64,000 nt of DNA from Chrysoperla carnea (lineage: Eukaryota; Arthropoda; Insecta; Neuroptera; Chrysopidae), in the NCBI RefSeq assembly GCF_905475395.1, contig NC_058338.1, positions 6,338,935 through 6,402,934 on the forward strand, in the 5' to 3' direction. This document shows, one piece after another, positions 1-64,000 of this stretch. The position numbers and the translations under genes were made by a program. Position 1 is the stretch's first letter, and every line of letters starts with the position of its first letter. Under the pieces are notes generated by a model. That model did not search any database. It had not been told where the DNA came from and saw only the letters and a program-made list of their open reading frames with translations.

Positions 1-900
1 TTAGAGAAGTTTAAAAAATCGAACACATTTATCAAGTTCCAGTATTAAAAAATTTAAAAACTTTTAAAGTATTTGCTAGAAAACCGTACACCACTATGTT
101 AAGTGTACGCACAATAAATTAAAATTTTATTAAGTTTTTTAACATTTGTGCAATAATAGGCCAAAAAATGAAAATTTGTTCAACAAAGAAATTTTTATTT
201 AAACATAGACATCAAAACAAAATTTGAAATCAGAAAATGACAAATCTAAAACACATTCTCAAAATCCGCTTTTAAAATAAGATTTAGACATTTATTTAAA
301 ATTTTAAATAAGAACGCTAACTAACAGAATAACATTTCAGAAAAAAAAAACGTTGTTATGGCAACAAAGGATCTAATTTGATTCTATTAGTCTTAAAAAC
401 TCATAATCTTAGATTCATTTGGAATTGGCCTATTGGGGATACCACATTAAAAAAAAGTCTACCTCGAAGGTGGAGTGGAAATGACTAACAAACTGGAACC
501 TTCTTTTTAAAATTTTTTTAAAGAAATCATTCATAAATTCTTGCGTTTATAAAGCATTTTTGATAATTTAATTGCAAAAGCTTATTTTTTCCTGTTAATT
601 TAATGGATTTTATAAAAAGTAATTCTTATAGTCTTTCGTTTATGAAATACATTGGTTGATTTAATTGTAAAAAGTAATAAAAAAAACCACCATAAAACCA
701 AATTTTTAATACTAATTATCGCTGTTGCTTAACTTTTATCGTAATATAGATAATAAGTGTAAAAAAGTATAACTAGTTTTTCCGAACATTATTTTTTCAC
801 TAATTAATGAATCTAAACTGTATTCATTAACATCCTTGCGTATGATATAAATAAAATATAAGAATATAAAGTATCAATTTTCACCACCAGAATTCTTCAA
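1..900. other. AT-rich sequence, no recognisable feature
   Basis: Very AT-rich sequence with homopolymer runs and no open frame of note. I see no tandem structure and no transposon ends. It borders the satellite array that starts near 900, so it may be decayed pericentric or intergenic sequence. Confidence 0.5.
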
Positions 901-929
901 ACTAAGAGTAGTCCAATAAAGTTTGTGGT

Positions 930-3900
930 TTGTGGTAACGAATTTTCAGGTTTTTCAACACTGGTCCAACGATGGTCAAACGATTAGACGATTATGAATT
1001 TAATATTTATATATCTTTCGAACTGAGGGTGGTCAAACGAAAATTGTGAGTGGTCAAAAGTGGTCCTACGATTTTGAATGGATTTGGATGAAAAAATCTA
1101 TAAATTTTTCACTCCTTTAGTAGAAAATCGATTTTTTTGTTTTTGTCGTTATTACAATCTTTGGATGGTGGAGGGAACGTTTTTTCGTTAAAAAAAATTT
1201 GTTTTTTCTAAATATTTTTCGAACGGAGGGTGGTCTAACGTTTTTTGTTAATATTCCCAAGTGGTCCTACGATTCTTCAACGATTGAGCACAAAAACACC
1301 CCAGAATTTGTAGTAATTCATTAGAATCCAGCCTTTTTTGTTTTTCGTTAAAAAAAAAATTGTTTTTTCTAAATATTTTTCGAACGAAGGGTGGTCAAAC
1401 GAAAATTGTGAATATTTTGGGGTGGTCCTACGATTCGCTAACAATTGACATCAAAAACACCCCAGAATTCCTGCTGCTTATATAAAAATTCATTTTTCAT
1501 TTTTTTTCGTTAAAAAAAAATTCGTTTTTTCTAAATATTTTTCGAACTGAGGGTGGTCAAACGAAAATTGTGGGTGGTCAAAAGTGGTCCTACGATTTTG
1601 AATGGATTTGGATGAAAAAATCTATAAATTTTTCACTCCTTTAGTAGAAAATCGATTTTTTTGTTTTTGTCGTTATTACAATCTTTGGATGGTGGAGGGA
1701 ACGTTTTTTCGTTAAAAAAAATTTTGTTTTTTCTAAATATTTTTCGAGCGGAGGGTGGTCTAACGTTTTTTGTTAATATTCCCAGGTGGTCCTACGATTC
1801 TCCAACGATTGAGCACAAAAACACCCCAGAATTTGTAGTAATTCATTAGAATCCAGCCTTTTTTGTTTTTCGTTAAAAAAAAAATTGTTTTTTCTAAATA
1901 TTTTTCGAACGAAGGGTGGTCAAACGAAAATTGTGAATATTTTGGGGTGGTCCTACGATTCGCTAACAATTGACATCAAAAACACCCCAGAATTCCTGCT
2001 GCTTATATAAAAATTCATTTTTCATTTTTTTTCGTTAAAAAAAAATTCGTTTTTTCTAAATATTTTTCGAACTGAGGGTGGTCAAACGAAAATTGTGGGT
2101 GGTCAAAAGTGGTCCTACGATTTTGAATGGATTTGGATGAAAAAATCTATAAATTTTTCACTCCTTTAGTAGAAAATCGATTTTTTTGTTTTTGTCGTTA
2201 TTACAATCTTTGGATGGTGGAGGGAACGTTTTTTCGTTAAAAAAAAATTTGTTTTTTCTAAATATTTTTCGAACGGAGGGTGGTCTAACGTTTTTTGTTA
2301 ATATTCCCAGGTGGTCCTACGATTCTTCAACGATTGAGCACAAAAACACCCCAGAATTTGTAGTAATTCATTAGAATTCAGCCTTTTTTGTTTTTCGTTA
2401 AAAAAAAAATTGTTTTTTCTAAATATTTTTCGAACGAAGGGTGGTCAAACGAAAATTGTGAATATTTTGGGGTGGTCCTACGAGACGCTAACAATTGACA
2501 TCAAAAACACCGCAGAATTCCTGCTGCTTATATAAAAATTCATTTTTCATTTTTTTCCGTTAAAAAAAAATTCGTTTTTTGTAAATATTTTTCGAACTGA
2601 GGGTGGTCAAACAAAAATTGTGGGTGGTCAAAAGTGGTCCTACGATTTTGAATGGATTTGGATGAAAAAATCTATAAATTTTTCACTCCTTTAGTAGAAA
2701 ATCGATTTTTTTGTTTTTGTCGTTATTACAATCTTTGGATGGTGGAGGGAACGTTTTTTCGTTAAAAAAAAATTTGTTTTTTCTAAATATTTTTCGAGCG
2801 GAGGGTGGTCTAACGTTTTTTGTTAATATTCCCAGGTGGTCCTACGATTCTCCAACGATTGAGCACAAAAACACCCCAGAATTTGTAGTAATTCATTAGA
2901 ATCCAGCCTTTTTTGTTTTTCGTTAAAAAAAAAATTGTTTTTTCTAAATATTTTTCGAACGAAGGGTGGTCAAACGAAAATTGTGAATATTTTGGGGTGG
3001 TCCTACGATTCGCTAACAATTGACATCAAAAACATTACAGAATTCCTGCTGCTTATATAAAAATTCATTTTTCATTTTTTTTCGTTAAAAAAAAATTCGT
3101 TTTTTCTAAATATTTTTCGAACTGAGGGTGGTCAAACGAAAATTGTGGGTGGTCAAAAGTGGTCCTACGATTTTGAATGGATTTGGATGAAAAAATCTAT
3201 AAATTTTTCACTCCTTTAGTAGAAAATCGATTTTTTTGTTTTTGTCGTTATTACAATCTTTGGATGGTGGAGGGAACGTTTTTTCGTTAAAAAAAATTTT
3301 GTTTTTTCTAAATATTTTTCGAGCGGAGGGTGGTCTAACGTTTTTTGTTAATATTCCCAGGTGGTCCTACGATTCTCCAACGATTGAGCACAAAAACACC
3401 CCAGAATTTGTAGTAATTCATTAGAATCCAGCCTTTTTTGTTTTTCGTTAAAAAAAAAATTGTTTTTTCTAAATATTTTTCGAACGAAGGGTGGTCAAAC
3501 GAAAATTGTGAATATTTTGGGGTGGTCCTACGATTCGCTAACAATTGACATCAAAAACACCCCAGAATTCCTGCTGCTTATATAAAAATTCATTTTTCAT
3601 TTTTTTTCGTTAAAAAAAAATTCGTTTTTTCTAAATATTTTTCGAACTGAGGGTGGTCAAACGAAAATTGTGGGTGGTCAAAAGTGGTCCTACGATTTTG
3701 AATGGATTTGGATGAAAAAATCTATAAATTTTTCACTCCTTTAGTAGAAAATCGATTTTTTTGTTTTTGTCGTTATTACAATCTTTGGATGGTGGAGGGA
3801 ACGTTTTTTCGTTAAAAAAAAATTTGTTTTTTCTAAATATTTTTCGAACGGAGGGTGGTCTAACGTTTTTTGTTAATATTCCCAGGTGGTCCTACGATTC

Positions 3901-5425
3901 TTCAACGATTGAGCACAAAAACACCCCAGAATTTGTAGTAATTCATTAGAATTCAGCCTTTTTTGTTTTTCGTTAAAAAAAAAATTGTTTTTTCTAAATA
4001 TTTTTCGAACGAAGGGTGGTCAAACGAAAATTGTGAATATTTTGGGGTGGTCCTACGAGACGCTAACAATTGACATCAAAAACACCGCAGAATTCCTGCT
4101 GCTTATATAAAAATTCATTTTTCATTTTTTTCCGTTAAAAAAAAATTCGTTTTTTGTAAATATTTTTCGAACTGAGGGTGGTCAAACAAAAATTGTGGGT
4201 GGTCAAAAGTGGTCCTACGATTTTGAATGGATTTGGATGAAAAAATCTATAAATTTTTCACTCCTTTAGTAGAAAATCGATTTTTTTGTTTTTGTCGTTA
4301 TTACAATCTTTGGATGGTGGAGGGAACGTTTTTTCGTTAAAAAAAAATTTGTTTTTTCTAAATATTTTTCGAGCGGAGGGTGGTCTAACGTTTTTTGTTA
4401 ATATTCCCAGGTGGTCCTACGATTCTCCAACGATTGAGCAAAAAAACACCCCAGAATTTGTAGTAATTCATTAGAATCCAGCCTTTTTTGTTTTTCGTTA
4501 AAAAAAAAATTGTTTTTTCTAAATATTTTTCGAACGAAGGGTGGTCAAACGAAAATTGTGAATATTTTGGGGTGGTCCTACGATTCGCTAACAATTGACA
4601 TCAAAAACATCCCAGAATTCCTGCTGCTTATATAAAAATTCATTTTTCATTTTTTTTCGTTAAAAAAAAATTCGTTTTTTCTAAATATTTTTCGAACTGA
4701 GGGTGGTCAAACGAAAATTGTGGGTGGTCAAAAGTGGTCCTACGATTTTGAATGGATTTGGATGAAAAAATCTATAAATTTTTCACTCCTTTAGTAGAAA
4801 ATCGATTTTTTTGTTTTTGTCGTTATTACAATCTTTGGATGGTGGAGGGAACGTTTTTTCGTTAAAAAAAAATTTGTTTTTTCTAAATATTTTTCGAACG
4901 GAGGGTGGTCTAACGTTTTTTGTTAATATTCCCAGGTGGTCCTACGATTCTCCAACGATTGAGCACAAAAACACCCCAGAATTTGTAGTAATTCATTAGA
5001 ATCCAGCCTTTTTTGTTTTTCGTTAAAAAAAAAATTGTTTTTTCTAAATATTTTTCGAACGAAGGGTGGTCAAACGAAAATTGTGAGTGGTCAAAAGTGG
5101 TCCTACGATTTAGAATCGATTGAGCTCACAATTAAATTAAATTTCGTTCATGGGGGTGCTACCATGTTATTTTCCCTATGCTGGTTATGGTGGAGGCTAC
5201 GAGAAATAAAATTTTGAATCGTGAATATTTTCCGAACGGAGGGTGGTCAAACGAAAATTGCGGGTGGTCAAAAGTGGTCCTACGATGGTCAAACGATTAA
5301 GCTCACAAAGAACGTAAAATTCGGTCATGGGGGTGCCATCTTCACAAACCTTGGTAGGGCAGTGTATTTTATCATCAAAATATTCCAGAGTTTTCTGAAC
5401 CTTCTGAAATCTAAACCACTCTAGC
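930..5425. repeat. Satellite array, 525-bp unit in a 1575-bp higher-order repeat
   Basis: A near-identical block recurs every 525 bp; one landmark falls at 1661, 2186, 2711, 3236, 3761, 4286 and 4811. Each 525-bp unit holds three diverged sub-repeats that begin with the motif GTTTTTTCTAAATATTTTTC (at 1524, 1726, 1887, then 2049), so sub-repeat lengths are about 202, 161 and 162 bp. Variant bases recur every third unit: the ACGAGACGC variant is at 2482 and again at 4057, and the GTAAAT variant near 2580 returns near 4155. This gives a 1575-bp higher-order period. The left (about 930-1190) and right (about 5035-5425) edges are diverged monomers carrying the GGTGGTC and GTGGTCCTACGAT motifs. Short open frames inside it repeat with the array and are not genes. 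Confidence 0.93.
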
Positions 5426-5429
5426 GGGA

Positions 5430-6169
5430 ATAGATTCCCTTGAGAAACGTATTCCTTTATAATCCTTTGGACTTTGAAGCACCTCCAGATCCAAACTTTT
5501 TTTTTTAAATCTTCTATTCGATTTACATGAATCTACAGAAAAATTTCCTTATGTAAGAGGTAACATTAATATGATCCGATACATTGTCTATGAGAACTCT
5601 TTGATCCAATCATCTCCATAAGCTTCCTTGTTTTATAAAATATGGGTCGAATATGTTTCTGTTAACACTTTAAAGAAAGAAACTCTGTGGCCACACGCCT
5701 CTAAAATTTGACTGTATTACCTTATAATTGATTTATTGGACTAAATTGTTCCAATAAGTTATTGGGACAGCCTTGCCATAAATAATAATAATATGGACCA
5801 GAGAACTATTTATGGGAGGCAGATTAAATCAAAATTGTTTTGCAATTTATATACAAAAGAAAACTGAAAAATTTACATACAATACCTACACATTATGGTA
5901 TTGTGAAATTGTGAGCTAATCTATAAAACGATACAAAACTATAACAGAACCATGATTATCGAAGTATAAATATGTATATTCAATAATGTCTAAACAAAAC
6001 TTAGATTGCTAGAGCACTATTTGTGTCGTAAAGTTGTTGGTTAAACTATAATGCACATTCCAACAAGAATATTATAAACTAAAATGAAGCGAAATTTCTA
6101 TGATTCTTTTTGTCTGAAATTTGGGCAGTTTTAAAAAGAAATGTAAGGACTGACATTCAAAACTTTTTA
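5430..6169. other. Intergenic sequence without recognisable gene
   Basis: AT-rich sequence between the satellite and the first dispersed repeats. There is no open frame with coding character and no terminal inverted repeats that I could find. Confidence 0.4.
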
Positions 6170-6225
6170 TACAAGGTATTTCATCAATTAACTCAATCAA
6201 TTGTTCGTTTTCACTTGCTTTTTTA
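6170..6225 (+). repeat. RepA 3'-end fragment
   Basis: Carries the terminal motif of the RepA family (GGTATTTC, then TCAATTAACTCAATCAATTG, then a T-rich stretch ending CACTTG). Only the 3' end is present. It is followed by an insect-type dispersed sequence (6240-6500) containing phrases such as TCGACTGGGTGAACCGATTT. Confidence 0.55.
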
Positions 6226-6499
6226 TTAAATACAAAATAATTTTATTAATTAACCGATTTCAAACAAAATCGGAGGAGGTTATCAATTCGACTGTATTTT
6301 TATTTTAATTTTTTTTATGTGTGTTACCTCAGAACTTTCGACTGGGTGAACCGATTTTGATGATTCTATTTGAAAGCTGGTAAAAACCACAAAAGTCTTA
6401 AATTTGCATTAAGTTTGCACGACAAGAGGACTAATAACTCAATATCACGCCAACCGATTTCCATGATTCTTTCTTTAGTGACAAATTAGTTAGTGTAAA

Positions 6500-6775
6500 G
6501 AAAACCGACTTCAAAAGAAAAACTTTTCCAAAACAAATTAATATCCACTAAAAAGTAAAAAAAAAAATAAGGATAATATAATGAGTTAAAATTATTGATA
6601 TTTTTGGAGTCGGTGTCAGTCAAGCTAATGAAGCAAACTGTTCCGTCCGCGTTGTTTCCTTGGCTGACACCGACTCAAAAAATAACAATAATTGTAACTA
6701 CATTATATTATCGTTATTTTTTTACTTTTTAGTGCATATTAATTTGTTTTGGAAAAGTTTTTCTTTTTGTTAAAA
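6500..6775. repeat. Foldback (palindromic) MITE-like element
   Basis: The left arm (about 6512-6585, containing AACTTTTCCAAAACAAATTA and CTAAAAAGTAAAAAA) is the reverse complement of the right arm (about 6700-6765, containing TTTTTTACTTTTTAGTG and TAATTTGTTTTGGAAAAGTT). A second, inner palindrome is formed by GAGTCGGTGTCAG near 6607 and CTGACACCGACTC near 6662. The whole reads as a fold-back DNA element with no coding capacity. Confidence 0.7.
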
Positions 6776-6779
6776 GTTT

Positions 6780-8038
6780 TTTTTTATATTTCAATTTTAT
6801 TGAATTATAAGGAAAGCCATTTCACAAATGAACTGCCTTAAGCTATTAAATATACTTATTCTCAAATTTTCCTTTGCATCTTTCCATATTCCCAAAAGCG
6901 CAAGCGAGAAAATCTTCGATTCAAATAATCAATGTATAAAGCAATCTTAGCTAAATAAAAACATCTTTGTAAAAATTCATAATAATTACAGATTTTACTG
7001 GCTGTGTTGCTATTTGAAGAGATTAACAATAGGTTGACCTTGGCCTTGCATCCGTACAATTGAATTGACTTCCGACTTTCATTGCAAGAGACTGTATTTT
7101 CATATACATTTGTCACCAGATCATACAAAATTGTTTTTTAATAGTTCAATAAAAACGAATTCTGCTTTTAGACATTTTATTGTAATTAAAAGTAGAAGAC
7201 GTATAAGGAATATTTATTAAAAATAACTTTCTTTATTTTGTTGAACCCGTTGGCTACAAATTTATTTATCATTTTAATTAGACTTGTAAACTTTTACCCC
7301 TATTAGGTACACATTAGGTTACCCCGCGTATTAGGTACAGATCTTGAAACTCGAAGACACTTACGGCAAAAGCATATATGCAAAATAGCCATAAATATTT
7401 GACATACAAAAGAAAATAAATAATGCAAAAATTGATATCCGTTTTCGAAACACTATTAAATTATCAATTTGTCCAGTTTTTACATTCCATAACTAGTTTT
7501 AAATTTAAAAAATGAACTTTTATAACTAGTGTGCTATGAAATGTAAAAACAGGATAATTTGATAATTTATTAGTTTTACATATTCAAATATTTCAATAAA
7601 CTTGTAATAATTATGAGTGATGAGCTCCAGTAGGTAAGAGCACTCGCAGTGTATATCGGAACACAGCCCATATAAGTTAGCTAATAACATCCAATAACAT
7701 CGATCAACGAACTGTTGCTAAAATCTCTCACTTGGATTAACAAGACCACTGACTGAGAGTGGTTCACGCTATGGTAAGTTATTTGTACTAAAATTTTTTT
7801 GGTACAAATTTGTATATTAATTTTTCATATACATACAAGGTAAATTATTTATTTTTTTGCCAACTCGTTGCTTGATTGCTACAATCCAAGCGCCACTATT
7901 ATTAACTCCAGCCTCAAGGTTACCTAACATTTTTATTACTCTAAATTACATTGAAATTAAAATACTCTTTTTGTGATTTTTTTTATACTTTATCAACTTC
8001 ACATTGATAATTTCGATAATTTTTTTCCCGTGATTAAA
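6780..8038. other. Intergenic sequence; possible tRNA-like SINE trace
   Basis: No gene is visible. At about 7615-7655 the phrase CCAGTAGGTAAGAGCACTCG loosely resembles a tRNA A-box region, but I find no convincing B box downstream, so a SINE call is weak. The rest is AT-rich filler. Confidence 0.3.
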
Positions 8039-8039
8039 T

Positions 8040-8222
8040 GATTACTGCGGGAGCTGTCACAGTGATGAGCCAGCCTCACTTTGACAACCTCTCCGACCTA
8101 AAGTCCGTCGACGTCAAAGCTCTCCTGCTGTTCTTAAACAGCTCCAAATGGTTCATGGAGTAGCTAGATGATCTAAGTGTGTCCCACCCCAGGACAGCCA
8201 CTCTAACCTAACCTAACCTAAG
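8040..8222 (+). mobile_element. Non-LTR retrotransposon 3' end with CCTAA tail (LINE-B copy 1)
   Basis: Shares GGAGCTGTCACAGTG, GTCGACGTCAAAGC, CTGCTGTTCTTAAACAGCTC and GTGTGTCCCACCCCAGGACA with the longer copy at 19295-19572, but has lost internal segments. It ends in three CTAAC units that resemble the insect telomere repeat. It is a dead, 5'-truncated copy. Confidence 0.75.
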
Positions 8223-8974
8223 TTGCCTTTTCTGTCCGGACTATATGATTAATCTTCTTACTATAACAAGTATGAATTTAAGAATTATGTGACTCATACC
8301 TTCGTTAAATGACTTTAATTCAAAATATTTTATAAATAAATTAAAAAAGAAAAATAAAAAATAAAAAATAAATAAAAATTACTCACCGCTCGCTACTTAA
8401 GACTTAGCTAGTGCAAGCTGTCGCTTACTTTTACAAGTTGATATAAATATTTTTGTTTTTAGTATTATTATAAACAAGTCGGTATGTGACATCATTTGTA
8501 TAATAAATTCAGGTGTTTTTATTTTATTTTTATTTTAATACTATAAAGGATTTATAATCAGATTAACATGTTTACTTAAAACCAAAAAAAACACAGTGGC
8601 GGATCTTAAATTTATAATCAGAGCTATTAGTAAAATTATTAATAATGTCAAGCAATCAATATGGCAGGCATAGGCAGGCTCAAATCTTTAAAAACGGTCA
8701 AATGTTCTATGGAAAGATTAGACCATTAATTATAGTGTAGTCGCTGGATGGAGTGCAAAAAATGAGGACCGCATTTTGTCAATTGATTCTTAGTCGGAAA
8801 AGCTTGTAGATTAATATTCCGGATGTTGCCGGTTGTTAAAAATTGTGATAACACAATTATGTATATTTACTAGAATTTTTTTTCGTTTTTGAGAATGTTT
8901 CAAAAGACCACTAGTTGAAGATATCTGCAACAATTTTCAACTATTTATCTTTTATAGTTTTGGAGAAAATGAAC
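8223..8974. other. Intergenic AT-rich sequence
   Basis: Contains an A/T-rich simple stretch (about 8335-8385) and no coding character. From about 8860 the sequence resembles the flank of RepA at 37590-37670 (an ACCACTAGTTGAAG phrase occurs in both), so the dispersed repeat may begin earlier than the RepA core. Confidence 0.35.
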
Positions 8975-9375
8975 AGCAAAGTCCTAATTTACGCCCTCAC
9001 GGATAAACAGTGATGTTTACAAAAAATGTTTCAAACAAAAGTTGTTTATTTTTTTGTAAGAAACATTTTTTACATTTAAACTTTAGTTTTATCTCTAACG
9101 GTTTACAAGACCCAATTGACCTATGTTGCACAAGACCCAATTGACCTATTTTTATGTCCCAAGCACGACATAAAAATTTCAGCCCGATATCTTTTTTCGT
9201 TTTGGAGTTATCGTGATCACAGATGGGCAGCCGGACTGATGGACAAACGAAAAACCGAAAATGGACTAATTAAGTGATGTTATGAACACCTATACCAAAT
9301 TATTGTTTGTAGTATCAATATTTCAAAGCGTTAAAGCGTTACAGACTTAGAACTAAACTTAAAAGATCAAAATTA
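8975..9375 (-). repeat. RepA copy, reverse orientation
   Basis: Reverse complement of the RepA body. It shows the 'gggcgcaaatt / tgtttacccg' segment reversed (ACGCCCTCACGGATAAACAG), then GACCCAATTGACCTA, the CCGAAAATGGACTAATTA segment, and ends in the reversed 5' region with GCGTTACAGACTTAG. It is diverged and has no TIR at the right end. Confidence 0.7.
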
Positions 9376-9744
9376 TCTTACCCTTGAAAATGAAAAGGAG
9401 AATGGGTTGGGAAAGCCTTAAATAAGTTTCATTAATATGGGCAAACTAACAGAAATTATTATCAAAAACGCCACTGATAAAAAAGACACAACGTCAAGGC
9501 ATAAAAAAAAACCCAATAAAAGTTTTTATTTAATTTATATTCAACCAAAAATAAACGGGTCAAAAAATCCATTTAAATGTAAAAATTTAATAAAAATGAG
9601 ACTATAAATGTATATTTTAATTTGATTTTCATTGTGTGTTTCTAACAAAATGTATCAAACAATTAACATATTTAACTGTTTTAATACTCTAGTAAATTTT
9701 TAAATTATAATAATCTATTAAACTTACAAAAAAAACAAGTAAAA

Positions 9745-10105
9745 ATAAACAATTGACTGAGTTAATTGTTTAAATATCATGTATAGACAATATTGATTAC
9801 GGAATCGTTTGTTTTTTCGTACGGACCCAAGACCCAGTTGACCTATGATGCTCATTTACGAACTAGACCTCACTCTTTACTTAATGAGCACGCTATAAAT
9901 ATTTCAGCTTAATATCTCTTGTTGTTTTTGAGTTATCGTGTTGACAAACAGACAGACGGACAGACAACCGAAAATGGACTAATTAGATTGATTTTATAAA
10001 CACCTATACAAAAATTTTGTTCGTAGCATCAATATTTTTAAACGTTACCAACATGGGACTAAAGTTAGTATACCTTGATATATTTCATATACACATGGTA
10101 TAAAA
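9745..10105 (-). repeat. RepA copy, reverse orientation, internally deleted
   Basis: Begins with the reversed RepA 3' terminus (AACAATTGACTGAGTTAATT). It continues through GACCCAGTTGACCTATG, the gacagacggacagac tract and GAAAATGGACTAATTAG, and ends with the reversed 5' terminus CATATACACATGGTATA. Both family ends are present, so it is nearly complete apart from an internal deletion. Confidence 0.75.
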
Positions 10106-10109
10106 ATTA

Positions 10110-11554
10110 CAAAAATTTTTTGCCTTCGAACATCTCCATACGGTTTAAAATTTGTGAAATTTTCCTGAAATTATGTTTGATTAAATTAAGTAAATTTACC
10201 GTCTACTTAAATAACTTTTTAAGATAAAATAACAAATGTTTATGAAAATAAAAAAAATGATTTTTCCTTACAATACTGATAAATTTTCATAAAAATTTAT
10301 TATTTTATTACAGGTATCAAACAATATTTTTTTTTGTCGTGGTTTTCAGACAATAACAACAATAACTGCGCAATTTATTCATTAAAACAAAATTGAATTC
10401 GTAAATATAAACCCTTCAACCCTTATTCATTGATACATTTTAAAATAGGCTTTGACATGTTAGGGGATGAAAAAATATAACAATACATTGTCAGTTATAT
10501 AAATTCTGGTAAACCGGTGTTTATTTAAAAAATTGAACTCCCCTTTCGTAAAAACCCTTTTGGTAAATAAATATATGTTAGATTTCAGAACTCAAATAAA
10601 AAAAGAATCATCAAAATGAGTTCATCAAAAAAATACAGTCGAATTGGGAAACTCCTCCTTTTTGAATTTCATGTCGGTTAAAAACCAAGGCAAATATCGA
10701 AAAATTTTATTTTTATTTTTCGTCAACATGAAGTTATAATAAAATTCATCATAATATTGAAAATAAGATAAAAATAAATTCAACCCTAATCTACCCTGTT
10801 CATACATCCCTTCTGGCCTTATAAGAATGTAAAAACTTGGATTTTTTCTTTTCTATGTCATTGCTAATATGTTTACTTATTATTAAAAAGTTTTTTTAAA
10901 ATTTGTTTTCATTCGTTCCAAGATTTTTAATAATTTTTTTCTTAAAAATTTGCATGCAAGCTGAAATTTTAACGACATACTCTTTGAGAAAAAATCTACC
11001 GATTCTTAAGTGATTAAATCTCAAAAATCTCATCTTTATTTATGGATACAGTTAAATGCAGCTTATAATAATCTCTTAAACGAATAATTCACAATTTGTG
11101 AAAATAACACCTGAGATAAATCTAAAAAGTTTTTTTATTTCCTCAAAAAAGAATAATTAAATATTACTTTTAAATTTAACAAAAATATATATTTCCAATA
11201 TGACCTTCATACTTCAATAACAAAAAAATTAAGAAACGATTTTTCAATACATTTATCGTAATAAATTTCACTAAAAATTACACAAATTCTTCGTTTGTAA
11301 AACAAAACAAATTTCCAAAAAAAAAATTCCCATAAAAATTCATAATAAATTCACATGATCACGTGGCATATAAAAAAAAATATAAATTTTCCGATTTACG
11401 AAAATAAACAATATTTTGTTTACAATTGATTGTTTTTTTTTTTATAAAGTTTACAACTTTGTTTACATGTCACATGGTTTTGTATATCGGGTGAAAGTCA
11501 AATGTATAACAACTCACTTTCTATTCTAAGAAGAAAAAAAAAGTATCAACTTAC
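10110..11554. other. Intergenic or intronic sequence; old LINE-D 3' fragment
   Basis: About 10660-10825 resembles the 3' region of the non-LTR family at 52298-52640 and 57660-57860 (AACCAAGGCAAATATCGAAAA, then TTCATCATAATATTGAAAAT, then a GGCCTTATAAG end). The remainder is AT-rich with no visible exons. If the signal-peptide exon at 11555-11618 is real, this stretch is its first intron. Confidence 0.4.
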
Positions 11555-11618
11555 CACTAAAATTCACAAACTGAACACAAAATAATAGAATCAAATATGA
11601 ATTAATTTTCCACATCAT
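11555..11618 (-). CDS. Probable signal-peptide first coding exon of an unidentified gene (partial)
   Basis: On the minus strand an ATG-ATG at 11618 opens a 21-codon frame that reads as a short basic start (MMWKIN), a hydrophobic core (YLILLFCVQFV) and a small-residue end. It is followed exactly by a consensus donor, G|GTAAGT, at 11554. This is the typical shape of a first coding exon of a secreted or membrane protein. The upstream minus-strand region (11640-11900) is T-rich and leader-like, with a TCAGTG initiator-like hexamer at 11878-11873. I found no second exon in the 11.5 kb to the left, so the rest may lie beyond the window, and identity is unknown. A chance signal-like ORF next to a donor cannot be excluded. 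Confidence 0.5.
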
Positions 11619-11872
11619 GTTTTACTATTATAGTCAACGTTTTTCTCAAAACGTTTCCAAAAAAAACAAACACTTAAATAATTTTTGCAAAGTTGGTAAT
11701 AAAAAAAAAAATAAAAAAACTTCTTAAGAAACAAAACACACGTCTTTATAAATTATAACACATCGATTAGATTTTGTTTTTTTCAAAAAACAAACAAATG
11801 AAAAACACTGTTATTCAATTGTTTTCCAAATACACGACGTATACACACCGATTGAAACAAACAGTTGAAACG

Positions 11873-11878
11873 CACTGA
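11873..11878 (-). promoter_or_regulatory. Possible initiator (TCAGTG) of the signal-peptide gene
   Basis: Read on the minus strand, the hexamer TCAGTG lies 255 bases upstream of the ATG at 11618. Arthropod initiators favour TCAGT. No TATA box is obvious, and a match this short is weak on its own. Confidence 0.25.
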
Positions 11879-11899
11879 GGTTACTAACTAAAAATTAAT

Positions 11900-14470
11900 A
11901 TAAAATATTACTCGCGATCGCGATCCGCTTCGCGATGTTTTTTTTATTTTCTGTGTGTGTGATATCACTACATACAGTGACACAGAACCGATGCAAAACA
12001 GCTGACTGACTGTTGAGTTAAGTTGAGTGAAGCTGAGAACTTTATTCATTATAAAAGACGTGTATTATAAAAAAAAAAATATTAAAAAGTATTATATTAT
12101 CATGGATACCATAGAGTAGTATTTGTGTTTTTATTATTTACTTTATACACACTAATACACACACCAATAATGTGTTATCATGCACGTTCGTGTAGTTATA
12201 TATGTTACCGTATTATTTAAAAATCGTCGTTACTGTATAATAAATCAGATTGTAAAACTATCGATAGATTGGAAACAAATAATAAAATTCACAATCTTAC
12301 ACTCTTATTTTCGTTAGTTAAACTAGTCAACAATGTTTAACTTCTCTGTTAACTCACAAGTCATTTTCTTTAATGAAAATATTCTCAAAATTCATGGCAA
12401 GCTGAATCGATAAAAAAAAGTATAAGTTTCCTAGGTAATCTACATGTCAGATTTTGGGATCAGCTGTACTTTTTGTGGTTTTACCTCGCAACCAACAATC
12501 ACATCATAACGTACGATAAGATACATAGTTCCAAAATCTCCACTCCTGGAACTCCATCTCCATTATTTATAATTTTAATGAAGCGATTGTTGTAGTAGCA
12601 GTATAAATAATTATTTAGTGTGAGGTGTGAGTTTACAATATGACTAGATTTATTATAAACCAACGATTATTAAATAATACAGTGACATATACACAAATAG
12701 TATACATATATACACATGTGGTCACTGTGTGTAGTAAAAGGAGTGCGGTAAAAATTGAAGGAAAAATTAACTTAAGAGAGATCAGTCAGAGCTCATTTGT
12801 TGGAAAGGAAAACTGATAGTGATTTACTTGCAGAAAAAGATAATTCGGGTTTGGTCTAATTTTTTGCATTTTTGTTAGTTTAGTTACCATAAATCAACTT
12901 ATAAAAAACCGATCAAGTACCAGTTGGACTCGCACACAAAAGGATTCGTACTATCGTACAAGATATAAAACTATGTACTTTTTAAATACTTGCAACACGC
13001 ACTACAAGCATGCATTATAAGTAAGCTACCATAATATAATTATAATAAAATACAAATATTGAAATTTTTTTTAAATTTTCCTGGCAGATTTTTTAGAATT
13101 CTCCATCTCCATTGTTTGTTGTTATAAAAATTTCAGCAGTCTAACTAATGCGGTTTTTGAGATACAGCTCGCTGATTTAAAGACATTCGAGCGGACAATG
13201 GAGCCTTAGTAATAGGGTTTCGTTGGTTTCTCTTCAGATTTTAGACCAAAAAACACATTTGCGGAAACTTCTTCAACACCAATGGCTATCGTTTTCCGAT
13301 ATTAGGCTAAACTCCGTTACAGAAGCGAGAAAAAAAGAACCCGTTATCTTTCATCATCTTACGGTCTTTCAATTAGCTCGTATTTAAGATTTGGGATTAC
13401 TTTTCAAACCATCCAATTTTTGGAACTTTTTGTATAAAGTGCCTTAAGTGTGTATTTTGTTCGTACTGTGATACGAATATACACGAATAAGAAAAACATA
13501 TTTGAATTATATTAATGTGTGGATTATATTTTTTGTATAGGTGTATTTTGTTTGTATATTGGTATAGTGATGTGCCGAATCATCATTTTTTACAAAATAG
13601 TTCTTTTGCAAATTTTTATGTGCAATTAAATCATTAAAAAATTGAATCAACCTGAAATGATTTATGACCTGAATGCTCAAACCTTTTACAATAAGTGCAA
13701 ATTTAAAAAAATAAATGGAAGTTTTTCTTTATTCGTTTTTATAAATTAGGATCGTATTTATGAAATTTTTTACTGTATTCTGTTATTTTAACTTTATTAG
13801 GGGTTGATTGGTGAAAGACCCTCAAAATTACGTTTTTCTGTTGTATTCATGCTAAAAGGATGGGATTTTCACCAATCGACTCGGAATAAAGTCAAAGTAA
13901 CAGAATAGTTCTTAACATTATATTATTCACATCGCACCCCCCCCTCGGGAAAATAAGATCCCCCGCCCCCAAATTTAGGCTTTTCAATTTCCAACAACCT
14001 GGTTATTTTCTAAATTTTCCATTTTTTGGTATTTTAATATCGAAAAATATTTTTTCGTCTCTATTTCAAGAAAATTATTTAAAAAAGGATTTATTCAACT
14101 TTTATTATAATATAAACTTTGAACATCTACACTTATTTAAAATTTTTGAAATTTCATACCTATGATAAAATTTCAAGATGTTAATTTCTTTTTTATTAGC
14201 GAAAATATTTAAAGAATTTTTAAATTATCTTTAATTAAAAAGATTAAAATGATTGGTGAATTTTTAAGAAAATAAATATTGTACTTTGTAATATATTATT
14301 TGACAAATACTATAGGTAATACAGAAAGTTTGTGAATTAATGAGGGTGGAAATATCGGTAATCCATCATCATAGGCATCAGTAGAATGAAATTATTTAGA
14401 AGACACTGAGAACTCGGGTATTGACCGAACTATCGATAAAGGCACATAAAAATTGTGAAGTACATTATTT
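11900..14470. other. Intergenic sequence
   Basis: Mixed AT-rich sequence with small GC-richer islands, such as GCGATCGCGATCCGC at about 11912-11927, which sits near the putative promoter. A C-rich run lies at 13936-13970. No open frame with coding character was found on either strand. Confidence 0.4.
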
Positions 14471-14474
14471 TTTA

Positions 14475-14725
14475 ATTGGATTTAAAGTGATTGTTTCCCT
14501 ACAGTCTTGTAAAAAAGACTGTTTATTGCACGGTATACACATATAAACCAAGTACTTGCTTTGTAGTCAAGTAATGAGTTACTTTTGGCTTTACAATACC
14601 ACGCAACTGCAAAAATATATAATATATTATGTGAAAGTGTTGCTTATAAATTTGATAATATAGATATCGCTCTTCAGTCATCAATACTCTAACTATAGTC
14701 GTCTCTATTCCTCGACAACCTTATA
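14475..14725 (+). repeat. Dispersed repeat RepE, copy 1
   Basis: Matches the reverse complement of 50690-50945. Shared segments include TTTATTGCACGGTATACACA, a TATAAACCAAGTACTTGC / TTTGTAGT region, TTGATAATATAGATATCGCT, and ACTATAGTCGTCTCT. It has no coding content; the element class is unknown. Confidence 0.65.
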
Positions 14726-16450
14726 TTTTTATGGTATTATTATAAATTACAAGATTGTTTAAATATTTTAGATAGTTTTTTATCACACTCTCTAGATTTG
14801 TTGATATAGACATATCCAATTGATAGGATAACCTATACCATTCATCATTTTTTCAGCCAACTTTGAACGATAAAATATTAATAAAAAGCTCGATGACCTA
14901 GGAATTTTTTGTGATTTTCGGAAACTTTGTTAATCAAAAATGTATTTATAAAGTTTTATTCAAATTCCTAGTAAATACAATCTGCCTTGAATATATTATG
15001 AACTTTCTGGATATTATGTCAATAAAACTGTACAATTAAAAGACTGACACATTTGGAAAATATTTATTACGTTTTTTATACTTTTACTTAAACATATTAA
15101 AAAATAATCGTAAATTGAAATATTCATACAATTAAAATTTACAATTTAAACAAACAAATATTTGATAACATTCAATAATAGAAGTGAATCAGCTTTTCAA
15201 ATTTATTTTTTTTTATGATAATCATTTCATTAAGTATTCTTATCCAGGTACTTATTTATGAATACCCGGTTTTATCCACTTCCAACCGAAAAATTTTAAC
15301 AAGATGTTCATATAGGGAACTTATTGTATCGGGTCGGAAAAACCAAATCGAAATTTTCAGAACAATGGAAGTGAGATTCTACTGTATTTATAATAATTGA
15401 ATTTTGTCGGTATCATATCGAGAATTGAATTTTGTATCGATATTCTAGATATTCTAGCTTTTTTTCAACGCATTATGTCAGTTGATAAAATACTCTATTT
15501 ACTTATAGAATAGAGCCATCTAGTATCGAGTAGTACAACTAATAATATGGATTCCGGCGAAAAAGTTTCGTAAAATGTAAGAAATATAATGATATGGCAA
15601 CTTAGTTTTTGAATTAATTAAATTTTTATGGAATCTAGAGAGTGTAGTTTTTCAAATAGTATATGCAATATGTATTACCTTCATGTAAATTTAAATCTAT
15701 ACTAAGAACATAAATACAAAATTTTTTGTGAAAAGAACGAAAACGTTAAGGAATATTTCGGAAACAGTGGCCTGCTTGATTGGGGAGAAATTTTTTTAAC
15801 GTTTCACTTTTTTTCTTGTAAGAAAACAAAATTTTTACAATTTGCAAGTAAACTTTAGTATATGTAGTAACTAGTTACCAGTAATTATTATGTTACTTAA
15901 AGACAATTTGGTGATTCACTGATAATCATTCTTCTCCGAGGAAAAATGAAAGGCCATATATAATTTTGTAATCCCCTTTTTAATTTTCTTTATTTTGATA
16001 CCCTACTCGATAGGTTTGGTTTATTTTTTTTTATTCAAGTATTACTATTTCGAGTCAAAAATCCGCCATTTTGCCTTTTTTCAAACATTCAAGGACATGT
16101 GGATTTTTAAGACGATGATACGTTAACTGCCGAAATCCATCGAGTCGTTTGGAAGATACGAGGTAATAAATAAATTTACAAACAAATATACATGCAACAT
16201 GCATACAAGATAGGAACGAAAGACATAACACTCCTTGACAGTTGGGAAAAAAACACACACACAAGAAATCTCGTAACAAATGTATGGTCATACTTTTATT
16301 TTTCTGAATATTTACATAACTTACAAATTACAATTAATATTAATTATGTAAAAAAAATGAAAGAGACAAACGTTTTTGTGTGTTTTGTAAAATTCTCTGT
16401 ATACAAAAATAGTAAAATTACTGTGTGGATCAAATATTATTAACAAACAA
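14726..16450. other. Intergenic AT-rich sequence
   Basis: No gene or element was recognised. The open frames of 60-83 codons here lack family resemblance and splice context. Confidence 0.4.
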
Positions 16451-16456
16451 ATAATA

Positions 16457-16949
16457 TAGTCCGTGGGACAGTAAAAGTGCTTTTTAAAATGATACATACA
16501 TACTAGAATTTTCGAAAGCGCAACGTTCTCAAATCAGCACGATGACGTCATATTCAAACTATCGATTTGAAAAAACGCAACAAGAAATTTGTCGGACATC
16601 ATGACCACTTTAAACGTTTAAGCAATAAAATATTTTGTTCGCCAAAAATACTGCATCGCTGAGCTTGCGTACAACCTCGAACATTCTGTAATTAAGTATT
16701 TTTGCCTTTCAATACATACGTAGCTCATTTCTGCTGAATTGTTGAATAATTATTAATGTTATCAAGTGGTCATGAAGTCCAAAAAATTGCCTTGTGCGTT
16801 ATTTCAAATCGATAGCTTAAATATGACGCCATCGTGCTCATTTGAGAATATTTGAAAAGTCGTAAAGAAGAGCTTAATAGAATCGCCAAAAGGAAGCAAA
16901 TCACAAAATTTTAAGTATGTATAAAGCACCCTTACTGTCCCACGGACTA
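16457..16949. mobile_element. MITE-2: TA-flanked inverted-repeat element
   Basis: The termini are GTCCGTGGGACAGTAA at 16459 and TTACTGTCCCACGGAC ending at 16947, with TA on each side (16457-16458 and 16948-16949). The inverted match continues for about 25 bp with two mismatches, and much of the ~490-bp interior also folds back on itself. TA duplication and lack of an ORF fit a Tc1/mariner-type non-autonomous element. Diverged relatives lie at 35487-35590 and 52985-53470. It begins about 70 bp past the WDR43 stop codon, so it may form part of that gene's 3' UTR. Confidence 0.85.
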
Positions 16950-17018
16950 ATATCTTTTCATTTATAATTTTAAAATTATTATAATAACAATTTGAGGACA
17001 AAGTTAACAATCTAATTA

Positions 17019-20000
17019 TTAATCATCCGATGACGAATCATTTTCATGATTTTCTTTATTATTCGTAATATCAACCATTTCTATATCAGAATTTTCATCG
17101 TCTTCTTCATCATTGTCGTCTTCATTTGATGAATTTCCATCATCATTCATTTCATTTTCATCCCATTGATCATCCGAATCGGATTGATCATTTATTTCAA
17201 TATTATCATCACTACTGGAATCACTGGAATCTGTTTAACAAAACAAAGGTAATTAATTTAAAATTGAATAATTGATAATAGGGAATATTAATGTATTTTT
17301 ATTTATATTTTTAATTCATTGTTTACACCGTTATAACAAAGTAAAAAATATAAATACTGCTTAAAAATGCTGTATTTAAGTGTAAAAAAATATTTAAAAT
17401 ACATTATAATTTTGAGATATTTAAACGCAGTTTTTTGGCACTCTCTATTGATGACGTATAAGTACGATATCTGTCAATTGGTGACAGTTCAATGTATAAT
17501 TTACACTTTAAAAAAATGAATTTACAACACAGAATTTACATTCGTTATTATTAAGTTTTTTAATAAAAAGCCTTAGAATAATATAATTTAATGAAATACC
17601 ATATAAAATATAAATATTTAATATCATACAGTATGTCAACAAATTTGACAAGCCCGTACTATGATGTCACGTTCGTATAAAAATTTGAATTTCCGTTTTA
17701 GAAATTTTTAAATGACCTCACTGAATTTGTACTTTTATTAATTAATTTTAAGTAATTAAAAATATATTAATTACTAAAATAATGGTTTATTTGAAATGTC
17801 CAGTCATTAAAGTTACGGAAGAAAAATATTTGAACCAAATTTAAATTTTATGAATATTCCCTATTGTGTATGGCATCCTTTCTGACATCTGTCAACTACT
17901 AACCTGGATCTTGATATACTAAAGCAGCCTGTTCAAAATTATCCTCTTCGGTACTTGACGAAATTTGTGTTACCAATAATTCAAGTCGCCCTCGTAATCG
18001 TGACAATGATGGTAATACATTCATTCGATGTGTTATCAAACCTAATGTTGGATGAATTAATTCACTCAATTCTGGATTTGCCAGTAGTTGACTTGCATGA
18101 ATTTGAACAACATGCTTTAACCAAATTGTTCCACTTTGACTCCTAGAAAGAAGAGATATTTGATCTTTAATTTATTAAGGTTTAAAATATTGGCAATAAA
18201 AAGCCAATAATTAAAAAATTTGTTCGTAGCATCAATATTTTTAAGCGTTACAAACTTAGGACTGAACTTAATATACAGGGTATAAAAAAAAAGAAAAGAA
18301 TAGAAAATCGAGATTTATTTTGATAACAAGTTTCAAATAACTTACCACATAGTTTTTCCTTGTATTAAAGCAGTTAATTCACTAATTAACGAACTTAAAA
18401 CTTGTACAGGAAGTCGTTTAACTGTATTCCGTACAATATTTTCATCTTTATTTGCAAAAACTGTTTGTAAAATATGTTTATCTTTGCTATGTAAACCTTG
18501 CACTAATAAATTTGCAACATTATTTGATTTTGGTACAGAACTTGAATCGGGTAAATTAAGAACTAAATTTTCTAAACGTTTTTCCATTGGCACCTCATAA
18601 TTATCTTGTTCTAATTTTCGTTTTGTTGTTATTTTACTGCTTAAATTATTTGGTGCTAAATATTGTATATTTTTTTCCGTTTCTGGTGTTTTTGTTTTCG
18701 ATACGTTTTCTGTACTTTGTATTTTTAATTTTTTTGGATCTGATCGTACTAAACATTGTAATTTTTCGAATGTTGAAATTGTCTGCAAAGAGAATATTTT
18801 AAGGTTGTTATGAAAATAAATCTTATATTTTTTAAGCAATTATGCAGGGTTTTTTGGGACGAAAAATCGATCTAGCTAAATTGTTTTATTTTTAGAAAAT
18901 TTTGTTTTATCCGTGTTTTCAGAGAAAACTGAAACATACTGCAAAATACGACTCTTCCTGACATTTATTGGTGTTTATCGTAGCTAACGAAATAAAGTAC
19001 ATTAGCGGGACATTCAAATTGGTATTTGTGTGAAGACATTTTAAACGGTACTTATATTAGTGATACAATTTGTGTCTTTTTAACTCGAAAAATACCCAGC
19101 AAAGGTCGGTCATCCAGTTCTGTTCTTGGTTTTCGTGAAAAACGATGTCAAAGTTACTTGTTTAAGACAGGTTATTAAATTGTATTATGGGGAAACTTCG
19201 ATAAAAACACTAATTATGGTTCATAACTCGAGACCCAGAAATGACAGCTTCACAAAAAACTAACACAGTATTTATTAAAAAATTCTCATTAAGCAGGAGC
19301 TGTCACAGTGGTGAAGAGGAGGAGACAATGTCTCATCTTCTCTGTTACTGCCCAGCTTATGTCATGAGGAGATGGGCTTATTTGAGCCAGCCTATCTTTG
19401 ACGACCCTCCGACCTAAAGTCAGTCGACGTCAAAGCCCTCCTGCTGTTCTTAAACAGCTCCAAATGGTTCATGGAGTAGTGGCCGGGGATGGGCCAACCC
19501 TTGTACGTAACACAACGAACGTTATGGTCTAAGTGTGTCCCACCCCAGGACAGCAACTCTAACCTAACCTATTCTCAACATTTCCGTTTTTAGTTTTTGA
19601 GATAATTAACAAAAAATTATCACAAAATTAGAGTGATGGTTTGAGCCAAAAAAGAATATAAATTTGGATCAGAAAAGAATACTTACAATTTTTTCGAAGA
19701 CCGTTACATGATAGGCTCCATAACCAATTAAAACTGAGTTCTCATCATCCATAAATGCTGTTAAAATAGGAATTTTACCGATTTCTTTATTCTTTGAATC
19801 ATCTCCAACTGCTATTTGTAATGTTACTTTTGGTTTCAATGGTTTCGCACATTTTCTAAACACAAAAAAAAACCATCACTTTTAAACTGAACAAATCTCA
19901 AATCAATCACCAATACACCAAAATTTTGTTCGTATCATCAATATTTCTAAGCGTTACAAACTTGAGACTAAAATTAGTATACCCTGGATATATATTTCAT

Positions 20001-22022
20001 ATATGCAGGGTTTAACTAGAAAAACTTCGCTCACCCATTTAAAGTCTGCTTATAAATATGTACAACTCCATTTTGTGTCGTTGCAGCCATATTCATTGAT
20101 CCAGAATCGGATGTTACAATCGATATATTACTCGCCACATCTTCCATAATAAATCTTGCAATAGCATTCTGATTATTCGAATTCTCGTTTAAGCTCCAAC
20201 AATTCAAAAATCTGTCTGTCTAAAATATAATTCGAAAAGGTAAAAAATAATTTGTTGTTACATCGGAAAAATCGGGGAAAAAAATATATATATTACCTTA
20301 GCACCACTGATAAAATAGCCATTTGATTCGTCGTCATTTGTAGGCACATATTTTAAAAATTTCACATCGGATGTATGGCCTGTATACTCTTGAATTATTT
20401 CTTTTCGATCATAGTTCCATAATTTTATACTTCTAGATGCGGTCAACAAATAAGGTTTCGATTCCAAAACTAATGCACTGTATACGGTTTCATTTTTATT
20501 GTCTTTCCATTTTCTGTAGAGAAATTAGAAATAATGAAATTTAAATTTGGTTCAAATATTTTTCTTCCGTAACTTTAATGACTGGACATTTCAACTAAAC
20601 CATTATTTTAGTAATTAATATCTTTTTAATTACTTAAAATTAATAAATTAATAATTTATTAATTAATTAATAAAAGTACAAATTCAGTGAGGGCATTTAA
20701 AAGTTTCTTAAACGGAAATTCAAATTTTTATACGGACGTGACATCATAGTACGGGCTTGTCAAATTTGTTGACATACTGTATGATATTAATTACTTACAT
20801 TTTATATGGTATTTCATTAAATTATATTATTCTACAGCTTTTTATTAGAAAACTTAATAATAACAAGTGTAAGTTCTATGTTGTAAATTCATTTTTTTAA
20901 AGTGTAAATTATACATTGAACTGTCACCAATTGACAGATCACGTACTTATACGTCATTAACAGAGAGCGCCAAAAAACTGCGTTTAAATATCTCAAAATT
21001 ATAATGTATTTTAAATATTTTGTTACACTTAAATACAGCATTTTTAAGCAGTATTTATATTTTTTACTTTGTGATAATGGTGTAAACAATGAATTAAAAA
21101 TATTTAAAAAAATACATAAATATTCCCTATTTAGTGGTTCCAGTCAAAAATTTGATTTGGTCCGAAAAAAAATAGTTTTTTGAAAGAATTCTGTTACAAT
21201 ATCACAGAAACTATGGAGCAATTCGATTTATAAGAATCAGATAAATTGTCTCAATGCCATTAAAATAAGAAAGAATATATAACAAAATATTTACGTTTTA
21301 ACAGATCCATCCGCTATATTCCATCGAATAAAATGATTATTACCACACGATATTAAACCACTTCGCATACTCCATGTTAAACAATCAATGTTGGTCACAG
21401 CCGCAGCTTCATCGGAGCCAAGTGTTGTTAAAATTTTCGATTCAAACGGTGAATAAATTAATATTGAACCGGATCTGGTCCCTAACGCTATACACTGTGA
21501 GAATTGTACATCACTGTCGGATCGTTTTCTTTTACGCCATGGTGACTAAAACAAAAATTTTGAACTTGAAATTAGCGTAACACTTATCACAGAAGATAAT
21601 TATTCAAAATCATTAATTATAGGTCCGCCCAACGTCGTTATAACAGATTTTGAACTTCCAAAATGTTTTTAAAACTTATAAGTCAATCAGCTTTTAAATT
21701 TCCGAGAACACTTTTATAAACTAAAATTAACGCATTTAAATGAAACTGATAACTTTTAAAAGTTAATTATAGCTATTCCGAGACACTTTAAAATTAAATA
21801 ATAAAAATTTTTTGAATATATTTTAAGTTATTTAAAGCACATGGTGCTTACCTGATTACTTGATATTTGTATCCATTTTAAGCAAGTGCATGGTTGATTT
21901 AAATGAAGTGATGGTGTATACTCATGTTTCAAAATACTTGTTGATGTTTCCCATATTTTTAGTTTACCATCAACACCCAAAATTGCAAAATATGCACCAT
22001 CTTTTGAAAATTCTGATTCCAT
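17019..22022 (-). CDS. WDR43: WD repeat-containing protein 43 (Utp5 homologue), 8 exons
   Basis: Exons in gene order: 22022-21852, 21545-21295, 20513-20297, 20219-20035, 19855-19687, 18782-18346, 18142-17904, 17230-17019. All introns are GT-AG and the phases join into one 626-residue frame. The N-terminal half is a WD40 propeller (FSKDGAYFAILGVDGKLKIWE near the start; SIKLWNYDRK and YTGHTSDVKFL around 170-195). Residues about 420-540 form the Utp12-type helical domain (ANLLVQGLHSKDKHILQTVF; GTIWLKHVVQIHASQL). The C-terminus is a long Asp/Glu/Ser tail. WDR43 belongs to the nucleolar t-UTP subcomplex of the small-subunit processome, which supports pre-rRNA transcription and 18S maturation. The length is close to that of animal orthologues. 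Introns 2 and 7 are mostly inverted MITE-1 copies; introns 4 and 6 carry sense-oriented RepA fragments. Confidence 0.93.
17279..17864 (+). mobile_element. MITE-1 copy in WDR43 intron 7
   Basis: A ~586-bp element bounded by ATAGGGAATATT and its reverse complement AATATTCCCTAT. It has no ORF of note. It fills most of the 673-bp intron 17231-17903. An inverted copy lies at about 20530-21133; shared blocks include GCAGTTTTTTGGC, GTCAATTGGTGACAG and GTCAACAAATTTGACAAGCC. Confidence 0.85.
18216..18288 (-). repeat. RepA 5' fragment in WDR43 intron 6 (sense to the gene)
   Basis: Reverse complement of the RepA 5' region (TTTGTTCGTAGCATCAATAT, GCGTTACAAACTTAGGAC, ACAGGGTATA). Since WDR43 is on the minus strand, the repeat is in the gene's sense direction. 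Confidence 0.7.
18843..19116 (-). repeat. RepD copy 1 in WDR43 intron 5
   Basis: Reverse complement of a dispersed sequence also found at about 39310-39620. Shared blocks, read in the RepD direction, are CTGGATGACCGA, TTTGCT.GGTAT, the AATAGATGTCAG-like stretch, TAGCTAGATCGA and CCCAAAAAACCC. This copy lacks the inverted duplication seen in the second one. Confidence 0.65.
19295..19572 (+). mobile_element. Non-LTR retrotransposon 3' end with CCTAA tail (LINE-B copy 2), in WDR43 intron 5
   Basis: One frame reads EEETMSHLLCYCPAYVMRRW, the Cys/His-bearing C-terminus common in non-LTR ORF2 proteins. A 3' UTR with GTGTGTCCCACCCCAGGACA follows, ending in CTAACCTAACCTA. It lies antisense to WDR43 and is 5'-truncated. 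Copies sharing this end are at 8040-8222 and, more distantly, 46683-46845 (minus). Confidence 0.8.
19910..20012 (-). repeat. RepA 5' fragment in WDR43 intron 4 (sense to the gene)
   Basis: Reverse complement of the RepA start (AAAATTTTGTTCGTATCATC, AAGCGTTACAAACTTGAGAC, then the terminal TATATTTCATATATGCAGGG). It occupies over half of a 179-bp intron, in the sense direction of the gene. Confidence 0.7.
20530..21133 (-). mobile_element. MITE-1 copy in WDR43 intron 2 (inverted relative to the first)
   Basis: Near-identical reverse complement of 17279-17864. The right terminus AATATTCCCTAT at 21120-21131 is intact; the left terminus is eroded (AGAAATAATG instead of GGGAATATT). It occupies most of the 781-bp intron 20514-21294. 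Confidence 0.83.
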
Positions 22023-22029
22023 GGTGTTT

Positions 22030-23120
22030 TTACAACCGCCATATATTAGAATACATAACCCTACTTTATCATCTTTTTTTGATGATAAATTTCAAAAAGA
22101 TGCTAACTTCATACTTGTAAACAAGGACATGAAGTCTATGGAATGATATGTGTACACATGCTACCATAGACAATAAAAATGTTTTTATGTATGTAAAGTG
22201 GTACAAAACTTTTATTATTTTATAATTTTAAGAGCAGCTCTAAAAAACCACCCAAAAATGTATACTTACTTTGACAGGGACACAGGGGAACTTACTGGCA
22301 GTATTTTCTCAGTCATCATATCGTACCCACTTACAGGCGCTAGCACATCCATCGCATTCTTTATGTATATAAACTCTTTGGATTCAAAACCATTCAAATG
22401 GTTTTGGAAAATTTTTTTTTGGAAGTGTCTATTTCTCGGCAAATATACAGGATTCCGCTTGAAGCTACTTATTGAAGAAATTAAAGCGCATAATTTCTGA
22501 GATTGTTTACTCTATAAATTCATTATTGTCAAATTAATTGCAAAGTTAAAATATGTCTTATTTTAATGGTATTTTTAGATTTGCGCGAAAAGTAATTAAC
22601 GACTTTGATGCTAATAATTCCATTTGATAGGTTTTTACAAAATAAAAAACTTTTGCTCTTTAAGTTTTTGAGATATAAACGATAGATCAGCCGCTAGATT
22701 AGAAAAACCGATTTTTTTTATGCTTTTCTATCGAAAAAAAATCTGCCATTTTGTTTCTGCACCTCGTCCTTATAAAAGGACTTTCAATCTACAAGGATTT
22801 AATTTGTTATACGTTATGTAAACTATTGGACTTGCTTCTTTTCTTTTCAAGTTTTATTTAACGCAATTGGGTTTTTTTATTAAAAATTTTTTCTACATAT
22901 TATTATTTTATTACATAATGTTATATTAATTTATAATAATTGATACTTACTTTGTGTAACAATGTTTTAATTAAGTAATTATTATTTTTTTTAAGATAAA
23001 GACGTTTTGCAATATTTACAAACTCAGTACTATATGCGAGTTTTAATTTTAATCATGTTGATTTAAACACTTTCATTATTTAATATTATAGTCCATACGC
23101 TAGATTTTTAATCCATGAAT
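22030..23120. other. Intergenic sequence upstream of WDR43
   Basis: Holds the WDR43 5' flank (about 22023-22200) and AT-rich sequence. A 100-codon open frame at 22198-22500 has no family resemblance or splice context that I recognise. No promoter motif was clear. Confidence 0.4.
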
Positions 23121-23171
23121 ATAATAATAATAATGGGGTTTAACCTCCGTTTCTCTGACATATACACCTAT

Positions 23172-23420
23172 AACAGAGGCCAGCCACATCATTATTTGTT
23201 AATCTTTATTTATTTAATTACTAACATATTTACAATTCGATGTGGGTATGGAGTCGGTTGCTTCGTTCTAATCCCATCGACGACAATGTGATCAATTCTA
23301 CCGCCCTCATTAATCATAATTGTTCACACTGCCGCTGCCTGGATTCGAACCCGCAACCTAAGTCTAAATGGACAAACAGCCGAAGACAAACGCCTTAGAC
23401 CGCTCGGCCATTTAGGCTCA
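23172..23420 (-). mobile_element. tRNA-derived SINE, copy 1
   Basis: Read on the minus strand it starts GAGCCTAAATGGCCGAGCGG, containing a perfect A box (TGGCCGAGCGG, 23410-23400). A perfect B box (GGTTCGAATCC) follows at 23351-23341, after which comes a unique ~170-bp body ending near AACAGAGG. The head resembles a Leu/Ser-type tRNA, but the tail and a second copy at 38478-38730 show that it is a SINE and not a functional tRNA gene. Pol III transcription could start from the internal boxes. Confidence 0.85.
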
Positions 23421-23424
23421 TGAA

Positions 23425-23718
23425 ACAACACTAAGTTTAGTCCCAAGTTTGTACCTCTAAAAAATATTGATCCTATGAACAAAATTTTGGTATAGGTGTT
23501 AACAAACACAGTAAGTCCATTTCCGGTTGCTCTCTGCCGGTCTGTGGACACGAAAAGAAATATCAAACTAAAATTTTTATAGCGTGCTTAGGACGTAAAA
23601 AATTAGATCAAGTTCGTAAATGAGCAAGATGGATTAATAAACACCTTTTCTTTGTAACATTTTTTCGTAAACATCACTGTTTACCCGTGAGGGCGCAAAT
23701 TAAGTTAGAACATTATAG
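23425..23718 (+). repeat. RepA copy abutting the SINE
   Basis: Runs from TAAGTTTAGTCCCAAGTTTG through TTGGTATAGGTGTTAACA, GTCCATTTCCGGTTG, TTTTATAGCGTGCTTAGGAC and TTTTTTCGTAAACATCACTG to GTGAGGGCGCAAATTA. Internal deletions are present and the 3' terminus is missing. Confidence 0.75.
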
Positions 23719-23719
23719 T

Positions 23720-24138
23720 ATTACAAATATATGTTTTCTTAAAAACTACTCTTTTGCTCCTATAATTATCCCGTTGAAAACCGAACAAGATAATTATTTT
23801 AAATTTTAAACTCTTTTGCTTATACTAAAAAAAATGACAAATAAACTAAAAAGGCTTCTATCTGCCACGTACAAGTACAATGATTTGCAATTAAAATAAA
23901 ATCTTCATCACTCTATTACTATTAAAAACATATTTTAATATTGCTGCATCATAAAAAAAAAATAAACATAGATTACTACAAATAAAATAATTATCATTAT
24001 CTTATTGTCAATAAACTTGACACCATCTTCACAATCCATCTACGAATAACTATCCAAAAATTGCAGAACATAATAAACTTCTAAATTCTAGATAATTTAT
24101 GGCAAAAAAAAAATCATAATATAAGGTAGATAAATTCT
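23720..24138. other. Intergenic AT-rich sequence
   Basis: No feature recognised. Confidence 0.4.
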
Positions 24139-24139
24139 A

Positions 24140-24415
24140 CAAAAGGAGCCATTTTTGAGAAAAGCTCCTAAAAAAAGTTTTTCCCAAGGGTGTGGGCCTT
24201 CTTGAATTTTCCTGGATATGTAGCCTATACCAATTCTAGAACCACATTAAGGTTTAGCCTTGTGCCCAGTTTAATCGAAATCGTTGGAGCCGTCTTTGAG
24301 AAAACCCGAAAAAACTTTTTCCCAAGAGTGTGGGCCTTCTCGAATTTTTCTGGATATGTGGCTTATACCAATCCTAGGAACACCTTATAAGGTCTAGCCT
24401 TGTGCCTGTTTCCTG
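24140..24415. repeat. Two-copy tandem duplication, ~138-bp period
   Basis: The block GGTGTGGGCCTTCT..GAATTTT.CTGGATATGT, ending TAGCCTTGTGCC, occurs near 24189 and again near 24327. The copies are diverged. The open frame at 24190-24390 is just this repeat read through twice. Confidence 0.75.
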
Positions 24416-25059
24416 TTTTGCCCTAGAGGGAAATACCCTTAAAAAAAGGCCTAGGAAAAACATGAAAAATCGTCTGGAATTATGACCAAACTGAACCTAT
24501 GTACCAAGTTTGAGAAAAATCGGTTGAAAATTGAAGGCTCCAGCTTGGTAACAGACATACCGACGGACACAACATTTAAAAAAAAAAACCTTTTTTGGAA
24601 TCAGGGACCCTCAAAACGTGTATTTCCGTTGAAACTCCGATATCGATTTTTTTTTTCGATCACAATACTTATAATATAATAAAGTAAAAAAGTAGCCTTA
24701 CGCATCGCCTTTCGGTCGCCATTTGTACTAGTTTTCAGGAAATTTTTTTTTTGCTTATAATTCTATTTCATTTTCAGCAGGTAATTTTTTTCGTGAAAAA
24801 ACTTCACAGAGGTATTGATAATTTTCTTAGTAAAAATCTTCAAACTTGACAGCCAAGGTCAAGGCATATTATTAATTGTAGAATTTTATATATCTGATAT
24901 TAAATTGCCACTTTAAAATCAAATAAAAAATCCAGGATTCAGCGAAATAAAGTTAGTTTATCAATTACAACTTTACTAAACTGTTTGTGTACGCTAAGCT
25001 CCTCGATCGAGTCATTTAGCAGTATTTTTTTGTGTGTGTTTACAAATAAATAAAAAAAA

Positions 25060-28000
25060 ATGTTAATCATAGCACTAGTGATTTTAACAATTATTGTGGC
25101 ATGTTATTGGTATTTAGTGGCACCGTTAAGTCATTGGGAAAAACGTGGTATACCTTACGTAAAAGGGTACCCAATTGTGGGTAACTTCTTTTGGCATGCC
25201 ATTAAAAAAACATCTATAGGGGACGATTTGATGACACTTTACCATGCGTATCCAGAAAAAAAGTAAATAATACATTTAGATCTAAATCTTTTTGCCAGAA
25301 CATTGTAAATAATTTGTATACCCTTGAAACTCGAGAAATAAGTTTTATCGATCAAAATGCTCAAAAATACAAAAAATCTTGGATGTGTAGGCGCATATCT
25401 TACGCAGACATTAAATTTGACCAATGTTTTCAAGCTCAATGAAGAGGTGACTACTCCATAAATGGTAATCGATAGATGAAAACTTTAAAGTAGAAAGTTG
25501 TTATTGATTAAAAAAGCGACATTTTTTGTTCGAAACATTTTTCCGCAAACCGTACAGTTTAGTCAAAAACGGACTGACATGCTTTACCCAAAATTGTAAA
25601 AGTATTTTCTGAAACATCATTAGAAAATTTCTGAAAACTGAGAAATGGAGGCCAAAAGTGGTCGCCAAAATTTAATAGATTTTTTAAACTTTTCAAATTT
25701 ATTAAAAATAATGCAGCCACTGAGTATTTCAACAATTATCTCAGTCAATTTGTTTATTTTCATTTTTGTTTGTTTCAATTTTAGATGTTACGGAATGTTT
25801 TTATTTGGAAGACCAGCAATATTTGTTCGTGATTTAGATCTGATTAAGAATGTATTAATTAAAAATTTTGATCATTTTGGTGACCATTCCGATTCGATAT
25901 TTTTGAATGGTATTAATCCGGTTGTAGATCGAAATCTATTCTCTTTAACCGGTAAGATAATTTTCCATATTCCCATTTTTAAATAAAATTTCAATAAAAG
26001 ACCTCGCCCAACTTCAGCCAAGGGTCTCTAAACTTAGGATAAACTAAAATTGTCATCAAATAAATTTATCATTAATCAGGGAATGATTGGCGAGACATGC
26101 GAACAACCTTAAGCCCGGCATTTACTGGTAGCAAAATGCGTGGAATGTTTCAATTAATGGCTGATGCTGGAGAAAATTTTGTTAATTACTTTATAAATGA
26201 AGCTAAAAAGAATGGTGGTAAACCATTGAATGTGGAGTTAAAAGAAATTTTTACACGACTTACAAATGACGTTATTGCAACAACTGCTTTTGGAATTAAA
26301 ATTGATTCTTTACGCGATCGAAATAATGATTTTTATCGAATGGGTGGAATGGTCTCAAATTTTTCAACATGGCGATGGCTCTTAAGTAATTTTCTCCCAC
26401 ATGTAGCTAGAGTAAGTATATTCGAAACTTTGGTAGAGGTTTTCATAGAATTACCTAAGTAGTCCATTTCCGTTTGTCCGTCTAACAATCTAAGTCAATT
26501 GAGTCTTGGATTACGGTAGGATCCATCTTGTAAAACGTTAGAGAGAGAATAAAAGTTTTAATATGAATCTTGTGAAAGATTTTCGAAAAAAAAAAAATTT
26601 GTTAGCAAACACTTCAACAAGTTTTGGGAATTTTCAAATCTAGAACAAATGGGCCAACGAAATAGTTAACTATACAGGGTATTTCAACAATTAACTCAGC
26701 CAGGTGTTTTTAATTTTCAGTTTTTCCGTATTGGTTTGATTCCTAATGAACCCATCGATTATCTTCGAAAGATCGCACTTGAAACCATAAACATTCGAGA
26801 ACGTGATAATATTTATCGTCCAGATATGTTACAACTGTTAATTGAAGCTAAAAATGGTTTGTTAAAACAGACTGATACAAACGAAGAAATAAATAAAGGA
26901 TTTGCCGCTGTAGAAGAATCAAAATTAGTTCAAACAAATAAAAAAATTCGTAAGACCTTTTGAACACATTAGGTGAAAATTATTTTTGTTGATTTTTGTT
27001 TTCTTTGGTAGATTTGGGTGAAGATGATTTAGCGGCACAAGCTTTTGTATTCTTTTTGGGTGGATTTGAAACTGTATCTGCAGGTTTATGTTTTGCTGTT
27101 TATGAACTGGCCCTCAATCCTGACATACAGCAACGCCTTTACGAAGAAAACGAAAAAATTTTGAACGAAAATAATGGGAAACTTACATACGATGTTTTAA
27201 ACAAAATGAAATATTTAGATATGATTATGTCAGAAACTTTACGAAAATGGACAATAGCAGCCTTTTTGGAACGAATGTGTATCAAACCATATACTGTTGA
27301 AGTGGAGAAGGGTAAAAACATCACTTTAGAGAAAGGAACAGTTTTATTTTTCCCAGTTTGGGCTTTGCATCGTAATCCCGAATACTACCCTAATCCAGAA
27401 AAATTTGACCCAGAACGTTTTAGTGATGAGAATAAAGATAAAATAAATCCAACTACATATTTACCTTTTGGAACTGGCCCAAGAAATTGTATTGGTAAGT
27501 AAACAAAATTTGAATTTTGTAGAAAAAATTAGATATATTGCGAATTATAGTCTCGCGATCTGTGAGAAAATTATACAAATTATCCGAAATCTTCGAAATC
27601 TTAGTTGGTAATAGGTAGTAGCCAACTCCAATTTTTGACCCAAAAAGTACAAAAATCGGGTGCATTTGATGACTGGTCGAATAGTTTTCGAGATACAGAC
27701 TAAAATCTATCAAAATATTGCGATATCTCAGAAACTTTGCATCCAATCATTAAACCAACCTGATTTTTATACTTTTTGGGTCAAAATTACCTCATCCACC
27801 GAGTTTCATCAAATTCCAAAACAAAATATTTTTTGCGATTTTCTCGATTTTTTCAAAGGGGTACCCCTTAAAAAAATGACAAAAAATCGAAAAAATTTTT
27901 TTAACTCCAATTTCGATAAAACTCAGTATATAAGGTAATTTTGACCCAAAAAGTACGAAAATCGCCTGCATTTGATGACTGGTCGAATAGTTTTCGAGAT

Positions 28001-31000
28001 ACAGACTAAAATCTATCAAAATTATGCGATATCTCAGAAACTTTGCATCCAATCATTAAACCAACCTGATTTTTATACTTTTTGGGTCAAAATTACCCTA
28101 TCTACCGAGTATCATCAAATTCCAAAACAAAATATTTTTTGCGATTTTCTCGATTTTTTCAAAGGGGTACCCCTTAAAAAAATTGCAAAAAATCGAAAAA
28201 TTTTTGCTATCTCCAATTTCTATAAAACTCAGTTTATAAGGTTATTTTGACCCAAAAAATACAAAAATCGGGTGCATTTGATGACTGGTCGAATAGTTTT
28301 GGAGATACGGACGAAAATCGATCCAAATATTGCGATATCTCAGAAACTTTGCATCCAATCGTTAAACCAACCTGATTTTTATACTTTTTGGGTCAAAATT
28401 ACCCCATTCACCGAGTTTCATCAAAATCCAAAATAAAATATTTTTTGCGATTTTCTCGATTTTTTCAAAGGGGTACCCCTTAAAAAAATTGCAAAAAATC
28501 GAAAAATTTTTTTTATCTCCAATTTCGATAAAACTTAGTATATAAGGTAATTTTGACCCAAAAAGTACAAAAATCGCCTGCATTTGATGACTGTTCGAAT
28601 AGTTTTTGAGATACGGATTAAAATCGATTTAAATATTGCGATATCTCAGAAACTCTGCATCAGAGTTATTATACCATGTATATATGAAATATACATAGTA
28701 TATTAAGTTTAGTCCAAAGTTTGTAACGCCTAAAAATATTCATGCTACGAAAAAAATTTTGGTATAGGTGTTCATAGAATCACCTAATTAGTCCATTTCC
28801 GGTTGTCCGTCCGTCCGTCCGTCCGACCGTCCGTCCGTCCGTCCGTCCGTCCGACCGTCCGTCCGTCCGTCCGTCCGTCCGTCCGTCCGTCTGTGGACAC
28901 GATAACTCAAAAACGAAAAGAGATATCAAGATGAAATTTTTATAGCGTACTCAGGACCTAAAAACTGAGGTCAAGTTTGTAAATGAGCAATATGGGTTAA
29001 TTGGGTCTTGGGTCTGTAGGACCCATCTTGTAAACCGTTAGAGATAGAACAAAAGTTTAAGTGTAGAAAATGTTCTTTATAAAAAAATAAACAACTTTTG
29101 TTTGAAAAAATTTTTTGTAAACTTCACTGTTTACCCAAGAGGGCGCTTATTAGGTTCAAATTTTATAGCATGCATTAATTTGGGAATATCAGTGTGTGTG
29201 TAGCTATTTTATTATTATTATTATTATTATTTATTTTCACCATAAGATACAAACGTACATAGGTATAGTCAACATGAAAATTAAATAAATTAAATTAAAC
29301 TATAAATAAATTAAATTAAACTGTATGGGCACGACGTTACAATATGCTTCTTCAGCTCACGTTTAAATTTTGGCATGCTCTCTATGTTTTTTAACTCTCC
29401 GGGAAGATTATTGTACAATTCACTTCCAATAATTTCCGGAGAGTTTTTGAACTTTTGCAATCTGTAGTTTGCAATATGCAAATCATTATTATGACGAGTG
29501 TTATAATCATGTATTTCATTTCTAAGTGGTAGGTTTTGATAATTTTTTCTGATAAATATTAATAGCTCGTAGTAATAAATGCCATAAAATGTTAGCAAAT
29601 TATTCCGCTTAAAATGATTAACACATGATTCTCGATAATCAAGATTAAACATGAGCCGAATAATTCTTTTTTGTAGTATAAATATTCGTGTACAATCTGA
29701 ACATTGTCCCCATAATATTACACAATACTGCATGGCAGCATATACAAACGCATAATACACAGCCAATAAAGCTTCAGTGTTATGAGTTTGTTTTAATTTT
29801 TTGATATAAAAATAAGCCGTGCCTAACTTTTTACACACTGTATCCACATGTCGATTCCATTTCATACCTTCATCCAGAATTATACCTAAAAATTTCATTT
29901 CGCTTACTTGCGTAATCGGATATTTTATTGATGACGTAATAATTGATGCATCAATAACTTTATTTTTAAAAACTAAAAATGTTGTTTTAGTCATGTTTAT
30001 AATTAAATGATTATTTTTGCACCAATCAGCAAATTGTTGTATTACAATATTCATTTCATTCATTAAACTATGTATATTATCTGAAGATAATATCACAGAG
30101 GTATCATCTGCATACATTAATAATTTACCATACTGTATAAAGGACGGAAGGTCATTTATGTAGGTCAAGAACAATAATGGTCCAAGATTTGAGCCCTGTG
30201 GAACTCCAATGTTGACACAGAGTGGGCTTGATTTTATACCTTCAACATCCGTTATTATTTTTCTATTATCTAAATAGGACATAAACCAGGAAAGTGGAAG
30301 TCCTCTTATCCCAAGACTTTCTAATTTATTTAACAAAAACCTGTGATTTACCATGTCGAAGGCTGAAGTTAAATCAAAAAATAGTGATAAAACATATCTT
30401 TTTTTATCAAGTTCTTTTAGAACATGATGCGCAAATTCATTACTTGCAGAGCAAGTAGAGTGTTTGGGTCGGAATCCATGTTGGCATTTAGTCAAGATGT
30501 TTTCCGTTTCTAAAAACTCAGAGAGTCTATTGTACATGATTTTTTCTAAAATTTTAGCAAATTGCGGTAGTAAAGATATAGGTCGGTAATTTTCAGGCTT
30601 CGACATTTCACCTTTCTTAAAAATTGGTTTTATCATACTGATTTTTAAAATATCAGGAAATATCCCACATTCAAAAGATAGATTGTAAATATAAACTAGC
30701 ACTTCCGCTAATTGGGATAAGTTTTCTTTTATAAGTTTAATAGGTATTTCATCAACTCCACATGAAAATTTGTTCTGCATTGATGAAACAATATTAATCA
30801 ATTCTAACTTAACTACTGGTCGTATAAAGAACGATTTAATGTTAAGGCACATTAATATTTGATTTTCTACCAACTCATTATTGTGGTTTTGTCGGAGTTT
30901 TTCGATAGCAGCTGTTGCAAAATATTTGCAGAAAGTTTCTGCATTATCTTTTTTATCAGTGCATAACGAACCATCCTCACTCATTAACTTAATTTCCCCG

Positions 31001-33209
31001 TTATTAGGCCTCTTTCTGCCTAAAGAATCGTTAATAATTAACCATTGTTCTTTAGTGCGATTGCTACATTCAAGCATTCTGTGCTTAAATAGCACAGATT
31101 TTGCTTTTTGAATGTTGCCTTTATACTCATTTTTTTGTTGTTTGTATGCTTGCATTAATCGGCTATTGTTACTAGCCTGGGCTAAATCGTATAAGTTTTT
31201 TAACCTCTCACTTTCCTGTATTATGTCGGAATTAATCCAGTCATTTTTTTTATTTATTTTGTTTTGAGTTTTTTTATTGGTATACTAACATCAACATAAA
31301 ATTGAAAAATTTGCCAGAAAGCATTGTAAGCATTATTAATATCAACACACGCATACACATTATTCCAGTCAGCAGAATTTAACAACCAAGTGAAATACTG
31401 CATATTTGAATAAGTGAATGCTCTTTTATAAATATTATTTACACAATTGTCATTTTCAAATTCATTAATACACAGCTCAAGAAATTGACCTTTGTCATGA
31501 TCCGATATACACGTCGATATGTTAGCTATTTTATAATAATTATAATAATCTATATTATTAATAATCATGTAATCGATACAACTGCTGGTAGATGTAGTTG
31601 TACGAGTTGGTTCTGATACCAAATTTTTTAATTTGTACGAATTTAAAATATCTAACAATCGTCGTTTAGCTGTAGTCTCACTCAAATAATCAATATTTAA
31701 ATCACCACAAACGATGACATTGTTTTTTTCTGACCTTAAATATTCTAAAAGTCGAACAAAGTTTTGTTCGAACAATGTTATATCCCCATCCGGGGCTCGG
31801 TAAATAGTCACTAATAATAATTTTTCTTTATTTTTCTTATACACTATACCCGCACATTCGAAATGAATTTCCAAGTATAGGCTTTTTAACTCAATTTCTT
31901 TCACATATTTATTAATGTTACTTTTTGAAAATATCACTACACCTCCATGTTTTCTGGTTTTGCGGCAGCAAGACGCAGCTATGGAATAATTGTTTGGTAA
32001 ACAACAACTTAGTGAGTTTTCATTTTGCCAATGTTCCGTTAAGCATAAGAAGTCAATATCATACTTCTTAATGATAACTTCAACTTGCTCAACTTTATTA
32101 AACAAACTTTGGATGTTTTGGTGGAGTATTTTTGTTCGAAGTTTTAAATTATTCATTCTCGATGATTCTTTTATGAGTCTTCCATTTTTGTTTTTAAATT
32201 CTCCCAGGTTGTTGCCTACGAAAAAAATACCTTTTTACTATTGCCCCTTTTGGCCAAAAACTTCCATCGTACATGGTATCCTCGAGATCCGCATTGGCTG
32301 CTATCTTAAAGCAGGCATTTGTTCCTTTTGTTTCCAGTTTTGACACCTCAAATATTTTACCAGGAATTTTTCCTTGTAAATAATGGAGTATTTGCTCTTC
32401 GGTGGTAGTTGCGTTCATTCGTCCAAGGAAAATCCATAACTTTCGGTCAGCAGCAGAGATTGATTCAGGTTCATTTGAATTCCCAACTACTACTCTTCTT
32501 TTCCGTCTTCTTACTTCCGTAAATCCATCTGAATCCTGATATTGTCCACTATTGCTTCCTCCAGGATTAATAGTATTAATATCAGGATTAGGCATTACTC
32601 TATTTATAGCCAAATCCTTAATAAGTTTTTGTGCGTATGTCACTTGCTTAGTTTTCTGTGGATCGTTCGTTTTTTGTTTACTGTTTGTTGTTGTTTGGTT
32701 TGCGCCTCGACTAATTGTACTTAGCTGAAATTGATTATTCTCAGTACCTTGCATATCATTATTTTGGTTCACAACTTGGCTTAATGTATTCAACTCCATT
32801 ATTTCTCCATATTTAACTCCATATTTAAAAGTGGATATCTTTTTTTATTAACGTGACGTCAAAAAACAAACGATTGCTTCATCAACACTGTCTATATATG
32901 GTATTTCAACAATTAACTCAGTCAATTGTTTGTTTTCACTTGTTAGTATTATGATTGTGAAGAATTAAAAATTGATACAATTTATTTTTAATGCAATATA
33001 CGCTCAAATTATTATTTATTTTTATAGGGTCAAGATTTGCATTGATGGAAGCAAAAATGGCAGTATTTTATATGGTTAAATATTTTGAAATAATTCCAAA
33101 TGAAAAATCAATGATTCCACCAAAGGTCACAACGAAAAGTGTGAATACAACTTTAGAAAATGGATTTCATGTAGCATTAAAATTAAGAGAACATTGTGAT
33201 ATTAAATAG
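25060..33209 (+). CDS. Cytochrome P450, CYP9-like (CYP3 clan), 6 exons
   Basis: Exons: 25060-25262, 25785-25951, 26080-26411, 26721-26949, 27012-27494, 33028-33209; phases join into 531 residues, the usual length. An N-terminal membrane anchor (residues about 2-20) precedes a proline hinge and IPYVKGYPIVGN. Later motifs are helix C W127xxxR131 in WRDMRTTLSPAFTGSKMR (typical of CYP9), helix I GGFETVS (327-333, Gly in place of the commoner Ala), helix K ETLR (385-388), PERF (444-447) and the haem-binding FGTGPRNCIG with Cys470. The protein would be an ER-bound monooxygenase; CYP9 enzymes often act on insecticides and plant compounds, but the substrate here cannot be read from sequence. All catalytic residues are present. 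The last intron (5.5 kb) splits the haem-binding loop and contains a retrotransposon; introns 1, 3 and 5 carry RepA near their acceptors. Confidence 0.93.
25500..25775 (+). repeat. RepA copy in P450 intron 1 (sense)
   Basis: Diverged body (TTTTTGTTCGAAACATTTTT, CCGCAAACC.TACAGTTTA) and a clear 3' terminus at about 25725-25770 (GTATTTCAACAATTATCTCA, then T-rich). The terminus lies 15-60 bases before the exon 2 acceptor at 25784. Confidence 0.6.
26430..26705 (+). repeat. RepA copy that makes up almost all of P450 intron 3 (sense)
   Basis: Starts TTTGGTAGAGGTTTTCATAG about 18 bases after the donor. It runs through CCTAAGTAGTCCATTTCCG, GGATCCATCTTGTAAAACG and GTTAGAGAGAGAATAAAAG to the terminal GGTATTTCAACAATTAACTC, about 15 bases before the acceptor at 26720. 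The intron is only 309 bp. Confidence 0.75.
27633..28670. repeat. 306-bp tandem array with internal palindrome, P450 intron 5
   Basis: TTTTGACCCAAAAA starts at 27633, 27939, 28245 and 28551, an exact 306-bp period with about 3.4 copies. Within each unit TTTTGACCCAAAAAGTA is matched by its reverse complement TACTTTTTGGGTCAAAA about 130 bases later, so every unit can form a hairpin. Another constant block is TCAAAGGGGTACCCCTTA, itself palindromic around GGGGTACCCC. Open frames of 60-97 codons on both strands are products of the repeat. Confidence 0.92.
28668..29207 (+). repeat. RepA copy, left part, interrupted by a LINE
   Basis: The most complete RepA copy. It begins TTATACCATGTATATATG, then TAAGTTTAGTCCAAAGTTTG, a (CCGT)n run, GACACGATAACTCAAAAACG, GGACCCATCTTGTAAACCG and TAAACTTCACTGTTTACCC. 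It stops in GTGTGTGTAGCTATTTTA where the LINE tail begins, and resumes at about 32829. Confidence 0.85.
28805..28891. repeat. (CCGT)n microsatellite inside RepA
   Basis: About 21 CCGT units with two CCGA variants. Other RepA copies have a short gtctgtctgtc tract at the same place, so this is an expansion of a family-internal tract. Confidence 0.9.
29311..31155 (-). CDS. LINE-A ORF2, reverse transcriptase part
   Basis: 614 codons from the first ATG of this frame; the frame is open further upstream to about 31250 and joins the endonuclease part. Reverse-transcriptase motifs are in order: KPENYRPISLL (about 190), QHGFRPKHST (about 225), the first catalytic Asp in FFDLTSAFD (about 260), GVPQGSNLGPLLF (about 320) and YADDTS (about 348). 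The C-terminal region is a non-LTR type thumb and tail with no RNase H motif. All catalytic aspartates are present, so only the upstream frame break prevents a complete ORF2. Confidence 0.93.
   Translation of the reverse strand: MQAYKQQKNEYKGNIQKAKSVLFKHRMLECSNRTKEQWLIINDSLGRKRPNNGEIKLMSEDGSLCTDKKDNAETFCKYFATAAIEKLRQNHNNELVENQILMCLNIKSFFIRPVVKLELINIVSSMQNKFSCGVDEIPIKLIKENLSQLAEVLVYIYNLSFECGIFPDILKISMIKPIFKKGEMSKPENYRPISLLPQFAKILEKIMYNRLSEFLETENILTKCQHGFRPKHSTCSASNEFAHHVLKELDKKRYVLSLFFDLTSAFDMVNHRFLLNKLESLGIRGLPLSWFMSYLDNRKIITDVEGIKSSPLCVNIGVPQGSNLGPLLFLTYINDLPSFIQYGKLLMYADDTSVILSSDNIHSLMNEMNIVIQQFADWCKNNHLIINMTKTTFLVFKNKVIDASIITSSIKYPITQVSEMKFLGIILDEGMKWNRHVDTVCKKLGTAYFYIKKLKQTHNTEALLAVYYAFVYAAMQYCVILWGQCSDCTRIFILQKRIIRLMFNLDYRESCVNHFKRNNLLTFYGIYYYELLIFIRKNYQNLPLRNEIHDYNTRHNNDLHIANYRLQKFKNSPEIIGSELYNNLPGELKNIESMPKFKRELKKHIVTSCPYSLI
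31254..32156 (-). CDS. LINE-A ORF2, APE-type endonuclease part
   Basis: 300 residues. Endonuclease motifs: HQNIQSLFNKV (Asn of motif I, residues about 13-23), LCLTEHW (catalytic Glu), TIYRAPDGD, CGDLNIDY, SCIDYMI and the C-terminal ISDHDKGQF (Asp-His pair). The frame closes at 31254 within an A-rich stretch, while the downstream reverse transcriptase continues in another frame. That is what a single-base indel in the A run would produce. It starts 37 bases after the ORF1 stop. Confidence 0.9.
   Translation of the reverse strand: MNNLKLRTKILHQNIQSLFNKVEQVEVIIKKYDIDFLCLTEHWQNENSLSCCLPNNYSIAASCCRKTRKHGGVVIFSKSNINKYVKEIELKSLYLEIHFECAGIVYKKNKEKLLLVTIYRAPDGDITLFEQNFVRLLEYLRSEKNNVIVCGDLNIDYLSETTAKRRLLDILNSYKLKNLVSEPTRTTTSTSSCIDYMIINNIDYYNYYKIANISTCISDHDKGQFLELCINEFENDNCVNNIYKRAFTYSNMQYFTWLLNSADWNNVYACVDINNAYNAFWQIFQFYVDVSIPIKKLKTK
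32194..32799 (-). CDS. LINE-A ORF1, RNA-binding-type protein
   Basis: 201 residues. The N-terminal half is Asn/Gln/Thr-rich and looks disordered. A basic segment DGFTEVRRRKRR (about 90-101) is followed by a compact domain (about 118-195: KLWIFLGRMNATTTEEQILHYL) that looks RRM-like by its spacing. Non-LTR ORF1 proteins coat the RNA; no CCHC knuckle is visible here. Confidence is high for position and origin, lower for fold. Confidence 0.75.
   Translation of the reverse strand: MELNTLSQVVNQNNDMQGTENNQFQLSTISRGANQTTTNSKQKTNDPQKTKQVTYAQKLIKDLAINRVMPNPDINTINPGGSNSGQYQDSDGFTEVRRRKRRVVVGNSNEPESISAADRKLWIFLGRMNATTTEEQILHYLQGKIPGKIFEVSKLETKGTNACFKIAANADLEDTMYDGSFWPKGAIVKRYFFRRQQPGRI
32829..32945 (+). 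repeat. RepA copy, right part, P450 intron 5 (sense)
   Basis: Resumes after the LINE with AGTGGATATC, ATTAACGTGACGTCAAAAAA, then TATATATGGTATTTC and the terminal CAACAATTAACTCAGTCAAT and CACTTGTTA. It ends about 80 bases before the exon 6 acceptor at 33027. Confidence 0.85.
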
Positions 33210-33509
33210 CAAAAATATACGATTTATATAAAAACAAGTCGATTATTTCATAAATTATTCACCTGCTAAATCCCACGTTTTTGCACAATGCAAAAATTTA
33301 TTTCAAAACATGTTGATTCCTCATAAAATGTTTTTGGGTACCATAAAATAATCTTTGGAAAAATTGTATATAAAACTTTTTGATGATTAGAGTCATCTCT
33401 TATTGAAATGCGTAGTTATTTAATATAATATCATTTAACTTATTATACCTCATATATGAGTCAGCAATCATAGTTCAATATTTACTTAAAAGATGTCATT
33501 CTGCTCCAA

Positions 33510-33515
33510 AAATAA
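33510..33515 (+). promoter_or_regulatory. Possible poly(A) signal of the P450
   Basis: AATAAA about 300 bases after the P450 stop. It is the first hexamer of this kind I noticed downstream, but such hexamers are common in AT-rich DNA. Confidence 0.3.
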
Positions 33516-33819
33516 AAGAGTTTTTCGTATGCATGAAAACCAAAGAAAATTCTCCAATCTACGCCAATGATCGTGTTAGATTATTGTTGGATTAACAGGA
33601 ATAAATTAGTAACAGTATCGTGAATATCGATTGACCATCTGGAAGTCGTTAAATTTTAATTGAACGCTCAACTTCAGATGAGCAATCTTATTAAGGATAC
33701 CTACCATAATTTCGAAGTGTAATTATTTTCGATAATTAAAATTGAAAACAAATTATTAAACATACAACAAAAAATATATAATATTTATATATAAAAAAAG
33801 AAATAATTTTAATAATTAA

Positions 33820-34185
33820 TTAATATTTTTTTAAAATATTAATGTATGGTTTCATGATATGTAATGATCCAGTTGGCGTTAACGCAAACAAACCCATTGC
33901 ATCAAAAATATTAACAGCTGTAATTAGCATCCATAATGTGAGCTTTGTGGATTTTGATACAAATCGATTTTGTTTTTCTTCGATATGATTTTTTGGGGTT
34001 TGATTTAATGTCGAATTAAGTTTTATTTTTAAATCAGAAGATTCATGTTTTGCAACTCCAGATTCTAATGATCCATAACCGGATTCATTATCATTCTTTT
34101 TGATTTTATAACTATTTAGATTTAGAAATGGTTTCGATGGAATTCGAATTATTTGTGGAACAGTTTTCAATTCAATTGTGGACAT
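33820..34185 (-). CDS. Hypothetical small membrane protein, 121 aa
   Basis: I do not recognise it. The frame is closed by a TAA and starts with MSTIELKTVPQIIRIPSKP. Residues about 30-80 are polar and Ser/Asn/Lys-rich, suggesting a disordered tail. A single hydrophobic stretch at about 84-103 (LTLWMLITAVNIFDAMGLFA) could be a membrane segment, and a short C-terminus follows. Codon use is varied, unlike repeat-derived frames. On the minus strand an acceptor-like TTATTTTAG lies near 34230, so a 5' UTR intron or an upstream exon is possible. It converges with the P450, with about 600 bases between the two stop codons. It may be a lineage-restricted gene or the terminal exon of a longer one. Confidence 0.45.
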   Translation of the reverse strand: MSTIELKTVPQIIRIPSKPFLNLNSYKIKKNDNESGYGSLESGVAKHESSDLKIKLNSTLNQTPKNHIEEKQNRFVSKSTKLTLWMLITAVNIFDAMGLFALTPTGSLHIMKPYINILKKY

Positions 34186-34255
34186 TTCTTTTACTTTGAT
34201 GTAAATTCTTATCTAAAATCTAAAATAATATAGAAAATATTTATTTTTTAATACA

Positions 34256-34292
34256 GTCCCTATCCCTCTTCAATCAGAAGAGGGATAGGGAC
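34256..34292. other. Perfect 15-bp hairpin
   Basis: GTCCCTATCCCTCTT, a 7-base loop CAATCAG, then AAGAGGGATAGGGAC. It is GC-richer than its surroundings and lies 70 bases upstream of the hypothetical gene's start. It could be a foldback-element remnant or a structured 5' feature. Confidence 0.75.
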
Positions 34293-34599
34293 CCACCGGG
34301 GGGATATATGTAGCATACATTTTTTTGAAATCCTTATTTTGGCTCAAAATTGTCATCTAATTTTTATGGTATGGTATTTTTGGTTGCTGAATACCAATCC
34401 GATGTCAGATTACACTATTACTGGTTAAGCATTTTGACTGTGACATATACATGGTATAAAATTGTAAGACCCAATTTAGCAAAAATACCTGGTAATATTT
34501 TCAGCTCCAGAGGAATATTATACCCCAAAATTTCAATCAATAAATTTAGACCTGCCAAACGATGCCCCACAAATACGAAATATTAATACTTACTTAGAT

Positions 34600-35260
34600 A
34601 ATCAATAAAAACTGAGCACTAAAAAATTGGATTCAGACTAAAGATCAATAATAATTACTTTATTAATAATTAATTATATAAATTGTATTTTATATTAATT
34701 AAATAAAAAAAAATCTAGTAAAACGTTTAAAAAAAGTATATTTTTGTGGATATTTGAAGTTTTTAATTTTTATTTTTTTTTAATAAATGTCAGAATTATT
34801 TAATTGTGGAAAATTGTCATGACAATATGGCTCAATTGTTCTATAAGACCGATATTCGTTATGTGCGTAGTCATGGAAGGGACAATAAAATCAATGCCAG
34901 CGCTTCCAGTGAACAATTTTGGCTTTAAAGGAGGGTGTTATGACTAATTTGAAATTCTTTACATGTAAATGTTATAAAAAATGTCAAAAATTATTGAAAA
35001 ATACTAATCAATTAAACTTAATGCATTAAAAATTATGAAAATAAGAAATCAAATTGCACAAATATTATTTTTCAAATGTAAATTATCGTAATTATTTTTT
35101 TATATTTGTGAGACAATAATATTAAATTTTCAATGTAAGTCATAAATGCAATCTATACAATTATATATGCATCCATACAATTGTATAATTAAAGTAGTGT
35201 ATCGTTACCATGGAAACGCCTCCAAAAAACTCACGCACGGTGCGAATAGACTTGTTTTAG
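34600..35260. other. Intergenic AT-rich sequence
   Basis: No gene or element recognised. Confidence 0.4.
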
Positions 35261-35264
35261 ACAT

Positions 35265-35450
35265 AAAGCTAAAATTTTCGTTTGAAATGACTCACCAGGA
35301 ATCTTGTTGAAAAAGATGCTCCTTTATGAAAAGATAATTTTTTAGCGCCATGGCGTCAGTTTTGCGCGGTACAGGTGAGTACTGGGGGAATATGAATGTC
35401 ACACCCTTTTTTGTCTCACCAAATCAGCAAATTTGTACGGAGTTGTTCGA
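35265..35450 (+). mobile_element. MITE-3 fragment (left half)
   Basis: Matches the left part of the complete element at 48488: CATAAAGCTAAAATTTTCGT, AATCTTGTTGAAAAAGATGC, GCGCCATGGCGTCAGTTTTG and CGCGGTACAGGTGA. The right half is missing or unrecognisable. Confidence 0.65.
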
Positions 35451-35486
35451 TTACTAACTCTACATAAGTATTCGAAAAGAATTAAC

Positions 35487-35735
35487 TAGACTGTGGGACA
35501 AAAAGGATGCTTTGTAAAATGATTAATACATACTTGAAACTTCGTGAGTAATCTTTTCTTTACGAGTTTTTTCAGTAATATTAATTATTTGTTAAAAAAA
35601 ATAAGTTTAAACAATATTCTACCGAGTTATCCTGCACTTTTACGATCAGGAGCATTTTTTAAACGGGATCTTGCAAAAATTTTCCATCCCAAAATTATTT
35701 ATGCTCAATGACGGATTTTACACACAATCGTGTTT
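35487..35735. mobile_element. Fragments of MITE-2 and MITE-4
   Basis: 35487-35560 resembles the MITE-2 end found at 52985 (ACTGTGGGACAAAAAGGATG, then ATACATACTTGAAACTTCGT). 35610-35735 resembles MITE-4 (CCTGCACTTTTACGATC, ATTTTTTAAACGGGATCTTG, AAAATTTTCCATCCC) as also seen at 57400-57500. The two look nested or joined. Confidence 0.5.
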
Positions 35736-36081
35736 ACACTTTTTTTTGCGTCTACAACTGATAGATTTGATATAATTTTGCTAATTAATGAGTCTAAATT
35801 CAATGATGAAAATGACTTGACACAATTTTATAGTAATAATTATTATGACTAAGAATATATATTTTATTTGGTAAATAACAAAACTAGCAAAATGGACTAA
35901 ACTGCAGAAATTATAGTAAACACAAAATGATGTAAATTTTATTATTTTGTAGATGTAAATTTCATCATTTTCATTAACAATTTTTGTTTATTTTTGTGAT
36001 AAAAAAAAAAATTAATAAAATTACAAAATACCGAACTAACTTCAAAAAAATTCCCATAGAATATAAAAATACATTTTAGAT

Positions 36082-36357
36082 ATTACCTGGATCCCCGGAC
36101 ACTCTGGTTGGAACGGTAATGAGAGAGCAGACAAGCTGGCCAAACTGGGAACCACCATGGCTCCCACTTAAGAAAAGCTTGCGAGGATGCCATACCAAGA
36201 AGGTCCTGGGTTTCAGTACATCAGTTGTTTATAATAGCCACTGAAAAGTGTAGCGGGGAAAGAGTACAAGGGTCTATTGGCTAGGTGCTCTGAACCATTA
36301 CTTCGAGGCGCGATGCTCGAGCATGGCCCGCTAGCCTCCATACCATACCATACCATA
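36082..36357 (+). mobile_element. Non-LTR retrotransposon 3' end with CCATA tail (LINE-C copy 1)
   Basis: 36082-36171 translates as ITWIPGHSGWNGNERADKLA, continuing to a stop. This is the C-terminal catalytic segment of a retroelement RNase H domain. The downstream 3' region (GTTTATAATAGCCACTGAAA, TCGAGCATGGCCCGCTAGC) ends in three CCATA units. It is 5'-truncated. The inverted relative at 41205-41610 shares TCAGTGGCTATTATAAACCA. Confidence 0.8.
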
Positions 36358-36359
36358 AA

Positions 36360-37410
36360 AATACATTTTTTTCGAAAATCGTTAGCTTTCGAAAAAAATA
36401 CAATTTAAAAAGCCAAAGGTCATCAAGGGTAATAGAGAGGACATTCTCCTGCGTTCTTGACTTTAATCTGAAATTCTATTTTCAAGGTCATTTGACCTGA
36501 TCTTTAACTTTTACTGTCGTTTGACCTTTATTGTCCTTGAGGGCAATAGAGAGAACATTCACCTATGTCCTTGACTTTAACCTGAAATTCTAGGTTCAAG
36601 GTCATTTGATCTTTACATGATCTTGAACATTTACCTGAGCTTACAAGTTATTAACACAGACGAATGAACTTTATTGGCCTTGATAATTTTTGTCTAAAAA
36701 CCATATTTTGAAGTCGCATTTCCTCCGAAAGCTAACGATTTTCGAAATTACTTTCTAATTTAAAGTGTAATTCTATTTCTTACCTTTTAGGATCTAAATT
36801 TAAAGCAACTCTGTGAACTAGACCCAATTTGATATCAGAATTGTATGAACACCAAAGGAAAGGGACTTTTAAATTGAGTAATAAAACAATGCCCACATAA
36901 GAAGTCTATTACTTATAAATCATCGTAAAGTCGTATTGAGAAGCTCCTCTTTTTTTTGGAATCGGTGTTCAAAATTTATAAATATCATGATAAAAATTAA
37001 TATGAACAATTTTATTCTCTATATCAAATAATTTTTTTTAACATATATATGCTTATTAAATCATGTTCACACTTAGTTGGGTTTCAAACGGTGCAGATCT
37101 ATCGAAAACTATTCGAGTGAGATATATACTCAATCAAAATATTGTTCAAACAAAGTTTATTAAACTTAGATAACATTTCAGTTTGGCAGAGCAAACTGAA
37201 TTTTTTTGGGATTATATAAATTTATCAGATTTTTAAGTGGAATTCCATAATAGCTTTATTTAGGATACTCTCGTTTTAGACAGACCATTATTTACTTCGT
37301 TGGACGAAGTGATATCGAAAAGTTTCAATCTCTGAGCTCAAATCGAATGTTTCTAAAACTTTCTGAATATTTGATGGTTGTAAAGTTCTTGACTGAACTC
37401 AATAACTTTA
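36360..37410. repeat. Intergenic sequence with an internal duplication
   Basis: 36410-36660 has two diverged ~110-bp units sharing AATAGAGAG.ACATTC.CCT, TCCTTGACTTTAA, CTGAAATTCTA and TTCAAGGTCATTTGA (units start near 36430 and 36545). TTTCGAAAATCGTTAGCTTT at 36370 pairs with AAAGCTAACGATTTTCGAAA at 36728, so the block is bounded by an inverted repeat of about 20 bp. A DNA element is possible. Confidence 0.55.
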
Positions 37411-37414
37411 ATAA

Positions 37415-37965
37415 CTTAACAATTGACTGAGTTAATTGTTGAAATACTCTGTATAGCAAGTGTTGAATGTCAGTGCTTGTATTTTTTTTATATAATTAAT
37501 TAGAAGAGTTTAAGAAATCAACACAATTATGTTTATAGCCATTGATTTGCTTTCCGAATTTCATAAATTTTCGATTTGCTAGATTTTTTCCCGTTTTTCC
37601 AGAATGTTACACAATACCACTAGTTGAAGCTATCTTCAAATTTTCAACGCCCTATCTTTTATAGTTTTTTTGTTATATCTTTAACCGCTTACAAGATGGC
37701 TCCTACAAATCCAAGACACCTAATTGAAATATGTTGCTCATTTACGAACTAAAATTCACTTTTTACGTCCTGGGTACGCCATAAAAATTTTAACTAAATA
37801 TCTCTTTTCGTTTTTGAATTATCGAACAGGCGGACAGACAACCAGAAATGGGCTAATTAGGTGATTTTATGAACAACTATACCAAAATTTTGTTGGAAGC
37901 ATCAATATTTCTAAGCGTTACAAACTTAAGACTAAACTGAGTATACCTTGATATATATATTTCAA
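37415..37965 (-). repeat. RepA copy, reverse orientation, intergenic
   Basis: Starts with the reversed 3' terminus (AACAATTGACTGAGTTAATT). It runs through CAAGATGGCTCCTACAAATC, GACACCTAATTGAAATATG, ACCAGAAATGGGCTAATTAG and AAGCGTTACAAACTTAAGAC to TATACCTTGATATATATATT. It is moderately diverged. Confidence 0.75.
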
Positions 37966-37969
37966 ATAA

Positions 37970-38475
37970 TTTTATTTGTTTCAAATCATAAATTTTCAAG
38001 ACGTCAGCACCGTGTTATGCTATATTAATTATGAATATTAAAATTAGGTGTCCTTATAAATATGATGAAAAATAACGATTTGTTATTCATTTGCATAAAT
38101 AAATTTAATCGATTCAATTGTAAATTACTTCATATATTACGATTATAAATTTTATATTAAATTATTTAATAATTATTATCGATTATTGTTAAAATATTTT
38201 TTTATTAAATAAATAAATCTTGTGTTTTGTGATTATATTATTTTATTTTTAATATTATTTAAGGTAAATTTTAATAATTATTTTATTTTTAATTTTTATT
38301 AATTATAAATTATCGAAAATATGTAGTGTTTTCTTTTAACGCTGGCGAAGGTCTTCTATTGTCCTTGTGACAACTTTTGGCTAAAGAATTTACAATTAAC
38401 TGTAATAATGACATATTCTTCTCCGAAAGCTAGCGATTTTCGACAAAAATTTTTAAAGAAAAACTATTAGTTTTT
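37970..38475. other. Intergenic AT-rich sequence
   Basis: Extremely A/T-rich with no feature recognised. Confidence 0.4.
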
Positions 38476-38477
38476 AG

Positions 38478-38730
38478 AACAGAGGGCACCCACATCATTA
38501 TTTGTTAATCTTTATTTGTTTAATTACAAACATATTTATAATTACATATTGATGTGGGTGGAGTCGGTTAATTCGTTCCTGACCAAGCGACGACAATGTG
38601 CTCAATTCTACCGCCCTCATTAATCATAATTGTTCACACTGTCGCTGCCTGGATTCGAGCCCGCAACCTAAGTCTAAATAGACGAACAGTCGAAGTCAAA
38701 CGTCTTAGACCGCTCGACCATTTAGGCTCT
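38478..38730 (-). mobile_element. tRNA-derived SINE, copy 2
   Basis: Same structure and orientation as 23172-23420. The A box reads TGGTCGAGCGG and the B box GGCTCGAATCC, one change each from the first copy. The body shares CCACATCATTATTTGTTAAT and ATTCTACCGCCCTCATTAAT. The boxes are weaker than in copy 1. Confidence 0.83.
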
Positions 38731-39309
38731 TGCTCTAAATATGCTGAGCCATATTTCCAGTCGTAAATTTCCAAAAGACCCAAAAATTATTTCTTCATAC
38801 TGTTTTAAACAAAAAAAAGTGATATTGCCTTCTACAAAACTCCAAGAGGGGTTTTGAGAAAAAACTATGCAAAAAATAGACTTTTTCTCAATTTTTATCG
38901 CTATAAAGAAAAATTCCTGAAGGTCCATGATAATCAAGATCTCAATAAAATAAATTAAAGTAGTTCAAGAATTGAAGAAACTTTTAGGATATAGTAGGCC
39001 TCCACTTGACACGGTTGGCAATAAAATCTCAATTCAGGAGATCTTAAAAACTACAGATTCCAAGTTTGTCTTTTATTATCAGTATTTTTTTTTGATAAAT
39101 AAAATTTTGTACATAACAAATTTGATCCGGTTATGAAGTTCATTCGAGTTCATCTGACTAATTAGCAACAAGATTGTCAAAATTATTATGATAATAAAAA
39201 AAATTTAATTCTATTAATCTCATTCGACCTAGGAATATGTCCATGAGATAACTGACAATGTTATGAAAAACAAATTTGGATAATTCTGTTCTTTTTAATT
39301 GAAATATCT

Positions 39310-39625
39310 GGATGACCGAGCTTTGCTCGGTATTCGCCAATAGATGTCAGCAAGAGTCATATTTTTCACTTTAGACTACTCAAACGCCTCCTTTTTGTTA
39401 TGTTATAATTCATCAGACATCTATTGGTGTATAACGTAATTAATGAAATACCTTGCATTGTATTTCATTAATTACGTTATACACCAATAGATGTCTGATG
39501 AATTTTTCATGGAAAGACGGATAAAACGACATTTCTGATAAATGAAACCTAGCTAGATCGACTTATCGCCCCAAAAAACCCCTACATACTCATTTTCATG
39601 AAAATCGTTGGAGCCATTTCCAAGA
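39310..39625 (+). repeat. RepD copy 2, with a large internal palindrome
   Basis: Runs from CTGGATGACCGAGCTTTGCT through AATAGATGTCAG, AACCTAGCTAGATCGACTTA and CCCAAAAAACCCCTA to AAAATCGTTGGAGCCATTTC, followed by an (AT)n run at about 39633-39672. It differs from the copy at 18843 by an inverted duplication of a central segment. Confidence 0.75.
39408..39503. repeat. Perfect 44-bp inverted repeat with 8-base loop
   Basis: Left arm 39408-39451, loop CTTGCATT (39452-39459), right arm 39460-39503. The arms begin ATTCATCAGACATCTATTGG and match with no mismatch by eye. Perfect identity implies a recent origin or gene conversion. Confidence 0.92.
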
Positions 39626-39629
39626 TCGT

Positions 39630-39674
<45 letters not shown>

Positions 39675-39970
39675 CAAGAATTGCTCGTTTAAATATATAA
39701 TATTTCTTATCAAATGATACCATTTTTTCTAACATGTTGCACCACAATTTCCCTAAGGTGCGCCTGTTAATTACCCTTACCTCCTTCGGCATGCCAAAAG
39801 CTTTTTTTTGACTCCCTCCCTCTTTAAGTTCTTGGTCTATTTTCCTTAATATCTCTTTTTTGGAAGGTTGTTGAAGCTTTACTCTACTCTCAAGGTCAAT
39901 TTCTTATCATTAAAACGAAAAAAACAAATCTATATTTTACAGATAAATCGAAACTAACGAGAAAACGAAA

Positions 39971-42900
39971 ATGGCAGATGCAAACGTATTTCATACACGA
40001 ACACTAGGTTCTGCTGTGGAAGGTGTTCGAGATCAATACGCTGACGGTGTTGCAGCTAAAGTATGGGAAATATTTATCGGTGATAAAAATTCACGAACAC
40101 AGAATTATAAAAATTTCTTAATTGGTTTATTAACACAACATGGATGCAAACGTATTTTGGATGTAGCATGCGGTACCGGGTGAGTGTTAAATATTATCGC
40201 ACTTATCTTTATATATATATAAGAAGAAACTGACTGACTAACCAATCAACGCACTGACTGATTCACTGACTGATCAATCAACGCACAGCTGAAATCGTTG
40301 GGTCTAGAAACACGAAATTTCGCACAAACGATTCTTAAATGAGTTAAATGTGCACTAAGAATGAATTTTGGGTTTCTCCTAAAAGGATTAAAAGAAAAAA
40401 CAATATATGAGCTCATGGTTCACAAAAAAAAGTTAACTGTGTGACTAAAAAAATTCATTCTGCAAGTAAACCCATTCTTCAAACATTCTATAGATTTTCA
40501 AAAACCAACTTCACTTTTCTGCCCGTAAAGTGAGAATTAAAGGGTAAACCTATTAAAGGTCTAAAGGGGATAAAATGGGCGTAAAAGTTTATTTGAAAAG
40601 TGATTTTTCATGTTAGAAATGAAAAAGATGATATATGTGCTTATGGTTTGAGACAAAAATTTACACTATCACTTTTTTATGAAAACCCATTCTTTAAGGG
40701 GGTCAAATATGGGATGAAAGTTTTATATGAAACTCTGGCATTTTTGAAGACTTAAACTCTGTCATTTTTTTAAGAATGGATTTAAAATTGAGGCTAAGCG
40801 ATTGGGAAACTGCTAGTTAGATATTAATAGACATTTAGATGCGCATCATTGCTAATGAATGTTTTATTAATTTGATAAACTTTTGACTCTCTCTCTATGA
40901 ATTTTATTTTTTTTTATTTGGCCTTAATTACGTAGTTTTATCAATATTCATATTTTTCGGTTTTAACTGGTCTTAATAAGAATACAAATTTTTGTTTGTC
41001 ACGTGTAGAAAATTTACTCGTTCGACATTCATTTTGTAAACACAAACGAATGAAAGTTATTGACTTATGTTTAAAAGTTACTAGCTGAATACAGAGAATT
41101 ACAAAATTATTCCTTTTTTGTATCCAATTATTCCATCTGGCAGTCCTGGAGCAAGCTCCTAAATCAACAGCCAAACCAATGTTTATGAAAAATAATGTGA
41201 TTGGCAAATTCCATCTATGGGGTATGGGTATGGAAGTTAGCGGACCATGCTCGAGCATCGCCAAATAGACCCTTGCACTCTATCCCCGCTACGCTTTTCA
41301 GTGGCTATTATAAACCAACTGATGTACTGAAACCCAGGATTTGCCTAGCGCTGAGTTTCTTAATTTCTTCTGGTTCGACTATGGCCGAACCAAACCATTT
41401 CCTTCGCTGCTGTATGAGCGCCGGGCAGTAACAGAGAAAGTGGATCGATGTTTCTTCTGAATTTTCTCCGCGTCTGTCACACGCGGGAGATAGTCTTGAC
41501 CAATCTGATGTTGGAACTTGTTCAGGTTATCATGCCCTGTGAAGAAACTCTACGATGACTCTAATATCAGCTTTGTTTAGTTTTTTTTTCTAAACCATCC
41601 CTGAACTATAGCGAACAAAACAAGCAAAAAATTTTGAAAATCGGTCCAGCCGTTTTTGAGTTTTAGCGAGACTAACGCACAGCAATTTATTTTTATATAT
41701 ACAGATTCGTTTGTTGAAGTAAACTTTTACTGATAAGACTCGTCTCTCAATGGTGAAAATATTTTCATGAAATCTCTGATTAATTATAAAAAAGTCTTCT
41801 AGGAGAGTCTGAAAATTTAAAATGCAGTCTTCAAAATGCTCGATAACTTTTACATGGCCCTTTTCATACTTTTGATGAATATTTCAGAATTTTTTAGATT
41901 TAGGTACTCATTTCTTCTAGAATTGTTTTTCAGAACACTACAAGACTAAATTAGACTATTGGCAGAATCACTAGAGTTTCAAAGCTAACGAACAAAATTA
42001 GTTTTTAGTTCATATTAAGACAATAAAAAAGTTCGTTAGCAGCCTTAAAACTACTTAAGTCAAATAAATATATCAATCAATTCTATTACAGTGTTGATTC
42101 AATAATGTTATTGGAGGAAGGATTTTCTGTAACATCAGTAGATGCTTCTGATAAAATGTTAAAATATGCATTGAAAACAAGATGGAATCGTAGAAAAGAA
42201 AAGGCATTTGATAATTGGGGTGAGATATAATCTTTATTTTGTATACTTTTCATAACTTAATTCATATTTTTATAATTAAACTTGTATACTACTATTTTTA
42301 TACTTCATATATTATCATTTTGTCTTGTATACTTCATTTATTAATGTCTTCTATTTGTATACTTCATTTATTAATGTCTTCTATTTGTATACTTCATTTA
42401 TTAATGTCTTCTATTTGTATACTTCATTTATTAATGTCTTCTATTTGTATACTTTATTTATTAATGTCTTCTATTTGTATACTTCATGTATTAATGTTTT
42501 GTTTTGTATACTGCATATTAATGTTTTTATTTGTATACTTTATATATTAATGTTTTGTACTTGTATACTTCATATATTAGATAATGTTTTGCAGTTGTAT
42601 ACTTCATGTATTAATGTTTTGTATTTGTATACTTCATTTATTAATGTTTTTTTACCTTTGTATACTCATATTTTGTTTTTGTAGTGATTGAAGAAGCAAA
42701 TTGGTTAACATTATATGATGATGTAACAGCAGCTGGTATACTTGGTGATGGTTTTGATGCAGTATTATGTTTAGGCAATTCATTTGCACATATGTTAGAT
42801 TCATTTGGTGATCAACGGGAACAAAAGTATGTAATTTATTATGATGATTGATATCAACAAAATAAGTATACTAATTCGTGTATTTTGTTTACAGAATTGC

Positions 42901-43844
42901 ATTACAAAATTTCGAGAAATGTGTAAAACCAGGTGGATTTTTATTGATTGATCATCGTAACTATGATCATATTATCGATACCGGGTATACACCAGCGAAA
43001 TGCATATATTATAATGTAAGTACACAGGATTTTTCTTTTAGAAAAACTATATAAAAGTGAAAATTTAAATTAATAACAGTATAGACTAATTAATCATACT
43101 TATTTGTGAAATAATTGTTTTAGTTAGGCAATTTTATAAACATGAAAGTAATAATTGTGTATAGAGATACATAAAAAACATAAATTTATATAAAATTTAA
43201 ATTAATAAGAGTATAGACTAATTAATCATACTTATTTTTGAAATAATTGTTTTAGTTAGGCAATTTTATAAACATGAAAGTAATAATTGTGTATAGAGAT
43301 ACATAAAAAAAAATTTATATAAAATTTAAATTAATAAGAGTATAGACTAATTAATCATACTTATTTGTGAAATAATTGTTTTAGTTAGGCAATTTTAAAA
43401 ACATGAAAGTAATAATTGTGTATAGAGATACATAAAAAACAAAAATTAATAAAAAATTTTAATTAATAATTTTGTTTACAGAGTAAACATATGACCGATA
43501 TTAAAACATCCGTACTATATGTAAGTGGTCGTCCTGCTCTAGTAACATTGGATTATATGATAAATATGTCGATGGATCGTACTAAAGATGATCAACAAGA
43601 ATTAGAAGAACATGGACAAAATGATCATTATAATGATGATACAATAAGTGAATTTCGTCTATCATATTATCCTCATCGCTTAGAACGTTTTAAAGATATG
43701 CTATTAGAAACATTCGGTATGCAGGCCCCACATATCTTGTACGGGGACTTTAAAAGTTTAGATGAAATTCAAACACCTGGATTTTATATACATTTTATAC
43801 AAAAACCAACGAATAATCAACATCATAGTTTTAATCGATTTTAA
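39971..43844 (+). CDS. GNMT: Glycine N-methyltransferase, 5 exons
   Basis: Exons: 39971-40179, 42092-42219, 42685-42826, 42895-43015, 43482-43844; they join into 320 residues (vertebrate GNMT is about 295). GNMT transfers the methyl group of S-adenosylmethionine to glycine, giving sarcosine and S-adenosylhomocysteine, and so buffers the cell's methylation ratio; it is a cytosolic tetramer. Visible signatures are the N-terminal DQYADG and [11 protein letters not shown]-binding motif I DVACGTG (64-70), [14 protein letters not shown] with the acidic ribose-binding Asp, [17 protein letters not shown] and [10 protein letters not shown] longer acidic loop ([14 protein letters not shown]) explains part of the extra length. 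A 5' UTR intron acceptor (TTTTACAG, 39942) precedes the start. All expected motifs are intact. Introns hold a LINE-C fragment, a 30-bp minisatellite and a 130-bp tandem repeat. Confidence 0.95.
40200..40800. other. GNMT intron 1, left part: dispersed repeat
   Basis: Starts with an AT run and GACTGACTAACCAATCAACG, then phrases typical of dispersed insect repeats (GAAATCGTTGGGTCTAGAAA, GAAATTTCGCACAAACG). A matching end appears after the LINE-C fragment, at about 41630-41705 (CAGCCGTTTTTGAG, CTAACGCACAGCAATTTA). That suggests one dispersed repeat split by a LINE-C insertion. Confidence 0.45.
41205..41610 (-). mobile_element. Non-LTR retrotransposon 3' end (LINE-C copy 2), GNMT intron 1, antisense
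   Basis: On the minus strand a frame reads [19 protein letters not shown], the Cys/His C-terminal segment of non-LTR ORF2. A 3' region shared with 36082-36357 follows (CTCGAGCATGG, TGGTTTATAATAGCCACTGA). The tail is a decayed ATACC-type run near 41220. Confidence 0.75.
42325..42660. repeat. 30-bp minisatellite in GNMT intron 2
   Basis: The unit TATACTTCATTTATTAATGT plus CTTCTATTTG repeats exactly every 30 bases across 42330-42480 and continues with variants to about 42660, about 11 copies. The phased open frames it creates (42239-42550 and 42325-42684) are artefacts of the repeat. Confidence 0.93.
43066..43460. repeat. ~130-bp tandem repeat, three copies, GNMT intron 4
   Basis: ATAGACTAATTAATCATACT recurs at 43081, 43213 and 43342 (periods 132 and 129), each followed by GAAATAATTGTTTTAGTTAG and GTAATAATTGTGTATAGAGA. 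The copies are nearly identical. Confidence 0.92.
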
Positions 43845-43849
43845 ATAAA
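43844..43849 (+). promoter_or_regulatory. Possible GNMT poly(A) signal
   Basis: AATAAA overlaps the last base of the stop codon. A further AATAAA about 50 bases on (near 43896) is at a more usual distance and may be the one used. Confidence 0.3.
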
Positions 43850-43974
43850 ATTATTAATTAATTAATTTATATATATATCTATTTTTTTTTTTATAAATAA
43901 ATATTTTTATTATTTGTGAATATTGTAATACAAATTATTATTTTATTAATAAATTACAAATATAACAACTAACT

Positions 43975-44375
43975 CGACTTCTTTTTACCCGACTGATCAA
44001 CGAAAAGAAGTTGTAATGTGTTTATCAGTCTATATATGTGTGTTCCTATTTGGCACACTAGAGACCAAACCTGTGAACCGATTTTGATGATTCAGACATC
44101 AATCGATTTGTCTTAACTTTGCGAGTGCTACTGAAGATATTGCAGTAGTGAAAATTCGACCGACCAATTAAATATGGCGACCGACAGACGTCATATTGTG
44201 AAAAAATGTATATGTGTTCCTATGTGGCGCAATAGCCATCAAACGCATGGACCGATTTCGATGATTCTTACGCCAATCAATTTGATTTAATCTTGTTATT
44301 GCTACTGAAGATATGGCAATAATGAAAATTCAATATGGCGACTACCAGATGCCATATTGAATTATTTCAACTGAT
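43975..44375. repeat. Dispersed repeat with two 174-bp internal units
   Basis: GTTCCTAT.TGGC.CA starts at 44042 and 44216. Each unit is followed by an ACCGATTT..GATGATTC phrase, then TGCTACTGAAGATAT and AATATGGCGAC. Such phrases are typical of dispersed insect repeats; the class is not clear. Confidence 0.6.
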
Positions 44376-44939
44376 GTCCAGACTGCATTAACTTGTCCGC
44401 CATAACAATTGCTATTGTTATTTTCCACGATTCGCCCAAAGGTCAAATTAGTATGGCATACATATCGAGACTGACATAGTGATCCACAAAAAGTTTCTTA
44501 CCGTGTACTAGTAATAATACAAAATTTGTTTATTTGATTGAATGTGCTATGTTTTTGTAGTACCATCGAATTTGAACATCCTGTTTGAATTTGATTTAAG
44601 TAAGAGTTGCTAACTAATGATTGATTCACCATTGTGTACACCTAGATAAGTATAGGTTTATTATTTACTACAGTCATAGACAAAAATTATAAGTCCATTT
44701 CATATACCTAGACAACGTGCTTAGTTTATTTGAATCGAAAATACCGTCAAGATACCTAATAATAGAAAAGTTTACAATCCAAAAAATGAGAACGGCATTG
44801 AATTTGACCAATATTGGGTCAATTTATGTTCATAGTTGATAAAAGAAATACTTACAAAACACAGTGAAATTTATCGTTATTACCTCAAAAACTATTTTTA
44901 TATTAAATAGTCTACTTTTACAGGGTGTCCAGTAAATTC

Positions 44940-45600
44940 ATGGGCCTAGATTAAGAGAATATGTATAATTTAATAGAATATTCTTTGGAAACCTACTAAT
45001 TTTGGGTGAAACTTTATATTTTTGTTCTTAGTTTTTCGATACCATTCACCTTTATGCTAAATATCGAGATCTGGACCTCTCATTCTTGAAACTTAATAAA
45101 GCTAGGTTCAATTTGGTCACAAATTTGAAATTTATGTCCCAAATTTTGTAGGATAACATACTTGGTTTATCAAAATTGGATATAATTTGGATGTGATAGA
45201 GCAAAATCCAATTTTGAAATTTTTATGACGTCATTAAGTACAAAAAATCTATTTTTTTATAACACAGGCCAATTTTATCCACTTTGAATGGAATTTTTTT
45301 GAAACCCACTAATTTTGGGACAAGCTTTTCATCTATGTTCTTAGTTTTTCGATACCATTCACTTTTATATCAATTATTGAGACTTGGACTCCTCATTTTT
45401 GAATCTTAATACAGCTAGGCTAAATTTGGTCACAAATTTGAAAATAATGTTCCAAATTTAGTAGGATTATATACTTGGTTTAGCAAAATTGGATATAATT
45501 TGGATGTGATAGAGCAAAAGTCAATTTTTTATATTTGTATGACGTCACTAAGTACAAAAAATCGATTTTTGTCATAACACAGGCATATCCAAGTTGAAAA
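44940..45600. repeat. Two-copy 313-bp tandem repeat
   Basis: GAAACC.ACTAATTTTGGG starts at 44988 and 45301. Both copies carry GTTCTTAGTTTTTCGATACC, TTGGATATAATTTGGATGTG, TATGACGTCA and a terminal ATAACACAGGC. It is followed at about 45585-45670 by a LINE-D 3' fragment (AAGTTGAAAATAAAGTACAA, TTAACTTGCTTTGGCGC). Confidence 0.88.
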
Positions 45601-46130
45601 TAAAGTACAATTAATTTCAACCATAAGCCTTAACTTGCTTTGGCGCTTGTACACCTTAATAAATGCTTCTTTTTAATTCATGATCGTTCGTTAAGAGATT
45701 CTGTTTGCATAAATGGGACCATATTTTTTTGTTGTGGACTGTATCTTCTAATGTTTATATAAAAAGAGAAAGTGATTAATAAAATGAATTAAGAGTGTAA
45801 GTAACTTTAAAAAAACATTCACTAAGCCACTCTTTAACTCACAATGAATGAATGAATTCAGATTCAATTGAACTTACGTGAAATACTTTACTTAAAAACA
45901 TGTGAAGTATTGTTACTTAGTATTTTGTATACCTTAAAAACAAAAAGAAGTATTTTGTATACTCAAACGAAAAAAGTATTTATAAAAAGTATTTGAATAC
46001 TTTAAAGTATTTTTACAAATAAGTTTTTATAAATTAAAAAATTATGTTTTAAAAATATGTGTGATTGGAAAAATATGTTTTAAAATATAAAAATAACTAG
46101 TGGAAATTAATTTAAAAAAAAAATAAAAAT

Positions 46131-49100
46131 ATGGCCGACAACAATGCTAACAATGGTAGTGATATAACAATGGAATATATTAATGTATTTGGTAGTACAC
46201 GACAATTCAATTATAATACATCGATATTGTGTCCATTAAATCATGTACCATCAATGAGTGTTTATTTTTCTGGTAATTTCTTTTATAATTTATTTTAAAA
46301 CTTAAAACGCCTGCTTGCTCGATTTAAAATATAAATTCTATTTTACAAATGGTAAAATATTTTCTATCGTCGAATAAATTTATCTATTTTTTAAAAGTTT
46401 TTTTAAAAATTATTTTGAAGTTCGTGAGAAGTCAAGGTGTAAGCAAAAGAATATTAACATCGGAATTTTTCGAAACTGTTTGTGTACTTTCGTTAGTTTA
46501 ATATAAGTCGTATTCAGTAAATAAGAAAAAACTTGTGATAGAAATATGGTGAAACTAGTTAAAATGAATTGATTCTTTCTGTGTTCTAATATTTTTATTA
46601 GATTATTTCTAATTAGCTAGTGCATTAAAAAGTTTTATATAAAATTATGTAGAGGTTATGATTTTCAAAGTTGAAGAATATTTATGTTAGGTTAGGTTAG
46701 ATTAGGCTATATTGGCTGTCCACGAAGGACACACTTAGGCTATAGAGCTTATTGTGATACCATATATGTGTTTTACCACCTTTCCGCTGATCATTTCATT
46801 TATCAGCTCTTCAATTTCAGAGGCTGAGTGCACCTCCTTCATGCATATACCATACCATATACCGCATACCGCGGAAGAATATTTAACGCGCGAAATATTT
46901 GACGCATAAGTAGAAAACGTGAACAAATCTTTCATTACGCGACTAAAGATTAACGAACAGGTGACGCGAGTACTGAATTCGTACTCACAAATTCTGAAAA
47001 AAGGTTTCTTTTTTGTTTCTCTCATAGGTCACACTGTTCTTGACCTACTAGACCAATTTTTTAGTACATTTAACGTAAAAATTTTGGATTTCTATTGATT
47101 GAATTAATATTTCAGATGAGTACAATTTTTTAGCAATGCAATCGTACATATTTATGTTCTTATTATTTTTTCGTAATTCCACAACAGTTGCCAAATACCT
47201 ATAATAAAATCTCGTAGTGAATTTTAATTCAGTAGTCGGGTAATTTATTTTTTTAGTTTTATATAAAATTATTAAAAATTTAATATGTAAATAGGTTCAA
47301 GATTGTATTTATATAATAATTTTATGATTAATTGTTACCTAAAAAGATAAGATATAGTTAAACAATGTAAATTTTATAAATTTCCATTATTTTCTTAATT
47401 AGCAAAAACGAAGCTATGAAACGTGTTTGTTAAATGCAAATCTGGCCACAGTTTTTGAAGACATATAGCATTTTCCATGTATAAACAACAAAAATTTGAG
47501 TCATTCGCATGTATTTATTAAATACGCGACAGGTTTTTATTTAAAGGGGTGATTCCATGAAAAAGTGTACCATGAATGGAAAAAATATTACTGTTTTTGA
47601 TGGTAAAAATACTTTAGCATGGTGTAGTACTTTTAGCTTTTTGTATCTTTAGTACCTAAATAATATTTTCTCATCGTTAATGTTAAATTTTCATTGAAAT
47701 TTCATTATTTATGTTTATAAGAACGTTAAAATTCGTTTATTAGTGACTTTTTGATTCTTTAATATTATTGTACCTACTCAAAAACAGCATTTAAGTAAAT
47801 TTTGATACCTCTAAAATGAAAAATTCGAATTTCTTTCTGTATTTTTTGAAAAATATATCTCATAATACAACTATTTTGCAATCCAAAGTGATGGTGGTGT
47901 CAGTCACGATTTATTTTTTTAAATAAATTTGATTTTTAATTACTAAGGTTCTTTATTTTACCATTTTCCAATAATTTTTTTTAATGTGTTTCGGCCCCCA
48001 AAACATATTTTAAAATCATAAATCCTGCAAGGAGGAATATTCGAATTTTAAAAACACTCTCGAACGCGACTTCCTTTTGTATGTAGTGTCAGTCACATTT
48101 CCATTTTGTTAAATAAATTATTTATCATATCGTTTTATGAGCACATTTTTTATTCCCAAGGAGTAAATTTTGATTCAACCATGAAACTATACTAAAACTG
48201 AAACCATTGACATAATAGTATTCATTATAGTAAGCAAAGTAAAACGCATTTTGGATCAAACCTCAAACCTTTGGGGTTATATTTAAGTATTTTGATAAAC
48301 CAAAAAAGTTTATCAGCCTTGAAAACGAACATTTATATATATATATATCTACACGAACCACTCAAATATTTAATTATTTATTGCTTGAGGAAACGGTCAA
48401 TTTTATGAAAGAATAATTATATCAAAAAATTAATTACAATTTTTGCAATGTAATAAAAAAATTTAAATTAGAAACTTTTGACTCTTATAGACAACAAGCC
48501 CATGCTAAAATTGTTCGAGTAAAATAACCCATCAAGAATCATGTTGAAAAAGATACTCCTATATGTAAAAGTAAGTTTAAGTACCATGGCGCCAGTTTTG
48601 CGCGGTACAGGTGAATGCAGGTGAGAATTAATATGACGTCCCTTGGTGTCTGTCGCGTCCCTGAATCAGCAAATATGTACGGCGTTGCTAAGTATTCGAT
48701 GGGTATAAATGCCGAACAGAAATAAATCACGTAGAGCTTCGGAAATTGTTTTTTAGCGGAAAGTTTTTCAGCTACCGCCGCTTTTTTTTATGGAACTAGG
48801 TTTTCCCCCTTTTACAAGGTTCTAACACAGCTGTATACTGCCCAAAACTAACGCCATGGTGCTTAAACTTATACTTTTACATATGTGAACAACTTTTTCA
48901 ACATGATTTCTGGTGGAATAGTGATCCGAAAGTTTTTAGCATGGGCTTGTAGTCTAACTTATTATTCAGACACACCTTATAATGCAAAAAAATTGAAAAT
49001 TCAAATTTGAAATTTTTTTCATAACGGCTCGCACTGTTTATCGTTTTTAAGATATTTCCTTCGGGGTTAGAGTCTTCGAAAGAGAAACAATATAGTTCTA

Positions 49101-52100
49101 TAAATAGTAGTTGTATTAATGCAGTAAATCTATCAACGATATACAACGCATACTCTTATATATTGCTAATCTGTGCACATAGTATAGGAAGCAGCACATG
49201 TTGACAGAACATGAATAAATTGAACAACATTGCCGTTTGTATAATTCACTTCTGGATTAGACTAAATATTCGTAAAAAATAATTTTTGTTTATTGTTTTT
49301 TCGTAAAGTTACTACTATAAGAAATAAAGATGGAAAAAGGTCACATAAGGTTGTAATTTTATGGAACAATATGACTTTTTATGGGATTCGACTCAAAATT
49401 TTCGTATGAGTCTGTTCAAGAAAGTCATATTTTTAGAGATTCACCCAAGCTAATTCTGCTGAAAAATCATGAAGTTGGACCTTACGTTTTGGGATATTCT
49501 AAGCATTTTTATCAGTCGCAACATTGCCTATTCCCCTTCCAGATCATTTCCCCCATCTGAAATGCTTCTGATTATAAATAATATACAAAAAGAATCATTT
49601 TGAAAAAAAAATCGTCAAAATTGGAGCTGTTATTGAGGACTCCCGAGTAAAAACATTCATTGATGCGACTACTCATGTCTTTAGAAATTATTCAAGAATA
49701 AAATTTAGTATCAAAACTAACTCATTTAATTGTTTAAACATCTTATTTTCATTGAGTTGAAATAACTATATATACGTATTATTTTTGAGTTAAAATAAAT
49801 AACAAAACTAAAAATTGAATTTATGAGTTATAATCTGAATAATGAGTACAACGAACGGATTAATTGAGGGCGAATGCATACTGATTATCCTTGAAATTTA
49901 TCCTTGCCAGTAAAAGTTACTTTTATATTGACTTTGGAAATTGATTGTCTGATTTCTGATACAAGGTCTGAGAATCCACCCTTCAAAAAACATGTTAATA
50001 CTAAAAGATATATGATTCAAATATTTCTGTTTAAAGGCGTTAAAAAATCAGACAAGCTAATTATAAATACTTTGACTTTTGTCTTTAGCTGTTAGGAATA
50101 TGTCATTCTGATATTTTTCTAAACCTTTATAAACCTAGGATCATTTTTTAAGATCAATTTCATAAAATATTTTAACTTAATTATGGAGGTTATTTTGATT
50201 TTTTAAAATTATATCAAGTTTCCTAAATCGTACTAATACAGAGTTGTTGAAAACATATATAAAATTAACTTAATTTCTATACTAAACATACGAATTATAT
50301 TAATTTATAATTTTTGATATTATTTTACCAATTAAATTAAATTTATGATTTATATGAATTATAAAAATTTATAATTTTCGTCCGTCATATTTACTCGAGT
50401 CAAAAGACGATTATTTATTATTTTTAGTACCTACTTATATAATAAAACATAAATCCGTGATTAAATAATTACATGAATCCGTGATCCGTACAAGTGATGT
50501 TAGATGCTATCTAAATTATATAATTAATTTACAGATTAAAATTTTTAATTTTTGTTATGGTGTTTCTAGCATGAAAGCACTCGTCAACAAATTTTTTTTC
50601 ACAGTCTCAGAATAATGTTAGCTGTGAGATCTGGAAGTTAATAAAAATATAAGGTTATCAATGATATAGCAACAAAATTTTAATTTAATTATGAGTTCAT
50701 CGAACATCCATCATTTGATGAACAGAGACGACTATAGTTATGGGTATTGATGATTGAAGAGCGATATCTATATTATCAAATTTATAAGCATTACTTGCAA
50801 ACAATATATTATAAATTTTTTATTTTAAAGTTAAAAATAACACATTATTTCACTACAAAGCATGTATTTGGTTTATATGTATGTGCCGTGCAATAAACCA
50901 AAACTTTTTTACAATACTGTAGGTTTACAATCACCTTAAACACTTGTTATACCATGTATATAAATTATACCAAGGTATACTAAGTTTAGTCCCAAGTTTG
51001 TAACGCTTAAAAATATTGATGCTATGAACACAATTTTTTTATATTTGTTCATAAAATCACCTAATTAATCTATTTCCGTTTGTCTGCCTGTCTGTCGTCT
51101 GTCTGTCTGTCATCGCGATTACTCAAAAACGAAAAAAGATATCAAACTGAAGTTTTTATAGCGTGCTGAGGACGTAAAAAGAGAGGTCGAGTTCGTAAAT
51201 GAGCAAGGACTACCATCTTGTAAACCGTTAGAGATAGAGCAAAAGTTTAAATTTAAAAAATGTTTCTTATAAAAAACAAAACAACTTTTGTACGAAACAT
51301 TTTTTCGTAAACATCACTGTTTACCCGTGAGTGTGCAAATTATGCGCAAATTGTCTAGTATGTATTATCAGTGTTATCAACACTATCTATACATAGTATT
51401 TCAACAATTAACTCAATCAATTGTTTGTTTTCAGTTGTTATATAATATAATATTAAAGATTACATCTCATTAAGATGTTATAGTTCACATAATCATATAA
51501 ACAGTAAAATTTCATTTTATAATTCTTTTATTATAATATTGTATTATGTATTACATAAACAGTAATGTAAGGCCTATTAAATTTTATACACCATATATAC
51601 TCATATGTATAATAAATGTATACCTACTATTTATAAACAACATAAAGAAAGAGAAAGTTTTTGTTTGATGATAGGACATGAACATGACAGACTCTATTTG
51701 CTGATATTTTTTATATTAAATAAAGAAATATACTTATATTTTACAATACTGTAAACACACTTACTTATAGTGAATTACATAAACTGTTTTTTTATTATTA
51801 TTAGTAAAATTCTTTATTAGTCTAAGAGCTGTGTGCCCATAATCAAGATATATTACCTACGGAAGCCTGAATGTCGCACTGTCAATTCATGAGAAAGTGG
51901 CGCTACACTAGCTTATTATTTAAATATGTACTACCCACTAGTTTAAACCAACTAGTTCATTTTCAGCAAGTGAACTTGTGGCATTATGGAAACAAACCTT
52001 TTTGAAGATGTCAGTCGGTGATGACTATCCTTTAATTAGCCACTACCGAAACTGTCTGCAATTATTAATAATTGTATGTCCGGATTTAATAATAATATGA

Positions 52101-55100
52101 TAATTTGTCTTATGTATTTAGTTAAAAATTATCTTTAGTATTACTTAAAAAATATAATACTTTAATAAGCCTTTTTCCTCAGAAGATTAAAAAAGATCCA
52201 CTAGATAGCAGCAGTAGGGGTACACATATTTTTTGATTTCCTGCCATCTAGCAAATCTTTTTTTAATCTTGCACATAAATTGACAGTGAGGCATTCAGGC
52301 TTCCGTAATTACCAACCCTTGACCGACAAGAATACTGTACCATCATTAGACTACGAATTGGACATACAAACATGAGCCATATCCATCTAATAATAAAAAC
52401 TAGGCCAAACCGATGCCCATTTTGCAACTCAATAATGTCGATGAATCGCGTACTTTCTGATTGCCAAGGATACCAACATGAAAGAAATAAAAATGGACTA
52501 CCCTCAGAAGCCAAAGAAATCCTGAATAATCTCCAATATTTCCCAGGCCTCTTCAAATTTCCCAGGCCCCAACAAAATTCATCATTAAAGTTGAAAATAA
52601 GGGATAAATAATTAACCACAAGTCTAAAGTAACCTTAGCGCCCGTACTACCTTAAAGACTCATTAATTGACACACGCAATTTCAGTTTTTTGTAAAAACT
52701 TTTGTATTGGTATCGAAACGCCTTAAGATCAAATACCTATTTAAAAACAATTTAGAAAAAACATCTAGTTATATTCTTACTCGCCCACATCTCCTAAACT
52801 ACATTTAATATGTTATATTGCACATTACCGTTTTATAGTTTTTAGACCATAAACGAGTTTTTTGCACAAAGAAAACGTAAAAAAAAAATTGGAGTAGTGC
52901 ACGTTTATGATCCGGAAATAATGTTTCGTTACGAATTTTTAAGTGCTGAATATATTTTCGGTATTCACTAAAAATTATATAATATAGAACGTGGGACACC
53001 ACAGTGTTTTAATGATGAATACATACTTGAAACTTCGTGAGTTCGGCTTTCTTTTGACGAGTATACCAAACTTTCCTTTACGATTTTTTTCGAAAAGTTT
53101 ATACGTTTTCAAATGAGCATGATGCCTTCATATTTCAGTTCAGAAATTCTCGGACACTATGGCCACTTGATAACATTAATTATTAAACAATTAAGCAAAA
53201 GTGAGCCTTGTATAATTCAAAAAAAAAAAAACTTAAGTACTGCATGTTCAAGGTCGTATACAAAAGCTCATCGGTGCAGTATTTTTGACGGACAAAATAT
53301 TTTATTGTTTAATAATTATTAATGTTATCAAGTGGTCATAGTGTCCCGCAAATTCCCTAGTTTATTTCTTTAGAATGATAACTCAAATATTACGTCATGA
53401 TGCTCTTTTGAAAACGCAGGAATTCGAAAAAAATCGTAGAGGAAAGTATATGGTAGACTCACGGTCTAATAGTTTTGGTTAAAAGACTTAATATTATTAA
53501 GTTTTCTATTTTATCATATATATCTCTTAACAGATTCTGTAATCGCTGTGGTAAAATGAATTGGAATTGTGAAATTTTTCTAAAATTATTTTAAAAATAA
53601 ATTCGCAATACTTTATCACGATTCGATAGTTTTTTTTAATTTTATATTATTTAACAAATTAAAATAATTATATTTTTAAAATATAATTACAAAATCATTT
53701 ATATAATTATATATATTAATAAAAATTAAATATAATAATTATATTATACAAAAATATAATTGAAATTAAATTAAGATTAAGATTTTAAGGGCTGTAAAAC
53801 GAACTAATTAGTTTACAAATTTATTTATGTGAGTATACAAAAATAAATTACTTATATATATTTATTTAACGTTCACTTTTGTTTTTGTACAGCTTCGTAA
53901 GGAGCTTCGTTCCTAACGGGGATTCCACGACCAAAACCCTTTTTTTTTTTTTTTTTTTAAACAGACAAAATTTTATTGTGTAAATTAATTATTAAAATTT
54001 AGATAACATCTAACATCAATATGTAACCGGATTTACGTATAATTATTTAATTACTAAAAATAATAAATAAATAATAAATAATCGTCTTTTGACTCTGTCT
54101 GTCTTGGCGGAGAAAAATTGTCGTTAATTTTTTATCTTATTTACAAAACTCTTCGTCAGAGTATTTATTAAAAGTAGAAGGTTTTTACTTTTTATTCTAT
54201 AAAAGGTTGAGTAACATAATAAATGGTTTGTTTCTAAACTTCAATATATTATACAACATAACATAATTTTCCATAGAAACAAACTGAAAAACATGAATTT
54301 AGCGCAATTGCGATTGGCTCACTGCCTCAACGGGTGTAAAAACGTCTCTACCTTTTTTTTTATTCATAAATATGACTATTTTTTTTATCAATAATTGATA
54401 AAAAAAGGAAATATTAATTTTTAAAAAAGTTCCTTAAATATATTTAAGATGAATTAATGCCAGTTCTGTATTTTTGTAAAATATACATGGAAGTTTGTAA
54501 ATTTAGGTATGCACATGGAAGTAATGCGTGATGTTTTATAGTAAATCAAAAAATTAAATTAAATATGAAAAAGAAGAAAGAAATGATATAGTACATAATA
54601 ATTTTATATATTTATTCTTTAATAATAATGGCTAGCCATATAATAATGATATTACACTTAAATTAAATTAAATTATTAAATAAATTATTATATTATAAAT
54701 ATTCATAATTTAATTTAATTTGACCTAAAAATTATAAATACCATCATTGTACCTAAATTTATGATTTTTAGTTTTTAATTTTTATTGTTTTATCAAAAAA
54801 TTACTAATTACCCAATTTTATTCAATAAAAAAAATTATTTACCCTGCTCAATAAAAAAATAGGTAATTACAAACACAAATTTTTCAATTCAATGAAAGAC
54901 CAAATACAATTTTAGCTATAGAAAAACGAGTATTTTGAGTTGAATTCATAAAAAATTATGATAGAATAGCAACGCCATGAAAACGTTGCTTTCAAGACAG
55001 CTAGATTTTTGGCTTTCAAGACATCTAAGTTTAGCCCCAAGTTTGTAACGCATAAAAATATTGATGCTAAAGGTGTTCATAAAACCACCTAATTATTCCA

Positions 55101-58100
55101 TTTTTGGTTGTCTGCCTGTCTGTCTGACGACACGATAGCTGAAAAACGACAAAAGCTGAAATTTTTATAGCTGGTTCAGGTCGCAAGTGAGGTTGAATTC
55201 GCAAATGAGCAACACAGGTGCACTGTAGCGCCCAACTTTTGTCTGGATGTATATCGGTTCCTCTATACTGAGGAGTGAGAGGAACGATACTCTTATAACA
55301 TTGTGTGTAAGAGTGGCTATCTTTTTTTACTTATATGACGTAAAAAAACAAACTAATACATGGTATTTCAACAAGTAACTCAGTCAATTTTTTGTTTTTA
55401 CTTGTTTTATGTACGTTTACTACGGTTACATTGGGTGCATTACGGCAAAAAAGTTGCAAAAATTGTTGAATTTAAAATCTGAATATTGTTTTTATCAAAT
55501 TATTTTTTATACACTTTTAGCATAATTGTAATTAAGTCATTAAACAGATTTAAGTCCAAAAAAAATCTGGTATTTACATATTGTTTTAATCTTTCTTTGC
55601 TTAATTTAAAGTAAATTTCCAAAATAAATTATGCTACTCAGATGAAATCGCTGTGTGAATCACATTATAAGTTCAGTATATTAAAAATTCACGTGGAAAA
55701 GTTAATGCGTCGTGAACGTATCTCGTGTATCTGTTTGTACAAATCTTTTAATTTGAAATAATATTGATTCAAAATAAACAGATTGTGTTGGCGCTGTTTT
55801 TCTAATCCAAAAAAAAATTGTTTGCCAATATAAAATTGAAGGAAAGCTTTTTCAGAAATACAACTACATGAATCGCACAGTCGCTTCGCCGCATTGCGTT
55901 TTTCCCTTCTGGATGAAAAGATATTATATCAAAATCATCTTCAAGATCACTTTACTTTTAAAATCAGATCGGGTACAGCTTGAAAATATTAAAAACAAAA
56001 AAATTATTGACATATAAAAGTAAAATTTTAAGAAAAAATACTTTTTTAGGAGCTTTTATTGTACTAAAACGTAGTAAATAATTTTTATTATTACTCACTC
56101 ACACATACAAATTTTGATTCGGATGGATTCATGCATAGGATGACTCGAAGCACCTCAAGCCATGTAGATAATCATGTATGAGCACTGCACCAACCGCAGT
56201 CCGCCACAAAATTAGCAACGAGTAACATAAGAGTAATTACGATTATCTAATTCATACTGATGATGACTACTTGGTAGTCGAAATACCTATTTATAAAATA
56301 CAAAAAACTGATCTAGGAAATTGGGGCAAAAATTGGAGTTCTCATTTATTATCTATGATAATATTTATATATGCCAGTGAAATTGTTCAGTTGATGTTAT
56401 CATGTCTTTTATTACCTAAAATCTTATACTTTTATTTTACTGTACACATGCTTATGCACTCTCCTGTATATATATATTATAATCATAAAATCTATAATGT
56501 TTGAATAATATTTACTCTTTTTATATTATGTTTGTTATAGTAGACATTTTAAAGATTTATCTTTTGTTGATTTTTAAAATTAAATTAAGTTTTATAACTA
56601 TAAACTAAAAATTAAAATAAATATAGTTTTTAAAATACATAAGTAAACAAATCAACCATAAAAAACTATATTTATATTTATTTAATTTATTTATTTAAAA
56701 AAAATGTCATTATATAATCCCATAAATCTTAAATTGTCCACTCAACCAGAAAATTTTTACTGTCTAATAATAATAAGTAATTTTATTAGGAAATATTATT
56801 TTTATTTTTTATTTAATAATTTGTTTGTAATAATAAACAAATAAAAACTTGAATAAATCTAAATACATGATCAAAATATTATAGTTATTTTCATGTTTTA
56901 CAAAAAAATCGTAAAAAGTGTATTAATTTTTCACCAATAGTCAAGAAAATATCGTTCTTGAATAATTTACACCAACCGAAAACGTTTTTATTAGCATGCT
57001 GCTGAATTATTCGGACGGGCGTTAATTTATCTTAACACTCCCATTTGCGCGTGTATTGCTTTTGATCTAGTCAAACTTCAAACTTTTGGGAAGTTTTGCA
57101 TTTTGCTTTTAAAATTTTCCATTGCTTGAAAATCATTTCCTTTTAAAAGTTCCTAAGAATAAAATGAACTTAAAATTAAAAACTGTGCCAAGACATGCGT
57201 GTTAAGTCGGTAGGAAGATTTTGCTCAAGGATTTTAACTGTGCAAGTCATTAAGGAATTGAATGAATTTAAATCATGCAAGTTTATTGCATGAAATGTAA
57301 TAGTTTGGAATGCATAAGTCAAACGGAATTTGTGTACACTCGCAGACGTGTACAAAGTCTGGCTTGTTTCTTGGGGAATTTTAGCTTCTCTCATTAGGTC
57401 CGGTAAAATCCGTCATTGAGCATGAATAACTTTCACATGGCAAAGTTTTACAGGATCCCGTTTAAAAAATGCTGGTTGAACGCAAATGTGCAGGTTACTG
57501 ATAGGTAATCCGATAGGATATTGTTTAAACTAACTTTGTTTAAACCAATATGAACGAATCGCTACGAAAAAAATTGTACCATATAATTGGGCTAAAAATT
57601 AACAAAAAATGTTCTCTTACGATTTTTCTCTCCCAAAAAGTGTATGAAAAACGTTTTCCAGGGAGTTGTTTCAAATTATCGAAAATTGAAAATTTTGTGT
57701 AATTATTCAGCTTTCGAAATTTCAAAAACCAAGGCAGATATCGAAAAATTTCTTGCATATTTTTCGTCTACATTTATGAAGTTATATCAAAATTCATCAT
57801 CAAAGTTGAAAATAAGGTACAAATAATTTCAACCACAAGTCTAAACTTGCCTTGGCCCTCATACTACCTTAATAGTTTATGGGAAAAACCAAGAAAAAAA
57901 AAATCACAAACGGAACACTTTACAAAATACCTACTAGCTGACCCCATGAACTTCGTTTCACCTACAATTAATTTTTTTGATTATAACTTTTGATCAGCGA
58001 TTATTAATCTACATCAGCACCTGTTTCTATGGAAAATTTACCATACTTTTACAAATACAGTCAAACCTGGGTAAGTGAGAACTGGATAAGTGAGAAAACT

Positions 58101-61100
58101 CTATGAGTGAGAGTAATAGCCAGGATCCGTCATTTTAAGCTTCCAAAACCTGTATTAGCGAGGAACAGAAACCTCTGTAAGAGAGAGTCGTTTTTCCCTC
58201 ATGGACCTCCGTAAGTGAGACTACGACTTATTTATACCTCTATAAGCGACAGTGGAGCTTTATTTATTTATATTATTTAGGAGACATATTTATTACATTC
58301 GTACTTGCTGTGACTTGTTATTGCTGCGTACCTTTATAAGAGAGAAACGCTACCCATGTACCTGCATTAGTGAGAAACTCAAGTTAGTGAGAAACCTCTA
58401 TAAGCGAGAATGAGATTGTGCTCCCTTGAACTCTCGCTTATCCAAGTTTGACTGTAGATTTGACTGTAGAAACGACCACCTTCAGATTTCATGACATTCA
58501 TTTTGATGATAGCTCCAGAACTAATTGAACCAATATAAAAGAATTTAAAATAAATTAATTCTTAAATTGTAAAATTTGGTTGATGAACGAACTAATTTTA
58601 ATGAACCGTCGTATTAAAATTGTAGTTAAAAATAATAGTGTATTGTATTTCAATTAATTTTTGTTTAAAAATTGATTTGTAACACTTCGATTCTATTCTA
58701 ATTAGGTAATTCTATGAAGTTATAATTAATTCTATGAATGATATAATTAATAATTACATACACCGGCAGATATATCTACTAGCCGTTACTCGCTAAGCAT
58801 AAGCTTTATAAGGCATCCTATTCCAATTTGTTTATATAACGACATCTATGAATACTAAACGAAATTAATTGAAATTAAAGGGTGTACCAAAATTACCGCA
58901 AGATTTGAATGTTTACTCATTTTCGTGTTAAACTGTTGATAATGAAAAAGCAAAGACAGCGTGACAGCAGACAGTTTAGGCTTATTTAAAATGGAGGACT
59001 CCACGAAAAAATAACGCATTTTCACTGTTGAGTAAGTAAGAAATTGAAACCCGGTAGGAACTATGTTCCTTTCGTACAATACAGTAAAGTACAATAACGT
59101 AATGGTATAATAAAATAATATTGAATATTTTTTTTTAAGATTTCGTTTATCAAGTTATGAAAATAGACAATTTCTTATTAATTATTATTATAAAAATATG
59201 AAAAAATCAATTTTTTGATCATATTTTTATATAAAACGCCATCTATGAACAATAACCAGAAGTTACCAAAGATCAGAATCATTTAATTGTATAGCTTTAA
59301 TTATTATTTCATAGGTGTCGTTTTTTGGTTACACTATATTTTGTTACCATAGAAATAATATATTATTTTTACACAAGAAATTTGATAAAAATTAAAATAT
59401 ATGTAGAATTATGCTGTTTTTGAGTCATAAAAGCACATTTTTATTTTATTATATTAAAGTTAAAAGTCATCAAAGTTCATCAAGTCATTGGTGCGTGGTT
59501 TAGGCGTGAAAATATAATAAATAACAGACAGACACACAGACAGAGTAACTTTCGCATGTATAATATAAAGTTAGAAAGAATTATATAAGTTCTACCTATG
59601 TATTATAATTAAATAAGTACCGATTATTTAGCTTGCAATCTGCTGTAAATTTACTTGTAAGTTGAATCAATCAGAACAATATATGTGATTTCATGGCTAC
59701 ACGGTCGGTAATTTTACACAAGGTTTTTACTGATTAAATAATCTGATATTCATTGAATTGTGAGATAACAGGGAAGTTTTGAACTTCTGGTTTGTATATG
59801 TTGTTTATTTTTTTTATACGATTATATTTGTCGGTTTTTCATTTTATATAAACACTTAGAAATTGTTTAACCCGCCTCACTCACATGTTCTACACTGTAA
59901 AAATAAATTAAAATAATGACAACCTCATCCGAGACTTGGCTGTTTCATATTGAAATAAAGTAAAAATACTTACAAACATTTGTCTAACGATTGGAACAAG
60001 TACAGCTAAATATTTGTATTTACAATAGAATAGGATTGAATTTAAAATATGAATTCATTGATACAAAATCACTGAAGTTAAATAAACAAAGTGATTACTT
60101 CTATGAAAAAATTGATTTTAGTTTAAAGTCATGCATTTTATTGATGGAAAATAAAATTGTTTTTAGTTGGAATATATAATCGTGTAAATAAAGTGAATCG
60201 ATGAAATAAAAGAAAATTTCTTTGCGTTTGCATATCTATCATACCTAGTCCATATGTGATTGAGCCAACTACATGAAGATTATTGTTACTAACTTACAGA
60301 AAGTTTGAAATAAACTTATTGATTTATCATGTTTATAATATATAACATATTTTTTGGTACATATATATATCAAGCATCCGGTAGCGAAGTTGGTTAAGCT
60401 GTAGACTTAGGACACTAAACCCACCCGTCGTTAGAAATTCTTTAATATTTCTTAATCACGCCATTTCCATGGCTATACAAAAGATTAATGTTGTTTTTTT
60501 GTTGTTGCAGCAATAAATATCTATGGAGTTGGATTATTTACGATTGGTGGATTTATTGTTGTAACAATTTTATTATTTTACGTGGATATTATAAAATTTA
60601 TAATGCAAGAATCAAAAACACCACGAGTTAAAACTCATACAACATTTGTAATTAGTGTTTATCCTGTAAGTATATTGTGCAATCATTGATGTCTATATTG
60701 AAATCTAGATCACTAGCACTGTTTCGTTTTGTTTAAAAATAACTTTTTGTTTACAAAGTAATTCATCAACCTCTTTCTTTTTCATTTTTAAAGGTTGTCT
60801 CAAAGTGAACATAAATAATAATTTAAATAGAAAATGCAGTTTTCAAATTGAAAATTGTAAATTTTTAAGGTATTAGGGGAAAGTGGTTTATAATGATCCC
60901 TCAGGGTAAAATGATCCCTCCTTGCTATAATGCCTCGTTGCATATTAGTTTTTGCCGGCTGGCTGTTTTACTCTTGGCTTTTGTTGACTTTTAATAATAT
61001 TTAAGGTCAGTTTTTATAACGATATTTAAATATGTCGTCATGGGTAAAATGATCCCTTTTATTTACATTAAAATGATCCCTACGTTTATCCAACGTTTTC

Positions 61101-64000
61101 CATCTAACCATCATCCATCAGAATTGATTTATACTTACCGCATTGCAAGACGTTTGTCGAATTAATGCTTGTCTGCTGTATTTGATTTATTTAAAATCAA
61201 ATTTAAATAAAAAGAATGTTAACGTTGAAAGTTAGCGATCTAAAATTATGATAGACATCAATATTATTAATAAACATAATGTTTTGAGTTATTAATTATT
61301 CATGTATGGATTTCCGTTTCAGGTGATATCAATTGTAACTTATTGTGCAATGATTGTGCCACGTGCACAATTATTAGCTGAAGCTGTCACTCAGGGTGTA
61401 TTTATGGCAGCGATGTATCAATTATTTTGTTTATTTGTCGCATATTGTGGTGGCGAAGCGGAACTAATACAAAAAGTTAAACCGGATACGATATTGATGA
61501 CAAAAGTTGGACCATGTTGTTGTTGGCCATGTTGTATATTACCAAAGTTACCAATTGATAAGTAAGTATGAAGGGGGTCTCCGGAATTTCTTTCGGAAAT
61601 CCATCATTAAAGCACTTCTTGAAAAAGTGAATATATGATTATACTTGAAACTTCTGTTTCGAATTTTATTTATAAATTATAATAGAACTAAGCAAAATTA
61701 GTCGAAAATTGAGAGTAAAATTTTCAATGTATACCATAGTTTTTGAAATATTGATGCCTAAAGATTTAAAGAAAATCACTTATAGAAGAAATAACAATCC
61801 CTAATTGAAGGCCAACTTTTTTGACGTACACACTTTGCGACCATTGATAATGAGTTGTTAATGTTAGAGTTGGTGTATTTCATGTTGGACCTTACCCACA
61901 AAGAGATTAAACAAAAATACATATATACATACAAAAAATACAAAAAATAGCACAAAAACTTGCCCTAGAATGGTACTCGACCATGTATCTTTATCCGTTC
62001 TTTATCGTGTTTTGAAAATTGATGGATGGTTAACGGCCAAAATGAGCTTCCCTAGGTTAAAGTATAAATAAATATCTACAAAATAGCAAAAAATCAAATT
62101 TTTTTATTCACTTGCCTGATAGTAATTCCAGAATTAACATTCGGGGTATTTAATATTAAGCTCTATAAGCTCTAAACTTTGTAACACAACCAAATTTTTA
62201 AATTTTAGGACAACCGTTTGCTTTTTACGAATGCTTGTTTTACAATTACCAGTTGTACAAGGAATGGTTTATATGATTCTCTTAATTATGTGGGCTGAAG
62301 AGGAAGTAAGTATTCTTCCAGGTTTTCCTAAATTTATCCCATTAATAAGCAGAATATAGTAATGCAACTCGAGTAAGTTTATTATTAAAATCTTGAAAAT
62401 GTTTAAGCAATCTTGCTCGAGTTGCAACGAGTGTAAATATGTAGTTAGTTTGAGTGACTCGAAAACTAAAGAAGGACTTGAGTCGAATCACTACAATGTA
62501 TCAATTCTTTCTTAGAATTTAATCTTTGAAGATAAATAATTCTCGCATGGAAACTTTTTGCAGGATCCCGTATGTAACATGCTTTTGAACGTAAAAGTGT
62601 TAGCAAGAATGCGAAGGAAATGAATTTCCCCAAAACTTTATCCCGTATTTTGTGGTATTCAGGAAAGATAAGGGAGTGTTTAACAGCTTCTTGGACACAC
62701 ATTAATGATTAAAATACCTGATCTTTATATATTTCCTTATCCTATCGGACTACCCATTGACAATCTGCACTTTTACGTTCCGGCAAATGTTTTAAACGGA
62801 ATCCTGCCAAAATCTAAACGAAAATTCAATAAAAATTAATTAATTAAATTTTTTAATAATTTCATAATTAATAATATTGTTTTTTCAGAGCTTATATCAA
62901 ATAAATTATATGTATATACAACCGATCATAATTATATCAATATTATTTGGTATTTGGGGCATGATTATGACTATAACAATGTTAAAAACAATTTTAAAAA
63001 CATATTCAATACAATTAAAATTTATGGTCTTACAAATTGTATTAATATTAGCGAAATTACAAGGATTTGCAACACGGATTATAACATGGTCTGATATATT
63101 ACCATGTAAACCACCAATTACACCACCTGTTTATGGCAATTGTAAGTATATTATACTGCCCTACATCCGATGTCGTTTTGACACTTTTGGGATAGGGAAA
63201 AAGCACTGAAATCACGTGATCGTCACGCAAAAAATTAAAACTAAAAATTCAATATGAATTTAACATGCTTGGTGGGTCAATGTCAAACATTGCTAGGATG
63301 TCATCCAAAAAAAAACTGCGTTCGAAACCCAGTCAAAATAGTGAAATTTGCAAAATTTAAGAAACCCCCGACCAATGCGATTTATTCCTTCTAAACCGAT
63401 TTTTAGAAACTTAAAATGTTCTCAATCAAGTTGGTTCGACCGTTTACTGGCTACGATGTCACTGAGAAACACACAGACGCACAGATAAACTTTAAAATTA
63501 TAACAATCCTTCTTAAATCAATATCAAAGTGATGGTCAAGGATATCAGATAAGATGAAAAGGATACTTAGAGAACTATAATTTTTTGGGACATATTTTTG
63601 GAAATATTTTAATTGAAATTGAAATATTTGAGTTGAGTTTGTTCTTTTGAATTATTGTTTAGAATTACCAAATTATTTTACCATTTCACTTTTCAAAATG
63701 AATTGAGCCAGGTTTATTTCAAAATTTAATAATTTAAAACATTTTTATTTTGTTATTTTTTTTAGTAATTTATAACTGTGTAATGCTAATTGAAATGCTA
63801 ATATTAATAATTATTGCACGAATTATTTATAAACGTACATTATCCAATAATTATAAAATTGAATCCAATAATAATAATAATAATAATAACACCATAAATA
63901 CCATAACTACCATTGATGGATCAAATGGATCAACAGCATTCCAACAGAATATTGTTGGGGAACAACAATTACAACAGCAAACCATTGGTGGACAATTTGA
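46131..64000 (+). CDS. Organic solute transporter alpha-like membrane protein (partial at right edge)
   Basis: Exons: 46131-46272, 60511-60665, 61323-61561, 62209-62305, 62889-63141, 63766 to beyond 64000; donor and acceptor phases agree throughout and 373 residues are present. An Asn-rich N-terminus with a Cys (ILCPLNHVPSM) precedes TM1 (about 50-73). Further hydrophobic helices lie at about 90-110, 118-145, 184-205 and 218-245, with another at about 300-318. A Cys cluster GPCCCWPCCILP sits at about 163-174. This pattern fits the OST-alpha/TMEM184 family (Solute_trans_a), whose members move bile-acid or steroid-like solutes; insect substrates are not established. The cytoplasmic C-tail has an Asn run and Gln-rich stretch and is cut by the window end. 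Exon 1 rests on a phase match across a 14.2-kb intron, so it is the least certain exon. Confidence 0.82.
46683..46845 (-). mobile_element. Non-LTR retrotransposon 3' end with CCTAA tail (LINE-B-like copy 3)
   Basis: On the minus strand it ends CCTAAGTGTGTCCTTCGTGG ACAGCCAATATAGCC, then CTAATCTAACCTAACCTAAC. It has the same layout as 8040-8222 and 19295-19572 but is a diverged subfamily. It lies in intron 1 of the OST-alpha-like gene. Confidence 0.65.
48488..48956. mobile_element. MITE-3, complete, ~110-bp terminal inverted repeats
   Basis: The left end TAGACAACAAGCCCATGCTA pairs with the right end TAGCATGGGCTTGTAGTCTA. The match continues through GTTGAAAAAG / CTTTTTCAAC, ATATGTAAAAGTA.GTTTAAG / CTTAAACTTATACTTTTACAT and ACCATGGCGCCAGTTTTG / CAAAACTAACGCCATGGTG. 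It is 469 bp long with no ORF. The half copy at 35265 shows that it is a family. Confidence 0.88.
49000..50388. other. OST-alpha-like intron 1, unassigned sequence
   Basis: No gene or element recognised. AT-rich, with scattered short open frames that lack coding character. Confidence 0.4.
50389..50535 (+). repeat. Dispersed repeat RepF, copy 1
   Basis: The reverse complement of this segment matches 53975-54100 (GACGATTATTTATTATTTTT, AATAATTA near the middle, and TTAGATGC/TATCTAAATT). This copy lacks a poly(A) run. Confidence 0.6.
50690..50945 (-). repeat. Dispersed repeat RepE, copy 2
   Basis: Inverted relative to 14475-14725 (AGAGACGACTATAGTTATG, AGAGCGATATCTATATTATC, TGTGCCGTGCAATAAAC). 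A RepA copy begins immediately after it. Confidence 0.65.
50946..51440 (+). repeat. RepA copy in OST-alpha-like intron 1 (sense)
   Basis: Near-complete: TTATACCATGTATATAAATT, AGTTTAGTCCCAAGTTTGTA, a CTGTCTGTCTGTC tract, TTTTTATAGCGTGCTGAGGA, CATCTTGTAAACCGTTAGAG, TTTTTCGTAAACATCACTGT and the terminal TTTCAACAATTAACTCAATC, CAATTGTTTGTTTTCAG. Confidence 0.85.
52298..52645 (+). mobile_element. Non-LTR retrotransposon ORF2 C-terminus and 3' UTR (LINE-D)
   Basis: The frame reads ...IIRLRIGHTNMSHIHLIIKT, then PNRCPFCNSIMSMNRVLSDC, the standard RLRIGHT plus zinc-knuckle-like C-terminus after the RNase H of Jockey/I-type elements. The frame closes near 52611. The 3' UTR (TTCATCATTAAAGTTGAAAA, AACCACAAGTCTAAA) is shared with 5'-truncated copies at 45585, 57660 and, more distantly, 10660. 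Confidence 0.82.
52985..53470. mobile_element. MITE-2, diverged copy
   Basis: The ends TATAGAACGTGGGACACCAC and AGACTCACGGTCTAATA are eroded versions of the 16457 element. Interior matches include TAATTATTAATGTTATCAAG TGGTCAT and the AAATATTTTATTG/AAAATACTGCA blocks. Confidence 0.7.
53938..54100 (-). repeat. Retroposed 3' end: RepF copy 2 with AATAAA and poly(A)
   Basis: Read on the minus strand: RepF-like sequence, then CACAATAAAATTTTGTCTG, then an A run of about 20 (poly-T on the plus strand at about 53940-53960). A polyadenylation hexamer about 15 bases before a genomic A run is the mark of a reverse-transcribed, polyadenylated RNA. Confidence 0.65.
54110..55015. other. OST-alpha-like intron 1, unassigned AT-rich sequence
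   Basis: No feature recognised. Confidence 0.4.
55020..55408 (+). repeat. RepA copy in OST-alpha-like intron 1 (sense), internally deleted
   Basis: From CTAAGTTTAGCCCCAAGTTT through CCATTTTTGGTTGTCTGCC, GTGTAAGAGTGGCTATC and TATATGACGTAAAAAAACAA to ACATGGTATTTCAACAAGTA and ACTTGTTTTA. Confidence 0.8.
55420..57390. other. OST-alpha-like intron 1, unassigned sequence
   Basis: No gene or element recognised; the open frame at 56271-56504 shows no family resemblance. Confidence 0.4.
57400..57860. mobile_element. MITE-4 fragment followed by LINE-D 3' end
   Basis: 57440-57530 carries the MITE-4 end (TTTTACAGGATCCCGTTTAA, GTAATCCGATAGGATATTG). About 57590-57860 is a LINE-D 3' end (AAACCAAGGCAGATATCGAA, TTCATCATCAAAGTTGAAAA, TCTAAACTTGCCTTGGC). 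Confidence 0.6.
58056..58456. mobile_element. pogo/Tigger-like non-autonomous element
   Basis: CAGTCAAACCTGGGTAAGTG at 58058 pairs with the reverse complement of CTCGCTTATCCAAGTTTGAC ending 58454, with TA on both sides. CAGT.. termini plus TA duplication are the hallmark of pogo-type elements. The ~397-bp interior has no transposase frame but repeats TAAG(T/C)GAGA-like motifs at least eight times. The last ~12 bases (TTTGACTGTAG) are duplicated just outside, at 58457-58468. Confidence 0.88.
58470..60360. other. OST-alpha-like intron 1, unassigned AT-rich sequence
   Basis: No gene recognised. About 59500-59560 has an ACAGACAGACACACAGACAG phrase common in dispersed insect repeats. Confidence 0.4.
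60371..60440 (+). repeat. Possible decayed tRNA-derived SINE head
   Basis: GGTAGCGAAGTTGGTTAAGC fits an A-box consensus (TAGCGAAGTTGG). About 40 bases on, CGTTAGAAATTC may be an eroded B box. It lies about 70 bases before exon 2 of the OST-alpha-like gene. Confidence 0.35.
60871..61095. repeat. AATGATCCCT-rich repeat in OST-alpha-like intron 2
   Basis: The motif AATGATCCCT occurs at about 60891, 60910, 61041 and 61070, the first two with AGGGGAAAG and CAGGGTAAA around them. Clustered short motifs near the edge of a block suggest the subterminal region of a DNA element; no clear TIR was found. Confidence 0.5.
62555..62814. mobile_element. MITE-4, most complete copy, OST-alpha-like intron 4
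   Basis: The left end TTTTTGCAGGATCCCGTATG and GAACGTAAAAGTG are mirrored on the right by CACTTTTACGTTC and TTTAAACGGAATCCTGCCAA, giving imperfect inverted repeats of about 45 bp over 260 bp. Relatives are at 35610-35735 and 57440-57530. Confidence 0.75.
63868..63890 (+). repeat. In-frame (AAT)n run encoding polyasparagine
   Basis: Seven AAT codons plus one AAC in exon 6 of the OST-alpha-like gene encode eight consecutive Asn residues in the predicted cytoplasmic tail. Confidence 0.9.

Follow-up and report, generated by a model that had tools for sequence, protein, structure and literature searches.

The P450 gene of this locus raises the question of why the 3′ terminus of a dispersed repeat, RepA, lies just upstream of the splice acceptor in three of its five introns. 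An earlier note on this DNA had proposed that RepA is an introner-like element bringing its own 3′ splice signals or, alternatively, that it inserts next to acceptors. We analyzed the window, that is, the whole 64,000-nt stretch of Chrysoperla carnea DNA containing the gene, and consider it probable that RepA is an ordinary DINE-1-like element, of the type called HINE, which was inserted in pre-existing short introns, with its own end possibly exapted as a 3′ splice site in intron 3.

The spliced frame of the P450 gene (Table 1) is open over 531 amino acids, and the protein matched the Pfam p450 family with an E of 1.8e-89 and had CYP3A4 as its best relative among PDB chains (E 4.9e-73). Judged by this comparison, it is closest to CYP3-type sequences, as a putative member of the CYP3 clan should be. 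In insect CYP3-clan genes, a phase-1 intron is conserved at the glycine that binds heme, and intron 5, if it is that intron, would be old. The alignment with CYP3A4 is ungapped where introns 3 and 5 interrupt the gene and has gaps in the vicinity of introns 1, 2, and 4; ungapped junctions would be compatible with old introns and also with exact introner splicing, and hence the alignment does not decide. The number of introns varies among genes of CYP9, the label used for this gene in the earlier note: those of the honeybee are described as intronless (PMC1761136) and two CYP9A genes of Helicoverpa zea as having nine introns (PMC1852546); in the accessible parts of the literature on CYP9 and CYP6 genes, no usable intron positions were found. 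An enrichment of transposable elements near xenobiotic P450 genes has already been published (PMC1852546).

The repeat itself exceeds chance in the window. The TTTCAACAATTAACTCAG motif, when up to three mismatches were allowed, occurred nine times compared with a mean of 0.27 in shuffles, and three of the nine occurrences were those in P450 introns 1, 3, and 5, all on the strand of the gene. The distance from the end of the motif to the end of the intron was 40, 21, and 106 nt in introns 1, 3, and 5, respectively, and that from the 3′ end of RepA, with element ends set by eye, was 16, 0, and 83 nt, the value for intron 3 being entered as 0 because the alignment overruns the acceptor by a few bases. 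The nearness to acceptors described in the earlier note was, hence, borne out by measurement, and so was its description of the 309-bp intron 3 as almost wholly RepA, which extends from 26425 to the end of the intron and leaves only 13 nt at the donor that are not RepA-derived. This copy is without the first 93 model positions and without the microsatellite region. Divergence was unequal among the P450 copies, with an identity to the profile of 64% in intron 1, 66–83% in intron 3, and 91% and 75% for the 5′ and 3′ parts in intron 5, the copy in intron 5 having itself helped build the profile. The intron 5 copy is interrupted by a 3.6-kb LINE, a non-LTR retrotransposon with three long open frames (reverse transcriptase, endonuclease, and a third at 32194-32844), the ends of which share the 8-mer TTTTATTA in A/T-rich sequence as a possible 8-bp duplication. 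A 306-bp tandem array, which has internal inverted symmetry, precedes RepA in this intron.

Table 1. Positions, in window coordinates, of the P450 gene, the copies of RepA, and associated features.
Feature	Position	Strand	Details
P450 gene, CYP3-clan-like, 6 exons	25060..33209	+	open spliced frame, Pfam, PDB match
P450 exons, stop codon included	25060-25262, 25785-25951, 26080-26411, 26721-26949, 27012-27494, 33028-33209	+	
P450 intron 1	25263-25784		522 nt, phase 2
P450 intron 2	25952-26079		128 nt, phase 1, without RepA
P450 intron 3	26412-26720		309 nt, phase 0
P450 intron 4	26950-27011		62 nt, phase 1, without RepA
P450 intron 5	27495-33027		5533 nt, phase 1
RepA copy in intron 1, diverged, with 3′ terminus	25459..25768	+	TTATC replacing TTAAC; nhmmer E 3.6e-9, 64% identity, outside profile set
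RepA copy in intron 3	26425..26725	+	alignment passing acceptor at 26720; nhmmer E 1.6e-11 and 1e-19, 83% and 66% identity, outside profile set
Candidate RepA-derived 3′ splice site in intron 3	26691..26720	+	TTAAC (A 26 nt from end), T-rich tract, TTTTCAG matching TTTTCAC of the element
306-bp tandem array in intron 5	27633..28661		3.4 units, 92% matches, immediately 5′ of RepA
RepA copy in intron 5, 5′ part	28666..29206	+	nhmmer E 1.1e-145, 91% identity, in profile set; alignment stops at 29179, 29206 being the presumed LINE junction
Non-LTR retrotransposon nested in intron 5 RepA	29207..32850	-	open reading frames; RVT_1 E 1.4e-37, Exo_endo_phos E 1.4e-12
3′ part of intron 5 RepA copy, including 3′ subTIR, palindrome, and terminus	32843..32944	+	nhmmer E 1.4e-20 over 32830-32945, in profile set; 32843 being the presumed LINE junction
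Utp12-domain gene (split domain)	17895-20513	-	Pfam E 6.5e-6 and 9.9e-6 for two domain halves, both below the cut-off of Pfam
RepA 5′ fragment in 203-nt intron of Utp12-domain gene	18214..18283	-	sense, no 3′ terminus
RepA 5′ fragment in 179-nt intron of Utp12-domain gene	19913..20016	-	sense, no 3′ terminus
RepA 3′ end fragment	6157..6223	+	no gene identified
RepA copy without 3′ terminus	8982..9362	-	no gene identified
RepA copy with both ends	9730..10109	-	no gene identified
RepA copy without 3′ terminus	23428..23720	+	upstream of P450
RepA copy with motif and palindrome	37418..37956	-	last bases diverged; no gene identified
RepA copy with both ends	50944..51445	+	TTTTCAG terminus; no gene identified
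RepA copy with 3′ terminus	55024..55412	+	no gene identified
Ost-alpha-like transporter exons	61296-61562, 62868-63206		Pfam Solute_trans_a

The anatomy of RepA was determined from an alignment of ten copies or fragments with their flanks and from a four-copy profile compared with the window. The element, which was 380–643 bp long in the five fuller copies measured, starts with ATACCATGTATA and has a TATACATGGTAT-like 3′ subTIR, followed by the palindrome AACAATT..AATTGTT and the end TTTTCACTTGTT, the terminus being located ~40 nt beyond the 3′ subTIR by hand count. In the three copies tested, the 5′ ATACCATGTATA matched the reverse complement of the 3′ subTIR at 11/12, 11/12, and 10/12 positions. 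A partial inverted repeat, GGTATA, follows soon after the 5′ subTIR in four of the five copies printed; it lies 25–29 nt from the start in three copies keeping the 5′ start, and the intron 5 copy has the variant GTATAT. The microsatellite consists of 21.8 units of GTCC at 28805-28891 in the intron 5 copy and of a GTCTGCCTGTCTGTC unit at 51082-51111, and it is short in the other copies and missing in intron 3. When eight 3′ ends were folded, the palindrome was paired in the copies at 9730-10109, intron 5, and 37418-37956, different pairings were formed at 50944-51445 and 55024-55412, and the fold was weak in intron 1 and absent in intron 3 and at 6157-6223. With ends set by eye, TT immediately precedes the 5′ end in four of five copies (P 0.002), and the upstream flanks of these five contain 48 T and 27 A in 100 nt; in the downstream flanks of six copies, the counts of T and A are about equal (51 and 45 of 120). 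In the single copy examined for coding capacity, at 50944-51445, no open stretch exceeded 64 codons, and that of 64 codons is antisense. Thus, subterminal inverted repeats (subTIRs, 11–15 bp long in such elements), a GTCY microsatellite, a 3′ palindrome or stem-loop, insertion at TT or T-rich sites, and a lack of coding capacity were all found, in agreement with the structural features described for DINE-1, mini-me, and HINE elements (PMC2374699, PMC4067079, PMC3630058). On that agreement, RepA is most likely a DINE-1/mini-me-like non-autonomous Helentron (HINE), assigned by structure.

The resemblance is to several described systems. Like DINE-1/INE-1/mini-me of Drosophila, as reported in the available text of PMC2374699, RepA has ATACC-type subTIRs, a partial inverted repeat after the 5′ subTIR, a GTCY microsatellite, and a stem-loop after the 3′ subTIR, prefers TT, is noncoding, and has many intronic copies, although its subTIR is ATACCATGTATA compared with ATACCCGTTACTC in Drosophila melanogaster and the two are likened by features and not by sequence alignment. 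In the 11 Drosophila species tabulated there, DINE-1 has 262–1,104 intronic insertions and 0–15 in coding sequence per species, an unremarkable distribution if insertions in exons are purged; an RNA aftermath of intronic INE-1 in flies has been described for DIP1 and SON (PMC6881055). Helitron2_Cv of Calliphora vicina, also non-autonomous, is described with 11-bp subTIRs, a partial inverted repeat, a GTCY protosatellite, and a 3′ hairpin (PMC3630058), and the likeness to RepA is again one of description and not of sequence, the consensus being 750 bp compared with the 380–643 bp of the five RepA copies. The HINEs of Metaseiulus occidentalis (PMC4067079) share with RepA subTIRs of 12–15 bp, a short 3′ palindrome, and T-rich targets, with 38–60 nt between the 3′ subTIR and the terminus compared with ~40 nt in RepA; an autonomous Helentron partner was found for these HINEs, whereas RepA is described here from its copies in the window. 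A preference of HINEs for TT and T-rich sites has been published (PMC2374699, PMC4067079).

The distribution of RepA in the window was determined by nhmmer using a profile built from four copies (50944-51445, 55024-55412, 9730-10109, and intron 5), which match by construction. Of 26 rows, 11 with an E of at least 0.046 were excluded and 15 were kept, representing 12 copies; weak blastn rows near 15059, 33756, and 49715-49807 and a three-mismatch motif match at 49721 were excluded as well. The copies are dispersed on both strands, seven on the plus and five on the minus strand. Five are in identified introns, three in the P450 gene and two in a Utp12-domain gene, and the remaining seven are outside any identified gene or intron, the gene search being weak around those copies. 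The Utp12-domain gene, which we take to be WDR43-like, has a single open frame over five exons, with introns of 77, 179, 904, and 203 nt. Its two RepA fragments show 90% and 88% identity, and the acceptors of the introns that hold them are host sequence. RepA is, hence, present in five of the nine introns of the two genes, always in the sense orientation, and this 5/5 agreement (one-sided P 0.03) is suggestive only. The 3′ terminus is retained in three of the five intronic copies and in five of the seven others. The profile search showed no RepA between the two Ost-alpha-like exons, and no match to RepA patterns was obtained in viral contigs or in the genome contigs of collections among which we found no insect genomes.

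The nearness of RepA to acceptors was compared with that expected from the lengths of the introns. The RepA-free introns of the two genes are 62, 77, 128, and 904 nt long, and the RepA-bearing introns, minus RepA, amount to 75 and 133 nt in the Utp12-domain gene and to 212, 13, and 225 nt for P450 introns 1, 3, and 5, respectively, the last value excluding the LINE and the array and rising to 1254 nt when the array is counted. Under uniform sense insertion, the probability that all three RepA ends lie within 83 nt of the acceptor was 0.147 from the residues of the introns themselves, 0.32–0.43 from pooled intron lengths, depending on the introns pooled, and 0.026 if the 306-bp array predates RepA in intron 5. 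Fisher's method on the exact distances gave 0.32, or 0.11 counting the array, and the plain products of the exact-distance probabilities were 0.030 without the array and 0.005 with it. These estimates give no good evidence for the targeting of RepA to acceptors, a result that is conditional on the age order of the array and RepA. Insertion next to acceptors held as a matter of geometry and is mostly accounted for by the shortness of the introns, though one assumption gives the P of 0.026.

With regard to splice signals, YTNAY branch candidates were listed within 130 nt of the acceptor for all five P450 introns. The scan is weak, as the RepA-free intron 2 has candidates only at 11 and 4 nt. In intron 1, the TTAAC of the element is mutated to TTATC, and the RepA terminal region contains the candidates TTTAT and TTCAT at respective distances of 28 and 22 nt from the end of the intron; RepA-derived sequence could, therefore, still serve as the branch site. 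In intron 5, 111 nt separate TTAAC from the intron end, and candidates in host sequence are found at 36, 43, and 52 nt; in intron 3, TTAAC is inside RepA and 26 nt from the end. The earlier note had pointed to TTAAC as a branch-point-like feature of the terminus, which is suitably positioned in intron 3 and not in intron 1, where it is lost, or in intron 5, where it is distant; TTAAC as a branch point common to the three introns was rejected for these reasons. The TTTTCAG at the end of intron 3 aligns to the TTTTCAC of the element only with a 3-nt insertion just before it, and a terminal AG is present in two of the eight RepA copies keeping the 3′ end, one of which is the non-intronic copy at 50944-51445 (TTTTCAG). 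Intron 3 may use a RepA-derived 3′ splice site, but the likeness could also be no more than that of two T-rich sequences, a host acceptor and the end of the element. The proposal that RepA brings its own 3′ splice signals is, hence, tenable for intron 3, whereas intron 1 offers RepA-derived candidates other than the TTAAC originally named.

Introners are repeats that form introns; according to the available text of PMC9860276, of 175 genomes with introners, 161 showed their enrichment in genes, and their splice sites are recruited from the element, its target duplication, or the neighboring exon. Intron 3 is like them in being nearly one repeat throughout and in that its splice signal could be drawn from that repeat; beyond intron 3, RepA shows none of these traits. 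It is not confined to introns, is not seen to supply a donor, and does not bound most of the introns that bear it: the element is flanked on both sides by non-RepA sequence in introns 1 and 5 and in the two introns of the Utp12-domain gene, only intron 3 coming close to coincidence of boundaries, and among all copies the only splice site possibly contributed is the acceptor of intron 3, with no donor seen. That introns 1, 3, and 5, or intron 3 alone, arose by insertion of RepA into coding sequence is extremely unlikely. Although the composition of intron 3 and the ungapped alignment with CYP3A4 at its junction would fit such an origin, the donor of intron 3 is 13 nt outside alignable RepA, introns 1 and 5 contain 212 and 225–1254 nt not recognized as RepA, seven of the twelve copies are outside identified introns and the copies occupy both strands, the Utp12-gene introns contain 5′ fragments only and have host acceptors, and DINE-1s are described as rare in coding sequence (PMC2374699). 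As a general introner, RepA was rejected for its dispersal, its anatomy, and the 5′ fragments in the Utp12-gene introns, and the introner-like character proposed earlier was not supported in the comparisons made within the window, given the occurrence of RepA outside introns and on both strands, the lack of any copy seen to supply a donor, and the DINE-1-like anatomy. In a literature search of partial coverage, no paper on Helentrons acting as introners was recognized. Another reading is that the RepA 3′ terminus is a ready-made 3′ splice site (TTAAC, T-tract, and TTTTCA[C/G]) that now replaces the host signals in a pre-existing intron 3, which we regard as possible while leaning against it. 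The TTAAC at 26 nt within RepA, the TTTTCAG in place of TTTTCAC, the same ending of a non-intronic copy, and the sense orientation of all five intronic copies are consistent with it, but the last bases align only via the 3-nt insertion, a T-rich acceptor can mimic the element end by chance, the terminal AG is found in only two of eight copies, no fold of the palindrome was obtained for intron 3, and the branch scan is weak, giving no candidate beyond 11 nt in the RepA-free intron 2.

The orientation of the intronic copies bears on two further readings. The orientation of HINEs may be fixed on their entry into TT or T-rich sites, so that sense pyrimidine tracts would draw sense insertions upstream of acceptors, which appears to us somewhat doubtful. 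The TT before the 5′ end, the T-rich upstream flanks, the published preference for such sites, the uniform sense orientation, the copy at 18283, which comes after a T-tract on the sense strand, and the P of 0.026 obtained for nearness with an array older than RepA all point in this direction; the numbers are small, however, T and A are almost balanced in the downstream sequence, and the Utp12-domain gene accounts for two of the five upstream flanks, which are sense-strand sequence of its introns. Alternatively, antisense intronic copies could have been harmful and lost, with sense copies remaining, which would yield the same 5/5 orientation but is unlikely, given that only five copies in two genes are concerned and no mechanism was seen. 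We also considered, as a very unlikely extension, that the HINE 3′ terminus is a portable 3′ splice site, that sense insertions are thus tolerated, and that one of them made or remade P450 intron 3 outright by providing branch, tract, and acceptor; if this were true, rolling-circle HINEs would be a source of introns in insects.

The reading that we favor, namely that of an ordinary DINE-1-like HINE in short introns, would proceed as follows. RepA copies, presumably moving by a rolling-circle mechanism, would have been inserted at T-rich sites region-wide, including the introns of the P450 and Utp12-domain genes, which were probably already present and short. An element of ~380–640 bp that enters an intron of ~60–230 nt cannot end much farther from the acceptor than the length of that intron, and the pattern of termini near acceptors would, therefore, result from a large element in a short intron. 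The acceptor of intron 5 is host sequence, as are branch candidates suitable for it, and in intron 1, the acceptor is likewise that of the host, with the TTAAC of the element lost and other branch candidates persisting in the RepA terminal region. A later deletion would have left nearly only RepA in intron 3, the RepA 3′ end of which may have become the branch site, the pyrimidine tract, and, by the change from TTTTCAC to TTTTCAG, the acceptor. Several findings are against this account: the uniform sense orientation (one-sided P 0.03) is unpredicted by short introns alone; intron 3 minus RepA is 13 nt, too short unless deletion took the rest; the P of 0.026 and the product of 0.005 apply if the array is older than RepA; one RepA-free intron of the Utp12-domain gene has 904 nt, so that not all introns are short; and the counts of T and A hardly differ in the downstream flanks of six copies. 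A dispersed non-autonomous Helentron can thus imitate an introner, as in short introns any large insertion ends near the acceptor, and the intron 3 locus together with the 5/5 sense bias provides concrete handles on a possible exaptation of HINE ends as 3′ splice sites.

Other repeats were also observed in the window. Positions 1181-5020 consist of a nested tandem satellite, the 161- and 202-nt periods of which recur every ~525 nt. A 132-bp array at 43060-43469 (3.1 copies, 95% matches) ends directly before an open frame of 124 codons at 43470-43844, which has no Pfam match, and a 30-bp repeat array of 12 copies at 42292-42650 yields repetitive open frames.
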